Of a stretch of 50,472 nt of DNA, positions 1 to 50,472 are shown piece after piece; the first letter of the stretch is position 1, and each line of letters starts with the position of its first letter. Source of the DNA: Ruminiclostridium sp. (lineage in GTDB: Bacteria > Bacillota > Clostridia > Oscillospirales > Ruminococcaceae). The translations under genes and the position numbers were made by a program. The notes under the pieces were generated by a model. That model did no database searches and was not told the origin of the DNA. It saw only the letters and a list, made by a program, of their open reading frames with translations. Location: positions 1 to 50,472 of the forward strand of contig JAGAWN010000207.1 in assembly GCA_017941355.1 (NCBI GenBank). The letters run 5' to 3'.

Positions 1-234
1 AGCGACGGCGAAAAAGCGGCGGTGGGAACGATAAACCTCGACTACCGCAGCCTGTATCACCACTTCGAGTGCGGAACGTATATGTACCGCGCAGACTGTA
101 TCCCCGCGATAGAAATGGATTTCAGCGAGACGCTGGCAAAGTGCGCGGAAGTGACCTATGACACCGTAAAACACGAAAAGATATCTTATAAACTGGCAGG
201 CGCGTTCCTGAAGATAATCGCGCCGCTGATGTAA
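1..234 (+). CDS. cls: Cardiolipin synthase / phospholipase D family, C-terminal part
   Basis: This is the 3' end of a gene that enters from the left edge; the frame is open from base 1 to a TAA at 232-234. The visible 77 residues begin with D, six residues, then GTIN, which fits the last part of the second HKD motif (HxK-x4-D-x6-G(S/T)xN) of phospholipase D-type cardiolipin synthases. LDYRSLYHHFECG follows directly, a stretch typical of bacterial cardiolipin synthase. Such enzymes join two phosphatidylglycerol molecules at the membrane. The H and K of the motif lie outside the window. The gene ends 13 bases before feoAB, so the two are probably cotranscribed. Confidence 0.85.
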   Translation, partial: SDGEKAAVGTINLDYRSLYHHFECGTYMYRADCIPAIEMDFSETLAKCAEVTYDTVKHEKISYKLAGAFLKIIAPLM

Positions 235-247
235 AAAAGGAGCAGTT

Positions 248-2608
248 ATGACACTTAGAGACATTGAGACCGGTCAGACCGTCATCATCGACAAAGTGGG
301 AGGCAGCGGCGCACTGCGTCAGCACTTCCTCGACATGGGAGTTATCCCCGGCGCGGAGATAACACTCGAAAAGCTTGCGCCTATGGGAGATCCCATGGAA
401 CTGCGGCTGCACGGGTACGAACTCACGCTGAGACTTGCGGACGCGGAACAGATCGAAGTCTCGCCGCTGCCGGATAAGGTAAAAGGCGAAGTTAAGCGCA
501 GTTCCACGATCTCGGACAGCAGACATTCCTCCGAGCATCCCGGTCTCGGCGAGGGCGGGAAATTCCACCCGAAAGGCAGCGGCGATCCCCTCCCGAAAGG
601 CACGACGCTGAGACTTGCACTTGTGGGAAACCAGAACAGCGGCAAGACCACGCTGTTCAACCGGCTCACCGGCTCAAAGCAGCACGTCGGCAACTTCCCC
701 GGTGTGACGGTTGACCGGAAGGACGGTGCTGTAAAGGGTCACCCGGAGGCTGTCATAACCGATCTGCCCGGCATCTACTCCATGTCGCCGTACAGCAGCG
801 AAGAGATTGTTTCACGCAGCTTCGTGCTTGACGAGAAGCCCCACGCGATAATCAACATAGTCGATGTTACAAACATCGAGCGCAACCTGTATCTTACGGT
901 GCAGCTTCTCGAAATGGACATACCTATGGTAGTGGCGCTGAACATGATGGACGAACTTACCGCAAACGGCGGCAGCATAGACGTGAACGAAATGGAACTT
1001 ATGCTGGGAGTTCCGGTAGTGCCGATATCCGCCGCAAAGGATCAGGGCATCGAGGAGCTTGTGCAGCACGTTCTGCACGTTGCACGCTATCAGGAACGTC
1101 CGGTGAAACAGGATCTCTGCGGCAGGACGGAAAAAGGCGGCGCAGTTCATCGCTGCCTGCACAGCATAGCGCATCTGATAGAGGATCACGCGGAGTCTGC
1201 GGGACTTCCTCTGCGCTTCGCCGCGAGCAAGGTGGCAGAGGGAGACGCTCTGATAACCGAACAGCTTGGACTTGAGCAGAACGAACTTGAGACCGTGGAG
1301 CATATCGCGGCGCAGCTTGAGAAGGAACGCGGGCTTGACCGCAGCGCCGCAATTGCGGAAATGCGGTTTTCGTTCATATTCAGAGTCTGTTCCGCCTCGG
1401 TCAAAAAGCCCGCCGAAAGCCGTGAGCATATCCGCAGCAAAAGGATAGACCGAATACTTACCGGCAAATACACCGCGATACCGGTATTCATACTTATCAT
1501 GGGAGCCGTGTCTTTCCTGACGTTCAACGTTATCGGAAAGTTCTTCCAGGATCTTATCGAAATGGGGGTAGGCTGGCTCACCGAGCTGACTGATGCCGCA
1601 CTTACCGCGTCGAACGTGAACGAGGTCATTCACGGTATAATCATCGGCGGTCTGTTTGAGGGAGTCGGCAGCGTGCTGAGCTTCCTGCCGATAATCGTGA
1701 TACTGTTCTTCTTCCTTTCACTGCTGGAGGACAGCGGCTACATAGCGCGCGTGGCGTTTTTCATGGACAAGCTGCTGCGCAGGATAGGGCTGTCCGGGCG
1801 CAGCATAGTTCCGATGCTGATAGGCTTCGGCTGCTCGGTACCCGCCGTCATGGCAACGCGCACCATGCCGAGTGAGCGGGACAGGAAAATGACGATACTG
1901 CTGACACCGTTTATGAGCTGCTCCGCGAAAATGCCGATATACGCGTTCTTCGTTGACGCGTTCTTCCCGGATATAGGCTGGCTTATCTACATAGGGCTGT
2001 ATGCTCTCGGCGTTGTCATAGGTATCATAGCAGCCTGCATATACAAGGGAACGCTGTTCAAGGGTGAAGCTGTGCCGTTTGTAATGGAGCTGCCGAACTA
2101 CCGTATCCCCGGCGTGCGCAATACGCTCATGCTGATGTGGGACAAGGCAAAGGACTTCCTGCAGCGCGCGTTCTCGGTGATACTGATAGCCTCGCTGGCA
2201 GTATGGTTCCTGAGCAGCTTCGATCTCAGCATGAAGCTTGTTGATGACACGGAAAACAGCATACTTGCCGCCGCTGCGGGATTTCTTGCACCGGTAATGG
2301 CTCCGCTCGGACTTGGAGACTGGCGCATACTCGTTTCGCTTGTCTGCGGATTCATGGCTAAAGAGAGCGTCGTGTCGATGCTGGAGATACTCTACGCCGG
2401 CGATGCCGCGACTGCTATGACGACTCTTGCGGCGCTGTCATTCCTCGTGTTCTCGCTGCTCTACACTCCCTGCGTTGCCGCGATAGCCGCCGTCAAGCGT
2501 GAACTCGGCGGAAAATGGGCGGCAGGGGTAGTGTTCTGGCAGTGCCTTGTGGCATGGCTCGCAGCGTTCATCGTCCGTCTTGTGGGAATGTTGTTCGGAG
2601 GTGTGTAA
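248..2608 (+). CDS. feoB: FeoA-FeoB fusion, ferrous iron transporter
   Basis: 786 residues. Residues 1-75 form a FeoA-like SH3 domain (DMGVIPGAEITL, then MELRLHGYELTLR). A polar linker leads to the FeoB GTPase domain, with G1 GNQNSGKT at 127-134, a G3-type DLPGIYSMSPYSSEE and G4 NMMD. The C-terminal half holds the gate and core membrane segments, including GFGCSVPAVMATRTM, a hallmark of FeoB that contains the conserved Cys. The protein imports Fe(II) across the cytoplasmic membrane under GTP control. FeoA fused to FeoB is common in Firmicutes. The ATG at 248 follows AAAGGAGC at 236-243. No iron-type operator is visible in the short gap to the gene upstream, so any iron control must act further left. 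The stop codon overlaps the ATG of the next gene. Confidence 0.96.
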   Translation: MTLRDIETGQTVIIDKVGGSGALRQHFLDMGVIPGAEITLEKLAPMGDPMELRLHGYELTLRLADAEQIEVSPLPDKVKGEVKRSSTISDSRHSSEHPGLGEGGKFHPKGSGDPLPKGTTLRLALVGNQNSGKTTLFNRLTGSKQHVGNFPGVTVDRKDGAVKGHPEAVITDLPGIYSMSPYSSEEIVSRSFVLDEKPHAIINIVDVTNIERNLYLTVQLLEMDIPMVVALNMMDELTANGGSIDVNEMELMLGVPVVPISAAKDQGIEELVQHVLHVARYQERPVKQDLCGRTEKGGAVHRCLHSIAHLIEDHAESAGLPLRFAASKVAEGDALITEQLGLEQNELETVEHIAAQLEKERGLDRSAAIAEMRFSFIFRVCSASVKKPAESREHIRSKRIDRILTGKYTAIPVFILIMGAVSFLTFNVIGKFFQDLIEMGVGWLTELTDAALTASNVNEVIHGIIIGGLFEGVGSVLSFLPIIVILFFFLSLLEDSGYIARVAFFMDKLLRRIGLSGRSIVPMLIGFGCSVPAVMATRTMPSERDRKMTILLTPFMSCSAKMPIYAFFVDAFFPDIGWLIYIGLYALGVVIGIIAACIYKGTLFKGEAVPFVMELPNYRIPGVRNTLMLMWDKAKDFLQRAFSVILIASLAVWFLSSFDLSMKLVDDTENSILAAAAGFLAPVMAPLGLGDWRILVSLVCGFMAKESVVSMLEILYAGDAATAMTTLAALSFLVFSLLYTPCVAAIAAVKRELGGKWAAGVVFWQCLVAWLAAFIVRLVGMLFGGV

Positions 2609-2739
2609 TGAACGTTTTAGATATTATCCTGATCGTTGTTATAGCTGCGGTGATAGCCGGCGCAGTCTTTCTATCCGTAAGACGCAAAAAAAAAGGCAGC
2701 TCCTGCTGCGGCGACTGCGCTAAGTGCAAAAAGCGCTGA
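2608..2739 (+). CDS. FeoB-associated Cys-rich membrane protein
   Basis: 43 residues. The ATG at 2608 shares its A with the feoB stop codon, so translation is coupled. The protein has one N-terminal membrane helix (residues 5-24), a basic patch RRKKK, then CCGDCAKCKKR. This matches the small FeoB-associated Cys-rich membrane proteins found next to feoB in Firmicutes. By analogy with FeoC-like partners it may help FeoB assembly or sense iron or redox state through the Cys cluster; that role is not established. Confidence 0.85.
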   Translation: MNVLDIILIVVIAAVIAGAVFLSVRRKKKGSSCCGDCAKCKKR

Positions 2740-2850
2740 TGTCAACAGGGGGAAGAGAACAAAGGGTCAAACCATTAAACTGCCGTAATAACAAAAGTCC
2801 AAGCGAAATATTTTCATCATATTTTCACACAGCTGCCATAATTTTTTCGG

Positions 2851-2888
2851 TTTTTGGAACGGTTTTTGAACGGTCTGTATGCTATAAT
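2851..2888 (+). promoter_or_regulatory. Activator-type promoter with 11-bp direct repeats
   Basis: TATAAT at 2883-2888 has no good -35 at 17 bp. Instead GAACGG occurs at 2857-2862 and again at 2868-2873, exactly 11 bp apart, each preceded by a T-run. The gap from the second repeat to the -10 is 9 bp. The promoter at 6113-6152 on the other strand has the same repeats with the same spacing. Direct repeats on an 11-bp period just upstream of the -10 are the classical target of OmpR/SARP-type winged-helix regulators, and such a regulator is encoded at 3056-3757. The promoter points rightwards into a stretch with no convincing protein gene. Confidence 0.6.
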
Positions 2889-2894
2889 AGTAAG

Positions 2895-3020
2895 CACTGA
2901 GATAACACAAAGAGCCGGATCCATAGTTTTATGAGATGCCGCATATCTCCTGATACAGCTGATACCCCTCTTTTCCATAAAACGAACTCCCCCTGTCGGA
3001 TCTCCGGCAGGGGGAGTTCA
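2895..3020 (+). ncRNA. Candidate small RNA, about 125 nt
   Basis: This span runs from the expected start point of the 2851-2888 promoter to the end of the hairpin at 2984-3019. No ATG in it has a ribosome site. It can fold: GTTTTATG at 2926-2933 pairs with CATAAAAC at 2976-2983, directly beside the terminal hairpin. Since the promoter carries the putative response-regulator repeats, the transcript may be an RNA output of the adjacent two-component system. It could also be an artefact of a promoter that fires into the antisense side of the response regulator gene. Target unknown. Confidence 0.4.
2984..3019. terminator. Strong hairpin between converging units
   Basis: A 16-bp stem with a 4-nt loop: 2984-2999 pairs with 3004-3019, with one G-U pair. 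On the minus strand it lies 37 bases after the response regulator stop and is followed by GTTTTAT, a short T-run. On the plus strand the tail is AT-rich but not a T-run. It probably ends transcription from both sides. Confidence 0.65.
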
Positions 3021-3055
3021 TTATGCACATTAATTAAAATACCGATCCGCGCCTG

Positions 3056-3757
3056 TCACAGCCAGCCGAATTCGTCGGGAATGTCGTTCAGGCTGCCCTC
3101 ATATTCGAGCCTCGCCATGTCAAGAGCGATCCTGCCGTATTTCCTGACCAGTATCGACTGCGCGCCTATCTCGGTGAGGCAGTCTTTCATATCCATTATA
3201 AGCTGCCGAAGAGCGCCGCTCTTGTCGGGATCGCCGTCATAGAGTATGCCGACAAGTTCTCCCGTTGTGCAGTAGGAGCCGTTCCTGTACATAAGATATG
3301 CGAACAGCGAACCGGTCTTGCCGCGTCTGAACGCAAACGTTTCCCCGTTCACAAATATGGCAAACGGACTGCATCTGACGACGAGCGGGCATTTCTTCTT
3401 TTCTATCGGTATGCGAAGCCGCGTGAGCGCTTTCTCTATGTCCTGTTCACACACCGGCTTTGCAAGGAACGCGCTTGCCGCCACATCATACGAACGGAAA
3501 GCATACTCGGTGTGTCCCGTCACGAATACGATATTCAGCCGAGGAAAGCGTTTCTGAAGCAGCTTCGCGCCCTCTATCCCGTTCAGCCCCGGCATTTCTA
3601 TGTCCAGAAAAGCTATCTGCGTATCGTCGGTTATCAGCTTCATCGCTTCATTCATATTGTTTGCGGTAATGTGCGTTCCGTCGGGGTCTATGCGGGTCAG
3701 CATGATCTTCATAAGCTCAGCCGCGCCTTTTTGGTCGTCAACCGAGATCGTTACCAT
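3056..3757 (-). CDS. Response regulator with SARP-like winged-helix output
   Basis: 233 residues. The receiver domain (1-120) has the acidic pair VDD, phospho-acceptor D52 in FLDIEMPG, T80 and K100 in LAKPV, all canonical. The second half reads as a winged helix of the OmpR/SARP type (FAFRRGKTGSLFAYLM, then CTTGELVGILY and ALRQLIMDMKDCL), a layout common in clostridial regulators paired with LytS-like kinases. The ATG at 3757 overlaps the kinase stop, so translation is coupled; the ribosome site is a G-rich run. It most likely controls the 11-bp repeat promoters at 2851-2888 and 6113-6152. The output domain is not LytTR. Confidence 0.85.
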   Translation of the reverse strand: MVTISVDDQKGAAELMKIMLTRIDPDGTHITANNMNEAMKLITDDTQIAFLDIEMPGLNGIEGAKLLQKRFPRLNIVFVTGHTEYAFRSYDVAASAFLAKPVCEQDIEKALTRLRIPIEKKKCPLVVRCSPFAIFVNGETFAFRRGKTGSLFAYLMYRNGSYCTTGELVGILYDGDPDKSGALRQLIMDMKDCLTEIGAQSILVRKYGRIALDMARLEYEGSLNDIPDEFGWL

Positions 3758-5136
3758 TTGTTCACCCCCCCCCGATCTGTGAACGTTATTATTGCGGAAG
3801 TCCCGTTTTCTCCGCTTATTATCTCAAGGTCACCGGAATTCATTGATCTCAGCCGCGCCCGGACGTTCTCAATGCCGATACCCTTGCGAGCCTGCTGCTG
3901 CACGGTTATGTTGCTGCTGCCGATGCCGTCGTCGATGACCTCGATCGTTACAGCATTGCCGCTGCGGCGGGTCTTGATCCATACCGTTCCGCCGTTGTCG
4001 CGGGTAGCGATGCCGTGGCGGACAGCATTCTCGACCAGCGGCTGCACCGTAAGCGGCGGGATAAAGAAATCGTCGCACTGTATGTCGTACTCTACCGTCA
4101 GCCTGTCACCGAAATTCTGCTGTTCCAGCGCGAGATACGCTTCTATCGACTCCATTTCCCGGTCAAAGCTTATCTTCTGTGTACCGCCGAGCGCCTCGAA
4201 GTTTGACCGCAGGTAGAGCGAAAAGTTTGTGATGCTCTCGTAAACCTCCGGATGATCCACGCACTGCGAGCGTATAGCCATAAGCGAATTGTTGATGAAG
4301 TGCGGCTGTATCTGCGCCATCAGTGTCTCGTTCTTGCTCTGCTCCAGAGCGAGATCGCTTTCTGCAAGCCGGCGTTTCGTTTCTTCAAGCTCCGTGACAG
4401 CCTGAATGGTAACGGCAGTCTTGTTTTTCTCATACATCACGTAAAGTATCAGTGCCGTAGCCGAAACCGAGATATTGTTGTAGCTTATGCCCGAATACAC
4501 GAAGTTTGCGAGGAATGCTGAAAGCGGTATCACGGACGATGTAATGACAACGTTTTTGATGAATCTGTCAAGCTTCTTCCAGTTCAGGGCGATCACAGCG
4601 ATTATGAATACGAACGAACCTATCGTGGTAAAGTACCAGACCGGGTAAAACTCACCGCGGTGGTACATATTCTGCGCGTCGAACCGGTAAAGCGCGTTTG
4701 TGAAAGGCGTTGCCGCAAGCAGGACAATGCTCGGTATATTAAGCAGCTGCACCGCGGTTATCACGTCAGCAAGCTTTTTCATACCGTTCTTCACCGCGAT
4801 ATGCTTCTTTATCAGCCGGAGAAAGAACAGGGTGAGGAATGCGCCCACCGCGAAATACGCCATTTCAAAAACCGGTCTGAGCATTATCGCTGTCCGGCTT
4901 GTGTTGCCTATTCCAAGACAGCACAGCATATCAAACAGATTGTAAAGGAATATGGATATATAGAATATGATGATCTCCTCTGTAAGCGGGATCTTTACCG
5001 CGTTCCCGCTTATCCTGTCGGTATGCCTGCCGAGAAGAAGCGAAAAGATCATTATAAGCAGGAATAAACTGTTCCACAGCTCTATGATGAACTGCGCAAA
5101 TCCAAGTATCCCTACACGCTGTACAAATTCTTCCAT
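3751..5136 (-). CDS. Membrane sensor histidine kinase, LytS/YesM type
   Basis: 461 residues. The ATG at 5136 is preceded by AAGGAAG; a longer frame begins at 5181 but has no ribosome site there. Residues 10-235 hold about seven membrane segments. A coiled-coil-like stretch (245-270) leads to a His_kinase domain with H279 in QIQPHFINNSL, and a HATPase_c domain with N370 in LVENAV and DDGIGSS. Multi-span sensors of this type often detect peptides or membrane ligands, but nothing here fixes the ligand. It lies 94 bases downstream of the phosphatase-like gene and overlaps the regulator gene. The last codons include a run of nine G (3765-3773), which is prone to slippage. Confidence 0.87.
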   Translation of the reverse strand: MEEFVQRVGILGFAQFIIELWNSLFLLIMIFSLLLGRHTDRISGNAVKIPLTEEIIIFYISIFLYNLFDMLCCLGIGNTSRTAIMLRPVFEMAYFAVGAFLTLFFLRLIKKHIAVKNGMKKLADVITAVQLLNIPSIVLLAATPFTNALYRFDAQNMYHRGEFYPVWYFTTIGSFVFIIAVIALNWKKLDRFIKNVVITSSVIPLSAFLANFVYSGISYNNISVSATALILYVMYEKNKTAVTIQAVTELEETKRRLAESDLALEQSKNETLMAQIQPHFINNSLMAIRSQCVDHPEVYESITNFSLYLRSNFEALGGTQKISFDREMESIEAYLALEQQNFGDRLTVEYDIQCDDFFIPPLTVQPLVENAVRHGIATRDNGGTVWIKTRRSGNAVTIEVIDDGIGSSNITVQQQARKGIGIENVRARLRSMNSGDLEIISGENGTSAIITFTDRGGVNKW

Positions 5137-5230
5137 TTTTCTTCCTTTTGCAGTATCCGCCGCGGCCGGTATCACAGGCATAAGCGCGGATACTGCGATA
5201 AACAGTATGGTTGCTCAAAGCCGATAGGTT

Positions 5231-6067
5231 TTAAGAGAGGTACAGACGTTTAAGTTCCTCGGTATCTTTGTAAGAAAGCTTATATTCCTCTTTTGCGAAA
5301 TCGGCGACGGAACCGTATTCTATCCTGATCTTCGACAGCGCGAATTCAAGCATGTGCGACTGAACGCCGTTTATCCGCCGTACACGGTCAAGCTCCGCGG
5401 TATCATAAATGAATCCGGAAACTGCGGAAACATCGCGCTTGATAGCGGAAGCGTTCGCGGTATTTGTGTACATATAATCGGCTATTATGTACTCGTCCTC
5501 AAAGCCGAGCAGCGACAGCAGTATCGCGGCAGCAACGCCGGTGCGGTCCTTGCCGGCGGCACTGTGGAACAATACCGCGCGCTCCCCGCCGGCTTCAAGC
5601 AGCAGTCCGAAAAACTTCCGGAACGCCGATCTTGCGGTATCCCCGAAAACAAGCTGCGAGTACTTTCCCGTTTCCGCTATACACCCGGCGGAAATGAGAT
5701 CCTGCAGGTATCTGCCGGGGTCATCATCGTCCGGCTCGGCTTCACCGAAGCCCGCCGTCATATCCGGCATAGGCAGATTTATGTATTTCGCGCCGGGTAT
5801 CGTCTGATCCGGTCTTTCCTCTGTCTCCCGTTCGGTGCGCAGATCTATAACCGTTCCGAGTTTATATGTCCCGGCAAGCAGCTCCGTGTCCTTTGCGGAA
5901 GCGTCGTGAAGATGCCCCGAACGGATAAGGGTGCGCGGCTTTATCTTTAATCCGGCGCTGTTTATGTATCCGCTCATCTCACGCGCGTTCGTGATCCCGG
6001 CAAAGTCTATCGGACGGTATTCCGTAACGGTTTCCGGTGTAATACAGTGTTTGATGTATGCAGCCAA
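5231..6067 (-). CDS. Tyrosine-phosphatase-like protein, catalytic Cys replaced by Ser
   Basis: About 278 residues, of the Y_phosphatase3-like family of bacterial Tyr/Ser phosphatases (RPIDFAGITNAREMSGY near the N-terminus, LIRSGHL, and IDLRTERETEERPD). The P-loop should read HCxxGKDRTG but here reads HSAAGKDRTG: residue 169 is Ser (AGT at 5563-5561), one base from TGT Cys. The protein should be unable to form the phospho-enzyme and may bind rather than hydrolyse its target. The TTG at 6067 is chosen because AAGGAG lies 9 bases before it; an in-frame ATG at 6097 has no ribosome site and would sit only about 10 bases after the predicted transcription start. It is the first gene of a likely operon with the kinase and regulator. 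Confidence 0.75.
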   Translation of the reverse strand: MAAYIKHCITPETVTEYRPIDFAGITNAREMSGYINSAGLKIKPRTLIRSGHLHDASAKDTELLAGTYKLGTVIDLRTERETEERPDQTIPGAKYINLPMPDMTAGFGEAEPDDDDPGRYLQDLISAGCIAETGKYSQLVFGDTARSAFRKFFGLLLEAGGERAVLFHSAAGKDRTGVAAAILLSLLGFEDEYIIADYMYTNTANASAIKRDVSAVSGFIYDTAELDRVRRINGVQSHMLEFALSKIRIEYGSVADFAKEEYKLSYKDTEELKRLYLS

Positions 6068-6112
6068 TTGATGATGCTCCTTTGCGTTTGGTGTCATAAC
6101 TACAATTAAATT

Positions 6113-6152
6113 ATTATACCATATCAACCGTTCAAAAACCGTTCAAATTCCG
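6113..6152 (-). promoter_or_regulatory. Repeat-controlled promoter of the phosphatase-kinase-regulator operon
   Basis: On the minus strand GAACGG lies at 6144-6139 and 6133-6128, 11 bp apart, with a further CGG at 6152-6150 on the same period. TATAAT is at 6118-6113, leaving a 9-bp gap, identical to the plus-strand promoter at 2851-2888. No conventional -35 is present. This suggests activation, probably autoregulation, by the response regulator encoded at 3056-3757. The start point would be near 6106, giving a leader of about 39 nt to the TTG start. Confidence 0.65.
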
Positions 6153-6415
6153 GCGGCATTTATGGCTGATATGTGAAATTTCTGTGACGGTTTTCTGAAA
6201 TCGCAGGAGCATACGTCCGGAAAGCCCCTCCGTTACCGCAGGGCAGCTCCGGGTAATGCCGTACATACTGCTTCAATACGGCACTGAAGGTTCCATGAAC
6301 TCTCTGTTTATTTTATCACAAAACCCGGATCTTTGCAATAGGGTATATGAAAAGCATACGGGTTTTCGCATGAACACTCACTGCTGCCCCGGATCAAAAC
6401 GCGCACCGCCGTTTC

Positions 6416-6444
6416 TTGACAATGACCGGGTTTTGTGGTATAAT
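6416..6444 (+). promoter_or_regulatory. Sigma-A type promoter upstream of the MATE gene
   Basis: TTGACA at 6416-6421, a 17-bp spacer, and TATAAT at 6439-6444, all consensus. The start point is near 6451. The transcript must cross a 17-bp inverted repeat and an intrinsic terminator before reaching the MATE gene at 6655, a leader of about 200 nt. Confidence 0.85.
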
Positions 6445-6467
6445 ACAATTACGGTTCGGAGGGCAGA

Positions 6468-6576
6468 ACATAGGGAACCGCTGATCAAATCGCTTTTACC
6501 GAAAAATCCATACCGTGAAAGGCATATATTATCAACATTGAGATTTCCAATGTCGATTTGATCAGCGGTTACATAG
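6468..6576. mobile_element. MITE-like inverted-repeat element
   Basis: A perfect 17-bp inverted repeat, AACCGCTGATCAAATCG at 6476-6492 and its reverse complement at 6554-6570, encloses 61 bp that code for nothing. ACATAG occurs just outside both ends (6468-6473 and 6571-6576), as expected for a target-site duplication, although two extra G sit between the left copy and the repeat. The unit is about 97 bp, typical of a non-autonomous miniature element. It sits inside the 5' leader of the MATE gene and would fold as a long hairpin in the RNA. A native RNA regulatory hairpin is the alternative; no matching transposase is in the window. Confidence 0.5.
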
Positions 6577-6585
6577 AAATGGAAT

Positions 6586-6634
6586 GCCGGATAAGGCCGC
6601 AGACCGAGATGTCTGCTGTTTTATCCGGCTTTTT
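6586..6634 (+). terminator. Intrinsic terminator in the MATE leader (possible attenuator)
   Basis: GCCGGATAA at 6586-6594 pairs with TTATCCGGC at 6621-6629, with an inner stem around GCAGAC/GTCTGC, followed by TTTTT. It lies between the promoter at 6416-6444 and the MATE start codon, and the gene's own ribosome site (GGAGG at 6639-6643) comes just after it. This is the layout of a transcription attenuator or riboswitch expression platform, but I recognise no known aptamer upstream. Confidence 0.75.
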
Positions 6635-6654
6635 GATTGGAGGACATAGGATAA

Positions 6655-7998
6655 ATGAAAAACAATGATTTCACCGAGGGCGCGATTCTTCCCAAACTGC
6701 TGAGATTCATGCTTCCGGTGCTGTTCGCAATGTTTCTTCAGGCAATGTACGGCGCGGTGGATCTGCTCATAGTCGGGCAGTTCGGCACGACCGCAGATGT
6801 TTCCGGGGTGTCCACCGGCTCGCAGATAGTGCTTACTCTCACAAACCTGATAGTGAGCTTTTCAATGGGAATAACCGTAGTCGTCGGTCAGCGCATAGGT
6901 CAGAAACGCCCCGACGACGCGGCACAGACCATAGGTACGGGACTGCTGATATTCGCGGTAACGGGAGCCGTTTTCACAGTGCTGTCCGTTGCGGGCGCGC
7001 CCGCTCTCGCGGCAGTCATGCAGGCTCCCGAAGAAGCGTTTGACGTAACGGTCAGCTACATACGCATCTGCGGCGCAGGTTTCCTGATAATAACGGCGTA
7101 CAACCTGCTCGGCAGCATTTTCAGAGGGCTGGGAGACTCGAAAACCCCGCTCATTGCCGTCGGTATCGCCTGCGTGTTCAACATCGCCGGAGATCTGCTG
7201 TTCGTTGCGGGGTTCGGAATGGGAGCGTCGGGAGCAGCGCTTGCAACCGTTCTTGCTCAGCTTGTAAGCGTTCTTATCTCGTTTTTTATCATCAGACGGA
7301 CAAAGCTGCCCTTTGAGTTCAACCGCTCACATCTGAAGATCAGAAAAGCAAATGCCGGACTTATCATTCAGATCGGCACTCCCATAGCCCTGCAGGATCT
7401 TCTCGTCGGCATCTCGTTCCTTGTGCTGCTCGCTATCGTCAACAGTCTCGGCGTGACGGCTTCCGCCGGTATCGGGGTCGCCGAAAAGGTCTGCGCGTTC
7501 ATAATGCTGGTACCGGCGGCGTTTATGCAGTCGATGTCCGCGTTCGTTGCCCAGAACACGGGAGCCGGATTTGACGACAGGGCGAAAAAGGCACTGAAAA
7601 GCGGTATCGCGGTATCGTTCGCGTTCGGTGTGGTGATGTTCCTGCTGACCTTTTTCCGCGGCGATCTCCTTGCCGGGATCTTCTCAAGCCAGCCCGATAC
7701 CGTCGCGGACGCATGGGATTATCTGAAAGCCTACGCGATAGACTGCCTGCTGACCTGCTTTCTTTTCTGTTTTATCGGCTATTACAACGGGCTGGGAAAG
7801 ACCACATTCGTTATGGCGCAGGGTATCTGCGGAGCGTTTCTTGTGAGGATCCCCGCGGCATTTCTCATGCAGAACATCGGCGGAGGCTCGCTGTTTCTGA
7901 TAGGGCTTGCGACACCCTGCTCCACTGTGGTGCAGATAATCATGTGCTTTGCCGCCTATGCTCTGTTCGCAAGGAAGAAACCGGGGACTTCGCAATAA
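6655..7998 (+). CDS. MATE family multidrug/metabolite efflux transporter
   Basis: 447 residues with about 12 membrane helices in two MatE halves. It begins FTEGAILPKLLRFMLPVLFAMFLQAMYGAVDLLIVGQFG, of which the VDLLIVGQFG part is a typical MATE helix-1 pattern, and contains LGSIFRGLGDSKTP in the first half. MATE proteins export cationic compounds using an Na+ or H+ gradient. The ATG at 6655 follows GGAGG with an 11-base gap. The leader terminator suggests inducible expression. The substrate cannot be read from sequence. Confidence 0.92.
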   Translation: MKNNDFTEGAILPKLLRFMLPVLFAMFLQAMYGAVDLLIVGQFGTTADVSGVSTGSQIVLTLTNLIVSFSMGITVVVGQRIGQKRPDDAAQTIGTGLLIFAVTGAVFTVLSVAGAPALAAVMQAPEEAFDVTVSYIRICGAGFLIITAYNLLGSIFRGLGDSKTPLIAVGIACVFNIAGDLLFVAGFGMGASGAALATVLAQLVSVLISFFIIRRTKLPFEFNRSHLKIRKANAGLIIQIGTPIALQDLLVGISFLVLLAIVNSLGVTASAGIGVAEKVCAFIMLVPAAFMQSMSAFVAQNTGAGFDDRAKKALKSGIAVSFAFGVVMFLLTFFRGDLLAGIFSSQPDTVADAWDYLKAYAIDCLLTCFLFCFIGYYNGLGKTTFVMAQGICGAFLVRIPAAFLMQNIGGGSLFLIGLATPCSTVVQIIMCFAAYALFARKKPGTSQ

Positions 7999-8035
7999 AG
8001 GGGAAAATTCGAACAGCAGTTTTTCTGTTTTATGT

Positions 8036-8064
8036 TTGACACTGCCAAAGAAATGTGGTATAAT
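8036..8064 (+). promoter_or_regulatory. Promoter of the HD-GYP sensor gene
   Basis: TTGACA at 8036-8041, a 17-bp spacer and TATAAT at 8059-8064. The start point near 8071 leaves a leader of about 80 nt before the ATG at 8151. It lies 38 bases after the MATE stop. Confidence 0.85.
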
Positions 8065-8150
8065 AATGTAATCTAAAGCGATACGAAAGCACGGACTCTC
8101 TTTTTCTCTCTGCGGAAGTCATTTATTACCGACAGAATAAGGTGGATCAA

Positions 8151-11100
8151 ATGGTTAAGCATAACAGAACAAAACATTTTTTCGGTTTGCTGCTGTCGTT
8201 GGCAATGCTGATAGGCACACTCGGCACAGGCGCGGCTGCGGAAGAATACCCGATCAATTCCTCCGGCGTTCCCAACAGGAACATAAGCGTGGATCCCACC
8301 GGTCTGAGCGAGGGATTCTCAGCCGTTCTGTACGACAACACGAACGGGCTGCCGACATCGGAAGCAAACGCAATTGCCGAAACCTCGGACGGATTTATCT
8401 GGATCGGCAGCTATGCCGGACTGATACGCTATGACGGAAACACCTTCGAGCGTATGGATCCCTCCGGCGGTCTTACAAGCATAAAATGCCTGTACGCCGA
8501 CAGCAGAGACAGACTCTGGATAGGGACGAACGATAACGGCGTTGCGGTCATGGACAAGGGCGGTTTCCGGATATGGAACAAGATGGACGGTATGGTTTCC
8601 TCACATACCCGCGCCATTGCGGAGGACAACAGCGGGAACATCTATGTCGCCACGGCAGGCGGTATCATGATGTTTGACCCGGACTTAAACCTCACCGCGC
8701 TCAGAGATGAAGAGATCGCGGAAGCAAATATGCGCGACATACGTCTTGGCATCGACGGACAGATCTACGGTACCACAGACGGAGGCGATCTTCTTACGAT
8801 CCGTGACGGCAAGCTGACGAGGTTCATAAGCGCGGAGGCGAATCCTTTAAAGGGTGCAGGAGCAATACTCCCCTCCCCCACCGAACCGGGCAGGCTTTAT
8901 CAGGAAGCCGCAGACCTCGGATTCTACTACATTGACATAAGCAGCGGTTACGATGTCATAGATAAGATAGATATAGCTCCTCTGAATTACCTCAAATCCG
9001 TGGAGTACATCGACGGCAAGCTATGGATCTGCGCCACAAACGGTATCGGGGTAGTTGAGGACGGCAAGTTCCGGCTGCTGGAAAACCTCCCTATGGACAA
9101 CAATGTTTGCCATGTAATGACAGACTATCTCGGGAACCTGTGGTTCGCCTCCACCAGACAGGGCGTGATGAAAGTCGTGCCTAACCAGTTCGCGGATATT
9201 TTCGAGCGTTTCGACCTGCCGGAAGCCGTGGTCAATTCTACCTGCCGCAGCGGCGGAAACCTGTTTGTGGCAACGGATACCGGACTTACGGTCATTGATG
9301 AAAACGGTCCGCTTTCGGAATTCCCGCTGACAAAGGCGGAGACTGTTTCGGGAACGGATCTCGGTGAAAAAGACCTGATAAAGCTGCTGGAGGGCTGCCG
9401 TATCCGCTCTGTTATCCGTGACAGCAAGGAGAGGATATGGATCTCGACATGGCGAAAGTACGGTCTGCTGTGCCTGGACAACGGCGGGCTTACCGCGTTC
9501 ACCGAGGAAGATGGACTGCTTTCGACCAGTCTGCGCTCGGTCAGCGAGTGCGGCGACGGCAGGATACTCGTTGCTCTGACAGGCGGTGTCAATGTCATCG
9601 AGAACGGTAAGGTCACAGCTTCCTACGGCAAAGAGGACGGCATAGAAAACACCGAAAGCCTTACCGTTGAGGAGGGTCTGAACGGAGAGATCATTCTCGG
9701 AAGCAACGGCGGCGGTCTTTACATCATAGATGACAGCGGCGTGCATAATATAAATGTTGAGCAGGGACTGCCCTCGGATATAGTTATGCGTCTGAAGCGC
9801 GACACAGATAACGATGTTGTGTGGATCGTCACCAGCAGCGACATTGCGTATCTGACACCGGACTACAGAGTGGTCAGGATAAAGAACTTCCCCTACCCCA
9901 ACAATTTCGATATTCACAAGAACTCCCATGATGAAATATGGGTACTCAGCAGCAACGGCATTTATGTTCTTCCCGCTGCCTCGCTTCTCGCTAACGGCGA
10001 TATCGCTCCGGTGTTTTACAGCATTGCAAACGGACTTCCCTGCATATCAACGGCAAACTCATACAGCGAGCTGACCGATGACGGCGACCTTTATATTGCG
10101 GGAACCACAGGTGTTGCAAAAGTAAATATCGACAGATCATTTGAGAACGTAAACGATCTGAAAGCTGTGATATCGTGGATCGAGGCAGACGGAGAGATCA
10201 TATATCCCGACAGTGCCGGGGTGTTCAATGTGGAAAGCAGCACTCAGAAGATAACCATACCGGGTTTTGTTTTCAACTATTCGCTGACAGATCCGCAGGT
10301 AAGCTATCAGCTTGAGGGATTTGACCGCGAAAGCGTAACGCTGAGCAGAAGCGAACTTGTCCCCGTGGATTACACCAACCTGCGCGGCGGCGAATACCGC
10401 TTTGTGCTGAACGTAAAGGACGCTATGGGACGCGGGAACAAGGAAGTCTCCGTCCGTATCGTGAAAGCAAGAGCCTTTTACGAAGAGTGGTGGTTCTACC
10501 TTATCTGCGCACTGTTAGGTATCTTTATAATAGCAGAGTTCGTGCGGCTCTACCTGCGAAAAAAGACCCGGAGATTCAGAGAGAGGGAGGAAGAACAGAG
10601 ACGGCTGTTCGACCAGACCGCTACCGCGCTGGTAAACGCGATAGACGCGAAAGACAGATACACACACGGTCATTCCGCAAGAGTTGCGGATTATTCGAGA
10701 AAGATTGCCGAGCTTGCGGGCAAGAGCGAAAAGGAGTGCGAGGACGTTTATTATGCCGCGCTCCTGCATGATGTCGGAAAGATAGGCGTTCCCGGCAGCA
10801 TCATCAACAAGGACGGCAAACTCACCGATGAGGAATACGCCATAATCAAGCAGCACCCCACAAAAGGCGTACAGATCCTTTCGAGCATCACTGAATTTCC
10901 GTATCTGAGCGTCGGAGCGCATTATCACCATGAACGCTACGACGGCAGAGGATATCCGGAAGGACTTAAAGGCGAGGAGATCCCCGAGATAGCGAGAATG
11001 ATCTCGGTGGCGGACGCTTACGACGCGATGACCTCAAAGAGAAGCTACCGTGACCCGATACCGCAGCAGAAAGTGCGCGAAGAGATCGTCAAAGGCTCGG

Positions 11101-12242
11101 GAACTCAGTTTGACCCCGTATTTGCCGGATATATGCTGCACCTGATAGATCTCGATACCGAATATCTGATGCAGGAAAGAGACGATACACAGCAGAACAG
11201 CGGTATATCGGATATTTCCGTCGGTGAATACAGAAGCTCGGTGTCGGAGGGGATCCTCGTGACGCGGTTTATGACGACTGTTACGATGTCGGTGGCATCA
11301 GACGAAGAAGCTACAGGAATACCGCCGGAGCCGGCAATGATACTCTTTGACTCCCTTGACGGAAAAGTTCACAGCAGCGAACGCGAAATAAGGGATCTGC
11401 TGTATTTCGAGTACGGCGAGATAGGCTTCGACGGACGTGCCGTGACCGTCGGCGCAAGGAAGATACAGGCTGATGTAAGCGAGACCGTCTCCGGTGATAT
11501 CGGAAAGAACGGCGATTACAGGATCGAAGCGGTAAGGATAAAAGACCACGCGCTCATACGCGTCATCGGCAAAAAGAATACCGTTAAGGTAATTATAGCT
11601 TTGCCGGACAGCTCGAGATATATGCACATAGGGCTTACGGGCAAGCACTGCCGGTATTTCGATATCAAAACCGAAAAAGCGGAGACTGCGGCTCCGGCAG
11701 ACTTCATTCCGCGTATTGCCGAAGAGATCAGCTATATCAATGTCCCCGCGGGAGATATCCCGAATGTTCAGGTAGATGATTACCGTTCCGCTCATTCGGA
11801 AGGAATAGAGATAAGGGACGGGCTTACGATAAAGTTCCATGCAAAGAGCCTGCCGACCGCGCGGCTCGTATGGCACTGCCCGTACATCGACATCTTCTCC
11901 TCCGCGGACGGCGCTGTGGGAGGCAGCACATACCGCGATATCGCGTTCATGCGGTTTGACGGGGAATTCTGGGAGAGCGATCCGAGCTGCCACGCGGACG
12001 TGAATATCACAAAGACGGAGGAATTCGGCGGCTGGGAAGCATGGAAGAAGTTCAACCGTGACGGTTATGACACATCTGTGACATTCAGAGTCGAGAACAA
12101 CAGCATCACGATCATTACCGAAAACGCCGGTATCGCGATCAGGAATACCGCCGTGCTGAACGAGACCGACAAAACGATATACGCCGCGCTCACCGGAGAT
12201 CAATGCGCACTGACCGATATCAGGATATCCTACAGCGAATGA
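8151..12242 (+). CDS. Beta-propeller sensor with HD-GYP c-di-GMP phosphodiesterase domain
   Basis: 1363 residues. The ATG at 8151 follows AAGGTGG. A signal peptide (1-28, ending TGAAAEE) leads to repeated two-component-type propeller blades (for example TSDGFIWIGSYAGLIRYDG and NLWFASTRQGVMKVV), then a Y_Y_Y-like domain and one membrane helix near 783-803. The cytosolic HD-GYP domain has HGHSARV, LLHDVGKIGVP with HD near 873, QHPTKG, and HHERYDGRGYPEGL with GYP near 933, so all metal and catalytic positions look intact. This family degrades cyclic di-GMP. An unusual C-terminal extension of about 320 residues contains two similar openings (GEYRSSVSEGI and DDYRSAHSEGI); the second leads into a sheet-rich stretch I do not recognise. 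The outside propeller probably senses a ligand and sets local c-di-GMP turnover. Confidence 0.9.
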   Translation: MVKHNRTKHFFGLLLSLAMLIGTLGTGAAAEEYPINSSGVPNRNISVDPTGLSEGFSAVLYDNTNGLPTSEANAIAETSDGFIWIGSYAGLIRYDGNTFERMDPSGGLTSIKCLYADSRDRLWIGTNDNGVAVMDKGGFRIWNKMDGMVSSHTRAIAEDNSGNIYVATAGGIMMFDPDLNLTALRDEEIAEANMRDIRLGIDGQIYGTTDGGDLLTIRDGKLTRFISAEANPLKGAGAILPSPTEPGRLYQEAADLGFYYIDISSGYDVIDKIDIAPLNYLKSVEYIDGKLWICATNGIGVVEDGKFRLLENLPMDNNVCHVMTDYLGNLWFASTRQGVMKVVPNQFADIFERFDLPEAVVNSTCRSGGNLFVATDTGLTVIDENGPLSEFPLTKAETVSGTDLGEKDLIKLLEGCRIRSVIRDSKERIWISTWRKYGLLCLDNGGLTAFTEEDGLLSTSLRSVSECGDGRILVALTGGVNVIENGKVTASYGKEDGIENTESLTVEEGLNGEIILGSNGGGLYIIDDSGVHNINVEQGLPSDIVMRLKRDTDNDVVWIVTSSDIAYLTPDYRVVRIKNFPYPNNFDIHKNSHDEIWVLSSNGIYVLPAASLLANGDIAPVFYSIANGLPCISTANSYSELTDDGDLYIAGTTGVAKVNIDRSFENVNDLKAVISWIEADGEIIYPDSAGVFNVESSTQKITIPGFVFNYSLTDPQVSYQLEGFDRESVTLSRSELVPVDYTNLRGGEYRFVLNVKDAMGRGNKEVSVRIVKARAFYEEWWFYLICALLGIFIIAEFVRLYLRKKTRRFREREEEQRRLFDQTATALVNAIDAKDRYTHGHSARVADYSRKIAELAGKSEKECEDVYYAALLHDVGKIGVPGSIINKDGKLTDEEYAIIKQHPTKGVQILSSITEFPYLSVGAHYHHERYDGRGYPEGLKGEEIPEIARMISVADAYDAMTSKRSYRDPIPQQKVREEIVKGSGTQFDPVFAGYMLHLIDLDTEYLMQERDDTQQNSGISDISVGEYRSSVSEGILVTRFMTTVTMSVASDEEATGIPPEPAMILFDSLDGKVHSSEREIRDLLYFEYGEIGFDGRAVTVGARKIQADVSETVSGDIGKNGDYRIEAVRIKDHALIRVIGKKNTVKVIIALPDSSRYMHIGLTGKHCRYFDIKTEKAETAAPADFIPRIAEEISYINVPAGDIPNVQVDDYRSAHSEGIEIRDGLTIKFHAKSLPTARLVWHCPYIDIFSSADGAVGGSTYRDIAFMRFDGEFWESDPSCHADVNITKTEEFGGWEAWKKFNRDGYDTSVTFRVENNSITIITENAGIAIRNTAVLNETDKTIYAALTGDQCALTDIRISYSE

Positions 12243-12340
12243 ATCACCCGCTGAACCCAAAGGCGGCACATCACTCCCCCGCTTCCGGCGGCGGGAAGAA
12301 CCCGGAATTGCCGCATCAACACACGAAAAAGAGATGAAAT

Positions 12341-13102
12341 ATGAATTCAGCAGCATTAAACTCCTCTCCGCAAAGACGGAGAAAAATGCCTGTCATTATT
12401 TCCGTGATCCTTATTCCGGTAACCGCACTTGTTATTCTCTTTCTGCTTTTGTATTACCCTGCCGACAAAACGGCACTCGACGCAATGAGATCCGATGACA
12501 CTGTAACTGTCTCGGAAACAGGATACGGGTATTTTTTTGACGGACCCACAGATCACTCTTGTTTGATTTTTTACCCCGGCGCAAAGGTCGAGGAAGCCGC
12601 TTACGCTCCCCTGCTTCATTCCCTCGCCGCCGCCGGGATCGACGCTTTCGTTGTCAGAATGCCGTTTGAGATCGCGTTTTTCAACGCAAACGGTGCCGAT
12701 GACGTTTTAAGCACACACAATTACTCCGAATGGTATATGGGCGGACATTCCCTCGGCGGTGTCGTCGCGTCGGACTATGCAGCCGCTCACAGCGATACGT
12801 TCGCAGGTATCATTCTGCTCGCTTCTTACCCGAATAACCCTCTCCCCGAATCATTGACTGAGATACAGCTGATAGGCTCCGAAGATCTCGTGATAAGGGC
12901 GGATATGGTGAACAATACCGAAACAAACTCTCCGAAAAACTGTATCAGACATATCATAGAGGGCGGCAATCACGCGCAGTTCGGCAGCTACGGCAGCCAA
13001 TTCGGCGACGGGATCGCCACGATCTCCGCTGAGGAACAGATCCGTGAGACCGTAGATACGATCATTTCTCTGATCGGTGACCGAACACCGGAAATGCAAT
13101 AA
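12341..13102 (+). CDS. Membrane-anchored alpha/beta hydrolase
   Basis: 253 residues. An N-terminal membrane helix (residues 16-41) suggests anchoring with the enzyme outside. The hydrolase part has the nucleophile elbow GGHSLGG, an acid candidate in LIGSEDLVI, and a C-terminal His in EGGNHAQFGSYG, which resembles the Abhydrolase_5 (PF12695) group. The substrate is unknown. The ATG at 12341 has a weak ribosome site (AAAGAGA). It lies about 100 bases after the HD-GYP gene and may be in the same transcript. Confidence 0.8.
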   Translation: MNSAALNSSPQRRRKMPVIISVILIPVTALVILFLLLYYPADKTALDAMRSDDTVTVSETGYGYFFDGPTDHSCLIFYPGAKVEEAAYAPLLHSLAAAGIDAFVVRMPFEIAFFNANGADDVLSTHNYSEWYMGGHSLGGVVASDYAAAHSDTFAGIILLASYPNNPLPESLTEIQLIGSEDLVIRADMVNNTETNSPKNCIRHIIEGGNHAQFGSYGSQFGDGIATISAEEQIRETVDTIISLIGDRTPEMQ

Positions 13103-13114
13103 CTCCCGGTGTTC
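13083..13114. terminator. Hairpin over the hydrolase stop codon
   Basis: GAACACCGG at 13083-13091 pairs with CCGGTGTTC at 13106-13114 across the stop codon of the hydrolase gene. No T-run follows, so it is more likely an RNA-stabilising or partial terminator hairpin than a strong terminator. Confidence 0.4.
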
Positions 13115-13167
13115 CTTAACGTGACCGCAAGCAACACACAAGCACATTCATCACAGGAGGAAAGATC

Positions 13168-13884
13168 ATGGATCGAAAACTGCTTTACATTCTGTTACCG
13201 CTTCGCCCGGTCATATTCCTGCTTTTCTTCATGGCAGGCTCGCTGATAACAAACAAGGAACTGAGCGAAATAAGCCACTGGTGGTCTGTCGCGGATACGC
13301 CGATCAATATACTCACCATAATACTGCTGACCGCGGTTTCCCGAAAGAACGGAATGACTTATCGGGAACTTATCAACTATCAGAAAGGAAAAACCAAGGT
13401 AAGCCGGATCATTCCGGTATCCCTGGTGATACTTACTGTCGGCACGGGCGGAATGTATCTTGCGGGATTCCTGTGCTACGGAGTAATACCATATCTTCCG
13501 CAGATGATGATAGCGCCCATACACCCGGTCCTCGCAATAATAAACATTCCGCTTCTGCCGGTGACGACAGCTCTGGCAGAGGACGGACTGTATCTCGGCT
13601 GCGGTGTGAACCATATCAGAAACAAATACGCAGCCGTACTTGTCCCCGCTTTCTTTTTCGCTTTGCAGCACAGCTTCATTCCGCCGCTGCCCGATCTGCG
13701 CTACATGATATACAGGTTTCTTTCGTTTCTGCCCATAACTGTGATCCTTTGCGGGTATTACTACCAAAAAAGAGATCCGGTGCCGATAATGATCGGTCAC
13801 GCGCTTATTGACGTCGCAACGGTGACGGAGATATTCGCAACCTCCGCTATTCCGGGGGTCTATGAAGGAATGCTCGGATCATAA
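13168..13884 (+). CDS. CPBP-like membrane protein with altered motif 1
   Basis: 238 residues and about seven or eight membrane segments. The second half fits the CPBP/Abi intramembrane protease family: motif 2 FxxxH is present in FFALQHSF and motif 3 in GHALIDV. Motif 1, normally EExxxR, reads AEDGLYLG here: ED in place of EE and Tyr in place of Arg. It may still bind metal but could be a non-proteolytic member. The ATG at 13168 follows CAGGAGGAAAG. No partner gene shows what it might process. Confidence 0.7.
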   Translation: MDRKLLYILLPLRPVIFLLFFMAGSLITNKELSEISHWWSVADTPINILTIILLTAVSRKNGMTYRELINYQKGKTKVSRIIPVSLVILTVGTGGMYLAGFLCYGVIPYLPQMMIAPIHPVLAIINIPLLPVTTALAEDGLYLGCGVNHIRNKYAAVLVPAFFFALQHSFIPPLPDLRYMIYRFLSFLPITVILCGYYYQKRDPVPIMIGHALIDVATVTEIFATSAIPGVYEGMLGS

Positions 13885-13904
13885 CCGAAAGAATTATTTT
13901 ATTA

Positions 13905-13934
13905 TTGACAAAAAGCAAATTACTATGCTATAAT
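13905..13934 (+). promoter_or_regulatory. Promoter of the chemoreceptor gene
   Basis: TTGACA at 13905-13910, an 18-bp spacer and TATAAT at 13929-13934. The transcript starts near 13941 and runs about 150 nt before the ATG at 14094. Confidence 0.8.
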
Positions 13935-13945
13935 AATATTGGATA

Positions 13946-13983
13946 TGCAAAACACATTTCTCTCATCAGAAATGCGTTTTGCT
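13946..13983 (+). promoter_or_regulatory. 5'-end hairpin of the chemoreceptor mRNA
   Basis: GCAAAACACATTTC at 13947-13960 pairs with GAAATGCGTTTTGC at 13969-13982 (one mismatch), giving a stem of about 15 bp right at the expected 5' end of the transcript. No T-run follows. It may protect the mRNA or be the first stem of a leader element; I recognise no riboswitch class. Confidence 0.5.
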
Positions 13984-14093
13984 GTATTATCGGAAAATAT
14001 CCCGATCGGATACATTATCCAACGGCGCACTTACGATATCTGCGGTATGGTTCCTGCGGTAAACAGACCACAGAATGAGGAGGAGGAAACAAA

Positions 14094-16136
14094 ATGAATA
14101 AAAAAAGCTATAAACTGTCTGTACGGATACCTATAGTTATAATCGCGGCAGTCTCTGTTGTTGTATTTATAATGTGCATATTGTTCTTTGTGTTTTCAAG
14201 GAACACAGTTTCGGCTCTGCTCAATGACCAGGTGGACAACATTGCTGCTCAGAACAACCAGACCGTCAACTCATACCTCACCAGTATGCAGGTGTATTCC
14301 GAAGCCCTGCGCGACGACGTTCTGCGCAACCGCTCACTCGGCAAAGAGGCAGCCGCGCCAATGCTGGAAAGCGCGCTGAAAGATGTAGTTCGTTCCGGCA
14401 GAGTATTCTCGGCTTACTTCGCGTTCGAGCCGAACCAGTTCTTCCCCGATACTCCGGACGGTCTTTCCTACTATGCTTACACCGACGGCGGCAGCATCGC
14501 AATGGATATTCTCAACGACTACGCGGATTACGGCAGCGGTGATTACTACGCCACCACAAGGTCGGTAATGAAGACCCACGTTACCGAGCCTTACAGCTAT
14601 GACCTTACAAACGGTCAGACGGTATGGCTGATAACCCTCAGCAATCCTATCATCGACGAGACCGGCAAGTTCCTCGGCGTTGCGAACTGTGACATTCTCG
14701 CGGATTCCGTGGGAGCGCTCAATTTCACGGCAGGCCCCTACAAAAACGCTTACAGCGCAATTCTTTCCTCAAGCGGATACTACATAGCAAACACAAAGGA
14801 CTCTTCGCTTGTCGGCTCCATGACATCAGCCGGTTCGACAGCGATCCGGAACAGAAACACCGTTGTTGAGAATACACGGGACGAGCTTATCGGAAAAGAC
14901 GCGATAGTCTGCTTTGAACCGATCGAACTCAGCGGAAGTGACCTTGCGTGGGTAAGTATGTTCGTTGTTGCAAACGACGAGGCTTTCGCTCAGATAAACT
15001 CCGTCACGATCACTGTTGTTATCATCGGTATCATCGGCATTGCCGCGCTTGCGGTGATCTGTATCCTGATACTGCACAGTTCCCTCGCTCCGATCAATCC
15101 GCTCATGGAGATCGCCGAAAAGACCAATAACTTTGACTTCTCAGAGAACGGCAGCAAATATGTGTTCCCGCCCAATGAGCTCGGTGACCTTGCCGACGGG
15201 TTCATGGAGATGTCCCGTCATCTGCAGAACGTTGTGCAGGACGAGAGCAGAGTTCTGGGCGCTATGGCAAAAGGCGACTTTACCGTAAGCTCCTCCTGTG
15301 AGGGCGAATATGTGGGCGGACTTGCCGACATACTTTACTCTATACATAACATATCGGATTCCCTCAATTCCACAATATCGCAGATAGATTCCTCGTCCCA
15401 GCAGGTATCTGCCGGAGCGAACATTCTTTCCAGCGGCGCTCAGTCCCTTTCCGACGGCGCTTCTCAGCAGGCTGCCGCGGTGCAGGAGCTTTCCGCTACG
15501 ATCGCGGAACTCTCCGAGCAGGTAAACAAGAATGCGGCAGATGCTCACAATGTCAACAAAAAGGTGAATGAAGCGGCAGAGAGCGTTTCACAGAGCAACG
15601 AAAGCATGAAGCAGCTGATAGCCTCGATGAACGACATAAACCACAGTTCCATGGAGATAGACAAGGTAATCAAGGTAATAGAAGATATCGCTTTCCAGAC
15701 CAATATCCTCGCGCTCAACGCAGCTGTAGAGGCTGCAAGAGCGGGAGATGCAGGCAAAGGATTTGCCGTTGTCGCAGATGAAGTCCGTAATCTCGCAAAC
15801 AAGTCGCAGGAAGCCGCCAAGAGCACTACCAATCTCATAAAGGCTTCGGTAGATGCAGTCTCACGCGGCAGCAAGATAGCCGACGATACAGCCGCAAGCC
15901 TGTTATCCACCGTAGATAATATCAAGGAAATCACCGATAGTATCAACGCTATCTCCGAAGCAAGCGAAAACCAGGCTTCTTCGATATCCCAGGTAAGCAT
16001 AGGTATCAGTCAGATAGCCGATGTTGTTCAGACGAACTCCGCAACAAGCGAGGAGACCGCGGAGTCCAGCGAAAAGCTCTCGTCACAGGCTAATCTGCTT
16101 GGCGAACTTGTGGAAAAATTCAAACTCAGAAACTGA
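14094..16136 (+). CDS. Methyl-accepting chemotaxis protein
   Basis: 680 residues. Two membrane helices (about 13-36 and 302-326) bracket an extracellular region of about 265 residues that looks like a dCache sensor ([16 protein letters not shown], then [19 protein letters not shown]). A HAMP domain follows, and the signalling domain (about 430-680) has the hairpin tip core [20 protein letters not shown]. Such proteins control CheA kinase. No CheA, CheW or flagellar gene is in the window. The ATG at 14094 follows GGAGGAGG. It is preceded by its own promoter and a leader hairpin. Confidence 0.95.
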
Positions 16137-16183
16137 ATATGAAGCGGCATTTCGCACCCGCCCAGTAACACTGCACGCTCAGT

Positions 16184-16330
16184 CTGTCGAAAAAAGGAAC
16201 TTTTTTGACAGATGGGTTCGGAATCGGATCCATATTATGATAATGTATCGCTTACCTGAACGGCTGAGATCGGATAACAAAGAAAATCAAAGGCTCCGGA
16301 TCGCGTTATTACGCGGTTCAGAGCCTTTTT
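16184..16330. terminator. Two terminator hairpins after the chemoreceptor gene
   Basis: The first hairpin (16184-16211) pairs CTGTC plus AAAAAAG with CTTTTTT plus GACAG, with one bulged G. The second (16292-16325) pairs GGCTC with GAGCC around a CGCG/CGCG inner stem and is followed by TTTTT; on the minus strand it is followed by TTTGATTTTC. The second can therefore serve the converging gene at 16465 too. The rest of 16137-16464 holds no gene that I can support. Confidence 0.7.
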
Positions 16331-16464
16331 GTCACTGTCGGATACGGCTGTGCGGGGCAGTTACGGTGCGTTTAAGATGCGGGGTTTTACTTACGGAAAA
16401 GTCAGTGATCTGTGCCATAATACAGCCGAATCCGGTCACATCGGGTTTTCTTTATCACGACACA

Positions 16465-17052
16465 TTATTTACTCCCGCGTGCCTTTTTGTTCTCGTATTT
16501 GCCTTTTACGGAAAGACCGATCGTTCCGTCTGCTATCAGAGCGGTAACGTAGCCTGTAAAGCTGAAATCAAATCCGATATTCACCATATTGATGACCGCA
16601 AGTATCAATGCCGCTATATCCAATCCGAGTATGACATAGAAAAGGATCCATGTTTTTTGGCTTCCGAGGTCCTTAACGAACACAAGTATCAGAAGATCGG
16701 CTGCTTTTATTGCATAGAGAATGCAGATAACGATCATAAGCGGAGTGACGGTATAGAAAACCAGATTTACGATGATCGACAGGACACATACTCCGACGTG
16801 CAGGAACAGAAAGGCTTTATAAAAGACCGCAGCTTGCTTGCTGTAATCTTTTATTATATATATCGCGCCCATAATGAGCATTGACAGTATCACTGCCATA
16901 AGAACGATATTTGTGATATTCGACAGCAATGCCGATGATGTTTCGGAGCCGGCAGCGCCGACAATGAAGTTTACTGCGCCTCCCACTGTGCCGAACATCA
17001 TAATGAACATCACGATCAGATGAAATTTTGTAATAAAACTGTTTTTTAACAT
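16465..17052 (-). CDS. Multi-span membrane protein, unrecognised
   Basis: 195 residues with about six hydrophobic segments and short loops, including MVKNSF-like basic ends and a C-terminal tail KGKYENKKARGSK that is probably cytosolic. I recognise no motif or family. The ATG at 17052 follows CAGGAGT. It lies 62 bases downstream of the HD-kinase fusion gene on the same strand and could be cotranscribed with it. Confidence 0.6.
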   Translation of the reverse strand: MLKNSFITKFHLIVMFIMMFGTVGGAVNFIVGAAGSETSSALLSNITNIVLMAVILSMLIMGAIYIIKDYSKQAAVFYKAFLFLHVGVCVLSIIVNLVFYTVTPLMIVICILYAIKAADLLILVFVKDLGSQKTWILFYVILGLDIAALILAVINMVNIGFDFSFTGYVTALIADGTIGLSVKGKYENKKARGSK

Positions 17053-17114
17053 GATAATTATAACTCCTGAAATAAAAAATAATATGAGACAATGCGCTTA
17101 CTGCGGGCGCGTAT

Positions 17115-18560
17115 TCAGTCTATAAGCGACTGTACCTTTTCCGTAAGTTTTTCCACCGCCGCCTTATCCTTGTCGGAGAGCGGCTTTTTCTTTATTTGTC
17201 CGATCAGTCTCACAAATGCCCACAGTGACGAACTGCGGACAGCTTTTCCGATCTCCGCTTCATCATCGGTTTTAAGATACTGCCTTATGAAGCTGTGATA
17301 AAACGCGGAAGCTGTCTGAACAGAGAATCCCATAAAATCCTCAATGATCTTAGGGTCAAGCTCCGCATACCCGATATAGAAGAGATACATACTGCTGAGG
17401 TCAACTATCGGATCTCCGACAGCCATTCTGTCAACGTCTATGAACAGCGGTTCATTGTTGGAGAGGAACACATTTCCCGTGTGCAGATCGCCGTGAACAA
17501 GACATTCCGACACCGGACGGGAAGCTATGATCTCAGACAGCTTTTTCTCGGTATCTTCGTCAAGTTTTGCTCTTCTGATCCAGCTTTCGATGTATGCGGA
17601 CGCCTGCGGGAAAAGCTTTCCGTTATCCGGGCGGGTGCTGTGTATCTGCAATGCCAGCTCAGCCATTACACCCGCACAGTAGTCGGTATGCTCGGGATTC
17701 TTCGCAATAATCTCCGAAACGGTTTTCGCGTCTATCAGTTCAAACATAGACCCGTAGCCTTTTCCTACAGACACAATGCCGAATGATATCGCAGTCGGCA
17801 GTCCGAGCACAAATACGCTTCTTGCAAGCGCTATCTCGCGCTCAACGTCATTGTAGGTGTTCTTCTCGTTGTACACCTTGACGATAAGCTCCTCGTCGTA
17901 GCGGTAAACCTCAGCCTTAGCGCCTCTGCCGATACGGGTGCAGCCGGAAACATCTATCTCGCGGTACTCCTTGTACTTTGTCTTTGACGTATCAAATGTA
18001 CCCGGCCAGATGTAGTTTATCCTGTCGATGTACTCCTTGTATGCGCCTGTTTTGTTCAGCTCCATTTCGACGTATTCGGCTATCGTCTTGTAGTACCACT
18101 TATGTATCTCCGGATCCTTCTGGTGGAGATGTTCCCATATCTTCTCGCCCATTTCTCCGTATGAGCCCGCGAGCGAGCGCATATTTGAAAGCTTGTCGGC
18201 AAGCCAGAGCATCTTTACGCCGATATCGGTGCCGGTTTTCAGCTTTTCAAGGCTTTCTTCCTTGCGCCTTTTCCATGTCGCGGCTCTGTCCTCCCCTGCG
18301 TACTCTTTTTCCGTCTCGGAATCGACAAGTACGGCTACTCTTTTGCCGAAGCGTTTCTCTATCTCTTTCAGCGTACCGTCGGTATCCTCAACGATATCAT
18401 GCAGCACGCCGGCTGCGATTATCTCCATATCATCGGTCATTCCGGAAAGGATCTGCGCAACTTCAAGAGGGTGAAGTATGTAGGGGGAATTGTTTATCTT
18501 TCTCAGCTTTCCCTGATGCATAATAGTTGAATAGATTATGGCTTCTTCAAGTAAGTTCAT
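17115..18560 (-). CDS. RelA/SpoT-type HD hydrolase fused to an APH-like kinase
   Basis: 481 residues in two domains. Residues 1-190 form an HD domain like the ppGpp hydrolase part of SpoT/MESH1: YILHPLEVAQIL (H30), GVLHDIVEDT (HD 54-55) and ADKLSNMRSL. Residues 205-480 form an aminoglycoside-phosphotransferase-like kinase, with a glycine-rich start (IGRGAKAEVYRY), catalytic HGDLHTGNVF near 355 and metal-binding FIDVDR near 377. This kinase resembles a family of putative sugar phosphotransferases rather than known resistance enzymes. The join of alarmone-type hydrolase and kinase suggests a nucleotide- or sugar-phosphate control role, which is inference. The ATG at 18560 has GAGGTG before it. 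A promoter about 300 bases upstream gives a long leader. Confidence 0.82.
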   Translation of the reverse strand: MNLLEEAIIYSTIMHQGKLRKINNSPYILHPLEVAQILSGMTDDMEIIAAGVLHDIVEDTDGTLKEIEKRFGKRVAVLVDSETEKEYAGEDRAATWKRRKEESLEKLKTGTDIGVKMLWLADKLSNMRSLAGSYGEMGEKIWEHLHQKDPEIHKWYYKTIAEYVEMELNKTGAYKEYIDRINYIWPGTFDTSKTKYKEYREIDVSGCTRIGRGAKAEVYRYDEELIVKVYNEKNTYNDVEREIALARSVFVLGLPTAISFGIVSVGKGYGSMFELIDAKTVSEIIAKNPEHTDYCAGVMAELALQIHSTRPDNGKLFPQASAYIESWIRRAKLDEDTEKKLSEIIASRPVSECLVHGDLHTGNVFLSNNEPLFIDVDRMAVGDPIVDLSSMYLFYIGYAELDPKIIEDFMGFSVQTASAFYHSFIRQYLKTDDEAEIGKAVRSSSLWAFVRLIGQIKKKPLSDKDKAAVEKLTEKVQSLID

Positions 18561-18863
18561 TTTATCACCTCAGATCACAGATCATGCACGGAATGTTCCC
18601 GGAACGCATCAGAGCTGTCAGAATTCATGCCGATATACGCAAAGTCATAAGGAATCCGATCCGCATCGGAAATATCATCATGTAAACCGTCCCCGCTTTT
18701 TAGTTCCTGCATGAGTGATATTATCGCCGCTGCTGCCGGTTTCCCCGCGCTTTGCCGCAAAAGCACGGTGTCTTGGAACTTGACGGTTTCCGCCGCATAT
18801 TATGTGATGACACCGGATAATACGCCTTGTTTGATATCACCGTTTCAGCACAATATGCAGACT
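18561..18863 (-). promoter_or_regulatory. Long 5' leader of the HD-kinase gene
   Basis: About 300 nt lie between the predicted start point and the ATG at 18560. The leader has inverted repeats, including CGGTGTC paired with GACACCG and GCTTT paired with AAAGC. A 63-codon frame (18575-18766) fills part of it, but its GTG start has no ribosome site, so I do not call it a gene. No known riboswitch was recognised. Confidence 0.4.
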
Positions 18864-18869
18864 GTATAA

Positions 18870-18898
18870 ATTATAGCATATTGTTCAATAAATGTCAA
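18870..18898 (-). promoter_or_regulatory. Promoter of the HD-kinase gene
   Basis: On the minus strand TTGACA lies at 18898-18893, then a 17-bp spacer and TATAAT at 18875-18870. The start point is near 18863. It is back to back with the Fur-gene promoter about 105 bp to the right. Confidence 0.8.
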
Positions 18899-19003
18899 GG
18901 CAGCCTCTGAATCGACCTGCCCTGCGATATGTTCAGTTTCGGCGGTATCTCCGCGAAAGACAGGCATTTTTTGCAAAAAATACAGTAAAATATGCAAAAG
19001 CTA

Positions 19004-19032
19004 TTGACAATCCGCATGAAGTCTGCTATAAT
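19004..19032 (+). promoter_or_regulatory. Promoter of the fur-znuA-like operon
   Basis: TTGACA at 19004-19009, a 17-bp spacer and TATAAT at 19027-19032. An AT-rich stretch with GAATTTAAAATCCGATTTTA follows near the start point and could hold an operator, but I see no clear palindrome of the known Zur or PerR kinds. Confidence 0.8.
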
Positions 19033-19079
19033 GTAAAAACGAATTTAAAATCCGATTTTATTTTATCCCGGAGGTCGCT

Positions 19080-19478
19080 ATGGCAACTTACAAAACCGTC
19101 AAGCGCGAGTGCCTGATCGATTTTCTCAAATCTCACAGTAAGTACTCTTTCACAGTAAGAGAGATCGCTGCCGCAATGAGCAGCGATGATACCGTCAGAG
19201 CCGTCCCGTCCGAAAGCACAGTGTATAGGCTTATGCGTGAAATGGAACGCGAGGGGACTGTCCGGAGATATATAGACCCGAAAAACCGCGAGTATGTCTA
19301 TTGTCTTGCCGACAGTGACGAAATACCGGTCAATATGCGGTGCAAGGTCTGCGGGAATGTTTACACCGTTGACGGCGAGACGAGCCGCAGGATAAAGGAA
19401 GAGATAGTGAACTGCGGTGCCTCGATACCTGCCGACAACATAGAGTTTTTGGTAAAATGCAGGAATTGCAGCCAATAA
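19080..19478 (+). CDS. Fur-family regulator lacking the usual His cluster
   Basis: 132 residues. The winged helix (SKYSFTVREIAAAM, then PSESTVYRLMREMEREG) and the dimer domain with two CxxC pairs (CKVC and CRNC) mark the Fur/Zur/PerR family; the CxxC pairs bind structural zinc. The His-rich stretch that normally precedes the first CxxC (HHH or HxH) is replaced by VNMR, so the regulatory metal site looks incomplete. The ATG at 19080 follows GGAGG. The gene leads a likely operon with a small membrane protein and a ZnuA-like protein, so a zinc role is the best guess. Confidence 0.85.
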   Translation: MATYKTVKRECLIDFLKSHSKYSFTVREIAAAMSSDDTVRAVPSESTVYRLMREMEREGTVRRYIDPKNREYVYCLADSDEIPVNMRCKVCGNVYTVDGETSRRIKEEIVNCGASIPADNIEFLVKCRNCSQ

Positions 19479-19507
19479 TAACGAACTGACAAAAGGGGGT
19501 GAACAGA

Positions 19508-19810
19508 ATGTCTGACAGAAGAAATAAAGCAATGCTGATAACGACAGTGCTTGTGATATGTCTGTCTGTGTTCTGCTCGTTCCTTTTTATCGCCGGACTT
19601 GCGGATCACGACTGCACACACGATGATGACTGCGCGGTCTGCCATACTATCGCACTTTGTATAAATACAGTCCGCAGCACCTCTGTAATTGCAGCCGTAC
19701 TGTCAGCTGCAATTGCGGCAATATTTCTGTCTCTTGCCGTTCTGCTTTCTGCGCGAACGGTGAATAACAACGATACTCTCATATCATTAAAAGTAGAGCT
19801 TCGGAATTGA
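19508..19810 (+). CDS. Small membrane protein with a Cys/His loop
   Basis: 100 residues and two membrane helices (about 8-31 and 56-82) joined by a loop DHDCTHDDDCAVCH that could bind zinc or copper. The ATG at 19508 follows AAAGGGGGTG; a GTG nine bases earlier overlaps that site and is less likely. Proteins with a comparable HDCxxxxCxxC loop occur beside zinc-uptake genes in other Firmicutes as far as I recall, but I cannot name a family. Confidence 0.65.
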   Translation: MSDRRNKAMLITTVLVICLSVFCSFLFIAGLADHDCTHDDDCAVCHTIALCINTVRSTSVIAAVLSAAIAAIFLSLAVLLSARTVNNNDTLISLKVELRN

Positions 19811-19826
19811 ATAACGGTTGAACTTA

Positions 19827-19863
19827 AACCGATAAAGGGTTCTTTTTGTGACCCTTTATTCGG
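19827..19863 (+). promoter_or_regulatory. Hairpin in the gap before the znuA-like gene
   Basis: ACCGATAAAGGGT pairs with ACCCTTTATTCGGT around a T-rich loop. There is no T-run after the stem, so it is not a standard terminator. It may be an RNA processing or stability hairpin, or a palindromic operator. Confidence 0.4.
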
Positions 19864-19914
19864 TGTGCAAGAAGATACAACCTGTTAAAATCAATACCGG
19901 AGGTCTATTTATTT

Positions 19915-21051
19915 ATGTACAGCAAAAGAAACACGGGAGCGCTGATAATAAGCTGCATTGCGGCAATGTCGGTATTTGCAGGCTGCGGAAATGCAGCCGC
20001 AGACGGCACGGCTGCCCCTGCATCCGCTCCTGCTCAGACAACGACAACTGCGGCAAACAGTACGGCAGATACGGAAAAGACCGAAACTTCCGCAGCAGAT
20101 AATACCGAAAGCGCAGAGCCTGTAAAGGTAGTGGCAACTATTTTCCCCGAATATGACTGGGTGAAACAGATAATGGGCGACAAGGCAGCGGAAGCCGAGA
20201 TAACATACCTGCTTGAAAGCGGTGTCGATCTGCATAACTATCAGCCTACCGCCGACGACATCATCAAAATATCAGACTGCGACCTGTTCGTTTATGTGGG
20301 CGGCGAGTCCGACGAATGGGTGGAAGATGCCCTCGAGGGCGCAGTCAACAAGGATATGAAAGTCATAAACCTTATGGAGACTATGGGCGACAAGGCGAAG
20401 CTTGAAGAGGTCAAGGAAGGTATGCAGCACGATCACGACCACGACCATGAGGACGGCGAGGAAGACCACGACCACGAGGACGGCGAGGAAGACCACGACC
20501 ATGAGCATGAAGAGGAATACGATGAGCATGTCTGGCTCTCTCTCGTGAACGCGAAGTTCCTCTGCGGCGAGATAACCGATGCTCTCTGCGAGATCGACCC
20601 TGCAAATGCCGACACCTACAAATCAAACTTCACCGCGTACTCCGCGGAACTCGACGCTCTTCACGGCGATTTTCAGAAGCTCACAGAGTCGGCTGCGATC
20701 AAAACAGTCGTATTCGGAGACAGATTCCCGTTCAGATACTTCGTTGACGATTACGGACTTGATTACTTTGCGGCATTCTCCGGCTGCTCCGCCGAAACGG
20801 AAGCAAGCTTCGAGACTGTAATATTCCTCACACAGAAAATGGACGAGCTTGGCTGCAAGACTATCTACACAATAGAAAATTCCGACAAATCCATAGCGCA
20901 GACCATAATAGGCAGCACTCAGGCAAAGGATCAGACTGTCGCGGAACTCAACTCACTCCAGTCCGTAAGCAGAGCCGACATTGATGCCGGTGCGACATAT
21001 CTCTCACTTATGCGCGGGAACTATGATGTTCTCGCAGGGACATTGAAGTGA
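19915..21051 (+). CDS. ZnuA-like zinc-binding lipoprotein
   Basis: 378 residues. The signal peptide ends with the lipobox FAGC, then a low-complexity Ala/Thr linker. The ZinT/ZnuA-type binding domain has VVATIFPEYDWVKQIMGDKA, the H in LHNYQPTADD, and an acidic His-rich loop of three DHDHE-type units (175-201) followed by DEHVWLSL. This is the layout of cluster A-I (ZnuA) binding proteins of zinc ABC importers. No membrane or ATPase subunit gene follows, so it is an orphan here and must work with a transporter encoded elsewhere. The ATG at 19915 follows CGGAGG. Confidence 0.9.
   Translation: MYSKRNTGALIISCIAAMSVFAGCGNAAADGTAAPASAPAQTTTTAANSTADTEKTETSAADNTESAEPVKVVATIFPEYDWVKQIMGDKAAEAEITYLLESGVDLHNYQPTADDIIKISDCDLFVYVGGESDEWVEDALEGAVNKDMKVINLMETMGDKAKLEEVKEGMQHDHDHDHEDGEEDHDHEDGEEDHDHEHEEEYDEHVWLSLVNAKFLCGEITDALCEIDPANADTYKSNFTAYSAELDALHGDFQKLTESAAIKTVVFGDRFPFRYFVDDYGLDYFAAFSGCSAETEASFETVIFLTQKMDELGCKTIYTIENSDKSIAQTIIGSTQAKDQTVAELNSLQSVSRADIDAGATYLSLMRGNYDVLAGTLK
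20437..20517 (+). repeat. 27-bp tandem repeat coding for the His-rich loop
   Basis: Three head-to-tail copies of a 27-bp unit (20437-20463, 20464-20490, 20491-20517); the third has diverged. Each encodes nine residues of the DHDHEDGEE kind, so copy number could change without a frameshift and would alter zinc capacity. Confidence 0.85.
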
Positions 21052-21058
21052 GGTGCGC

Positions 21059-21382
21059 ATGGGCAGAAAGAAAAACACAGGCAGGAAAAAGCCGAAAAAT
21101 AACGCGCACAGAAAAATTTGTAACACTTGCGGCATTATCATTGTTTATTGCAAATGCAGCAGCCCCGTACCGCTTCTGGCAGTACGGGGTATTGCTTATT
21201 CTTCGGGAGCCGCTATTTGTACGAATGTTTCAACGGGTGTCATCTCGTTTTCGCTTTCGGGTATATCCCAGAAGCTTCCCGGCATAAATTCCGCTCTTTT
21301 GATTTTCAGTCCGTTTATGGAAAACTCTTTCATCTCCGTAAGGTCTGTATCTTCATCGGGGACAATAAGCAGGTTCGTATAA
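21059..21382 (+). CDS. Doubtful small zinc-ribbon-like protein
   Basis: The ATG at 21059 lies 7 bases after the znuA-like stop with GAGGTG just before it. The first 35 residues are very basic and contain CNTCG then YCKC, a possible zinc knuckle, which would suit the zinc context. Beyond residue 40 the frame crosses a terminator hairpin and the end of the gene on the other strand, and the translation loses any protein-like character. Either the real product is short and its 3' end has decayed, or the frame is not a gene. Confidence 0.28.
   Translation: MGRKKNTGRKKPKNNAHRKICNTCGIIIVYCKCSSPVPLLAVRGIAYSSGAAICTNVSTGVISFSLSGISQKLPGINSALLIFSPFMENSFISVRSVSSSGTISRFV
21163..21189 (+). terminator. Terminator after the znuA-like operon
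   Basis: CCCCGTAC at 21163-21170 pairs with GTACGGGG at 21182-21189 with an 11-nt loop. The plus-strand tail TATTGCTTATTCTT is T-rich. It lies just beyond the end of the converging gene at 21196. Confidence 0.6.
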
Positions 21383-22869
21383 TATTTTCCTGTGCTTTCG
21401 TCAAAGTTCCCCGTTCCGGAGTGACCTCTGCTTTTACATACCGTACCGTTAAGCGTTGTCCATTCAACGCTGATGTTCGGAGATTTCCAATTGGTATCGC
21501 TCGTGAACGACAATTCAAGCCCGAACGGCGAAAGTGTGAGCCATTCAAGAGTCACGTCCGGCATACCGAACTGCGTCATATCGACACCGACACGCTCCGT
21601 AAGCGGTTCGTAGTCCGTGTTACCGCTGATATTGATGACCTCTATTGCTTTTGGCTTTCCTTCTGTACGTAACGTGCTGAGATCTAACAGCTCAAATGTG
21701 TCTGTCTCGCCGTCGGGAACATCTATCAGCGCACTGAACGTAAATGTTCCGTCGTCGTTCTTACTCCCGCCCTGATTTATGTTGCGGGGATCCTTGACCG
21801 ACCTTATCCCGATATGTGTTTCATCGTCGATATCGCCCGCAAGCCTTAATTTCAGTATGCGTCCGTCATATATCCGCCCCGGCAGTATTTTTACACTCCC
21901 CTCACCGAGCGCAAGCGTAACGTCTGTATGGTCGGGCATTCCGTCTGTCACCTGCACTTCTCCGACAAGGTACGTCGTTTCTTCTGTCCATTCGGCTGTT
22001 GCCGTAGTTGCATATTCCGACGTGACAAGAACATCGGTAGTTACCGTAGTTTCTTCGGTCATAACCGGCGTGTCATTGTTATCCGGCGTGGTCATATAAA
22101 CGGCAGTTGTGGAGATCGGCTCATCTATCTTGTCGGTGCTTTTGAACATCGTTATTCCAAATAAATGACTCTGAGGATCGTTATTGATACCAAATTCCAC
22201 TTCGACAGAATCGGCAGGGGTATCAAGCCGATAATTCGCGGTACAGTAGGCGTAATTTGCATTGATCGCATATTCGAGACTTTCGTTGTGTCCGTTTTCT
22301 GTTTCTTTCGGCGCTATCCGGTATATCTCTCCGCCTATGATCTCTTCTTTGTAGATAATATCATAGTATATCTTTGCCCAGGTGCCGTCAAATTTGTAGC
22401 CTTTCAGATGTACCGTAATATCGTCACCAATACCGTACCTCTGATCTACTTTCACATAACCGCTGTCATCGGTATTACTGTATGCCTGAAAGATAGTTGT
22501 GAACTCCGGCTGCTCCTCATTTGTTGTTGTGGCAGCCGCTGTATTCTGCGAATACCCGGCTTTGAGTTCATCGGAACCGCCCTCTTTCAGCCCGCCGTTC
22601 TCGGCTAAAAAACGCAGTCCGAACACCGCGCCGGCAAGCACTGCCGCCGCGCCTGCAAATCCTGCGGCTGCATGAAATATCTTCGTGCTTTTCTTCGGCT
22701 CAGAGTGTTCAACTGTGATCTCTCTGATATTCTCCTGCCGCATATCAACATCATTTTGCATAATCTTCGCCCTTTCTTTAACATTTTTCAATGCCGTTTC
22801 GTGATCGGAACAGGGATATGTTTCAGTCACTGCCGAAAAGGCTTTTTTACAGAGTTCTTTATGATCCAT
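21196..22869 (-). CDS. Single-span membrane protein, probable anti-sigma partner
   Basis: 557 residues. The ATG at 22869 comes one base after the sigma factor stop and has AAAGGA before it, so the two are translated together. A cytosolic part of about 60 residues is followed by one membrane helix (about 64-84) and some 470 extracytoplasmic residues, with a Thr-rich stretch near 255-290 and sheet-like repeats after it. Position and topology fit the anti-sigma or sensor protein of an ECF pair. I see no zinc-finger (ZAS) signature, so the way it holds the sigma factor is not clear. Confidence 0.7.
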   Translation of the reverse strand: MDHKELCKKAFSAVTETYPCSDHETALKNVKERAKIMQNDVDMRQENIREITVEHSEPKKSTKIFHAAAGFAGAAAVLAGAVFGLRFLAENGGLKEGGSDELKAGYSQNTAAATTTNEEQPEFTTIFQAYSNTDDSGYVKVDQRYGIGDDITVHLKGYKFDGTWAKIYYDIIYKEEIIGGEIYRIAPKETENGHNESLEYAINANYAYCTANYRLDTPADSVEVEFGINNDPQSHLFGITMFKSTDKIDEPISTTAVYMTTPDNNDTPVMTEETTVTTDVLVTSEYATTATAEWTEETTYLVGEVQVTDGMPDHTDVTLALGEGSVKILPGRIYDGRILKLRLAGDIDDETHIGIRSVKDPRNINQGGSKNDDGTFTFSALIDVPDGETDTFELLDLSTLRTEGKPKAIEVINISGNTDYEPLTERVGVDMTQFGMPDVTLEWLTLSPFGLELSFTSDTNWKSPNISVEWTTLNGTVCKSRGHSGTGNFDESTGKYYTNLLIVPDEDTDLTEMKEFSINGLKIKRAEFMPGSFWDIPESENEMTPVETFVQIAAPEE

Positions 22870-22870
22870 A

Positions 22871-23356
22871 TTATCGGTTCCTTTCACTGTCGAGCAATTT
22901 CTTCAATTGCTTTCTTCCACGGGACAGGCGCTGCCGCACCGCAGCTTCGCTGATGCCGAGTATCTCCGCTGTTTCCGGGATCGAATAATCCTCAAAACAG
23001 TGCAGATACAGCACTTCCACGATCTTCCGGTTAAGTTTCATTATGGTTTTCAGAAGCTCGGAGCCGCTGCTCCCGGAATTCTCGCTTTGTACGGAATTAC
23101 CTGCATTTTCAAGCGGCAGCGAGAACTTATACCAGTGAGACCGCGTCAGATCTATACTCTTGTTTACAGCGCACCGAAGCAGCCATGCCTTGATATGTTC
23201 GTCACCTGTAAATGTCCCTCGGTATGTATAAAGATCGAGAAAAACTTCCTGCGCGATATCGTCTGCGTCGGACGGGTTTTTGCAGTGGCACAGCGCCGCG
23301 CTGTAAACGTTCGTGTAGTATTTCCGCATACATCTGTCAAGCTCGTTATCGGTCAT
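22871..23356 (-). CDS. ECF-type RNA polymerase sigma factor
   Basis: 161 residues. Region 2 has NPSDADDIAQEVFLDLYTY and HIKAWLLRCAVNKSIDLTRS, and region 4 has YSIPETAEILGISEAAVRQRLSRGRKQLKKLL. There is no sigma-1.1 or region 3, as expected for extracytoplasmic-function factors. The ATG at 23356 follows a GGGGGATAGG site; a frame begins 33 bases earlier but lacks a ribosome site. It is encoded just ahead of its probable membrane regulator and probably reads its own promoter at 23391-23422. Confidence 0.92.
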   Translation of the reverse strand: MTDNELDRCMRKYYTNVYSAALCHCKNPSDADDIAQEVFLDLYTYRGTFTGDEHIKAWLLRCAVNKSIDLTRSHWYKFSLPLENAGNSVQSENSGSSGSELLKTIMKLNRKIVEVLYLHCFEDYSIPETAEILGISEAAVRQRLSRGRKQLKKLLDSERNR

Positions 23357-23390
23357 TCCTATCCCCCTTTCCGTGTAAGGCACCTTCAAT

Positions 23391-23422
23391 AATAAATCGA
23401 ATGAGACAGCCGATTTGTGACA
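23391..23422 (-). promoter_or_regulatory. Likely autoregulatory ECF promoter
   Basis: On the minus strand TGTCACAAAT at 23422-23413 and CGATTTATT at 23399-23391 resemble the -35 (AAC-type) and -10 (CG-type) elements of ECF-controlled promoters. They sit 35-65 bases before the sigma factor ATG. The match is by eye and there is no sigma-A style promoter close by. Confidence 0.45.
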
Positions 23423-23461
23423 TTTTTTTGAAAATTTTTTATCCTTTTTTTACATATTACA

Positions 23462-23517
23462 AAAAACGGGAACCTTTAAAACCGTTTTCTCTCCAATGGT
23501 TTATAAAGGTTCCCTAT
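23462..23517 (-). terminator. Terminator of the hydrolase-MarR-GH51 operon
   Basis: GGGAACCTTT...AACC pairs with GGTT...AAAGGTTCCC across 23469-23517, and on the minus strand the stem is followed by GTTTTTTG. It lies about 110 bases after the GH51 stop and separates that operon from the sigma factor operon. Confidence 0.8.
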
Positions 23518-23624
23518 TATACATAGTTTATATCAATCGCAGCAAAGCATTACGGATCAAAAATACTCCCATAGGGATATCCCCTGCTTTTCATCGGTAT
23601 TTCCGATCCTCCTCCGTTTTGATC

Positions 23625-26453
23625 TTATTGCCTGTGTATTCTCAGTACCGTCACAGAAAGCGGTGAAACGGTGTAGTTGAACTTTTCCGTGATACCGTCA
23701 GCCTTTGCCGTCTGCAATGTAACGACCTCCGGCTTCCCGAGAATGTTATCCGCTGTTATGCTGTCAGCAGCGACTATCTCCGCGTCAGCCGAGCCGGTGA
23801 GCGCACCCGCGTTTTGCAGGTCTATCGCAAATGTTTTGGGAGCATTTTTCTCGTTCACGAGCTTTACGATGATGTCACCGCTGCCGTCCGTGCTTACGAC
23901 CTGATACGCTTCGGATTCCGTGGTTTCGGGAATGTCGTAGTCTATCATAAGCTTGTCGTCCATGTAGCACTTGACGTTGCTGTCAGTAACAACGATCTTC
24001 AGCGCGTAGGTCTGCCCGTCCTTTACTCTGCAATTCGTGACAGTACCGCTCACCTGATCGGACTTCACACCGTCCTTTACCCTTTGCAGACAGGAGACCG
24101 TGTTGTTCCAGCCGCCGATGTTCCAGAACCAGTTGTTGTTCTTGTCACCCACAGAGAACGGTATCAGAAAGCCTTCCATACCGGAAGTTTTCGTTGCGTC
24201 AAGCGTGTAGGTGTAGTTCGTCCAGCTCCCGTCACCGAAATATACAGCCGAACCGGTAGTCGCGTAAAGCCCGGTGTTAGTGGTACTTGCGGACTGTTCG
24301 AGAATGCCGTCTTTTACTGCCCAGTTTCCGTCGGAGGCTTTCTGCCAGTCTGCAATACTGTCTGATGAGAAATCGTCCTGTGCAAGCACTTCCCCTGTCG
24401 CGGTGTCAACGATCTTTACATTGTCGAACTTCGCGGCTGTGTTCCATGTTCCCGCACCGACTTTTCCCGCAAAGGACGACTTATCGGTGACTTCCGCGCC
24501 TTGCAGTTCCGACTGCAAAACAGAGGTTCCCGCGTTGCGCCCGAATATCTGCTGAACATAGTAGTTCACGGAGCAGGTCACGGTATTGTTATTGAACCAT
24601 ATCAGATCGGGAGACCAGTGCGTTGCGGTGAGATTGCCAAAAAGCGGCGCATACGCTGCAAGCTTCACGATATCGCCGTTGCGCTCAAGTCCTGTCATAT
24701 AGGCGGCTTCGGCAAGAGCGGCTTTCATGTTGTTGGACTGCGCGGCGTACTCTCCGAGGAATACAGGGATACCGCCGCCGTAGAGCGAGCCTGCCATACT
24801 GTCGGTATCGCGGCTGTAGTTTGCTTCATCGTAGTAATCGCTGTGTTCAAGGAACCACTCCGGGGCGTTATAGTAGTGGTGGTCTATAAGTCCCGCAAAG
24901 TCGGTGATGTTATCGAAATCGCCGTTGTCAAGTTCTTCCTTTGCGTACTTGTAGGCACTCATGTACATTCCGTGACCGCTGTCGCCGTCGTCGGGACCGG
25001 AAGTGAAGATAAGCTCGATATCGCCGTACATCTCCGGGTTTTCTTTTCCGGCTTTTACAAACGCTTCCGCAAAAGCCGTGTATTTCTCGAAGAACACATC
25101 GCCCCAGTTCTCGTTTCCGATACCGATATATTTCAGCTCAAACGGCTCGGTATGTCCCATAGCGATACGCACCGCACCCCATTTTGTCGAAGCGTCGCCC
25201 CGGCAGAACTCCACAAGATCGAGCGCGTCCTGAATGTAATTTCTGAACGCGGCACTGTTGACAGTCGGTTCACTTCCGTGACCCTGCGCCATACAGTGCA
25301 TTCCGACATTCACCACCGGAACGGGCAGTGCGCCGAGGTCTTCCGCAAGCAGGAAATACTCATAAAATCCCAGCCCGTAGCTCATATATGAGGGATTCCG
25401 GTCATTTGTGGAACGCTCGTCAGTCCAGATATTCTGACCCTGCTTCCGTGCCGCGATATGACCGTAGGTGCCGCCGAAAACCAGCGGTTCACCGTCGCTG
25501 CCGACGCCTATGGAATCCTTCCAGTCGTAGGCAAGATCGAGAGTATATCCCTCGGTCACGCACCCTCCCGGAAAGCGCAGGAACTTCGGTTCGAGGTCTT
25601 CAAGCTTTTCCGCAAGGTCTTTGCGCAGTCCGTTCTTTCTGCCCTTGTAGGTGTCCTGCGGGAACATCGAAACAAAGTCGATATCCACAGCGCCGCCGTC
25701 GATCAGCACCTGCAGTTTTACGTTCTTGTTTGCAGTCACCGGAGAGGTTAGCGTGACGCTGTACCTGTGCCATTCATCGGTAATTGCCGGTACTGTTTCC
25801 TCAGCAACAGTCTCGCCGTCAACTGTGATCGCAAAATAAACCGCGCCGCTGCAGCCGTCAATTCCGCGGATATACGCGGAAACATCGTAAGCCGCGCCCT
25901 CGGTGACCGCCATTCCGTCAAGAAAGCCCTTGTTTGCGATACCCGCACGTTCGCCGGAGGTGTTTTCGAGTGTCATATAGTTGGGATTGTTCTCATTGAG
26001 CGGCTGATAATCGCCGTTTGGAACTCCGTCACCGGTCACGACAGCCGCGCTTATCCCGCCCACATCAGACCACGCGTGACGCTCATTGCCGCTTGCGAGA
26101 TCCGTGAACTCAAACGAACGGTTCTGCACCATTTCCGCGTATAATCCGCCGTCTGCCGCAAAATTTATGTCCTCGATAAAAATACCGAAAAGTGTATCGC
26201 TTATATCGTGTACGGGCGTTCCCGCGTTGACGGTCAGCGAGTAATTGCTGTTTTCGGTGTCGTATGCCGAGACTTCGCCTGCTGTTCCGTAGATGCCGGA
26301 GCTGTCACTCTGCGGTGCCTGTTCAGTTTCTGTGACAAGCACCTGCACATCTTCGGTATTCTGTGCAGTTCCGTTATTTTCGGGGGTCCCGCAGGCTGCA
26401 CACTGCGCTGTAAGCGCCGCACATATCAGTATGCTGAGTATTCTCTTTTTCAT
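23625..26453 (-). CDS. Secreted GH51 alpha-L-arabinofuranosidase with an inserted laminin-G-like domain
   Basis: 942 residues. A signal peptide ending near the CAAC at 18-21 suggests a lipoprotein. A carbohydrate-binding-like domain (about 125-265) precedes the GH51 barrel, with LRFPGGCVTEGY, acid/base E448 in IGIGNENW and nucleophile E568 in FLGEYAAQ. A sheet domain starting near DDFSSDSIADWQ and containing NNWFWNIGGWNN is inserted before the C-terminal sandwich. Such enzymes release arabinose from arabinan or arabinoxylan. The ATG at 26453 follows AAAGGAGC. It is the last gene of a tight operon after an alpha/beta hydrolase and a MarR regulator, so an esterase plus arabinosidase attack on hemicellulose is plausible. 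Confidence 0.93.
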   Translation of the reverse strand: MKKRILSILICAALTAQCAACGTPENNGTAQNTEDVQVLVTETEQAPQSDSSGIYGTAGEVSAYDTENSNYSLTVNAGTPVHDISDTLFGIFIEDINFAADGGLYAEMVQNRSFEFTDLASGNERHAWSDVGGISAAVVTGDGVPNGDYQPLNENNPNYMTLENTSGERAGIANKGFLDGMAVTEGAAYDVSAYIRGIDGCSGAVYFAITVDGETVAEETVPAITDEWHRYSVTLTSPVTANKNVKLQVLIDGGAVDIDFVSMFPQDTYKGRKNGLRKDLAEKLEDLEPKFLRFPGGCVTEGYTLDLAYDWKDSIGVGSDGEPLVFGGTYGHIAARKQGQNIWTDERSTNDRNPSYMSYGLGFYEYFLLAEDLGALPVPVVNVGMHCMAQGHGSEPTVNSAAFRNYIQDALDLVEFCRGDASTKWGAVRIAMGHTEPFELKYIGIGNENWGDVFFEKYTAFAEAFVKAGKENPEMYGDIELIFTSGPDDGDSGHGMYMSAYKYAKEELDNGDFDNITDFAGLIDHHYYNAPEWFLEHSDYYDEANYSRDTDSMAGSLYGGGIPVFLGEYAAQSNNMKAALAEAAYMTGLERNGDIVKLAAYAPLFGNLTATHWSPDLIWFNNNTVTCSVNYYVQQIFGRNAGTSVLQSELQGAEVTDKSSFAGKVGAGTWNTAAKFDNVKIVDTATGEVLAQDDFSSDSIADWQKASDGNWAVKDGILEQSASTTNTGLYATTGSAVYFGDGSWTNYTYTLDATKTSGMEGFLIPFSVGDKNNNWFWNIGGWNNTVSCLQRVKDGVKSDQVSGTVTNCRVKDGQTYALKIVVTDSNVKCYMDDKLMIDYDIPETTESEAYQVVSTDGSGDIIVKLVNEKNAPKTFAIDLQNAGALTGSADAEIVAADSITADNILGKPEVVTLQTAKADGITEKFNYTVSPLSVTVLRIHRQ

Positions 26454-26463
26454 AATGCTCCTT

Positions 26464-26886
26464 TCAGCTTTTAAGGTTGTTTTCTACTCTGTACAGCAAC
26501 TCAAAAAGCTGCTTTTTCTCGTTCTCCGAAAAGCCCTCAAAACTCTTTTTTTCAAGTTTTTCTACCTCTTCGTCGATCCTCTCGGAGAGTTCTCTGCCAT
26601 AGTCGGTCAGATAGATAGCGTTGGCAAGCTTGCTGCCGGATACGACGACCTTTTCTTTTCGTATATAGCCTTTATCTTCCATTTTTCTGAGCAGCACCGT
26701 GAGCGTGGATTCCCGCACCCTGCACGCTCCGGCAAGCTCCTTCTGCACACAGCCCTCTACTGCACGCAGGACATACAGCACCTTCGGCTGACCCTCGGTA
26801 AGCCCCATCTGCTCAAAGCAGCCCCGCATCTGTTCCCAGTGAGCCGCATTCGTATTCAACAATGCAATAAACACCTTATCATACAT
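26464..26886 (-). CDS. MarR-family transcription regulator
   Basis: 140 residues with the MarR winged helix: EGQPKVLYVLRAVEGCVQKELA, then RESTLTVLLRKMEDKGYIRKEK and a C-terminal dimer helix. It starts one base after the hydrolase stop and ends 10 bases before the GH51 start, so it is in one operon with both. The promoter of that operon carries one copy of the TTAGC-N4-GCTAA palindrome, so this MarR is a candidate reader of that operator at its own promoter and at the other sites in the window. Confidence 0.9.
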   Translation of the reverse strand: MYDKVFIALLNTNAAHWEQMRGCFEQMGLTEGQPKVLYVLRAVEGCVQKELAGACRVRESTLTVLLRKMEDKGYIRKEKVVVSGSKLANAIYLTDYGRELSERIDEEVEKLEKKSFEGFSENEKKQLFELLYRVENNLKS

Positions 26887-26887
26887 C

Positions 26888-27838
26888 TTACTTTGTTACC
26901 TTGTCCAAAAATTCGAGCACTTTCTCTTTTGCGGTCTGTCCGCCCTGCATCGAGAAACCGTGACCCTCGCCTTCAAGCTTTATAAGTTCCGCGTTTTCGT
27001 ATGTTTCGATTGCTCGTTCCGAGTAGGAATACGGTACGATCTCGTCCTTGTCGCCGTGGAGGATAAGCACATCTCTCTTGAAATCACCGATAGTTCCGAA
27101 TACATCGATCGTCTGTGCATCTGCCACAAATCCTCTGCCGAGTTTCAGACCCCAGAAATCAAATGTTTCGGGAGCATCTTCCGCGCTTTTGTATTTCTTT
27201 CCCCAGTCATCGGGAACACAAAATGCCGGGAAGTACATAGCGAGCGCTTTGACTTCGTCCGCTCTTTCCGCAGCCGCGAGCGCAGAAACAAGCCCGCCCT
27301 GACTGCCGCCGAACAAAACTACATTATCACTGTCCACATTGTCCATAGCCTTGATATAGTCGAATACTGCAAGCAGGTCTTCTTTCTCGGAGGTTATCGT
27401 CATATCCGTACTGCTGCCGGAGCTTTTGCTGTTTACCGAACCTCCGCAGAAGTCCAGCGCATAGGCGACATATCCGTGTGCCGCGTAATATCTGCACTCC
27501 CTCACAAAATCAGCGTTTGTGCCGTTGTAGCCGTGACTGAGGATTATCGCGGGATATTTGCCCGGTGCGGTCGGCGCGTAAAGCTTACCGAATACCGTTC
27601 TGTCACCGTTGGGAATAGTAAGATCTGTAACTGCAACTTCCATTGTTTTGTTCTCCTTTTTTTCTGTTGTTTCCGTTGTTATCGCTGTATCGACGGCTGT
27701 CTCCACCGGAGAAGTCACTTCTTCAACAGCAGTGACCGGGGTTGACGCTGTAGTTTGCGAAGGTGTTCCGCACCCGGACAGGCATATCAATGCTGTTACC
27801 AATAGAGCAAGTGAAACATGACCGATATTCTGTTTCAA
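26888..27838 (-). CDS. Lipoprotein alpha/beta hydrolase (dienelactone hydrolase-like)
   Basis: 316 residues. The signal peptide ends in the lipobox LSGC at about residue 22, then a Thr-rich linker to residue 65. The hydrolase part has SHGYNG, the nucleophile elbow FGGSQGG, acid-loop HGDKDEIVPY and catalytic His in GEGHGF, so the triad looks complete. It is probably an esterase or acetyl-xylan-type enzyme at the outer face of the membrane, which is inferred from the GH51 in the same operon. The ATG at 27838 is the first gene after the promoter at 27866-27917. Confidence 0.85.
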   Translation of the reverse strand: MKQNIGHVSLALLVTALICLSGCGTPSQTTASTPVTAVEEVTSPVETAVDTAITTETTEKKENKTMEVAVTDLTIPNGDRTVFGKLYAPTAPGKYPAIILSHGYNGTNADFVRECRYYAAHGYVAYALDFCGGSVNSKSSGSSTDMTITSEKEDLLAVFDYIKAMDNVDSDNVVLFGGSQGGLVSALAAAERADEVKALAMYFPAFCVPDDWGKKYKSAEDAPETFDFWGLKLGRGFVADAQTIDVFGTIGDFKRDVLILHGDKDEIVPYSYSERAIETYENAELIKLEGEGHGFSMQGGQTAKEKVLEFLDKVTK

Positions 27839-27865
27839 AGGATCATCTCCATTATTCTAATTAGA

Positions 27866-27917
27866 TTGCTTATTAGCAAGCTGTAATAATTATAAATCCA
27901 AAGCGGCTGTTTGTCAA
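27866..27917 (-). promoter_or_regulatory. Promoter and operator of the hydrolase-MarR-GH51 operon
   Basis: On the minus strand TTGACA at 27917-27912, a 17-bp spacer and TATAAT at 27894-27889. Two bases further is TTACAGCTTGCTAA (27886-27873), a one-sided copy of the TTAGC-N4-GCTAA palindrome. It overlaps a second palindrome, TTGCTAATAAGCAA (27879-27866), which may be the MarR's own site. Confidence 0.7.
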
Positions 27918-27972
27918 TAGGAAATGTAATAATAATTATTTCGACAACAAAATCAGCTGTATAAGTCTCCCT

Positions 27973-28194
27973 TCAAAACTCCTGCTTATCCATAAAGTCG
28001 TTGACGGTCTTCATAAAACAGTCAGTATCGAACATCATTGCAAGGTGACCGCCGGGTATTTCATGCAGCACTGTCGGCTCCGGCATCATACCGATAAGTT
28101 CGTCCTTTATATCTGCCGTGAAAGTCGCGTCATCGTCAAGCTCGATGATGAACACGCATCCTTTCAGATACTCGAAATCCCGTTTCATTCCCAT
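27973..28194 (-). pseudogene. C-terminal remnant of an alpha/beta hydrolase
   Basis: 73 codons that encode only the acid-to-His end of an alpha/beta hydrolase: VFIIELDDDATF, then EIPGGHLAMMFDTDCFMKTVNDFM. The nucleophile part is missing. A complete promoter with operator (28198-28247) sits directly before it but there is no ribosome site ahead of either possible ATG (28194 or 28188). A deletion seems to have joined the promoter to the end of the gene. Confidence 0.65.
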
Positions 28195-28197
28195 ATA

Positions 28198-28247
28198 TTA
28201 GCAACGGCTAACTGTGCTATAATATCACATTTTACCGGATATGTCAA
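28198..28247 (-). promoter_or_regulatory. Promoter with TTAGC palindrome ahead of the hydrolase remnant
   Basis: On the minus strand TTGACA at 28247-28242, a 17-bp spacer and TATTAT at 28224-28219, then after 7 bases the palindrome TTAGC-AACG-GCTAA (28198-28211, given on the plus strand). It is divergent from, and built like, the promoter at 28282-28331. Confidence 0.75.
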
Positions 28248-28281
28248 TCTGAAAATACACTTTTGTAATGCGGCAAAGATA

Positions 28282-28332
28282 TTGACATTTCTCACTAAAT
28301 GTGCTATTATAAATCAGTTAGCAGAATCTAAC
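28282..28332 (+). promoter_or_regulatory. Promoter with TTAGC palindrome for the 28361 gene
   Basis: TTGACA at 28282-28287, a 17-bp spacer and TATTAT at 28305-28310, then 7 bases and TTAGC-AGAA-TCTAA at 28318-28331. The operator would cover the transcription start, as expected for repression. Confidence 0.75.
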
Positions 28333-28360
28333 GCGAATATGGGTGTAAACGGAGGCAATC

Positions 28361-28945
28361 ATGACAAAAAGAGAACTCGTTGTATGGGAGCAGATGAAAG
28401 AACTGTTCATAAAAGAACTCGGCGCGGAAAAAGGTGAGGAGTATCTTGCAGCCGCAAAACAAAAGCACGGCGACTGGCTGTCAAAAACAAAAGAAACTTC
28501 TCCGTCAAGGTTAAAAACGATGCGGGAAACTATAATCCCGAGAATAGCGGCTTATGCCGTGCTGAAGGAGAACGGTCGTGACGCGGACAGAATACTTGAC
28601 GATTATGTCAGGAACGTGGCGGGTCCGCTGATGCACGATACATACGCAAAAGCGGAAAAGCTGCCGGGCTTCTGGACAATTTTCAAAACGGGTTTTATAA
28701 GAATAACGAAAAAAAGTGACCGGTGGGAGTGCGAAAGCAGGAAAGAGAAAGACCGCTTTTTCCTCGATATCCGCAAATGTCTGTGGTACGATACCTGTGT
28801 GGAATGCGGGTATCCGGAGGTGTGCAGGTTTTTCTGCGACTGCGACAATTACACATACGGCGGTCTGGACAAGATAGGCTTCAACCGCACGCAGACCCTC
28901 GGCACAGGCGGAGAGAAGTGCGATTTTATGATGTACAGGAAGTGA
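28361..28945 (+). CDS. ATC-hydrolase-family protein (PF14196 type)
   Basis: 194 residues resembling the L-2-amino-thiazoline-4-carboxylate hydrolase family: an N-terminal helical part, then FFLDIRKCLWYDTCVECGYPEVCRFFCDCDNYTYGGL, a Cys-rich core that is typical, and a GTGGEKCDFMMYR end. Most members in gut Clostridia have no tested activity, so cysteine-precursor hydrolysis should not be assumed. The ATG at 28361 follows GGAGGC. It is the first and apparently only gene after the operator promoter at 28282-28332, and it converges with the small gene at 28961. Confidence 0.8.
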   Translation: MTKRELVVWEQMKELFIKELGAEKGEEYLAAAKQKHGDWLSKTKETSPSRLKTMRETIIPRIAAYAVLKENGRDADRILDDYVRNVAGPLMHDTYAKAEKLPGFWTIFKTGFIRITKKSDRWECESRKEKDRFFLDIRKCLWYDTCVECGYPEVCRFFCDCDNYTYGGLDKIGFNRTQTLGTGGEKCDFMMYRK

Positions 28946-28960
28946 TCCGTTAATGTGTCC

Positions 28961-29065
28961 TCAACAGCTGCCTTTAATGCAGCCGCCGGTCATTAACAGC
29001 ACTCCGACGCTCACGCCGGGAAGAGCGTATATTATCAGTTTCTGATTGGTAAATTGAATACGCAT
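28961..29065 (-). CDS. 34-residue hydrophobic peptide ending in two Cys
   Basis: The ATG shares a base with the TAA of the hydrolase gene upstream (TAATG), so translation is coupled. The product has a short polar start, a hydrophobic stretch (about residues 9-25) containing YALPGVSVGVLLMTGG, and ends CIKGSC. It could be a one-helix membrane peptide, a lipopeptide-like product with the Cys near the membrane face, or a partner of the hydrolase. I do not recognise a family. The tight coupling and clean ending argue against chance. Confidence 0.55.
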   Translation of the reverse strand: MRIQFTNQKLIIYALPGVSVGVLLMTGGCIKGSC

Positions 29066-29976
29066 TATTTCATTACCCAGTCAATGATCTCTTTTTCCGC
29101 TTTTGCAAAATATCCGAGATTTTCTTTCCTGTACTTCCCGAATGTCTTGTACATCAGCCCGATCAGCGGCATCATTCGATACAGCTTTTTCTCGCGTTCT
29201 CGGTTTGGCATAAGCCCGCATAAATGGCTTCCGTGCGGGAAGATCACCGACTTTACTTCATGCTCATAACCCACTTTTTTCAGATGTTCCTCTATTTTTC
29301 TGACCGAGTAAACGGAGTTCCAGCTTTCGTCCTCTGCGCCCGCTATCATCAGTATTCGCGCATTCGATTTTTCCGGGAGCAGCATTGTTTGCTGTTCCGA
29401 TTCGTTGTCATCATACGCTTTCTGAAAAGCCGCCCACATTCCAGTGACCTTGTACTGCATACCGGGCAGCTTTTTGTATTTTATGACCTTTTCCTTTGAG
29501 AAATCGGGGCGGACAAACGGCACTTCCCTGCCCTGCCACACCGCGACACTGTGACCGGTCATTGTCTTTTTGTCCGGCATCGTCCCCTCAAACGGGACGT
29601 GTGTCGGTGAGACCATTATAAGGTTTTCAAATCCACCGATGTACTGTGCGGCGAGTGTCGCAAAGATCGACCCCATCGACTGCCCGTAAACGCTTAGGTG
29701 TTTTATGCCTTTTGTATTTCGCAGATATCCGGCAGCAGGAACAAACATATCAAGCGGGACTCTGTCGGGTGAATCCGGCAGTCCCTCCGCCCCGAACAGC
29801 GAAACCGCCAGACCTGTAATGCCGAAGTCGGCGAACCTTTCTGCAAATACTATACCCGGCAGCAAACTCTGTTCACCGCCCATTATCACGATAACGGCGC
29901 GGTCGCTTCCGCTGTCCGGCTCTGCGAGATGACCCACAAAGCCGTGTTCTTTCATGTTGAAATTCTCGTGTTTCAT
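29065..29976 (-). CDS. Acyl-CoA thioesterase-like alpha/beta hydrolase (BAAT C-terminal type)
   Basis: 303 residues. Nucleophile elbow YGQSMGS, acid candidate in AGAEDESW and a late His in FPHGSHLCG form the triad. The region VIVIMGGEQSLLPG and the overall layout fit the BAAT C-terminal fold of acyl-CoA thioester or related hydrolases; there is no signal peptide, so it acts in the cytosol. The ATG at 29976 is preceded by GGGGATAAAGC, a weak site. Transcription probably comes from the operator promoter at 30258-30302, which implies a leader of about 290 nt. Confidence 0.8.
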   Translation of the reverse strand: MKHENFNMKEHGFVGHLAEPDSGSDRAVIVIMGGEQSLLPGIVFAERFADFGITGLAVSLFGAEGLPDSPDRVPLDMFVPAAGYLRNTKGIKHLSVYGQSMGSIFATLAAQYIGGFENLIMVSPTHVPFEGTMPDKKTMTGHSVAVWQGREVPFVRPDFSKEKVIKYKKLPGMQYKVTGMWAAFQKAYDDNESEQQTMLLPEKSNARILMIAGAEDESWNSVYSVRKIEEHLKKVGYEHEVKSVIFPHGSHLCGLMPNREREKKLYRMMPLIGLMYKTFGKYRKENLGYFAKAEKEIIDWVMK

Positions 29977-30257
29977 TGCTTTATCCCCGTATCACACGCT
30001 AAGGCAATGCGCGAACACATTGCCCTGCTGTCACCTTATGGATCAAACAGCTTATCCCGGCCGTGTTGGAAAAATGTCTGAAGCTGTCTGATATATTAAT
30101 GTGCAGTTCTATTCCTCGTAAATTGTACGCACTTACAAAGGATCGAAACATCACTGTGATCTGACTGCGGCTGCCGACGCTTAATCGTGCTGACCGTGTT
30201 CAACCGGCAGATAACGATAGTGCAGCTTTAACGCTCATAAGTAACACTCAAACATTG
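29977..30257 (-). promoter_or_regulatory. Long leader or decayed stretch before the hydrolase gene
   Basis: I see no gene here. The minus strand would be a leader of about 280 nt, with one small hairpin (GCAATG paired with CATTGC near 30005-30023). It may be the remains of a lost first gene or a regulatory leader. Confidence 0.3.
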
Positions 30258-30302
30258 TTAGCCTTCGCTAATCATGCTATCACATTTTTGTACAAATGTC
30301 AA
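30258..30302 (-). promoter_or_regulatory. Promoter with TTAGC palindrome for the thioesterase-like gene
   Basis: On the minus strand TTGACA at 30302-30297, a 17-bp spacer and TAGCAT at 30279-30274. TTAGC-CTTC-GCTAA at 30258-30271 (plus strand) starts two bases after the -10 and would block the start point. Confidence 0.7.
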
Positions 30303-30346
30303 TATTCTGCGGCAAAAAATTGCTTGAAAAAACATCTGTGATATAT

Positions 30347-30979
30347 TTATTGCGGAGCCTCCGTCTTGTCACCGACCGACCAGTAATCACATATTTTTCC
30401 GCCGGATGCTATCGTATGCTCTCTGTATAATCTGCCGTGCTGATAGGCAAACATGATCTTATCGGTCTCACAAAGCGGTCTCATGATCTCACCGAGTCCC
30501 TTGCCTGTCAGGTAGGAGCATATAGGGCAGACCGAGAAATAATAGAAACTTCCGTCACGATGTCTGCCCTCATCAAAATGAACTTTCCAGGTGGTCGGAT
30601 ATTTCTTTCCGTTCCCCGCATTGTACCACTTCTCGTATTTTTTCATATCCTTATACCACTTATCCGGAGTCTTGTTGAGATCGGTCATTCCGAAGAACGG
30701 TTTTACCTTTTTCAGCACATCTGCCATTACAAGCGCAATGTCGTCCGGCGACAGTTTTTTATCCGTTCCGAGCCACGCACCGACAAAAACGTATGCAAAA
30801 TAAGCGTTTGATGCCATTGGATTACCGCTGCCGAGGTCTGGCGCTTCCTCAACAAGAGCGCGGTATTCTTTCTTGCCGTTTTTAATTGCTCTGACCGCCA
30901 TTTCCTTTCCGTAGCGCATTTTGATGCTGCTCTTTATCATCGGTGCGAACAGCGTCCAGTAAAACCCGTTTTGTTTCAT
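30347..30979 (-). CDS. ATC-hydrolase-family protein (PF14196 type), second copy
   Basis: 210 residues of the same broad family as the gene at 28361 but only distantly alike. It has the longer N-terminal part (YWTLFAPMIKSSIKMRYG), SVCPICSYLTGKGLGEIMRPLCETD, and HTIASGGKICDYW at the end. It is tightly linked to the flavodoxin frame upstream: its ATG at 30979 overlaps that stop codon. Because the flavodoxin frame has lost its start, expression of this gene is doubtful unless a promoter lies inside that frame. Confidence 0.8.
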   Translation of the reverse strand: MKQNGFYWTLFAPMIKSSIKMRYGKEMAVRAIKNGKKEYRALVEEAPDLGSGNPMASNAYFAYVFVGAWLGTDKKLSPDDIALVMADVLKKVKPFFGMTDLNKTPDKWYKDMKKYEKWYNAGNGKKYPTTWKVHFDEGRHRDGSFYYFSVCPICSYLTGKGLGEIMRPLCETDKIMFAYQHGRLYREHTIASGGKICDYWSVGDKTEAPQ

Positions 30980-31509
30980 TGATTCTCCTCCCCTTTTTCA
31001 TCGAGAAATTCCTGAATGACAGTCAGCACATTGTCCGAGACATTTGCGCCGGGCTGCAGATTCTTGACAGTTGATAATGTTGATGACGCTCTGCTGCCGC
31101 CGTGGCACACGAAAACATTTACATTTTTGCCGGAGAGATCATTCTGCTCCAAAAAGGTGTAAACGACCATAGGCAGATCACCCCACCAGTTCGGATAACC
31201 GAGGTAGATCGTATCATAACCGCTAAGATCAATGCTGTTTTTCAGTTCGGGACGGGCGTTTGCACGCTGTTCGTCAAGTGCCTGATTTATTGTGGGATCA
31301 TACGCTGCCGGGTACGGTTCGACAGTCTCTATGCGGAACATATCCCCGCCGACTTTCGCCTGTATAAGCTCCGCGGCATACTCGACATTGCCTTTCAGAG
31401 TTCCGCTTTCATGGTTGCGGCTTGCGGAGGTGTCTGCGTCAGTCGAATCGGTCTGCGGATTGGAGAAATACGCTAATCGAAATATTTTATTACCGATAGA
31501 AAAATTAAA
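30976..31509 (-). pseudogene. Flavodoxin with no usable start codon
   Basis: The frame is open from 31509 to the stop at 30976. The conserved N-terminal part is readable upstream of the first ATG: KIFRLAYFSNPQTDSTDAD, then GNVEYAAELIQAKVGGDMFRIETVEPYP, and later LGYPNWWGDLPMVVYTFLE and FVCHGGSR, all typical of clostridial flavodoxins. No ATG, GTG or TTG occurs in the first 56 codons; the first ATG (31341) would remove the flavin phosphate loop. So either the gene has lost its start or a rare codon is used. It faces a LysR fragment, the usual divergent partner of such flavodoxins. Confidence 0.65.
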
Positions 31510-31522
31510 TCACGGAGGGAAT

Positions 31523-31624
31523 ATGACTACCAAACAGCTTGCATACGCCGCCGAGCTTGCAAAAACGCCAGACTTCAACCGTGCAGCAGAAAACCTGTTC
31601 ATATCGCAGCCTACCATAGCATAA
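31523..31624 (+). pseudogene. LysR-family regulator, N-terminal fragment
   Basis: 33 codons with a good ribosome site (GGAGGG) encode the start of a LysR helix-turn-helix: LAYAAELAKTPDFNRAAENLFISQPTIA, then a stop where the recognition helix should continue. The rest of the gene is missing and a terminator hairpin follows at once. It was probably the divergent regulator of the flavodoxin gene. Confidence 0.7.
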
Positions 31625-31629
31625 GGAAA

Positions 31630-31669
31630 GGGCTATGTCCTCCGTGACAGTGTACGGATGACACAGCCC
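31630..31669. terminator. Terminator of the MptD-ECF-ABC operon
   Basis: GGGCT at 31630-31634 pairs with AGCCC at 31665-31669, with inner stems TGTC/GACA and CCGT/ACGG. On the minus strand it lies about 40 bases after the last gene of the operon and is followed by TTTCCTTAT; on the plus strand an AT-rich tail follows. Confidence 0.6.
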
Positions 31670-31707
31670 ATATTTTATATTCCGAATTCTTATTTCGTAC
31701 TGTTTTT

Positions 31708-31893
31708 TCATTCTTCCTTAGTCAGCTTGTAAAGCACAGTCCCGAAACACAGCAGCAATATCCCGCAAACAATGAGAACAGTCCTTACCGTCTGCGCCGC
31801 CATGTCGTCATTAAAATACAAACCACCGAGAAGCAGGAACACGCTTATCATCATCATAAGCAGTCCTGCTATTTTCTTTGCCGCACTACGCAT
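31708..31893 (-). CDS. Small two-helix membrane protein at the end of the ABC operon
   Basis: 61 residues with two hydrophobic segments (about 9-26 and 35-54) and a basic start (RSAAKK). The ATG at 31893 overlaps the end of the ABC transporter gene, so it is translated with it. No family recognised. Position suggests an accessory subunit of the transporter encoded just upstream. Confidence 0.6.
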   Translation of the reverse strand: MRSAAKKIAGLLMMMISVFLLLGGLYFNDDMAAQTVRTVLIVCGILLLCFGTVLYKLTKEE

Positions 31894-33604
31894 TTGCCGC
31901 CTCCATTCTGCTGTACAGACCTCCGAGTGCAAGAAGCTCAGAGCGCGTACCGCGTTCTTCGATCTTACCGTTATCAAGCACAAGTATCTGATCCGCCCCG
32001 CTCACAGTATAAAGCCTGTGCGCGATGACAACAGTCGTCTTATCCCTGCACAGTTCCGCCATTGCCGCCTGTATGCAGCGTTCATTGTCGGCGTCGATAC
32101 TTGCGGTCGCTTCGTCAAGAATTATGATCGGCGAGTTTTTGAGTATGCATCTTGCAATCGAAATACGCTGCGCTTCGCCGCCGGAGAGAGACGCTCCGCC
32201 CTCTCCTATGACAGTCTCGAAACCGTATGGCAGAGCGCTTATGAAATCAAAGCACTGTGCTTTCCGGGCTGCTTCGTACACTTCATCGCGGGTCGCTTCG
32301 GGGCGTCCCATTGCTATGTTGTTGTATATCGTGTCCTGAAAGAGATATACTTTCTGGAAAACCATGCTTACATTGTCCATAAGCTCGGACAGCGGAACTT
32401 TCCGTATATCCGTTCCCCGCACAAGTATCTCGCCGCCGGTAATATCCCAGAAACGTGCAAGCAGGTTTGCTATCGTGGTCTTGCCGCTCCCGGACTGACC
32501 TACCAGCGCGGTCATCTGACCTTTCTTCGCGGAGAATGATATATCATGCAGCACTTCTTCGCTTCCGTATGCAAACGTAACATTCCTGAACTCGATCTCG
32601 TTATTATACCCGTCTGTGCCGAAATGCTCCGTACCGCTGTCGGCAAGTTCACTTTCCGCAAACACTTCATCTATCCGGTCAAGACAGCTTTTCATTATAG
32701 TAAGTCTTGTGGTCTGCTGATAAAGATGCTTTATAGCGGAAAAAACGCTGAACAGGAACAATATCGTACCCACGAAATATGTAGCGGAAAGCTGTCCGTT
32801 CTGCATGAGCCATACCGCAGAAGCGAGCAGAGCCGTGATGCCGATGCCGTATAAAACCAGATGCGCTGTTTCAAAAGGAATTATATGCTCCTCAAAGCTG
32901 AGATTGGTGGTTTTCATTTTCCTGAATGCCGAACGCATTTCCGCCGCGCTCTCTCCCGTAAGTCCGTAGCTTTTTATTACAGGAAGTCCCTCGGAATACT
33001 CAAGCACGGCACTTGTGAGTTCTTCAACCGCCGCTTGTCGGTCAGCAGCTTCACCGAGAGAGCGCTTTATGCACGGCTGCGCGGTAATGATAACAGCAGC
33101 TTCGACTGTAAGTGTCACAGCGCCGAGCAGCGGGTGCAGTACGAACATGAACGCGGTGGTTATCACAGCGCTGAATATATCGCTCACCACATCTGCAACT
33201 ATCGTCATAGCCTGCTCCTCGATGAATACCATATCCTGCGACAGCACGGAGCTTATGCGCCCGATATTGCCCTCTGAGAAATACCCCATAGGCAGCTTCC
33301 GGAGATGCTCGCCGAGCGCCTTTCGCTTGTCCGCGAACACACGATAACCCGTGCCGGACTGGAGACGGTCGGAAATATTCTTGCAGACCGCCTGCAATAC
33401 AAATGATACCAGCATAGCCGCAGCTGCCGTCACACAACTCATCACTGTCAGCTGTCCGCGCAGATAAAGGTCGATCATGTATATAGCAGCTACTGTCGGA
33501 ACGTTCATTAGCAGAGAATGAAAGAATGTGGATATGTATGCAAGCCTTATTCTTCCGGCATATTTCCCGATGAATTTAAGTATTCTGTGTACCGTCCGTA
33601 TCAA
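31886..33604 (-). CDS. ABC half-transporter, exporter fold (second subunit)
   Basis: 572 residues from a TTG at 33604, which overlaps the stop of the upstream gene and has AAAGGAGGTG before it. Six membrane helices (about 20-300) precede an ATPase domain with Walker A VGQSGSGKTT, signature LSGGEAQR and Walker B IIILDEATAS, all intact. It pairs naturally with the exporter-type half fused into the preceding protein, giving a heterodimer. Transporters of this fold that sit with uptake genes include iron-siderophore importers such as YbtPQ and IrtAB, so direction cannot be judged from the fold alone. Confidence 0.88.
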   Translation of the reverse strand: MIRTVHRILKFIGKYAGRIRLAYISTFFHSLLMNVPTVAAIYMIDLYLRGQLTVMSCVTAAAAMLVSFVLQAVCKNISDRLQSGTGYRVFADKRKALGEHLRKLPMGYFSEGNIGRISSVLSQDMVFIEEQAMTIVADVVSDIFSAVITTAFMFVLHPLLGAVTLTVEAAVIITAQPCIKRSLGEAADRQAAVEELTSAVLEYSEGLPVIKSYGLTGESAAEMRSAFRKMKTTNLSFEEHIIPFETAHLVLYGIGITALLASAVWLMQNGQLSATYFVGTILFLFSVFSAIKHLYQQTTRLTIMKSCLDRIDEVFAESELADSGTEHFGTDGYNNEIEFRNVTFAYGSEEVLHDISFSAKKGQMTALVGQSGSGKTTIANLLARFWDITGGEILVRGTDIRKVPLSELMDNVSMVFQKVYLFQDTIYNNIAMGRPEATRDEVYEAARKAQCFDFISALPYGFETVIGEGGASLSGGEAQRISIARCILKNSPIIILDEATASIDADNERCIQAAMAELCRDKTTVVIAHRLYTVSGADQILVLDNGKIEERGTRSELLALGGLYSRMEAANA

Positions 33605-36600
33605 ACAGCCTGCACCTCCTTTTTCAGCGTCCATTCGTGTGTTTCCTCCGACATTGCCCATAATCTGCGGTATTCTCCGCTTGATGTGGCAAGTTCATCG
33701 TGCGTACCCTCCGCAGATATTTCGCCCCCGTCAAGAACTATTATCTTGTCGGCATTCTTTACAGAGCGAAGCTTGTGTGCTATCACTATCACGGTTTTTC
33801 CGCGCGTTATCTCGCCCATTGCTCTTCGCATCTTTGCCTCGTTTTCCGCATCGACAGATGCCGTAGCTTCGTCAAGAATTATGATCGGTGCGTCTTTTAA
33901 GATAGCACGGGCAAACGCTATTCTCTGCTTCTGACCGCCCGACAGCATATTTCCCGCAGCACCGGCGGGAGTATCATATCCATGCGGGAGCGAGCGGATA
34001 AATTCGTCACATTCCGCTTTCTTCGCCGCTTCGATGACTTCCTCGTCGGAAGCGCCTTTTCTTCCCGCGCGGATATTCTCCATTATCGTTTTGTTGAACA
34101 GGAAAACTTCCTGCGAAACATACGCCACACGGCTGTTGAGCGCGTCCTGTGACATATCGCGGATATCCTGCCCGCCAATGCTTATACTGCCGGACCGGAT
34201 ATCGTAATAATGTACAAGCAGCTTTGCGAGAGTGCTTTTTCCGCTGCCGCTGTGTCCCACAAGAGCGGTGACTTTCCCCTCGTCCGCACTGAACGTGATA
34301 CCCTTTATGACCTCATTATCCTTGTACGCGAAACGGACGTTCTCAAATGTCACAGTGTTGTCTTTTCCGGTAAATCCCGAATTTCCCGCTTTCAGCGGCA
34401 GGTCATCGAGCGCCTTTTCAAGCGACTGTATCTTGAAGCTCACCTGCGGTATGGAGCCGATAAAACTCATGCAGTGCAGAAGCAGCGGTCCTATGCCGAA
34501 CGAAAGTATGAGAGCAAGTATATAGTTTGAAATATCGAGCTGACCGAGAAGTATAAGTAGCGCTCCGAATGGCAGTGAATACATGACTACCGACGAGAAC
34601 ACGCTCCCGTACAGTGCCATCCACGGCCAGCTCACCTTATACCAGTCAAGCGCGTAATCGCGGTAATCGGTAACTGCCTTTTCGTACTTTTCGCTTGCGG
34701 CTCCGTCACGGTTGAATACGCGGACTACCTCCATGCCGTTCACATATTCGACTATCGCGTTGTTCATTCGTTTTGCGGAAGCAAAATAGCTTCCCATTCT
34801 GTCCATTCCCACCGAGTACATCTGTCTCGAAACGCCGAGCCCGATGAAGACCATAAGTATCGTGAGAAGTGCGAGCTGCCAGTCCGCGGCTATAAGTATT
34901 ATCAGCGCTGCCGCCGGAACGAAAAGATTTGCCGCACCCTCCGGTATCATGTGCGCGAGAAGCATTTCAATGGACTCAATGTCGTCCGAAAAAAGCTTCT
35001 TTATCTCACCCTTTGAATGTCTTGCGACAGTTCCGAGGGGCTGACTTTCAAGTTTTTCCTGCAATATGCACCGTATGTTTTCAAGCGTTCCGAAAGCCGC
35101 GTGGTGCGACACCCGAAGTCCCTGCATATAGAAAACAGCGTAAACGATCTCCGCTATCAGCACTCCCGCTATCACCCATACAGAGCCTTCGAGAGTGACC
35201 GGTTCTCCGTGAACGACTTTGTTGACGATCCCCGAAACGAGCGCATAGGGAACAACGCTTGCCGCCGCTCCAATCATCATCAGCGCAGCAGCTATATACA
35301 CCTTCGCCCTGTCTTTTCCCGCGTATTCCAGTATCTTTCCTATCTGGCTCTTATGGTCACGCTTTTTGCTTGTCGTATCGTCGCTCTCCGACATAAAGTA
35401 GTTCTTTATGCGCTGTGAGCCTTCTTTGTCAAGCGGGTAGAATGCCGATACCCTGCCCCGCTCCATGTGCAGGACATGGGTACAGCACCTCAGTATCAGC
35501 TCCGGATCGTGGGTAATTATGACCGACAGCTTCACCTTGTCCTTCATACCGCGGAGAAGCTCTCCGAACCGCTCCATTCCGCGTCTGTCAAGGCCGCTGG
35601 TGGGTTCGTCGCAGAAGATGATCTCCTTACCCGCACATAGCGCCGCCGCAATAGCGGTACGCTGTTTCTGTCCGCCAGAAAGCGATGCGGGGTGACGGTC
35701 TCTGTACTCCGCAAGTCCGAGCCGTTCAAGCGTTCTGTCCGCTTCCTCTGCGGTGCAGTCCGAGTTCATCATCACTTCCTCGATAACGCTGTCCGAGAAA
35801 AGCTGACGGTTCACGTCCTGCATCACCATGAAGCATTTCTGACGTCGCTGCTTGTCATTAAGGAAAGTGCCGCCGAAGGAAACGCTCCCGTCCGAGGGGA
35901 TAAGTCCGCACAGCGCCTCGGCAAGTGTACTTTTGCCGCAGCCGTTGTCTCCCACTACCGCAACTATGCTGTTTTCAGGAAACATTATCCTGTCCGCGTC
36001 GAGTATGCGGGAATTTCCGCGGCTGCAGCTGAGGTCTATAACGTCGAGAGCGGGAGTGCCGTTCTGAGCTACAGCGTTCTCTGCGCCGACCGCTATATTT
36101 CCTATGGAAGTGCAGCGCAGACCGAGTTCCGACAGTTCGTTCTCCGTAAGCGTTCTCATCTGATCCGCAGTGTATTCGTGAACTATCCTGCCGTCATTCA
36201 TATAAATAAACCTGTCGGCAATGTCCATGAGATAGTGTATGCGATGCTCGGAGACTACTATTGTTTTCCCGTCCTGCTTCATTTTCACCATTATGTCGTG
36301 GAGACGGTTTATCGCTTTCTTGTCGAGATTTGACGACGGCTCGTCCATAACGAACACTTTCGGTTCTGTGGCATATACCGAACCGCAGGCTATCTGCTGT
36401 TTTTCACCGCCGGACAGCTCAAATATATTCCTGTTCATAAGCGGGTCAAGCTTCATATCCCTGCGGGTCTTGTCCAGCCGCCTGCCGATATCCTCACGGG
36501 ACATTCCGAGATTCTCACACCCGAATGTCAGCTCTCCGGTGGTATCAATGTTGAAGAACTGGGACTTCGGGTTCTGGAACACGCTCCCGACAAGTGCAGC

Positions 36601-36846
36601 GGTCTCCGAAAGTTCGCTTGCTGACACATTATGCCCGTCAATAAAGACTTCGCCGATAAGTTCACCCTCATAGAACTGCGGGATAAGTCCGTTTATAAGT
36701 CTTGTGACCGTTGTTTTGCCGCAGCCGCTTTCTCCGCATAATACTACACATTCCCCATCGGCTATCGTAAGATCGAGCGCATCAACACCGTCGCCTGTCC
36801 CGTTTTCTCCGCCGTAATGAAAATCCACATTTCTCAGTTCTATCAC
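33601..36846 (-). CDS. Three-ATPase fusion: double ECF ATPase joined to an ABC half-transporter
   Basis: 1081 residues. Residues 1-480 are a double ATPase of ECF importers: NBD1 with GESGCGKTT (38-46), LSGGEKQQ and VMDEPSSNLD; NBD2 with GDNGCGKST near 300, LSGGQKQR and CDEPTSGLD. Residues 510-800 are six membrane helices of exporter fold, and the end is NBD3 with GHSGSGKST near 869, LSGGQKQR and LDEATASVD. The join lies around residue 485, where an internal ATG (35394) has no ribosome site, so the frame is a true fusion here. In the second ECF operon of this window the double ATPase is a separate protein of 465 residues. The ATG overlaps the EcfT stop by four bases. The fusion ties the ECF importer and the exporter-fold transporter into one machine or at least forces equal synthesis. 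Confidence 0.9.
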   Translation of the reverse strand: MIELRNVDFHYGGENGTGDGVDALDLTIADGECVVLCGESGCGKTTVTRLINGLIPQFYEGELIGEVFIDGHNVSASELSETAALVGSVFQNPKSQFFNIDTTGELTFGCENLGMSREDIGRRLDKTRRDMKLDPLMNRNIFELSGGEKQQIACGSVYATEPKVFVMDEPSSNLDKKAINRLHDIMVKMKQDGKTIVVSEHRIHYLMDIADRFIYMNDGRIVHEYTADQMRTLTENELSELGLRCTSIGNIAVGAENAVAQNGTPALDVIDLSCSRGNSRILDADRIMFPENSIVAVVGDNGCGKSTLAEALCGLIPSDGSVSFGGTFLNDKQRRQKCFMVMQDVNRQLFSDSVIEEVMMNSDCTAEEADRTLERLGLAEYRDRHPASLSGGQKQRTAIAAALCAGKEIIFCDEPTSGLDRRGMERFGELLRGMKDKVKLSVIITHDPELILRCCTHVLHMERGRVSAFYPLDKEGSQRIKNYFMSESDDTTSKKRDHKSQIGKILEYAGKDRAKVYIAAALMMIGAAASVVPYALVSGIVNKVVHGEPVTLEGSVWVIAGVLIAEIVYAVFYMQGLRVSHHAAFGTLENIRCILQEKLESQPLGTVARHSKGEIKKLFSDDIESIEMLLAHMIPEGAANLFVPAAALIILIAADWQLALLTILMVFIGLGVSRQMYSVGMDRMGSYFASAKRMNNAIVEYVNGMEVVRVFNRDGAASEKYEKAVTDYRDYALDWYKVSWPWMALYGSVFSSVVMYSLPFGALLILLGQLDISNYILALILSFGIGPLLLHCMSFIGSIPQVSFKIQSLEKALDDLPLKAGNSGFTGKDNTVTFENVRFAYKDNEVIKGITFSADEGKVTALVGHSGSGKSTLAKLLVHYYDIRSGSISIGGQDIRDMSQDALNSRVAYVSQEVFLFNKTIMENIRAGRKGASDEEVIEAAKKAECDEFIRSLPHGYDTPAGAAGNMLSGGQKQRIAFARAILKDAPIIILDEATASVDAENEAKMRRAMGEITRGKTVIVIAHKLRSVKNADKIIVLDGGEISAEGTHDELATSSGEYRRLWAMSEETHEWTLKKEVQAV

Positions 36847-37595
36847 TGCGCAGTACCTCCGGTAATTATTGAAACGACGATAAAATAGACTGCCGCGCCT
36901 ATGAACAGTGCCATAACCGCATAATCATGTACGCCGAGTTTTATTTCCTCATAGGACGAACGCTTGCCCGACCTGTCCATTCCCCGTGCGAGAGCCGCCG
37001 CCGCAAGCTCCTCCATTATCGAAACAGACGAGAACAGCAGCGGTATGAGAATGTACTCTATGGTTTTCAGCGGTGAACGTATCACCGCCGCCGGTTCAAG
37101 CGAGATGCCGCGGAACGCCATAGCCTTGCGGATCCCGTTCCACTCGTCGCGTACTGTCGGTATAAATCTGAACATCACTGCTATGGGGATTATGACAGCG
37201 GTTGGCAGGTGCATAGCCTGAAACGCGGACAAGAACTGATTTATCCGTGTCGTCTGCGTAAGTATCATTATCGACAGCATCACCGGAAAGAAAAACAGGA
37301 ATATCATCAGTATGCAGGACACTATCGTTACTATCACCGGCGCGCCTGTCCCCGCGTGTTCCATGCTGAACCGCAGGAACACAGCGAATGCCAGCATAAG
37401 GAAAGCTTTTACAGCGTTCGCCTTTTTACCGCAGAGAAACAGCATAAGGCACAGCACGACACTGTAAATGACAAGTGCCGCAACATTGTACGAATTTGCG
37501 CTCACCACGAGGCTTACCGCGAAAACTACAAACTTTGTCCGCGGATCGAATTTAACGAGGGCGTTTTTGTCCTCTCCGTAAAGTTCAAAGTCCAA
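36843..37595 (-). CDS. ECF transporter T-component (EcfT/CbiQ type)
   Basis: 250 residues with about six membrane segments. The C-terminal coupling region holds AAAALARGMDRSGKR, the Ala-Arg-Gly motif by which T-components touch the ATPases. It is encoded between the S-component (start one base after that stop) and the double-ATPase fusion (4-base overlap), the standard ECF order. A second motif further up (GISLEPAAVIRSP) may be the other ATPase-contact helix. Confidence 0.88.
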   Translation of the reverse strand: MDFELYGEDKNALVKFDPRTKFVVFAVSLVVSANSYNVAALVIYSVVLCLMLFLCGKKANAVKAFLMLAFAVFLRFSMEHAGTGAPVIVTIVSCILMIFLFFFPVMLSIMILTQTTRINQFLSAFQAMHLPTAVIIPIAVMFRFIPTVRDEWNGIRKAMAFRGISLEPAAVIRSPLKTIEYILIPLLFSSVSIMEELAAAALARGMDRSGKRSSYEEIKLGVHDYAVMALFIGAAVYFIVVSIITGGTAQ

Positions 37596-38210
37596 TTATA
37601 CTACTCCTGCTTTTGTGAAATGCTTTTTGATAAGTACGTTTGCGAGCAGCGAACCGATGATACCGCCGATCACCGCAAAACCGAGAATTGCAAAGAATAT
37701 CCAGTCCGTCGCAACAGCCGCTATGCCGTCGGCGTATTCCTGCCCGTAAAATTCCAACGATCTCTGCAAAAACGCGTCGCGGTCAATTGTCAGCCTCATA
37801 TACGGGAAAGCCATATTCAGATTGAATACGACGAACGAGAGCAGATACATCTTTTTCGATTTATACTTGCCGAGCATTATGACAATCTCCGCCAGAAGAG
37901 CCGCCGCTATTGCTCCGACTATGCTGTACCACGCACCGCTGCACGCAGTCAGCGCGAACAATACGCCGAGGATAAGCGCAGCGCCGAATTTCCTCACTTT
38001 CAGAACGCACAGCATATATACCGTTCCGCATACAAGTCCTACGGTTATTGGAGCAAGTATGTAAAGTATCGGTATCATGCTTGTTCCGAGGACGACGATG
38101 AGCATGAGCACTATGTACAGCGCTCCGAACGCGCCCGCGTAGATAAGTTCCTTTGTGCGCAGCTTCTTGTCCGGCTTCGCACCCGTGTTGTTAAGTTCTT
38201 TCTTACTCAT
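37596..38210 (-). CDS. MptD-type ECF S-component (TIGR02185 family)
   Basis: 204 residues with about six membrane segments. The start KLRTKELIYAGAFGALYIVLM and the end LANVLIKKHFTKAGVV match the MptD/Trep_Strep family of putative S-components, which bind the substrate in ECF importers. Members of this broad family in streptococci and lactobacilli have been tied to haem uptake, as I recall, so a haem or metal-complex substrate is reasonable but unproven. The ATG at 38210 follows AAAAGGAG. It is the first gene after the TTAGC palindrome at 38243-38256. Confidence 0.82.
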   Translation of the reverse strand: MSKKELNNTGAKPDKKLRTKELIYAGAFGALYIVLMLIVVLGTSMIPILYILAPITVGLVCGTVYMLCVLKVRKFGAALILGVLFALTACSGAWYSIVGAIAAALLAEIVIMLGKYKSKKMYLLSFVVFNLNMAFPYMRLTIDRDAFLQRSLEFYGQEYADGIAAVATDWIFFAILGFAVIGGIIGSLLANVLIKKHFTKAGVV

Positions 38211-38241
38211 TGTTTTTTCTCCTTTTATGATTTATAATATT

Positions 38242-38257
38242 GTTAGCACAAGCTAAC
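38242..38257 (-). promoter_or_regulatory. Perfect GTTAGC-N4-GCTAAC operator before the MptD-ECF-ABC operon
   Basis: GTTAGC-ACAA-GCTAAC is a perfect 6+6 palindrome, 32 bases before the MptD start. GATAAT (38264-38259) next to it or TATTAT (38239-38234) beyond it could be the -10; neither has a good -35, so part of the transcription may come from the TetR gene upstream. Confidence 0.75.
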
Positions 38258-38299
38258 TATTATCCGTAAAAAATACCGGTCAGCAGCAGGAGCATTTTA

Positions 38300-38935
38300 T
38301 TACTCGCTGCTGTCCGGCAGGAATTCCGGCAATCCGAGTGCCGCTTTCCAGTTTATCAGTTTTTCTATGGTATTACAGAGATCAAGCGTCTCCTCATGCG
38401 ACATTCCGTGAATGAACGGCTCATAAAAAAGCTCCCAGTACGCAGAGAGCATTATGTGCATCTTTGCTCTTGTCACTTTTTCCTTTGCAAGCCCGCGTCT
38501 GTACGCTTCCGCATAATACTCGTAATCGGTATCCGTGAGCCGGTCTGCAAAATCGTGGTGAAAATTGCGGTACTTCGTTCCCTCCGCCCGTGTGAGCAGC
38601 AGCACAAACGACTCCCGGACTCCTTCAAACATATCGAAGAACACCGCAAGTCTGTCCGCACCCGCGTACCACGGCATAAGAAGATCGCGGTCAGAAAGCT
38701 GTGTTACATCGGAAGAGGCACTATTGACTATCTGCTCAAGCACCTGCACCGCGTCATCCACCACTGCTTCAAACAGTTCTTCCTTGCCCTTGTATCTTAT
38801 ATACAATGCACCTGTCGTTACTCCGGCGTTTCTGCATATCTCCTGCACCGACGCTTCCGCAAAGCCTTTTTCAAGGAATTGCTCACGGGCGCTTTTCAGA
38901 AGTACCGGGTCGATGTTTTTATCTCTTAATGCCAT
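38300..38935 (-). CDS. TetR-family regulator
   Basis: 211 residues. The N-terminal helix-turn-helix is clear (AREQFLEKGFAEASVQEICRNAGVTTGALYIRYKGKEELFEAV); the rest is an all-helical ligand domain of the usual size. It precedes the MptD-ECF-ABC operon on the same strand by 90 bases. Its own promoter carries a different palindrome (AATAA/TTATT at 38963-38977), so it may not be the reader of the TTAGC operator. Confidence 0.88.
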   Translation of the reverse strand: MALRDKNIDPVLLKSAREQFLEKGFAEASVQEICRNAGVTTGALYIRYKGKEELFEAVVDDAVQVLEQIVNSASSDVTQLSDRDLLMPWYAGADRLAVFFDMFEGVRESFVLLLTRAEGTKYRNFHHDFADRLTDTDYEYYAEAYRRGLAKEKVTRAKMHIMLSAYWELFYEPFIHGMSHEETLDLCNTIEKLINWKAALGLPEFLPDSSE

Positions 38936-38962
38936 TTTTCACCTATCAATAACAAAATTATC

Positions 38963-39003
38963 AATAATGACGTTATTATATCACATTTTTATGCCTTTGT
39001 CAA
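38963..39003 (-). promoter_or_regulatory. TetR promoter with overlapping palindrome
   Basis: On the minus strand TTGACA at 39003-38998, a 17-bp spacer and TATAAT at 38980-38975. AATAATGACGTTATT (38963-38977) overlaps the -10 and is a candidate autoregulatory site. No ribosome site of note; the ATG is at 38935. Confidence 0.65.
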
Positions 39004-39144
39004 TATGTTCGGAAAAAAAACTTAGCACGGGCAGTTTTGCAGCTTTTCGGTCAAAGTAATACAGCGCAACTTTGGCTTTTTCCCGGGACCGGGTTTCCGG
39101 AGACATCAGTGCTTTTATGTTGGCATATCAATAGAAATTTGGTT

Positions 39145-39264
39145 TTACACAGATTTGTCTGAAAATATAATTTTCCCGTTCTCCGTAACGATCATACGGT
39201 CTGCAAGTTCCGAAAGATAGGGTATGTTTTCGGAGAGCAGTGACAGATATACGACAAACGATTC
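39145..39264 (-). pseudogene. Remnant of a third ECF-type ATPase
   Basis: A 39-codon frame ends at 39145 and encodes SENIPYLSELADRMIV followed by TENGKIIFSD, which closely matches the end of NBD1 in the 44187 protein (SEHRLYYLSELADRMIV, then MEKGRV). The rest of the ATPase is gone. It lies between the TetR promoter and the Gx gene. The rest of 39004-39323 holds nothing else I can support. Confidence 0.6.
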
Positions 39265-39323
39265 CGTCCATAAGGCAAAGATACTCCGCGAAACAGAAAA
39301 GTCAGCGGTCTTGAAAACGCAAA

Positions 39324-39356
39324 AGCCGCTCTGCGGCAGATACCCTCAGAACGGCT
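39324..39356 (-). terminator. Terminator of the apbE-Gx unit
   Basis: AGCCGTTCTG pairs with CAGAGCGGCT on the minus strand (39356-39324) and is followed by TTTTGCGTTTTC. It lies 20 bases after the Gx gene stop. Confidence 0.75.
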
Positions 39357-39375
39357 TGCTTGTTTATATTTCCCG

Positions 39376-39891
39376 TTATTTCCCTGCTTTTTTCATTCGC
39401 TCTATAACAAAATATGCACACAGACCGGTGAACAGACCCGATATGATGCCGCCGATCATAAGGAACGGCAGATAGCCGATAACGGCAAACGACCCGAAAC
39501 TCACAATTACCGCCGCTATCTGACCTATGTTGTGCAGCACGGCACCTATCACGCTGCACGCCCATATCGGAAGCTTCGGAAACAGCCGCGAGACAGGTAT
39601 CATACCCAAAAGGCACAGCAAGGCGCCGGACGCGCTGTACAGTATAGTCGAGAAGCTCGCAGCAAACATCGCGCCTATGATGACTCTGACAGCAACAACA
39701 AGTGCAGCCTCCCACGGTTTGTAACGATATACGCAGTACACCGTGATTATGTTCGCAAGTCCAAGCTTTACGCCGGGGATAGCAGTCAGCGGGGGTATCT
39801 GAAGTTCGATCACGAATATTATAAGTGCCACCGCCGTCAGCATTGCAAGTTCGGTAAGCCGCTTTACCGGCATTTTTCCTTTGTCACTCAT
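39376..39891 (-). CDS. Gx transporter family protein (PF07456 type)
   Basis: 171 residues, about five membrane segments, with LTELAMLTAVALIIFVIELQ, PGVKLGLANIITVY and the Gly-rich IGGIISGLFTG. The family was first named after heptaprenyl diphosphate synthase component I but in Clostridia it is usually found next to apbE and FMN-binding genes and is now called Gx transporter. Its ATG at 39891 overlaps the apbE stop. A supply role for the flavinylation system (for example flavin or electron-carrier export) is inference. Confidence 0.82.
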   Translation of the reverse strand: MSDKGKMPVKRLTELAMLTAVALIIFVIELQIPPLTAIPGVKLGLANIITVYCVYRYKPWEAALVVAVRVIIGAMFAASFSTILYSASGALLCLLGMIPVSRLFPKLPIWACSVIGAVLHNIGQIAAVIVSFGSFAVIGYLPFLMIGGIISGLFTGLCAYFVIERMKKAGK

Positions 39892-40894
39892 CTATTATCT
39901 CCACCGGAAAACCGGAGCTGTTCCGGAAGCTTCCGGCGATATTTTCTGTGATATATACAGTCCCGTCACCGGTCACGAGCACCATATCAAAACCGCCCTT
40001 CTCACGCCAATAACCGACAGCGCGTTCCTTCCCCATAACGAACAGTGCCGTCGAGAGCGCGTCGCACATTATTCCCCTGTCTCCGATCACGGTAACGCTC
40101 ACAAGCCCGCTGTCTGCGGGATATCCGGTACGCGGGTCGAGGATATGGATATACACATTGCCGCTGTCGTCCGTGAAATATCGCTGATAGCCTCCGGAGG
40201 TTATGACTGACTTGTCGTGTATCTGCAATACCCCGAGCAGTTCGTTCGGCGAAAACGGGTTCGCTATACCGACAGACCATTCCGACCCGTCCGGCTTTGA
40301 ACCGAGAGCCTGCACATTTCCGCCGAGATTGACGAGTGCGGAAGTTGCTCCGAGTTCCGACATCACCGCAAGCATCTCGTCACCCGCGTACCCCTTTGCG
40401 CAGGAGCCGAGATCAAGCATATACCCCTCCGGAAGCGTTATGGAGTTCCCGGATATTATGATATTTTCGTATCCCGTTTTTTCGAGCGCAGACCTTACAG
40501 CTTCGTCTGTCGGAACGTGCATATTCCCGGCAGTAAATCCCCATTCACGAAGAACCGGGTATATCGTGATGTCCAGCGCACCGTCTGTGCTTTCGCAGAC
40601 ATTCAGGGCTTCGGATACGACATACGCCGTATCATCGGAAACACTTGAAGTGCCGAGTTTGTTGAGGATCCCGATATCGCTGTTTTCATCGGTTACCGAG
40701 AAGCGTTCTTCAAGCTCTTTGAGCCTGTCGGCGGCGGCATTTACAGCTTCCTCGCTGTGCTGTCCGTATGCCTTTATGGAAATTATGGTGTCCATTGCGA
40801 AAAGCTCGCGTGATGATTCTGTTTGCGGTGCCGCACCGCAGGACGAGACTGCCGCAAGTATGAGGGCTGCAAAAAAATACTTTAACTTCTTCAT
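39884..40894 (-). CDS. apbE: FAD:protein FMN transferase, lipoprotein
   Basis: 336 residues. The signal peptide ends at the lipobox VSSC. Family marks are AMDTIISIKAYG, DLGSCAKGYAGDEM, LVNLGGNVQALG, GGYQRYF, HILDPRTGYPA and CDALSTALFVMG with the Mg-binding Thr. ApbE attaches FMN through a phosphate to a Ser/Thr of extracytoplasmic proteins. The target is probably the FMN-binding protein at 42657, which has the acceptor motif. The ATG at 40894 has no ribosome site, and the promoter puts the mRNA start at or just before it, so the message may be leaderless. Gx follows with overlap. Confidence 0.93.
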   Translation of the reverse strand: MKKLKYFFAALILAAVSSCGAAPQTESSRELFAMDTIISIKAYGQHSEEAVNAAADRLKELEERFSVTDENSDIGILNKLGTSSVSDDTAYVVSEALNVCESTDGALDITIYPVLREWGFTAGNMHVPTDEAVRSALEKTGYENIIISGNSITLPEGYMLDLGSCAKGYAGDEMLAVMSELGATSALVNLGGNVQALGSKPDGSEWSVGIANPFSPNELLGVLQIHDKSVITSGGYQRYFTDDSGNVYIHILDPRTGYPADSGLVSVTVIGDRGIMCDALSTALFVMGKERAVGYWREKGGFDMVLVTGDGTVYITENIAGSFRNSSGFPVEIIDE

Positions 40895-40901
40895 AGACAC
40901 T

Positions 40902-40930
40902 ATTTTATCATTGCCGGCGGATATTGTCAA
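40902..40930 (-). promoter_or_regulatory. apbE promoter with almost no leader
   Basis: On the minus strand TTGACA at 40930-40925, a 17-bp spacer and TAAAAT at 40907-40902. The ATG follows the -10 after seven bases, so translation would begin at the very 5' end. It is divergent from the operator promoter at 41036-41114 and has no palindrome of its own. Confidence 0.65.
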
Positions 40931-41035
40931 GCAAAAGACGGGCTTTCACATCAGTCGGATATTACAATTCTTATGTGATAATAACGCCGGTAAAAAGTAC
41001 AAAATGATGAAAATATGATAATTTTTGTTTTTCTC

Positions 41036-41114
41036 TTGACAATTTTATAACATAGTGCTATAATAGACTAAGTTAGCAGCTGATAACCTTATCTATCGGT
41101 TAGCTGCGTCTAAC
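41036..41114 (+). promoter_or_regulatory. Promoter with two TTAGC palindromes for the surface protein
   Basis: TTGACA at 41036-41041, a 17-bp spacer and TATAAT at 41059-41064. Two operators follow: GTTAGC-AGCT-GATAAC (41072-41087) and GTTAGC-TGCG-TCTAAC (41099-41114), 27 bp apart centre to centre. This is the only doubled site in the window and may give tighter control. Confidence 0.8.
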
Positions 41115-41147
41115 CTGTTTACTTACAAAAGAAGGAGAATTCAGAAA

Positions 41148-42584
41148 ATGAAAACATCAAAAAGAATAATCGGTGTCGGCTTTTCCGTATGCACAGCACT
41201 CTCTTGTATGAGCATCACCGCGGGAGCAGACGATGAGTATGTTTACGGAACTATGGATATCCCGTATGACCTGTTCTACGCGGGAGAACTTGACGGTGCC
41301 GCAAATAACTACACAGTTGACGCGGTATCCTCAGCGACAGATGCCAAGTGGTCAAAGAACGGCGAAGGAGAGCTTTTCGAGGGAACGTATCACTCGGAAG
41401 CAAATGCTGACGGTTCGGGTAAAATACTTGGTGTAACTTACCCTGTTGCAATAACACAGGCGGATCTCGACGCTCTCGGAGCAGACAGCTTCAATTTCAC
41501 AAAGCTGGATTCCGCACCTGCCGCTTACAAAACCGTTACGGTCAACGGAACGTCAGCTTCTTTTTCAGCAGTGAACGACGGCTCCCCGGAAACTAAAACA
41601 GGCAGCGCAAGCATAGACGCGAATTCTGTATGGGGAGATTATCAGCTGTCGATCGAGGGATTTCCGGAGGAATTCGGCGCAGTTTACGGAGCATTTATCA
41701 CTACCTCGGACAACTATGTTTATGTTATGCGCCACGAGCAGAACATCTGGAGACAGGGCGCTATCGCGTAGTCGGTAGGCTTCAAAACGGAGGAACCTCA
41801 CGGCAATAAGCTGGATTACGATATTTATGCCGATTCGCAGGGCAAGACCATAGACAAGATCACATACATCACCAAAGACGGCTATGTGACATACGATGTT
41901 GACATCTATATCCCGAAGAAGTTTGAGTACACAGCAGAGATCGCAAATGCGGCAGTCACCGCCGACAGCACTAATATTACGCTCGCAGGCTTCCCGGAGG
42001 ATTACGATGTGCAGTATGATATCGCAGGACTCGACTTCACCGTTGACGGCAGCACACTCAACTTCAAAAACGCTGCCGCAGGCGGATACAACGGAACTAT
42101 CTCCGATAAGAGCGGGGTTTATCAGGATATCCCCGTAAGTTTCGAGCTTACTACCGATGCCATGCCCGTGCAGTACGATGCGACCGCAAAGGCTCTGACT
42201 GCTGCTGACGGCGCTTCTGCTGACGAGTTTGCAGGTTTTATAAAGAATATCTCCACCGTGACTGTGGACGGCACCGACTATGCCGCTGCAGGAAAGCACG
42301 GATTGAAGATCGTAGGCGATGACGGCTCGATAGATCTTTCGGCTGAGGGCAGAGGCGGCAAGGCTTTCTCCGATGACAAGACCGAGTTCGAGGTATCTGT
42401 CAAAGCTGCCGGCTATACGCAGGAGCTGAAATTCACGCTTTCCACGGCAAGCGCGAACGCGGGCGGTGATGTTTCCGGCGCAGCAGCAGGCGGCAATTCC
42501 AATCCTAAGACAGGTGTCACAACAGCTTTTGCTGCATTTGTGATCTCCGGTGCGGCTGTGATAGCCTCCGGAAAAAGAAAGTGA
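41148..42584 (+). pseudogene. NPKTG surface protein, Tp47-like, with an in-frame amber codon
   Basis: The frame runs 479 codons from the ATG at 41148 (GAAGGAGAA before it) with one TAG at 41769-41771; coding resumes in the same frame with SVGFKTEEPHGNKL. The codon is one base from TGG, and Trp fits the family context. Both halves read as one secreted protein: signal peptide to about residue 27, YGTMDIPYDLFYAGELDG (resembling the Treponema Tp47 domain set), a repeated sheet-rich part, and a C-terminal sorting signal NPKTG, hydrophobic stretch and KRK tail. NPKTG is a sortase substrate often used for haem or iron surface proteins. Without readthrough the product would lack its wall anchor. Confidence 0.75.
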
Positions 42585-42602
42585 CCGAACATAATATTTT
42601 GA

Positions 42603-42640
42603 AACGCCTGTCCGTACTCAAAGCCGGGCAGGCGTTTTTT
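42603..42640 (+). terminator. Intrinsic terminator between the surface protein and ferric-reductase genes
   Basis: AACGCCTG at 42603-42610 pairs with CAGGCGTT at 42629-42636, followed by TTTT. It separates two genes that probably share the operator promoter, so the downstream gene would be expressed at a lower level by readthrough; I see no other promoter in the gap. Confidence 0.8.
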
Positions 42641-42656
42641 CCAAAAGAGGTAAACC

Positions 42657-44051
42657 ATGCTGTTCCTTATCGCTCTTTTAATCGCAGTCTCATTCTCGCT
42701 TTTATGCGCTCCTGCATTGCGAAAAAAGCCGCTTCCTTTCTATATAGCGGCGACGCTGCTTTCCGCGGCAGTTGTCATATTGGCGCAATACCGCATAGAA
42801 AACGAAATAGTGCAGAAATATATCCTTGCGCTTTTCTCAAAGGGTGCAGTCGCAACCGCATTCTGGTGCGTCGTGATGTTCGTCGGAGCACTGCCGCAGA
42901 AAAGCGCACTGCGAAAGCGTCTGATGCCCTCACGCGGGGAGCTTTCCATATTCTCCGCACTGCTCACACTTTCACACATCGTTACTTATGCGGTAATATA
43001 TATCAAGCGTCTGATAAACCCCGACTTTGACCCGCAGACCGACTTTATCGTGACCTGTGCAGTCGTTATATTGCTTCTGTGCATTATAATACCGCTGACA
43101 GTGATGTCTTTCAAAAAAGTACGAAGCAAGATGAAGCCGAAAACATGGAAAAGCATTCAGCGGACAGCATATCTTTTCTTTGCGCTGATATATGTCCATG
43201 TTCTTGTGCTGTATCTGCCGCGGGCTATACGCGGAACAGACGGCTATCTGCTTACAGTAACGGTATATACCGCAGTATGGGCGCTGTATCTTGTGATGAG
43301 GCTGCGCAAATATTTTACCGAGCGCAGGAAAAGCAACAATAAAGCCGCCGCCAATACGTTATCATTTCTCGGTTTTGCAATTCCCGTTATCACTGTGTTT
43401 TTCATAGCCGGAGGATTGTCGAAGCAGGAAAATATCCCTGTCGGGACTCCGGCGGCAGCTGCCGAAACAAGCGCGGCTGAAGTGACAACTTCTTCCGTAA
43501 CGGAGACTGCGGTTCCGCGGACGACCGCTATGCAGACAACAACCAAAACTCCCGTCGTACAAACAACGGCGGAACTTACCACAGCAACAGTCTCCGGAAC
43601 TGTAACGGCTGTTGAAACCACAGAGACAGAAACCGAAGCTGCTGCGACGACTGTTGCTGTCACTGAAACAGACTATGTGCCGCAAACGGAGGCAGAGACA
43701 ACTGCTGAACAAACATCTGCTGCAACGGAAACTGCCGTGACGACAACTGTCGCCGAAGAGACCGAACCGCCTGCACCGAAGATCTTCAATGACGGAACAT
43801 TCACAGGAAAGGCATACGGCTACGACGGGTACATATATGTCACGATAACCGTCGAAAATGATATGATAACATCAATTTCCTCGACCTGTGAGGAAGAAGA
43901 TATTTCGTACTGGCTGTCGTGCCGTGAGAAAGTGATATCTCAGATAATAGATTCACAGCAGACGGAAGTTGATGCCGTTTCCGGGGCTACATACAGTTCA
44001 GATGCAATAATGAAGGCTGTCGCGGCAGCACTGGAGTCAGCAAGGAAGTAG
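42657..44051 (+). CDS. Ferric-reductase-like membrane protein with FMN-binding domain
   Basis: 464 residues. Seven or eight membrane segments (1-262) resemble the ferric reductase/YedZ haem-binding domain, with His candidates in LTLSHIVTYAVIY and YVHVLVLYL. A Thr/Glu-rich linker of about 115 residues (265-375) spans the wall. The end is an FMN-binding domain whose motif DAVSGATYSS (FMN site at S447 or the preceding Thr) is the target of ApbE. Electrons could pass from the membrane haem to a covalent FMN outside the cell and reduce iron or a similar acceptor. ApbE lies nearby on the other strand. The ATG at 42657 follows AAAGAGGTAAACC. Confidence 0.87.
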   Translation: MLFLIALLIAVSFSLLCAPALRKKPLPFYIAATLLSAAVVILAQYRIENEIVQKYILALFSKGAVATAFWCVVMFVGALPQKSALRKRLMPSRGELSIFSALLTLSHIVTYAVIYIKRLINPDFDPQTDFIVTCAVVILLLCIIIPLTVMSFKKVRSKMKPKTWKSIQRTAYLFFALIYVHVLVLYLPRAIRGTDGYLLTVTVYTAVWALYLVMRLRKYFTERRKSNNKAAANTLSFLGFAIPVITVFFIAGGLSKQENIPVGTPAAAAETSAAEVTTSSVTETAVPRTTAMQTTTKTPVVQTTAELTTATVSGTVTAVETTETETEAAATTVAVTETDYVPQTEAETTAEQTSAATETAVTTTVAEETEPPAPKIFNDGTFTGKAYGYDGYIYVTITVENDMITSISSTCEEEDISYWLSCREKVISQIIDSQQTEVDAVSGATYSSDAIMKAVAAALESARK

Positions 44052-44108
44052 TCTGATCCGTAAAAAAACAGTAAGCGGTTGTTCTATTAAAATTTGAAAA
44101 TATAATTT

Positions 44109-44145
44109 CCCGGATAACTAACCCGTTTTGGGTGAGTTATCCGGG
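44109..44145. terminator. Strong hairpin between converging genes
   Basis: CCCGGATAACT at 44109-44119 pairs with AGTTATCCGGG at 44135-44145, with ACCC/GGGT above one mismatch and a 5-nt loop. It lies between the stops of the converging genes at 44051 and 44187 and probably serves both; the minus-strand tail is AT-rich. Confidence 0.7.
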
Positions 44146-44186
44146 AGTAGGCTTTCTCTGCGGCGGCGTGTCATTACGACCGGCAA

Positions 44187-45584
44187 TTATTTATCCCTCT
44201 GCAAATTCATTACCTCGTCTGCCGCAAGCGCGATAAATTCCGTATCGTGAGTAACGATCAATATGCACAGTCCCGAGTCCGCCGCTTCTCTGAGCAGCAC
44301 CGCAAGATCTCTCATGTGTTTCCCGTCAAGTCCGCTCGTAGGCTCGTCAAGCACCAGCAACGGACGCTCTCTCATTATTGCAGCCGCGATCAGCAGGCGC
44401 TGTTTCTGACCTCCCGACAACGACGCAGGGTGCCGCTCGGAATACTCCGACAGGTCAAACCGCGTGAGCAGCATTTCCGCTTTTTCGGCAAGTTCCGGAG
44501 CCTTTCCCATATTTATCAGCAGTTCTTCGCGAGCCGTTGCTCCGTAAAGCTGATAATCCGCGTCCTGACCGACAAAAAAGCTCGAATTGACCCTCTTGCG
44601 CGGTGAAAGCTTCCCGCCGTAATATAAGACCGAGCCGCTTCTTTCCCTGTAAATGCCGGTTATGACCTTGCATAAAGTGGATTTTCCCACGCCGTTTCTG
44701 CCGGTTATCGCAAGTATTTTTCCACGCTCTGCGGACATCGAAATTCTGTTGAGTACGCAAGTCCTGCCGCGCTTGAATGTAATATCATCAACAGTCAAAA
44801 ATGAGTCTTCTCTCTGACTGCTTCGTTCCGGTCTATTTATTTCCGGAAGCTTCAGAAAACGCAGTCCGAGTTCTGTTAGTTCTCCTTCGGTGAGTGCGCT
44901 CATCTGATCGTGCGGAAACTCCCGCTTTACTCTCCCCTTCTCCATGACGATCATACGGTCCGCAAGCTCCGAAAGATAGTACAGTCTGTGCTCCGAGACG
45001 ATTATCGTCATTCCGAGTTCTTTCAGCGTTTTCAGAAATCCGGCAAGCTGCGATGTGCTTTCCGGGTCAAGATTTGCCGACGGTTCATCGAGTATAAGTA
45101 CGTCCGGGTGAACACAGCAGGCTGCGGCTATCGCTATCTTCTGCTTTTCGCCGCTTGACATCCCGAAGATATCACGATCGAGAAGTTCCCTTATCCCGAG
45201 CATATCCGCGACTTCGTTTATGCGGCTTCGCATAAGCGCGGGAGAATAATTGCGGTTCTCCATTGCAAGAGCCGTTTCATCGGTGGTGTTCGTTGCAAAG
45301 AACTGACTCCGCGGATCTTGAAAGACATTTCCTATCTTTGTGCCTATCTCATTCAGTGTCATACCGGCGGTGTCCATACCGTCAAGAGTATAGCTGCCCG
45401 TAATCTCCCCGCCGTAGAACCGGGGACAAAGTCCGTTCAGCACACGGGTGAGCGTGGTCTTTCCGCAGCCGCTGAGACCTGTCAATATTACAAACTCTCC
45501 GCGCTTCACGGTAAAGTCTATGTCTCGGAGCGACGGCTCTTTCGCTGCTTCATACCTGAACGAAACATTTTTCAGCCGTATCAT
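44187..45584 (-). CDS. ECF double ATPase, separate protein
   Basis: 465 residues. NBD1 has GLSGCGKTT, MSSGEKQK and LILDEPSANLD; NBD2 has GRNGVGKST, LSGGQKQR and LVLDEPTSGLD. Both halves are complete, so this protein alone can energise an ECF importer. It matches residues 1-480 of the fusion at 33601 in layout. The ATG at 45584 overlaps the EcfT stop by four bases. It is the last gene of the second ECF operon. Confidence 0.92.
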   Translation of the reverse strand: MIRLKNVSFRYEAAKEPSLRDIDFTVKRGEFVILTGLSGCGKTTLTRVLNGLCPRFYGGEITGSYTLDGMDTAGMTLNEIGTKIGNVFQDPRSQFFATNTTDETALAMENRNYSPALMRSRINEVADMLGIRELLDRDIFGMSSGEKQKIAIAAACCVHPDVLILDEPSANLDPESTSQLAGFLKTLKELGMTIIVSEHRLYYLSELADRMIVMEKGRVKREFPHDQMSALTEGELTELGLRFLKLPEINRPERSSQREDSFLTVDDITFKRGRTCVLNRISMSAERGKILAITGRNGVGKSTLCKVITGIYRERSGSVLYYGGKLSPRKRVNSSFFVGQDADYQLYGATAREELLINMGKAPELAEKAEMLLTRFDLSEYSERHPASLSGGQKQRLLIAAAIMRERPLLVLDEPTSGLDGKHMRDLAVLLREAADSGLCILIVTHDTEFIALAADEVMNLQRDK

Positions 45585-46300
45585 ACGCTTCCTCCGATAC
45601 TGCGGTCAGCCGCGAAAAGCACAGCGACCGCAGTAAAGCCGAGAACAAGCACAAGCCAGTCAACCGCGCCCATTCTTACCTCATGCAGTGATGAACACTC
45701 GCCCTCAAGCTGCATTCCCCGGACACTCACCGAGGCGGCAAGTTCGTCCGCGACCTTGCTTGTGCGCATCAGCATCGGCACAAGTATGCACTCCGCTGTA
45801 AGAAACGGGTGGAGCAGCACGCCGGCTATAGATGTTCCGATACCGCGGAATTTCTGCGCTTCTCTGATACAGCGGTATTCCATTGAAACCGTCGGCATGA
45901 ACCGGAAAAATACCGCAAGCGACAGCACCGCCGTTTTCGGGAGCTTCATACGGTGCAGTGACGCTATGAGCCGCCCCGTGGGTGCAGACATTACCGGTGC
46001 GGCTCCCATTACCGCGATGATGATACGTCGGACATAGACCGTGAGCAGCGGGATACTGCCCGGTATCTGCATTTCTCTGAGCGGGAACAATACCGCCCAC
46101 AGCGCTGCATACACCAGAATGTACGCAAGCGCTTTTTTGTGCAGCCCGAACATCAGCAGCCACACCGCCGCCAGTGCGAACAAACAGCAAAGCAAAGTTT
46201 CGTCGGTTATCAGCATTGCCGCTATCGACACCGGAATGAGCAGTAATACTCTCACCCGTACATCAAGAGATGTCAGAGGGTAAATACGCCCTTGCTGCAT
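45581..46300 (-). CDS. ECF transporter T-component, second copy
   Basis: 239 residues with five or six membrane segments and the coupling motif ASVSVRGMQLEGE, a variant of the Ala-Arg-Gly motif. It stands between the MptD gene (start one base after that stop) and the double ATPase (4-base overlap), as in the first ECF operon. Confidence 0.86.
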   Translation of the reverse strand: MQQGRIYPLTSLDVRVRVLLLIPVSIAAMLITDETLLCCLFALAAVWLLMFGLHKKALAYILVYAALWAVLFPLREMQIPGSIPLLTVYVRRIIIAVMGAAPVMSAPTGRLIASLHRMKLPKTAVLSLAVFFRFMPTVSMEYRCIREAQKFRGIGTSIAGVLLHPFLTAECILVPMLMRTSKVADELAASVSVRGMQLEGECSSLHEVRMGAVDWLVLVLGFTAVAVLFAADRSIGGSV

Positions 46301-46906
46301 TTAAACAGCACCGCCGGGAACGAAATGCTTCTTCATCATTCTGCTGCCGATAAACATTCCGAGTGCGGAAGCCACACACAGACAAAGCACTACCGTAAGG
46401 ATAATTACCGGCGAGCTGTAAAGCGATACCATAGTCTCCACAGCTTCCGCGTCATAGCCGCGTGAAAGCAGCTGCGCTCTGAATGTGTCTCCGAGGAAAA
46501 GCACCGGGAAGAATGAGCCGAGCCCGTAGAGTGTCATGTGAAGCATATACGCGGCACCGGAACGGATAACGCTGTGATAGCCGTCATTCATCACAATAAG
46601 TTCGCAGATAAAGCCGCCGACAATGAAGATGATACCGGTGAGCACCTGCCCCATTATCAGCATATACAGCCCCTTTACCGCGAAGAACAGCACCTGCGTC
46701 CCCACTTTCGGAGCCTTGCTTATCATAAGCACATAGATAGGTCCGCTTATTATCGCCATAAGTGAGTAGCCGGCGTAAAGCTGCAAATGCACAGACGCGG
46801 CGAACGGGAGCGCAGTCACCATGCTGACAATAAATGTGAGCACCGAGAACAGCACCACGATTATTATTTCTTTAAGACCTACGAATTTTCTTTCTGAACC
46901 TTTCAT
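46301..46906 (-). CDS. MptD-type ECF S-component, second copy
   Basis: 201 residues and about six membrane segments. The ATG at 46906 follows GGAGG; a longer frame begins at 46954 without a ribosome site. LKEIIIVVLFSVLTFIVSMV and the end GMFIGSRMMKKHFVPGGAV are like the MptD protein at 37596, though identity looks low. It is encoded directly after the two ABC-2 permease genes, which suggests the two systems handle linked substrates. Confidence 0.82.
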   Translation of the reverse strand: MKGSERKFVGLKEIIIVVLFSVLTFIVSMVTALPFAASVHLQLYAGYSLMAIISGPIYVLMISKAPKVGTQVLFFAVKGLYMLIMGQVLTGIIFIVGGFICELIVMNDGYHSVIRSGAAYMLHMTLYGLGSFFPVLFLGDTFRAQLLSRGYDAEAVETMVSLYSSPVIILTVVLCLCVASALGMFIGSRMMKKHFVPGGAV

Positions 46907-46922
46907 TTTATGACCTCCGAAA

Positions 46923-47939
46923 TTATTTTGCCGGGCGAGCCTTTTTCGGCGCACTCATTATGACCGCGATCGTAAACAGCACCGCCGACAGACCCAGCAC
47001 CATTGCGAGATACGGCAATGCGCCCGCAATATCGCCGGTCTTCTGTATTGCCGAAATTCCGTTTTGTATCCAGCGCTGCGGAAAGCAGGCACCTATCGCC
47101 CGCATGATATCGGGCATATACTCATACGGGAACAGAACTCCCGAAAACAGCGCCATAGGCATCAGCACGAACGTACCCATGAACCACAGCGAATCCTCTT
47201 TTTTCACTATCGCGGACGCGAATACATACAGCGACACCGAAAGCACATTTGCCGAGAATACCACGAGCAGGAAACCGAGGGAATTTCTCATGCCGAAATC
47301 AAAGTTAAGTATCACGCCGGTGAGCCAGTAAATGACCGAACCCAGCATCATAAAGAACAGATACACCGCTGTCATTCCGCCTATGTATTTTCCCGTACCT
47401 GTGCCGCTGAGCAGTATGCGGTCTTTCATTTTGTTGTTCTGCTCTTTTATGAGAAGCGCCGCCAATAGGTTGCCGGAAGTCAGCGTCTTGAATATCATAA
47501 AACCGAGGGAATTTGACACGGACATTCCCCGTTCCGGTATCTCGTTGACAGAGGCAGTAATTCCGTTACCTGCCGTGCTTTGCTCTATGCAGAGCGCCAC
47601 CGCGTTTTCGATCTCCGTTTCCTTCATGCTTATGAGCCGCACCGAGCCGTCCGGGTCTATTACCGCCGCAAGCTCGATATTGCCGCCGATAAGCCCCGCT
47701 GTGACATCTTCGTACTTAACATCGACGATATTCACTCCGTCAAGCTGACGCACCGCCTCCGCTGTAACAGCTCCCCTGCCGTCCGCTGTCAGGTCTATGA
47801 CCGCCACATTATGCGCCGTTGTATAAGGCAGCAGGAACGACATGAGCAGGAAGATGAGCACCTGCTGAACGGTGATGAGATAGATGAACTCCTTGTTTCT
47901 TATGAAAATGCGCATTGTGTTTGCAATGATGTTTTTCAT
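46923..47939 (-). CDS. ABC-2 type permease, subunit 2
   Basis: 338 residues. One helix near 15-40, an extracytoplasmic domain of about 120 residues, then five helices at the C-terminus with YEYMPDIMRAIGACFPQRWIQ, a typical end of ABC-2 (PF12698) permeases. The ATG overlaps the stop of the preceding permease by four bases. With that protein and the ATPase at 49035 it forms a complete transporter of the exporter class. Confidence 0.85.
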   Translation of the reverse strand: MKNIIANTMRIFIRNKEFIYLITVQQVLIFLLMSFLLPYTTAHNVAVIDLTADGRGAVTAEAVRQLDGVNIVDVKYEDVTAGLIGGNIELAAVIDPDGSVRLISMKETEIENAVALCIEQSTAGNGITASVNEIPERGMSVSNSLGFMIFKTLTSGNLLAALLIKEQNNKMKDRILLSGTGTGKYIGGMTAVYLFFMMLGSVIYWLTGVILNFDFGMRNSLGFLLVVFSANVLSVSLYVFASAIVKKEDSLWFMGTFVLMPMALFSGVLFPYEYMPDIMRAIGACFPQRWIQNGISAIQKTGDIAGALPYLAMVLGLSAVLFTIAVIMSAPKKARPAK

Positions 47940-49033
47940 ACCGCACCCGCTCCTTTCATACTTTTCCCGGAGCGTCCCGCTGTCAGGAAATATACCGCAA
48001 GTATCACAGCGATAAGTCCCGCAAGCACCGCCGCGCTGTAAGCGGTCTTTTCATCAAGAATGCCGTTGTAAAGTGCGGTAAGCGCTCTGTTTGTCCAGTA
48101 GAGCGGACTGATGTTCACGAGAACGTTCAGTACCGGCTGGTTTTCGAGCAGGTACAGCGGGGTTATGGAACCGCCGAGATAACCGCATAGCATTGCTGTC
48201 ATCAGCACCGCGCTCTGGCACATTGATTTGTTGGCAGCTACAGAGCCTATGACCGCGCCAAAGACCGAGCTTAATGCCGCAAGCAGCAGAAGCAGAAGTA
48301 TCAGCATATACGCAAGATCGCCCCACTGCACACCAAACACTGTTGTCGAGAACAGAAACGCCACGGCTATCTGTACAGCTCCGCAAAGAAGTCCCGTTAT
48401 GATCTTGCAGGCAAACATCATTCCCGTTCCCGCGTGTGAGAGCCGGACGCGTATCAGCGTTCCCCACTCCCGTTCGTCATACACGGAATGCGCCACCAGA
48501 AGCCCCATGAACAGCAGCGAAAAGCTCAGTGCCGCAAAAGTGTAGTATGCCTTTGAGTTGAACGGCGGCATTTCAAGCGTTACACGCTGCACACTCACCG
48601 GCGCCGCATTTTCCACTGCGCCGGAAAGCTGCACGAACAGCGAGCGGACGAGCTTTCCGCCCTCCGGCTCATTGAACGGCGAACGGTAGTATTCATAGCC
48701 GCTGTCGGTTATTGTGACCGCACCGAAGGCATGGCTGCTCTCAACCTCGCGTTTTGCGTTCTCCGCGTTTTCCGCCTGCTCGGAGACTACTCCGGTGGCG
48801 GCTGTTATCTTGTCCGCTATCCGGTTATATTCAACTAACCGCTGCGCAGAGGAAGTCTCCGCAATATACAGGAGCCTGCCGTTCTCGAACGTGCCGTAGT
48901 CGCCCTGCACATAATCATCGAGGGCGATGCCGAATATCGAGATCATAAGTATCGGCAGAAGCACCATGAACACGAGATTTGACTTGCTTGTAAAAAAGAC
49001 TTTCAGCTCTTTTTTCAGAAGGATAAGAAACAT
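47936..49033 (-). CDS. ABC-2 type permease, subunit 1
   Basis: 365 residues from the ATG at 49033, one base after the ATPase stop. Layout as in the second permease: first helix about 12-35, an outside domain of about 150 residues, then five helices (FSLLFMGLLVAHSVYDEREWGT marks the first of them). The two permeases are different enough to form a heterodimer. Confidence 0.85.
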   Translation of the reverse strand: MFLILLKKELKVFFTSKSNLVFMVLLPILMISIFGIALDDYVQGDYGTFENGRLLYIAETSSAQRLVEYNRIADKITAATGVVSEQAENAENAKREVESSHAFGAVTITDSGYEYYRSPFNEPEGGKLVRSLFVQLSGAVENAAPVSVQRVTLEMPPFNSKAYYTFAALSFSLLFMGLLVAHSVYDEREWGTLIRVRLSHAGTGMMFACKIITGLLCGAVQIAVAFLFSTTVFGVQWGDLAYMLILLLLLLAALSSVFGAVIGSVAANKSMCQSAVLMTAMLCGYLGGSITPLYLLENQPVLNVLVNISPLYWTNRALTALYNGILDEKTAYSAAVLAGLIAVILAVYFLTAGRSGKSMKGAGAV

Positions 49034-49034
49034 C

Positions 49035-49985
49035 TCATTTCCCGCCCTTCCCGTCGCGAAGCTCCTTGCCGGTAAGCGAGAGGAAGATCTCTTCAAGGCT
49101 CGGATCCTGCCGCGTCATATTGCTTACCGAAAGCCCGCATTCAAGCGTTATCCCGATTATCCGGTCGATCACCACGCTGTCCTTTGCGAACCTTATGCTG
49201 CATTTATCCCCGTCCCGTGTGACCTTGTGAACACCGTCAAGCTGAGAGACTTTCTGTGTGAACAGTCCGATGTCTCCGGACTCCGGCATGAACTCGGTTA
49301 CCAGCTCGGTATCGCTGCCCATAAGTCCCATTATCTCGTCCTTTGTTCCCGCGGCGATGACTTTTCCGTGATCTATGATAGTAACGCGGTGGCAGATCTC
49401 CTCGACTTCCGGCATATAATGGGTCGTGTAGAGAACGGACGCTCCGCCCTCATTAAGGGCGCGGACATTTTCAAGGATACGGTTGCGGGACTGGGGGTCG
49501 ATGCCGACAGTCGGCTCGTCCATTATCACCAGTTTCGGGGAATGTACTATCCCGCAGGCGAGGTTCAGTCTGCGCTTCATTCCTCCCGAAAACTCGCTCG
49601 CTTTCTTGTTCTTCACGTCGGTAAGTCCCACAAAATCAAGAGCTTTCGCTGTCCTGTCCTTAAGCTCGCTGCCGGAAAAGCCGTAAAGCGAGCAGAAGAA
49701 GCTGATGTTCTCCTCCGGCGTAAGCTCCGGGTATATCGCGAGATCCTGCGGGACATAGCCGATATTGCGGTTCCACTTCCGCAGCGGCTTATCGCCCTCA
49801 AAAAGTATTTCCCCGGCATCATATCCCACAAGACCGAGAATGCAGTTTATCGTTGTGCTCTTGCCCGCGCCGTTGGGGCCTAAGATACCGTGTATCTCGC
49901 CCTCTCCGACAGAGAGCGAAAGTCCGTCAACTGCGGTCATATCCTTGTATTTCTTTTGCAGTTTCTCAACTTTTACAATAGACAT
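49035..49985 (-). CDS. ABC transporter ATPase of the ABC-2 system
   Basis: 316 residues. The ATG at 49985 follows AAAGGAG; a longer frame begins at 50069 without a ribosome site. Walker A GPNGAGKST, signature FSGGMKRR, Walker B LVIMDEPTVGID, and H-loop TTHYMPE are intact, followed by a C-terminal domain of about 90 residues usual in drug- or lipid-type ABC-2 exporters. It is the first gene of a six-gene operon reaching to 44187. Confidence 0.93.
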   Translation of the reverse strand: MSIVKVEKLQKKYKDMTAVDGLSLSVGEGEIHGILGPNGAGKSTTINCILGLVGYDAGEILFEGDKPLRKWNRNIGYVPQDLAIYPELTPEENISFFCSLYGFSGSELKDRTAKALDFVGLTDVKNKKASEFSGGMKRRLNLACGIVHSPKLVIMDEPTVGIDPQSRNRILENVRALNEGGASVLYTTHYMPEVEEICHRVTIIDHGKVIAAGTKDEIMGLMGSDTELVTEFMPESGDIGLFTQKVSQLDGVHKVTRDGDKCSIRFAKDSVVIDRIIGITLECGLSVSNMTRQDPSLEEIFLSLTGKELRDGKGGK

Positions 49986-50040
49986 CACACCAGCTCCTTT
50001 GTAATTTATGAATATTTTTGCATTTATATTCACAAACATC

Positions 50041-50085
50041 AGTTTATCACTTTCCGTTTCACTTGTCAATTAGCAGAGGCTAATT
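50041..50085 (-). promoter_or_regulatory. Promoter with TTAGC palindrome for the second ECF operon
   Basis: On the minus strand TTGACA at 50069-50064, a 17-bp spacer and TAAACT at 50046-50041. AATTAGC-AGAG-GCTAATT (50068-50085) is a perfect 7+7 palindrome and overlaps the -35, unlike the other sites, which lie after the -10. Confidence 0.8.
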
Positions 50086-50109
50086 TCGTAGGTTTCAACA
50101 ATACGACAG

Positions 50110-50138
50110 TTGACAGAATGCCGATTTGGTGATACAAT
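50110..50138 (+). promoter_or_regulatory. Promoter of the truncated TetR gene
   Basis: TTGACA at 50110-50115, a 17-bp spacer and TACAAT at 50133-50138. It diverges from the second ECF operon, the usual arrangement for a TetR regulator and its target. Confidence 0.75.
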
Positions 50139-50178
50139 GAATATTATTGAACATATATTCACGAGAGAGGTACGGCGT

Positions 50179-50334
50179 ATGGCAATGATATTCAATGATG
50201 AGACCCGCGAAAAAATGCGGATACAGCTTCTCGAAAACGGTTTTGCATCTATAAAGCTGCACGGGCTGAAAAAGACTTCGGTGACAGATGTGGCAAACTC
50301 GGCGGGTATTGCCGCGGGTACATTTTACAAATAA
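50179..50334 (+). pseudogene. TetR-family regulator cut off after the helix-turn-helix
   Basis: 51 codons from the ATG at 50179 (GAGAGG before it) encode a normal TetR start: REKMRIQLLENGFASIKLHG, then TSVTDVANSAGIAAGTFYK. The frame stops where family members continue with a Phe/Ser/Lys-rich stretch and the ligand domain. Sequence beyond 50335 has a different character, so the gene appears interrupted. The rest of it may lie beyond the window. Confidence 0.75.
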
Positions 50335-50472
50335 AATCCCTATTTGCATAGTGTTGGTTTAATGAGCTCTAAATCCTTTATTTGCGCTGGTTCTGTCTCT
50401 GAAACGCAGCAATTTTGGATTTTGAAAAACCAAATTCAGGATAATATCCACTTTTTCCAATCTGTCCGATGG
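50335..50472. mobile_element. Probable end of an insertion element
   Basis: TetR homology stops at 50334 and AT-richer DNA begins. A minus-strand frame enters from the right edge and ends with TAA at 50380-50378; its last 30 residues include SGYYPEFGFSKSKIAAF and a basic tail, which could be the end of a transposase. About 45 bases would then lie between the stop and the element end. I cannot name the IS family or see the other terminus. Confidence 0.4.

Follow-up and report, generated by a model that had tools for sequence, protein, structure and literature searches.

Why should a single polypeptide carry both the motor of an ECF-type importer and half of an exporter-fold ABC transporter? 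The question is raised by a 1081-codon frame in Ruminiclostridium sp. contig JAGAWN010000207.1, of which the 50,472 nucleotides analyzed here are called the window. Our preferred answer, which we hold with a probability of about two in three, is that the frame belongs to an iron-repressed operon for the uptake of an iron chelate, with a ferric thiazoline siderophore of the yersiniabactin/equibactin type as the likeliest substrate, and that the uptake machine is built from two tethered transporters.

A sequence-only reading had described one continuous frame with two ECF ATPases, six membrane helices, and a third ATPase, and had noted an intact Walker A, signature, and Walker B in each ATPase. 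The coordinates and length proved correct, with the gene on the minus strand, and every one of these motifs could be located (Table 1), a Glu directly following Walker B in all three domains (164, 409, and 988). Pfam matched ABC_tran in three places and ABC_membrane in one (residues 519-780), and a simple hydropathy scan detected six membrane segments in residues 518-790; the same scan detected only four in the second half-transporter. The NCBIfam model ECF_ATPase_1 matched best over residues 2-252, its score for the whole protein being inflated by the three ATPase domains.

The gene is part of a predicted operon that comprises a TetR regulator, an S component (Trep_Strep/MptD), EcfT, the fusion, and another ABC half-transporter, half B (half A being the one at the C terminus of the fusion). 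The EcfT gene and the fused gene overlap by 4 bases, and the true start of half B may lie inside its frame. In addition to two ECF-type ATPases with intact motifs, we found an EcfT protein (PF02361, 69.1 bits against a cut-off of 25) that contains both of its XRX coupling motifs (FRG161 and ARG203) and an S component assigned to a known EcfS family (PF09605, 156 bits against a cut-off of 28.7; TIGR02185, 93.9 against 76.45). The region has 10 promoter-like sites such as the one upstream of the TetR gene; shuffled sequences had a mean of 8.6.

Table 1. Features of the operon and of its paralog in the window
Feature	Position	Strand	Basis
Half B, the second ABC half-transporter, with intact ATPase motifs	31886..33661	-	ABC_membrane and ABC_tran, motifs, PDB searches
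Fused protein, EcfA-EcfA' plus ABC half-transporter A (EqbJ+EqbK-like), 1081 aa, GTG start	33601..36846	-	ORF, Pfam, motifs, alignment
Third ATPase domain, residues ~826-1081	33604..34371	-	Walker A 864, LSGG 968, Walker B 988
Six-helix type IV ABC membrane domain, residues ~498-825	34372..35355	-	ABC_membrane 519-780; six hydropathy segments
Join between ECF ATPase and half-transporter, residues ~471-497	35356..35436	-	Length constant in main clade; no common internal start
ECF ATPase domain 2, residues ~262-470	35437..36063	-	Walker A 299, LSGG 389, Walker B 409
ECF ATPase domain 1, residues ~1-250	36097..36846	-	Walker A 38, LSGG 144, Walker B 164; ABC_tran
EcfT component, CbiQ family, XRG motifs FRG161 and ARG203	36843..37595	-	ORF, Pfam, motifs
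ECF S component, Trep_Strep/MptD family	37596..38210	-	PF09605 1.4e-45; TIGR02185 above cut-off
Palindrome GTTAGC-N4-GCTAAC, EqbA-type operator candidate	38242..38257	.	Motif search; published operator
TetR-family regulator, upstream of S, same strand	38300..38935	-	PF00440
Promoter-like TTGACA-17-TATAAT (12/12), upstream of TetR	38975..39003	-	Promoter scan
Paralogous unfused ECF module: S2 46301-46954, EcfT2 45581-46300, EcfAA' 44187-45584	44187..46954	-	Pfam

Whether the fusion recurs in relatives, as the sequence-only reading had asked, was evaluated in 13 loci of relatives (44-76% identity) taken from named genome records. The whole fusion occupied one open frame in nine of them (L021-L027, L030, and L031). 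These nine intact copies in other genomes led us to reject an assembly or frameshift artefact as its source, and they dispose of the concern that one strain alone might carry it. Among the other loci, the frame of L028 was broken near residue 835, L029 and L032 lacked internal pieces between homologous ABC segments, through real deletion or assembly collapse, and one (L033) was not a fusion. The length of the join was unchanged across the main clade at 61-76% identity, and the fusion copies have no internal start in common that is accompanied by a ribosome-binding-like sequence. With a possible recent horizontal arrival in view, we noted that a gene close to the operon of R. flavefaciens XPD3002 has its homologue in the window's genome at 75%, a value similar to the identity of the fusion itself.

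No further intact fusion was reported when we sampled 60 genomes at the level of the genus, 297 at that of the family, 391 at that of the class, and 398 at that of the phylum, in overlapping sets that each count the window's own genome; the resulting counts are lower bounds, given the strict E-values and only 2 to 12 candidates scored per genome, and one sample missed the L088 fusion of genome G555, although G555 belonged to that sample. The L088 fusion has a join different from that of the window. In quick trees, in which L088 and L031 were flagged as long branches, a single clade of all fusions including L088 gave a p-AU of 0.0014, so that one origin was rejected, and on these trees the L088 fusion is a separate event; a single origin of the main clade and L031 gave a p-AU of 0.078 and was not rejected. 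Our search of the open-licence literature found no published description of such a fusion.

The sequence-only reading had further proposed joint action of the ECF module and the half-transporter pair, perhaps by substrate hand-over or by coupling of import with export, and the unfused relatives bear on such joint action. For 40 of 60 Trep_Strep S genes, the same-strand chain included the pair, versus 1 of 20 shifted regions and 0 of 20 PF12822 regions. This sample of 60 leaves out the window's own 2 matches and 2 part-matches on a contig of genome G461, and 4 of the 20 Trep_Strep loci without the pair were cut by the region edge. Judged by this co-occurrence, the five genes are, when unfused, a recurrent operon. 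ECF genes lie 3' of half B in L067 and in genome G059 (L119). One unfused operon (L064) is located ∼3 kb from an NRPS gene and a gene for an Irp3-like thiazolinyl imine reductase, feoB is found near the L067 operon, and a MATE-containing cluster (one member checked by Pfam) occurs in 17 of 73 compared loci. Sixteen further operons have the order TetR, half A, half B (L035-L043 and L050-L056), with identities in all 16 of 46-51% for half A and 47-54% for half B, a TetR that is 39-47% identical in the 12 where it was seen, and a strict GTTAG motif in 12 of the 16 loci. Unlike the window, the operons with a visible TetR contain no ECF genes between it and half A; the region 3' of half B lies mostly beyond the 1.5-kb flanks. 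Within the window, Pfam confirmed the earlier claim that a paralogous operon keeps its double ATPase separate, and in place of the half-transporter pair this Trep_Strep operon carries two ABC-2 permeases and an ATPase, putatively of exporter type by family.

The closest described layout is that of eqbH-I-J-K-L in ICESe2 of Streptococcus equi, where S, T, double ATPase, ABC half, and ABC half follow in the same order as in the window (PMC3672683; PMC8754150). There, EqbJ and EqbK are separate proteins, whereas the window encodes all five parts in one predicted operon with J and K fused; from gene order and the published descriptions, the window protein would be, in effect, EqbJ joined to EqbK. 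According to the available text of these reports, eqbHIJ is required for siderophore-dependent iron import, deletion of eqbKL does not stop import, the conditioned medium of the eqbKL deletion strain is twofold less active, for which the authors suggest efflux, and EqbK/L are 28-30% identical to YbtP/Q (PMC3672683; PMC8754150). The same text places NRPS genes and a DtxR-type regulator (EqbA) at the equibactin locus, whereas the window operon has a TetR and no adjacent siderophore NRPS; siderophore-synthesis genes are absent from the window contig, and the genome's 4 condensation-domain matches are all on other contigs.

One regulatory sequence points to iron. The GTTAG-N6-CTAAC palindrome before the S gene matches, by sequence, the operator described for EqbA, an iron-dependent repressor (PMC3672683; PMC8754150). 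Among 10 examined relatives, the strict motif stands before S in four (L022, L023, L024, and L032) and is absent from the 140 bases before S in six (L021, L026, L027, L029, L030, and L031), L027 having it before its TetR gene. Overall, 47 strict sites were found in 54 Trep_Strep regions versus 0 in 40 control regions; 37 of the 60 Trep_Strep chains had none near any gene's 5' end. Elsewhere in the window's genome, the motif recurs 31 bases ahead of a gene for an FTR1 permease, which is followed by a gene for an Fe2+ transport protein, and a one-mismatch copy lies 33 bases before a DUF3793-flavodoxin gene, with a strict site further upstream. The genome contains one DtxR-family match, of 134 aa. 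TetR is unlikely to read the palindrome, since L024 has the motif before S and no TetR detected upstream. No convincing match to the usual Fur box was found near the operon (best, 12/19 before S versus 14/19 at the best position of the entire window), and our literature search found no EqbA-type regulon beyond S. equi.

We then compared the half-transporters with solved structures. The profile of half A scored 440 bits against 6p6i_A, which is the partner chain of YbtQ and therefore YbtP, 390 against YbtQ, and 375 against IrtA, compared with 330 for the exporter Sav1866 and 319 for TM288. YbtP, YbtQ, and IrtA were the closest solved single half-transporters among the best 60 matches, also when a single sequence was used. 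Half B showed no clear preference in the PDB searches, Sav1866 (387) being somewhat ahead of YbtQ (356). As in YbtPQ and IrtAB, the pair consists of two different halves, with a type IV membrane domain fused to an ATPase. To our knowledge, no ECF motor is attached to YbtPQ or IrtAB. The best 25 Pfam matches for the fusion, and the matches listed for the other window proteins, include no siderophore-interaction domain. A CydDC exporter was rejected: half A alone scored 290.5 for CydD (cut-off, 435) and 238.1 for CydC (cut-off, 329.05), and the equivalog pass of the whole fusion is a sum over its three ATPase domains. The EqbA-type operator, the genes sharing it, the siderophore and FeoB genes that neighbor some of the related operons, and the similarity of half A to YbtP/IrtA make iron acquisition the likely role, one that the sequence-only reading had not named. 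On the direction of the pair, sequence similarity hints at import and the published eqbKL data hint at efflux.

Heme is another iron-containing substrate to be weighed, with an S component of the heme-importing kind and an accessory pair. The precedent is LhaSTA of Staphylococcus lugdunensis, established as an iron-regulated, heme-specific ECF importer and, like the window operon with its operator candidate, linked to iron; the available text of the report describes no ABC half-transporter pair, and the LhaS spectrum suggests histidine coordination (PMC7299338). In the window family, the sole invariant His among 11 aligned S components is that of a C-terminal KKHF, and the L064 operon, with NRPS/Irp3 genes close by, speaks for siderophores; we consider heme unlikely, even if iron regulation is equally compatible with it. 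SiaFGH of group A Streptococcus is reportedly also an ECF-family heme transporter, by the title of a 2020 study by Chatterjee. Less likely still is a TetR-controlled multidrug or peptide efflux pump lying next to an ECF module by chance: the TetR neighbor and the match of half B to Sav1866, at least as good as that to YbtQ, would fit, but the iron-type operator candidate and the genes sharing it, the fusion to an ECF motor, and the association of the pair with Trep_Strep and not PF12822 all argue against such a pump.

Two further explanations concern how the joined parts work, and we regard each as possible but not probable. The fusion might be near neutral, a stop codon between adjacent operon genes having been lost while the transporters work independently. 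In 6 sampled genomes and in G300, a stop codon indeed separates AA' from an adjacent, in-frame half A, so a small change suffices, and the fusion is rare in the samples; the constant join in the main clade and the separate L088 fusion speak against this account. Alternatively, the ECF part would import the ferric siderophore and the tethered pair expel the iron-free siderophore, or a native metallophore, the fusion coupling uptake to recycling. The weaker eqbKL medium, the exporter-type genes of the paralogous operon, and the MATE-containing clusters are in keeping with such a cycle, but half A is nearest to siderophore importers, and YbtPQ and IrtAB are described as importing siderophores with the same exporter fold. 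Among the facts that we counted against siderophore uptake are the lack of an NRPS on the contig, continued import after eqbKL deletion, and a half B nearer to Sav1866, as well as the operon's own TetR regulator and the absence of the motif in many relatives.

Returning to the uptake of an iron chelate by tethered transporters, we propose that the S component would bind the chelate, whose inward movement would be powered by EcfT together with the fusion's two N-terminal ATPase domains. Half A would pair with the half B protein in a heterodimer that has the exporter fold and resembles YbtPQ and IrtAB. Since an ECF motor and a half-transporter share one chain, both transporters would be made in equal numbers and stand side by side, in an assembly with four ATPase domains. 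We infer the substrate, the co-assembly, and the movement of siderophore by the pair, inward by similarity or outward and iron free by the eqbKL phenotype. The proposal that module and pair act together is supported by the conserved fusion, the recurrent unfused operon, the separate second fusion, and the equibactin five-gene layout. A stronger version, which we consider doubtful, is an obligate double transporter in which ECF complex and exporter-fold heterodimer are fixed 1:1, with four ATPase domains, and run a siderophore cycle, in by ECF and out or on by the tethered pair. If true, a single machine would shuttle the siderophore, and the unfused operons would represent looser versions of it.

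As a rule, ECF importers are regarded as machines distinct from exporter-fold ABC transporters. The conserved fusion and the second fusion elsewhere suggest that they are one working unit in these bacteria, and the EqbA-type operator ties this unit to iron. Our analysis offers a reason for eqbHIJ and eqbKL traveling together, and the role of the pair in import or export becomes testable with a single-chain construct. For the Trep_Strep/MptD S components, it puts forward iron chelates as a testable substrate class.

The fusion is encoded by a single open frame that begins with GTG and runs for 1081 codons. Pfam matched the product to the ABC ATPase family in three stretches and to the ABC membrane family in one (residues 519-780), a hydropathy scan gave six segments from residue 518 to 790, and each of the three ATPases contained Walker A, an LSGG signature and Walker B. 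The minus-strand order is TetR, S component (S, Trep_Strep/MptD family), EcfT, fusion and second half-transporter (half B). The EcfT gene overlaps the fusion gene by four bases, the fusion frame in turn overlaps that of half B, and a 12-of-12 promoter match lies upstream of TetR. The sequence-only reading had claimed one polypeptide with three ABC ATPase domains, which the single frame and the complete motifs bear out. Its paralogous operon with a separate double ATPase was also found, as a second Trep_Strep ECF module that is unfused and follows an ABC ATPase gene and two ABC-2 permease genes.

Features of the transporter operons and of other genes in the window
Feature	Position	Strand	Remark
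Single protein with FeoA and FeoB domains	248-2608	+	contig edge; ferrous iron importer
ATC_hydrolase family gene	28361-28945	+	motif at 28317, 28 bases upstream
ATC_hydrolase family gene	30347-30979	-	adjoined by flavodoxin
Half B	33661-31886	-	after fusion
Fusion	36846-33601	-	double ATPase (AA') plus half A
Palindrome GTTAG-N6-CTAAC	38242-38257		before S; sequence match to EqbA operator
TetR	38935-38300	-	first gene of order
ApbE, Hpre_diP_synt_I and FMN_bind protein	39376-44051		resembles a flavin-attachment set; an ECF operon on either side
Gene with no Pfam match	41148-41771	+	motif sites upstream at 41072 and 41099
Gene with no Pfam match	41886-42584	+	same frame as 41148-41771; the two may be one gene split by a stop
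Second Trep_Strep ECF module	46954-44187	-	unfused
Paralogous Trep_Strep operon	44187-50069	-	two ABC-2 permeases and ATPase in place of half-transporters; weak motif at 50069

The fusion recurs in related genomes, as the sequence-only reading had proposed to check: nine of the 13 homologous loci in named genome records carry an intact single-frame copy (44-76% identity). All nine copies are preceded by S and EcfT and followed by half B, the contig ending within half B in L025, L027 and L031. The other four comprise one frame break, two with an internal piece missing and one that is not a fusion. In the fused operons L029 (7938-11122, R. flavefaciens XPD3002) and L032 (7953-10504, a MAG), pieces are missing between homologous ABC segments, through decay or assembly collapse. 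An LCM-family methyltransferase lies downstream of half B in L022 (Pfam-checked), L029 and L032. Join length is constant across the main clade of fusions, and at the join the copies have in common no start codon that is accompanied by a ribosome-binding-like sequence. No further intact copy was reported among 60 genomes sampled from the genus, 297 from the family, 391 from the class and 398 from the phylum, each set including the window's own. Because only between 2 and 12 candidates were scored in each genome, and one search did not report the fusion of genome G555 (locus L088), these samples mark the fusion as rare but give no true count.

The partnership itself extends well beyond the fusion. 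PF09605, the S family, matched in 27 of 216 genomes of the class, the window's included, and all matches outside the window and genome G461 gave a sample of 54 regions with 60 S genes. At least two type IV half-transporters stood in the same-strand chain of 40 of the 60 S genes (counted per region, at least two in 43 of 54), compared with 1/20 regions shifted along the same genomes' contigs and 0/20 around S components of the PF12822 family. The order of the partner genes differs among Trep_Strep loci, which suggests selection that keeps the genes together rather than one inherited block.

Unfused operons in the exact order S-T-AA'-halfA-halfB account for 15 of the 60 S loci, and in six sampled genomes plus G300 AA' and half A lie in one frame with a stop codon between them. 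The tree of half A groups the nine main fusions, including the window's, as a single clade (SH-aLRT 100), and the origin of L031 may be the same (p-AU 0.078). A common origin was rejected for L088 (p-AU 0.0014), which implies two or more fusion events or many losses. The L088 fusion (10240-13380) has a join about 30 residues shorter than the main clade's, and among 40 genomes of its family no other was reported. Operons of this type show a further fusion at loci L115 (6611-8917) and L121 (8467-10656), where EcfT and AA' are joined in one frame.

The ECF ATPase part of the fusion is sister to that of locus L058 (support 0.999), whose half A is only 32% alike to the window's. The nearest unfused kin of half A, at about 50%, are TetR-halfA-halfB operons (branch weak, 0.66), and their TetR matched the window's at 39-47% in 12 of 16. 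We infer that such an operon received an ECF cassette between its TetR and half A genes, and that the cassette's downstream edge became the site of fusion. Alternatively, the cassette could have moved from downstream, because genome G059 has the order TetR-halfA-halfB-S-T-AA'; the TetR-halfA-halfB loci were fetched with 1.5-kb flanks, mostly too short to cover the region after half B.

Four lines of evidence point to iron: the layout of the equibactin locus, the similarity of half A, the palindrome and the neighbors in relatives. We put the probability of a role in iron-chelate uptake as a whole at about two in three. According to excerpts of the literature, the Streptococcus equi locus encodes S, T, double ATPase, half and half as eqbH-I-J-K-L (PMC8754150). 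The window operon has the same five-gene system but with J and K fused. Strains lacking eqbHIJ are described as still secreting the product but no longer accumulating iron in an equibactin-dependent manner (PMC3672683). Similar excerpts list a thiazolinyl imide reductase with ABC, AraC and ECF genes in an equibactin-related island of C. difficile clade 3 (PMC6814731) and describe an NRPS with an ECF importer in S. lugdunensis (PMC12709192).

Among the 60 best matches, the half A family scored highest of the solved single half-transporters against 6p6i_A (440 bits; YbtP, because it is the partner chain of YbtQ), YbtQ (390) and IrtA (375), above Sav1866 (330) and TM288 (319); a single-sequence search gave the same preference. 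Half B leaned clearly to neither side, scoring 387 with Sav1866, 356 with YbtQ and 345 with MsbA. P-glycoprotein-type full-length chains outscored single half-transporters, probably because two halves are summed. As for neighbors, Pfam showed that the L064 operon is preceded, at a distance of about 3 kb, by an NRPS and an Irp3-like reductase, and that the L067 operon has FeoB nearby. When 73 loci were clustered by BLAST, with one member of each cluster Pfam-checked, the NRPS cluster was represented in 6, the reductase in 3, FeoB in 4 and an AraC-type regulator in 22.

The 36-bp EqbA operator is described as containing GTTAGATGTATCTAAC; excerpts present EqbA as a DtxR-like repressor whose gel-shift binding needed that palindrome and Fe2+ or Zn2+. 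The strict palindrome precedes S in 4 of 10 relatives inspected (L022, L023, L024 and L032). Strict sites numbered 47 in 0.93 Mb of Trep_Strep regions and 6 in the 13 named-record loci, against none in 0.36 Mb of shifted regions, none in 0.36 Mb of PF12822 regions, and 3, 0, 0, 0 and 0 in five shuffles of the Trep_Strep set. A site lay near a gene's 5' end in 23 of the 60 S chains (37 were without) and occurred in 22 of 48 further loci from a genome search, versus none with the sequence read backwards. Allowing two mismatches, the window holds 8 sites (shuffle mean, 1.68; 0/100 shuffles reach 8); allowing one, the whole genome holds 24, versus 1 for the reversed pattern. In 6 of 17 regions outside the window, a distance of 18-36 bases separates the site from the start that follows it. 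The genes concerned encode an FTR1 permease (with an Fe2+ transport protein next in line), DUF3793-flavodoxin, DUF2325, a PanE-like protein, a MacB-like ATPase with permease, and another half-transporter pair; in the remaining 11 the site is farther away or within genes. At locus L173 (contig C139 of the same genome), a half-transporter pair preceded by TetR has the motif 26 bases upstream, with a condensation-domain match on the contig. The 247 bases upstream of the FeoA-FeoB gene hold no GTTAG motif. The genome has one DtxR-family match, of 134 aa, by its length too short for a third domain, which EqbA is also said to lack.

Counting against a siderophore role, the window contig carries no siderophore synthesis genes, and import in S. 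equi works without eqbKL: in the excerpted account, the import-dependent phenotype persists after eqbKL deletion, with conditioned-medium activity twofold lower (PMC3672683). Heme would be another substrate, but the aligned S components share no conserved membrane histidine, which speaks weakly against it.

The five-gene system itself is of an already known kind, represented by eqbHIJKL. In the open-licence literature, as excerpted, we found no description of the fusion of J to K, of its recurrent origin, of how widely the partnership occurs or of the operator in many relatives. The fusion links the ECF motor and half A in one chain. Through this chain, an ECF complex containing S and T and a heterodimer containing half B would share a subunit, holding together four ATPase domains and two pathways. 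We think that both transporters serve uptake of a ferric siderophore, and the half-transporter pair may import, as its similarity suggests, or return iron-free siderophore, as the eqbKL phenotype suggests.
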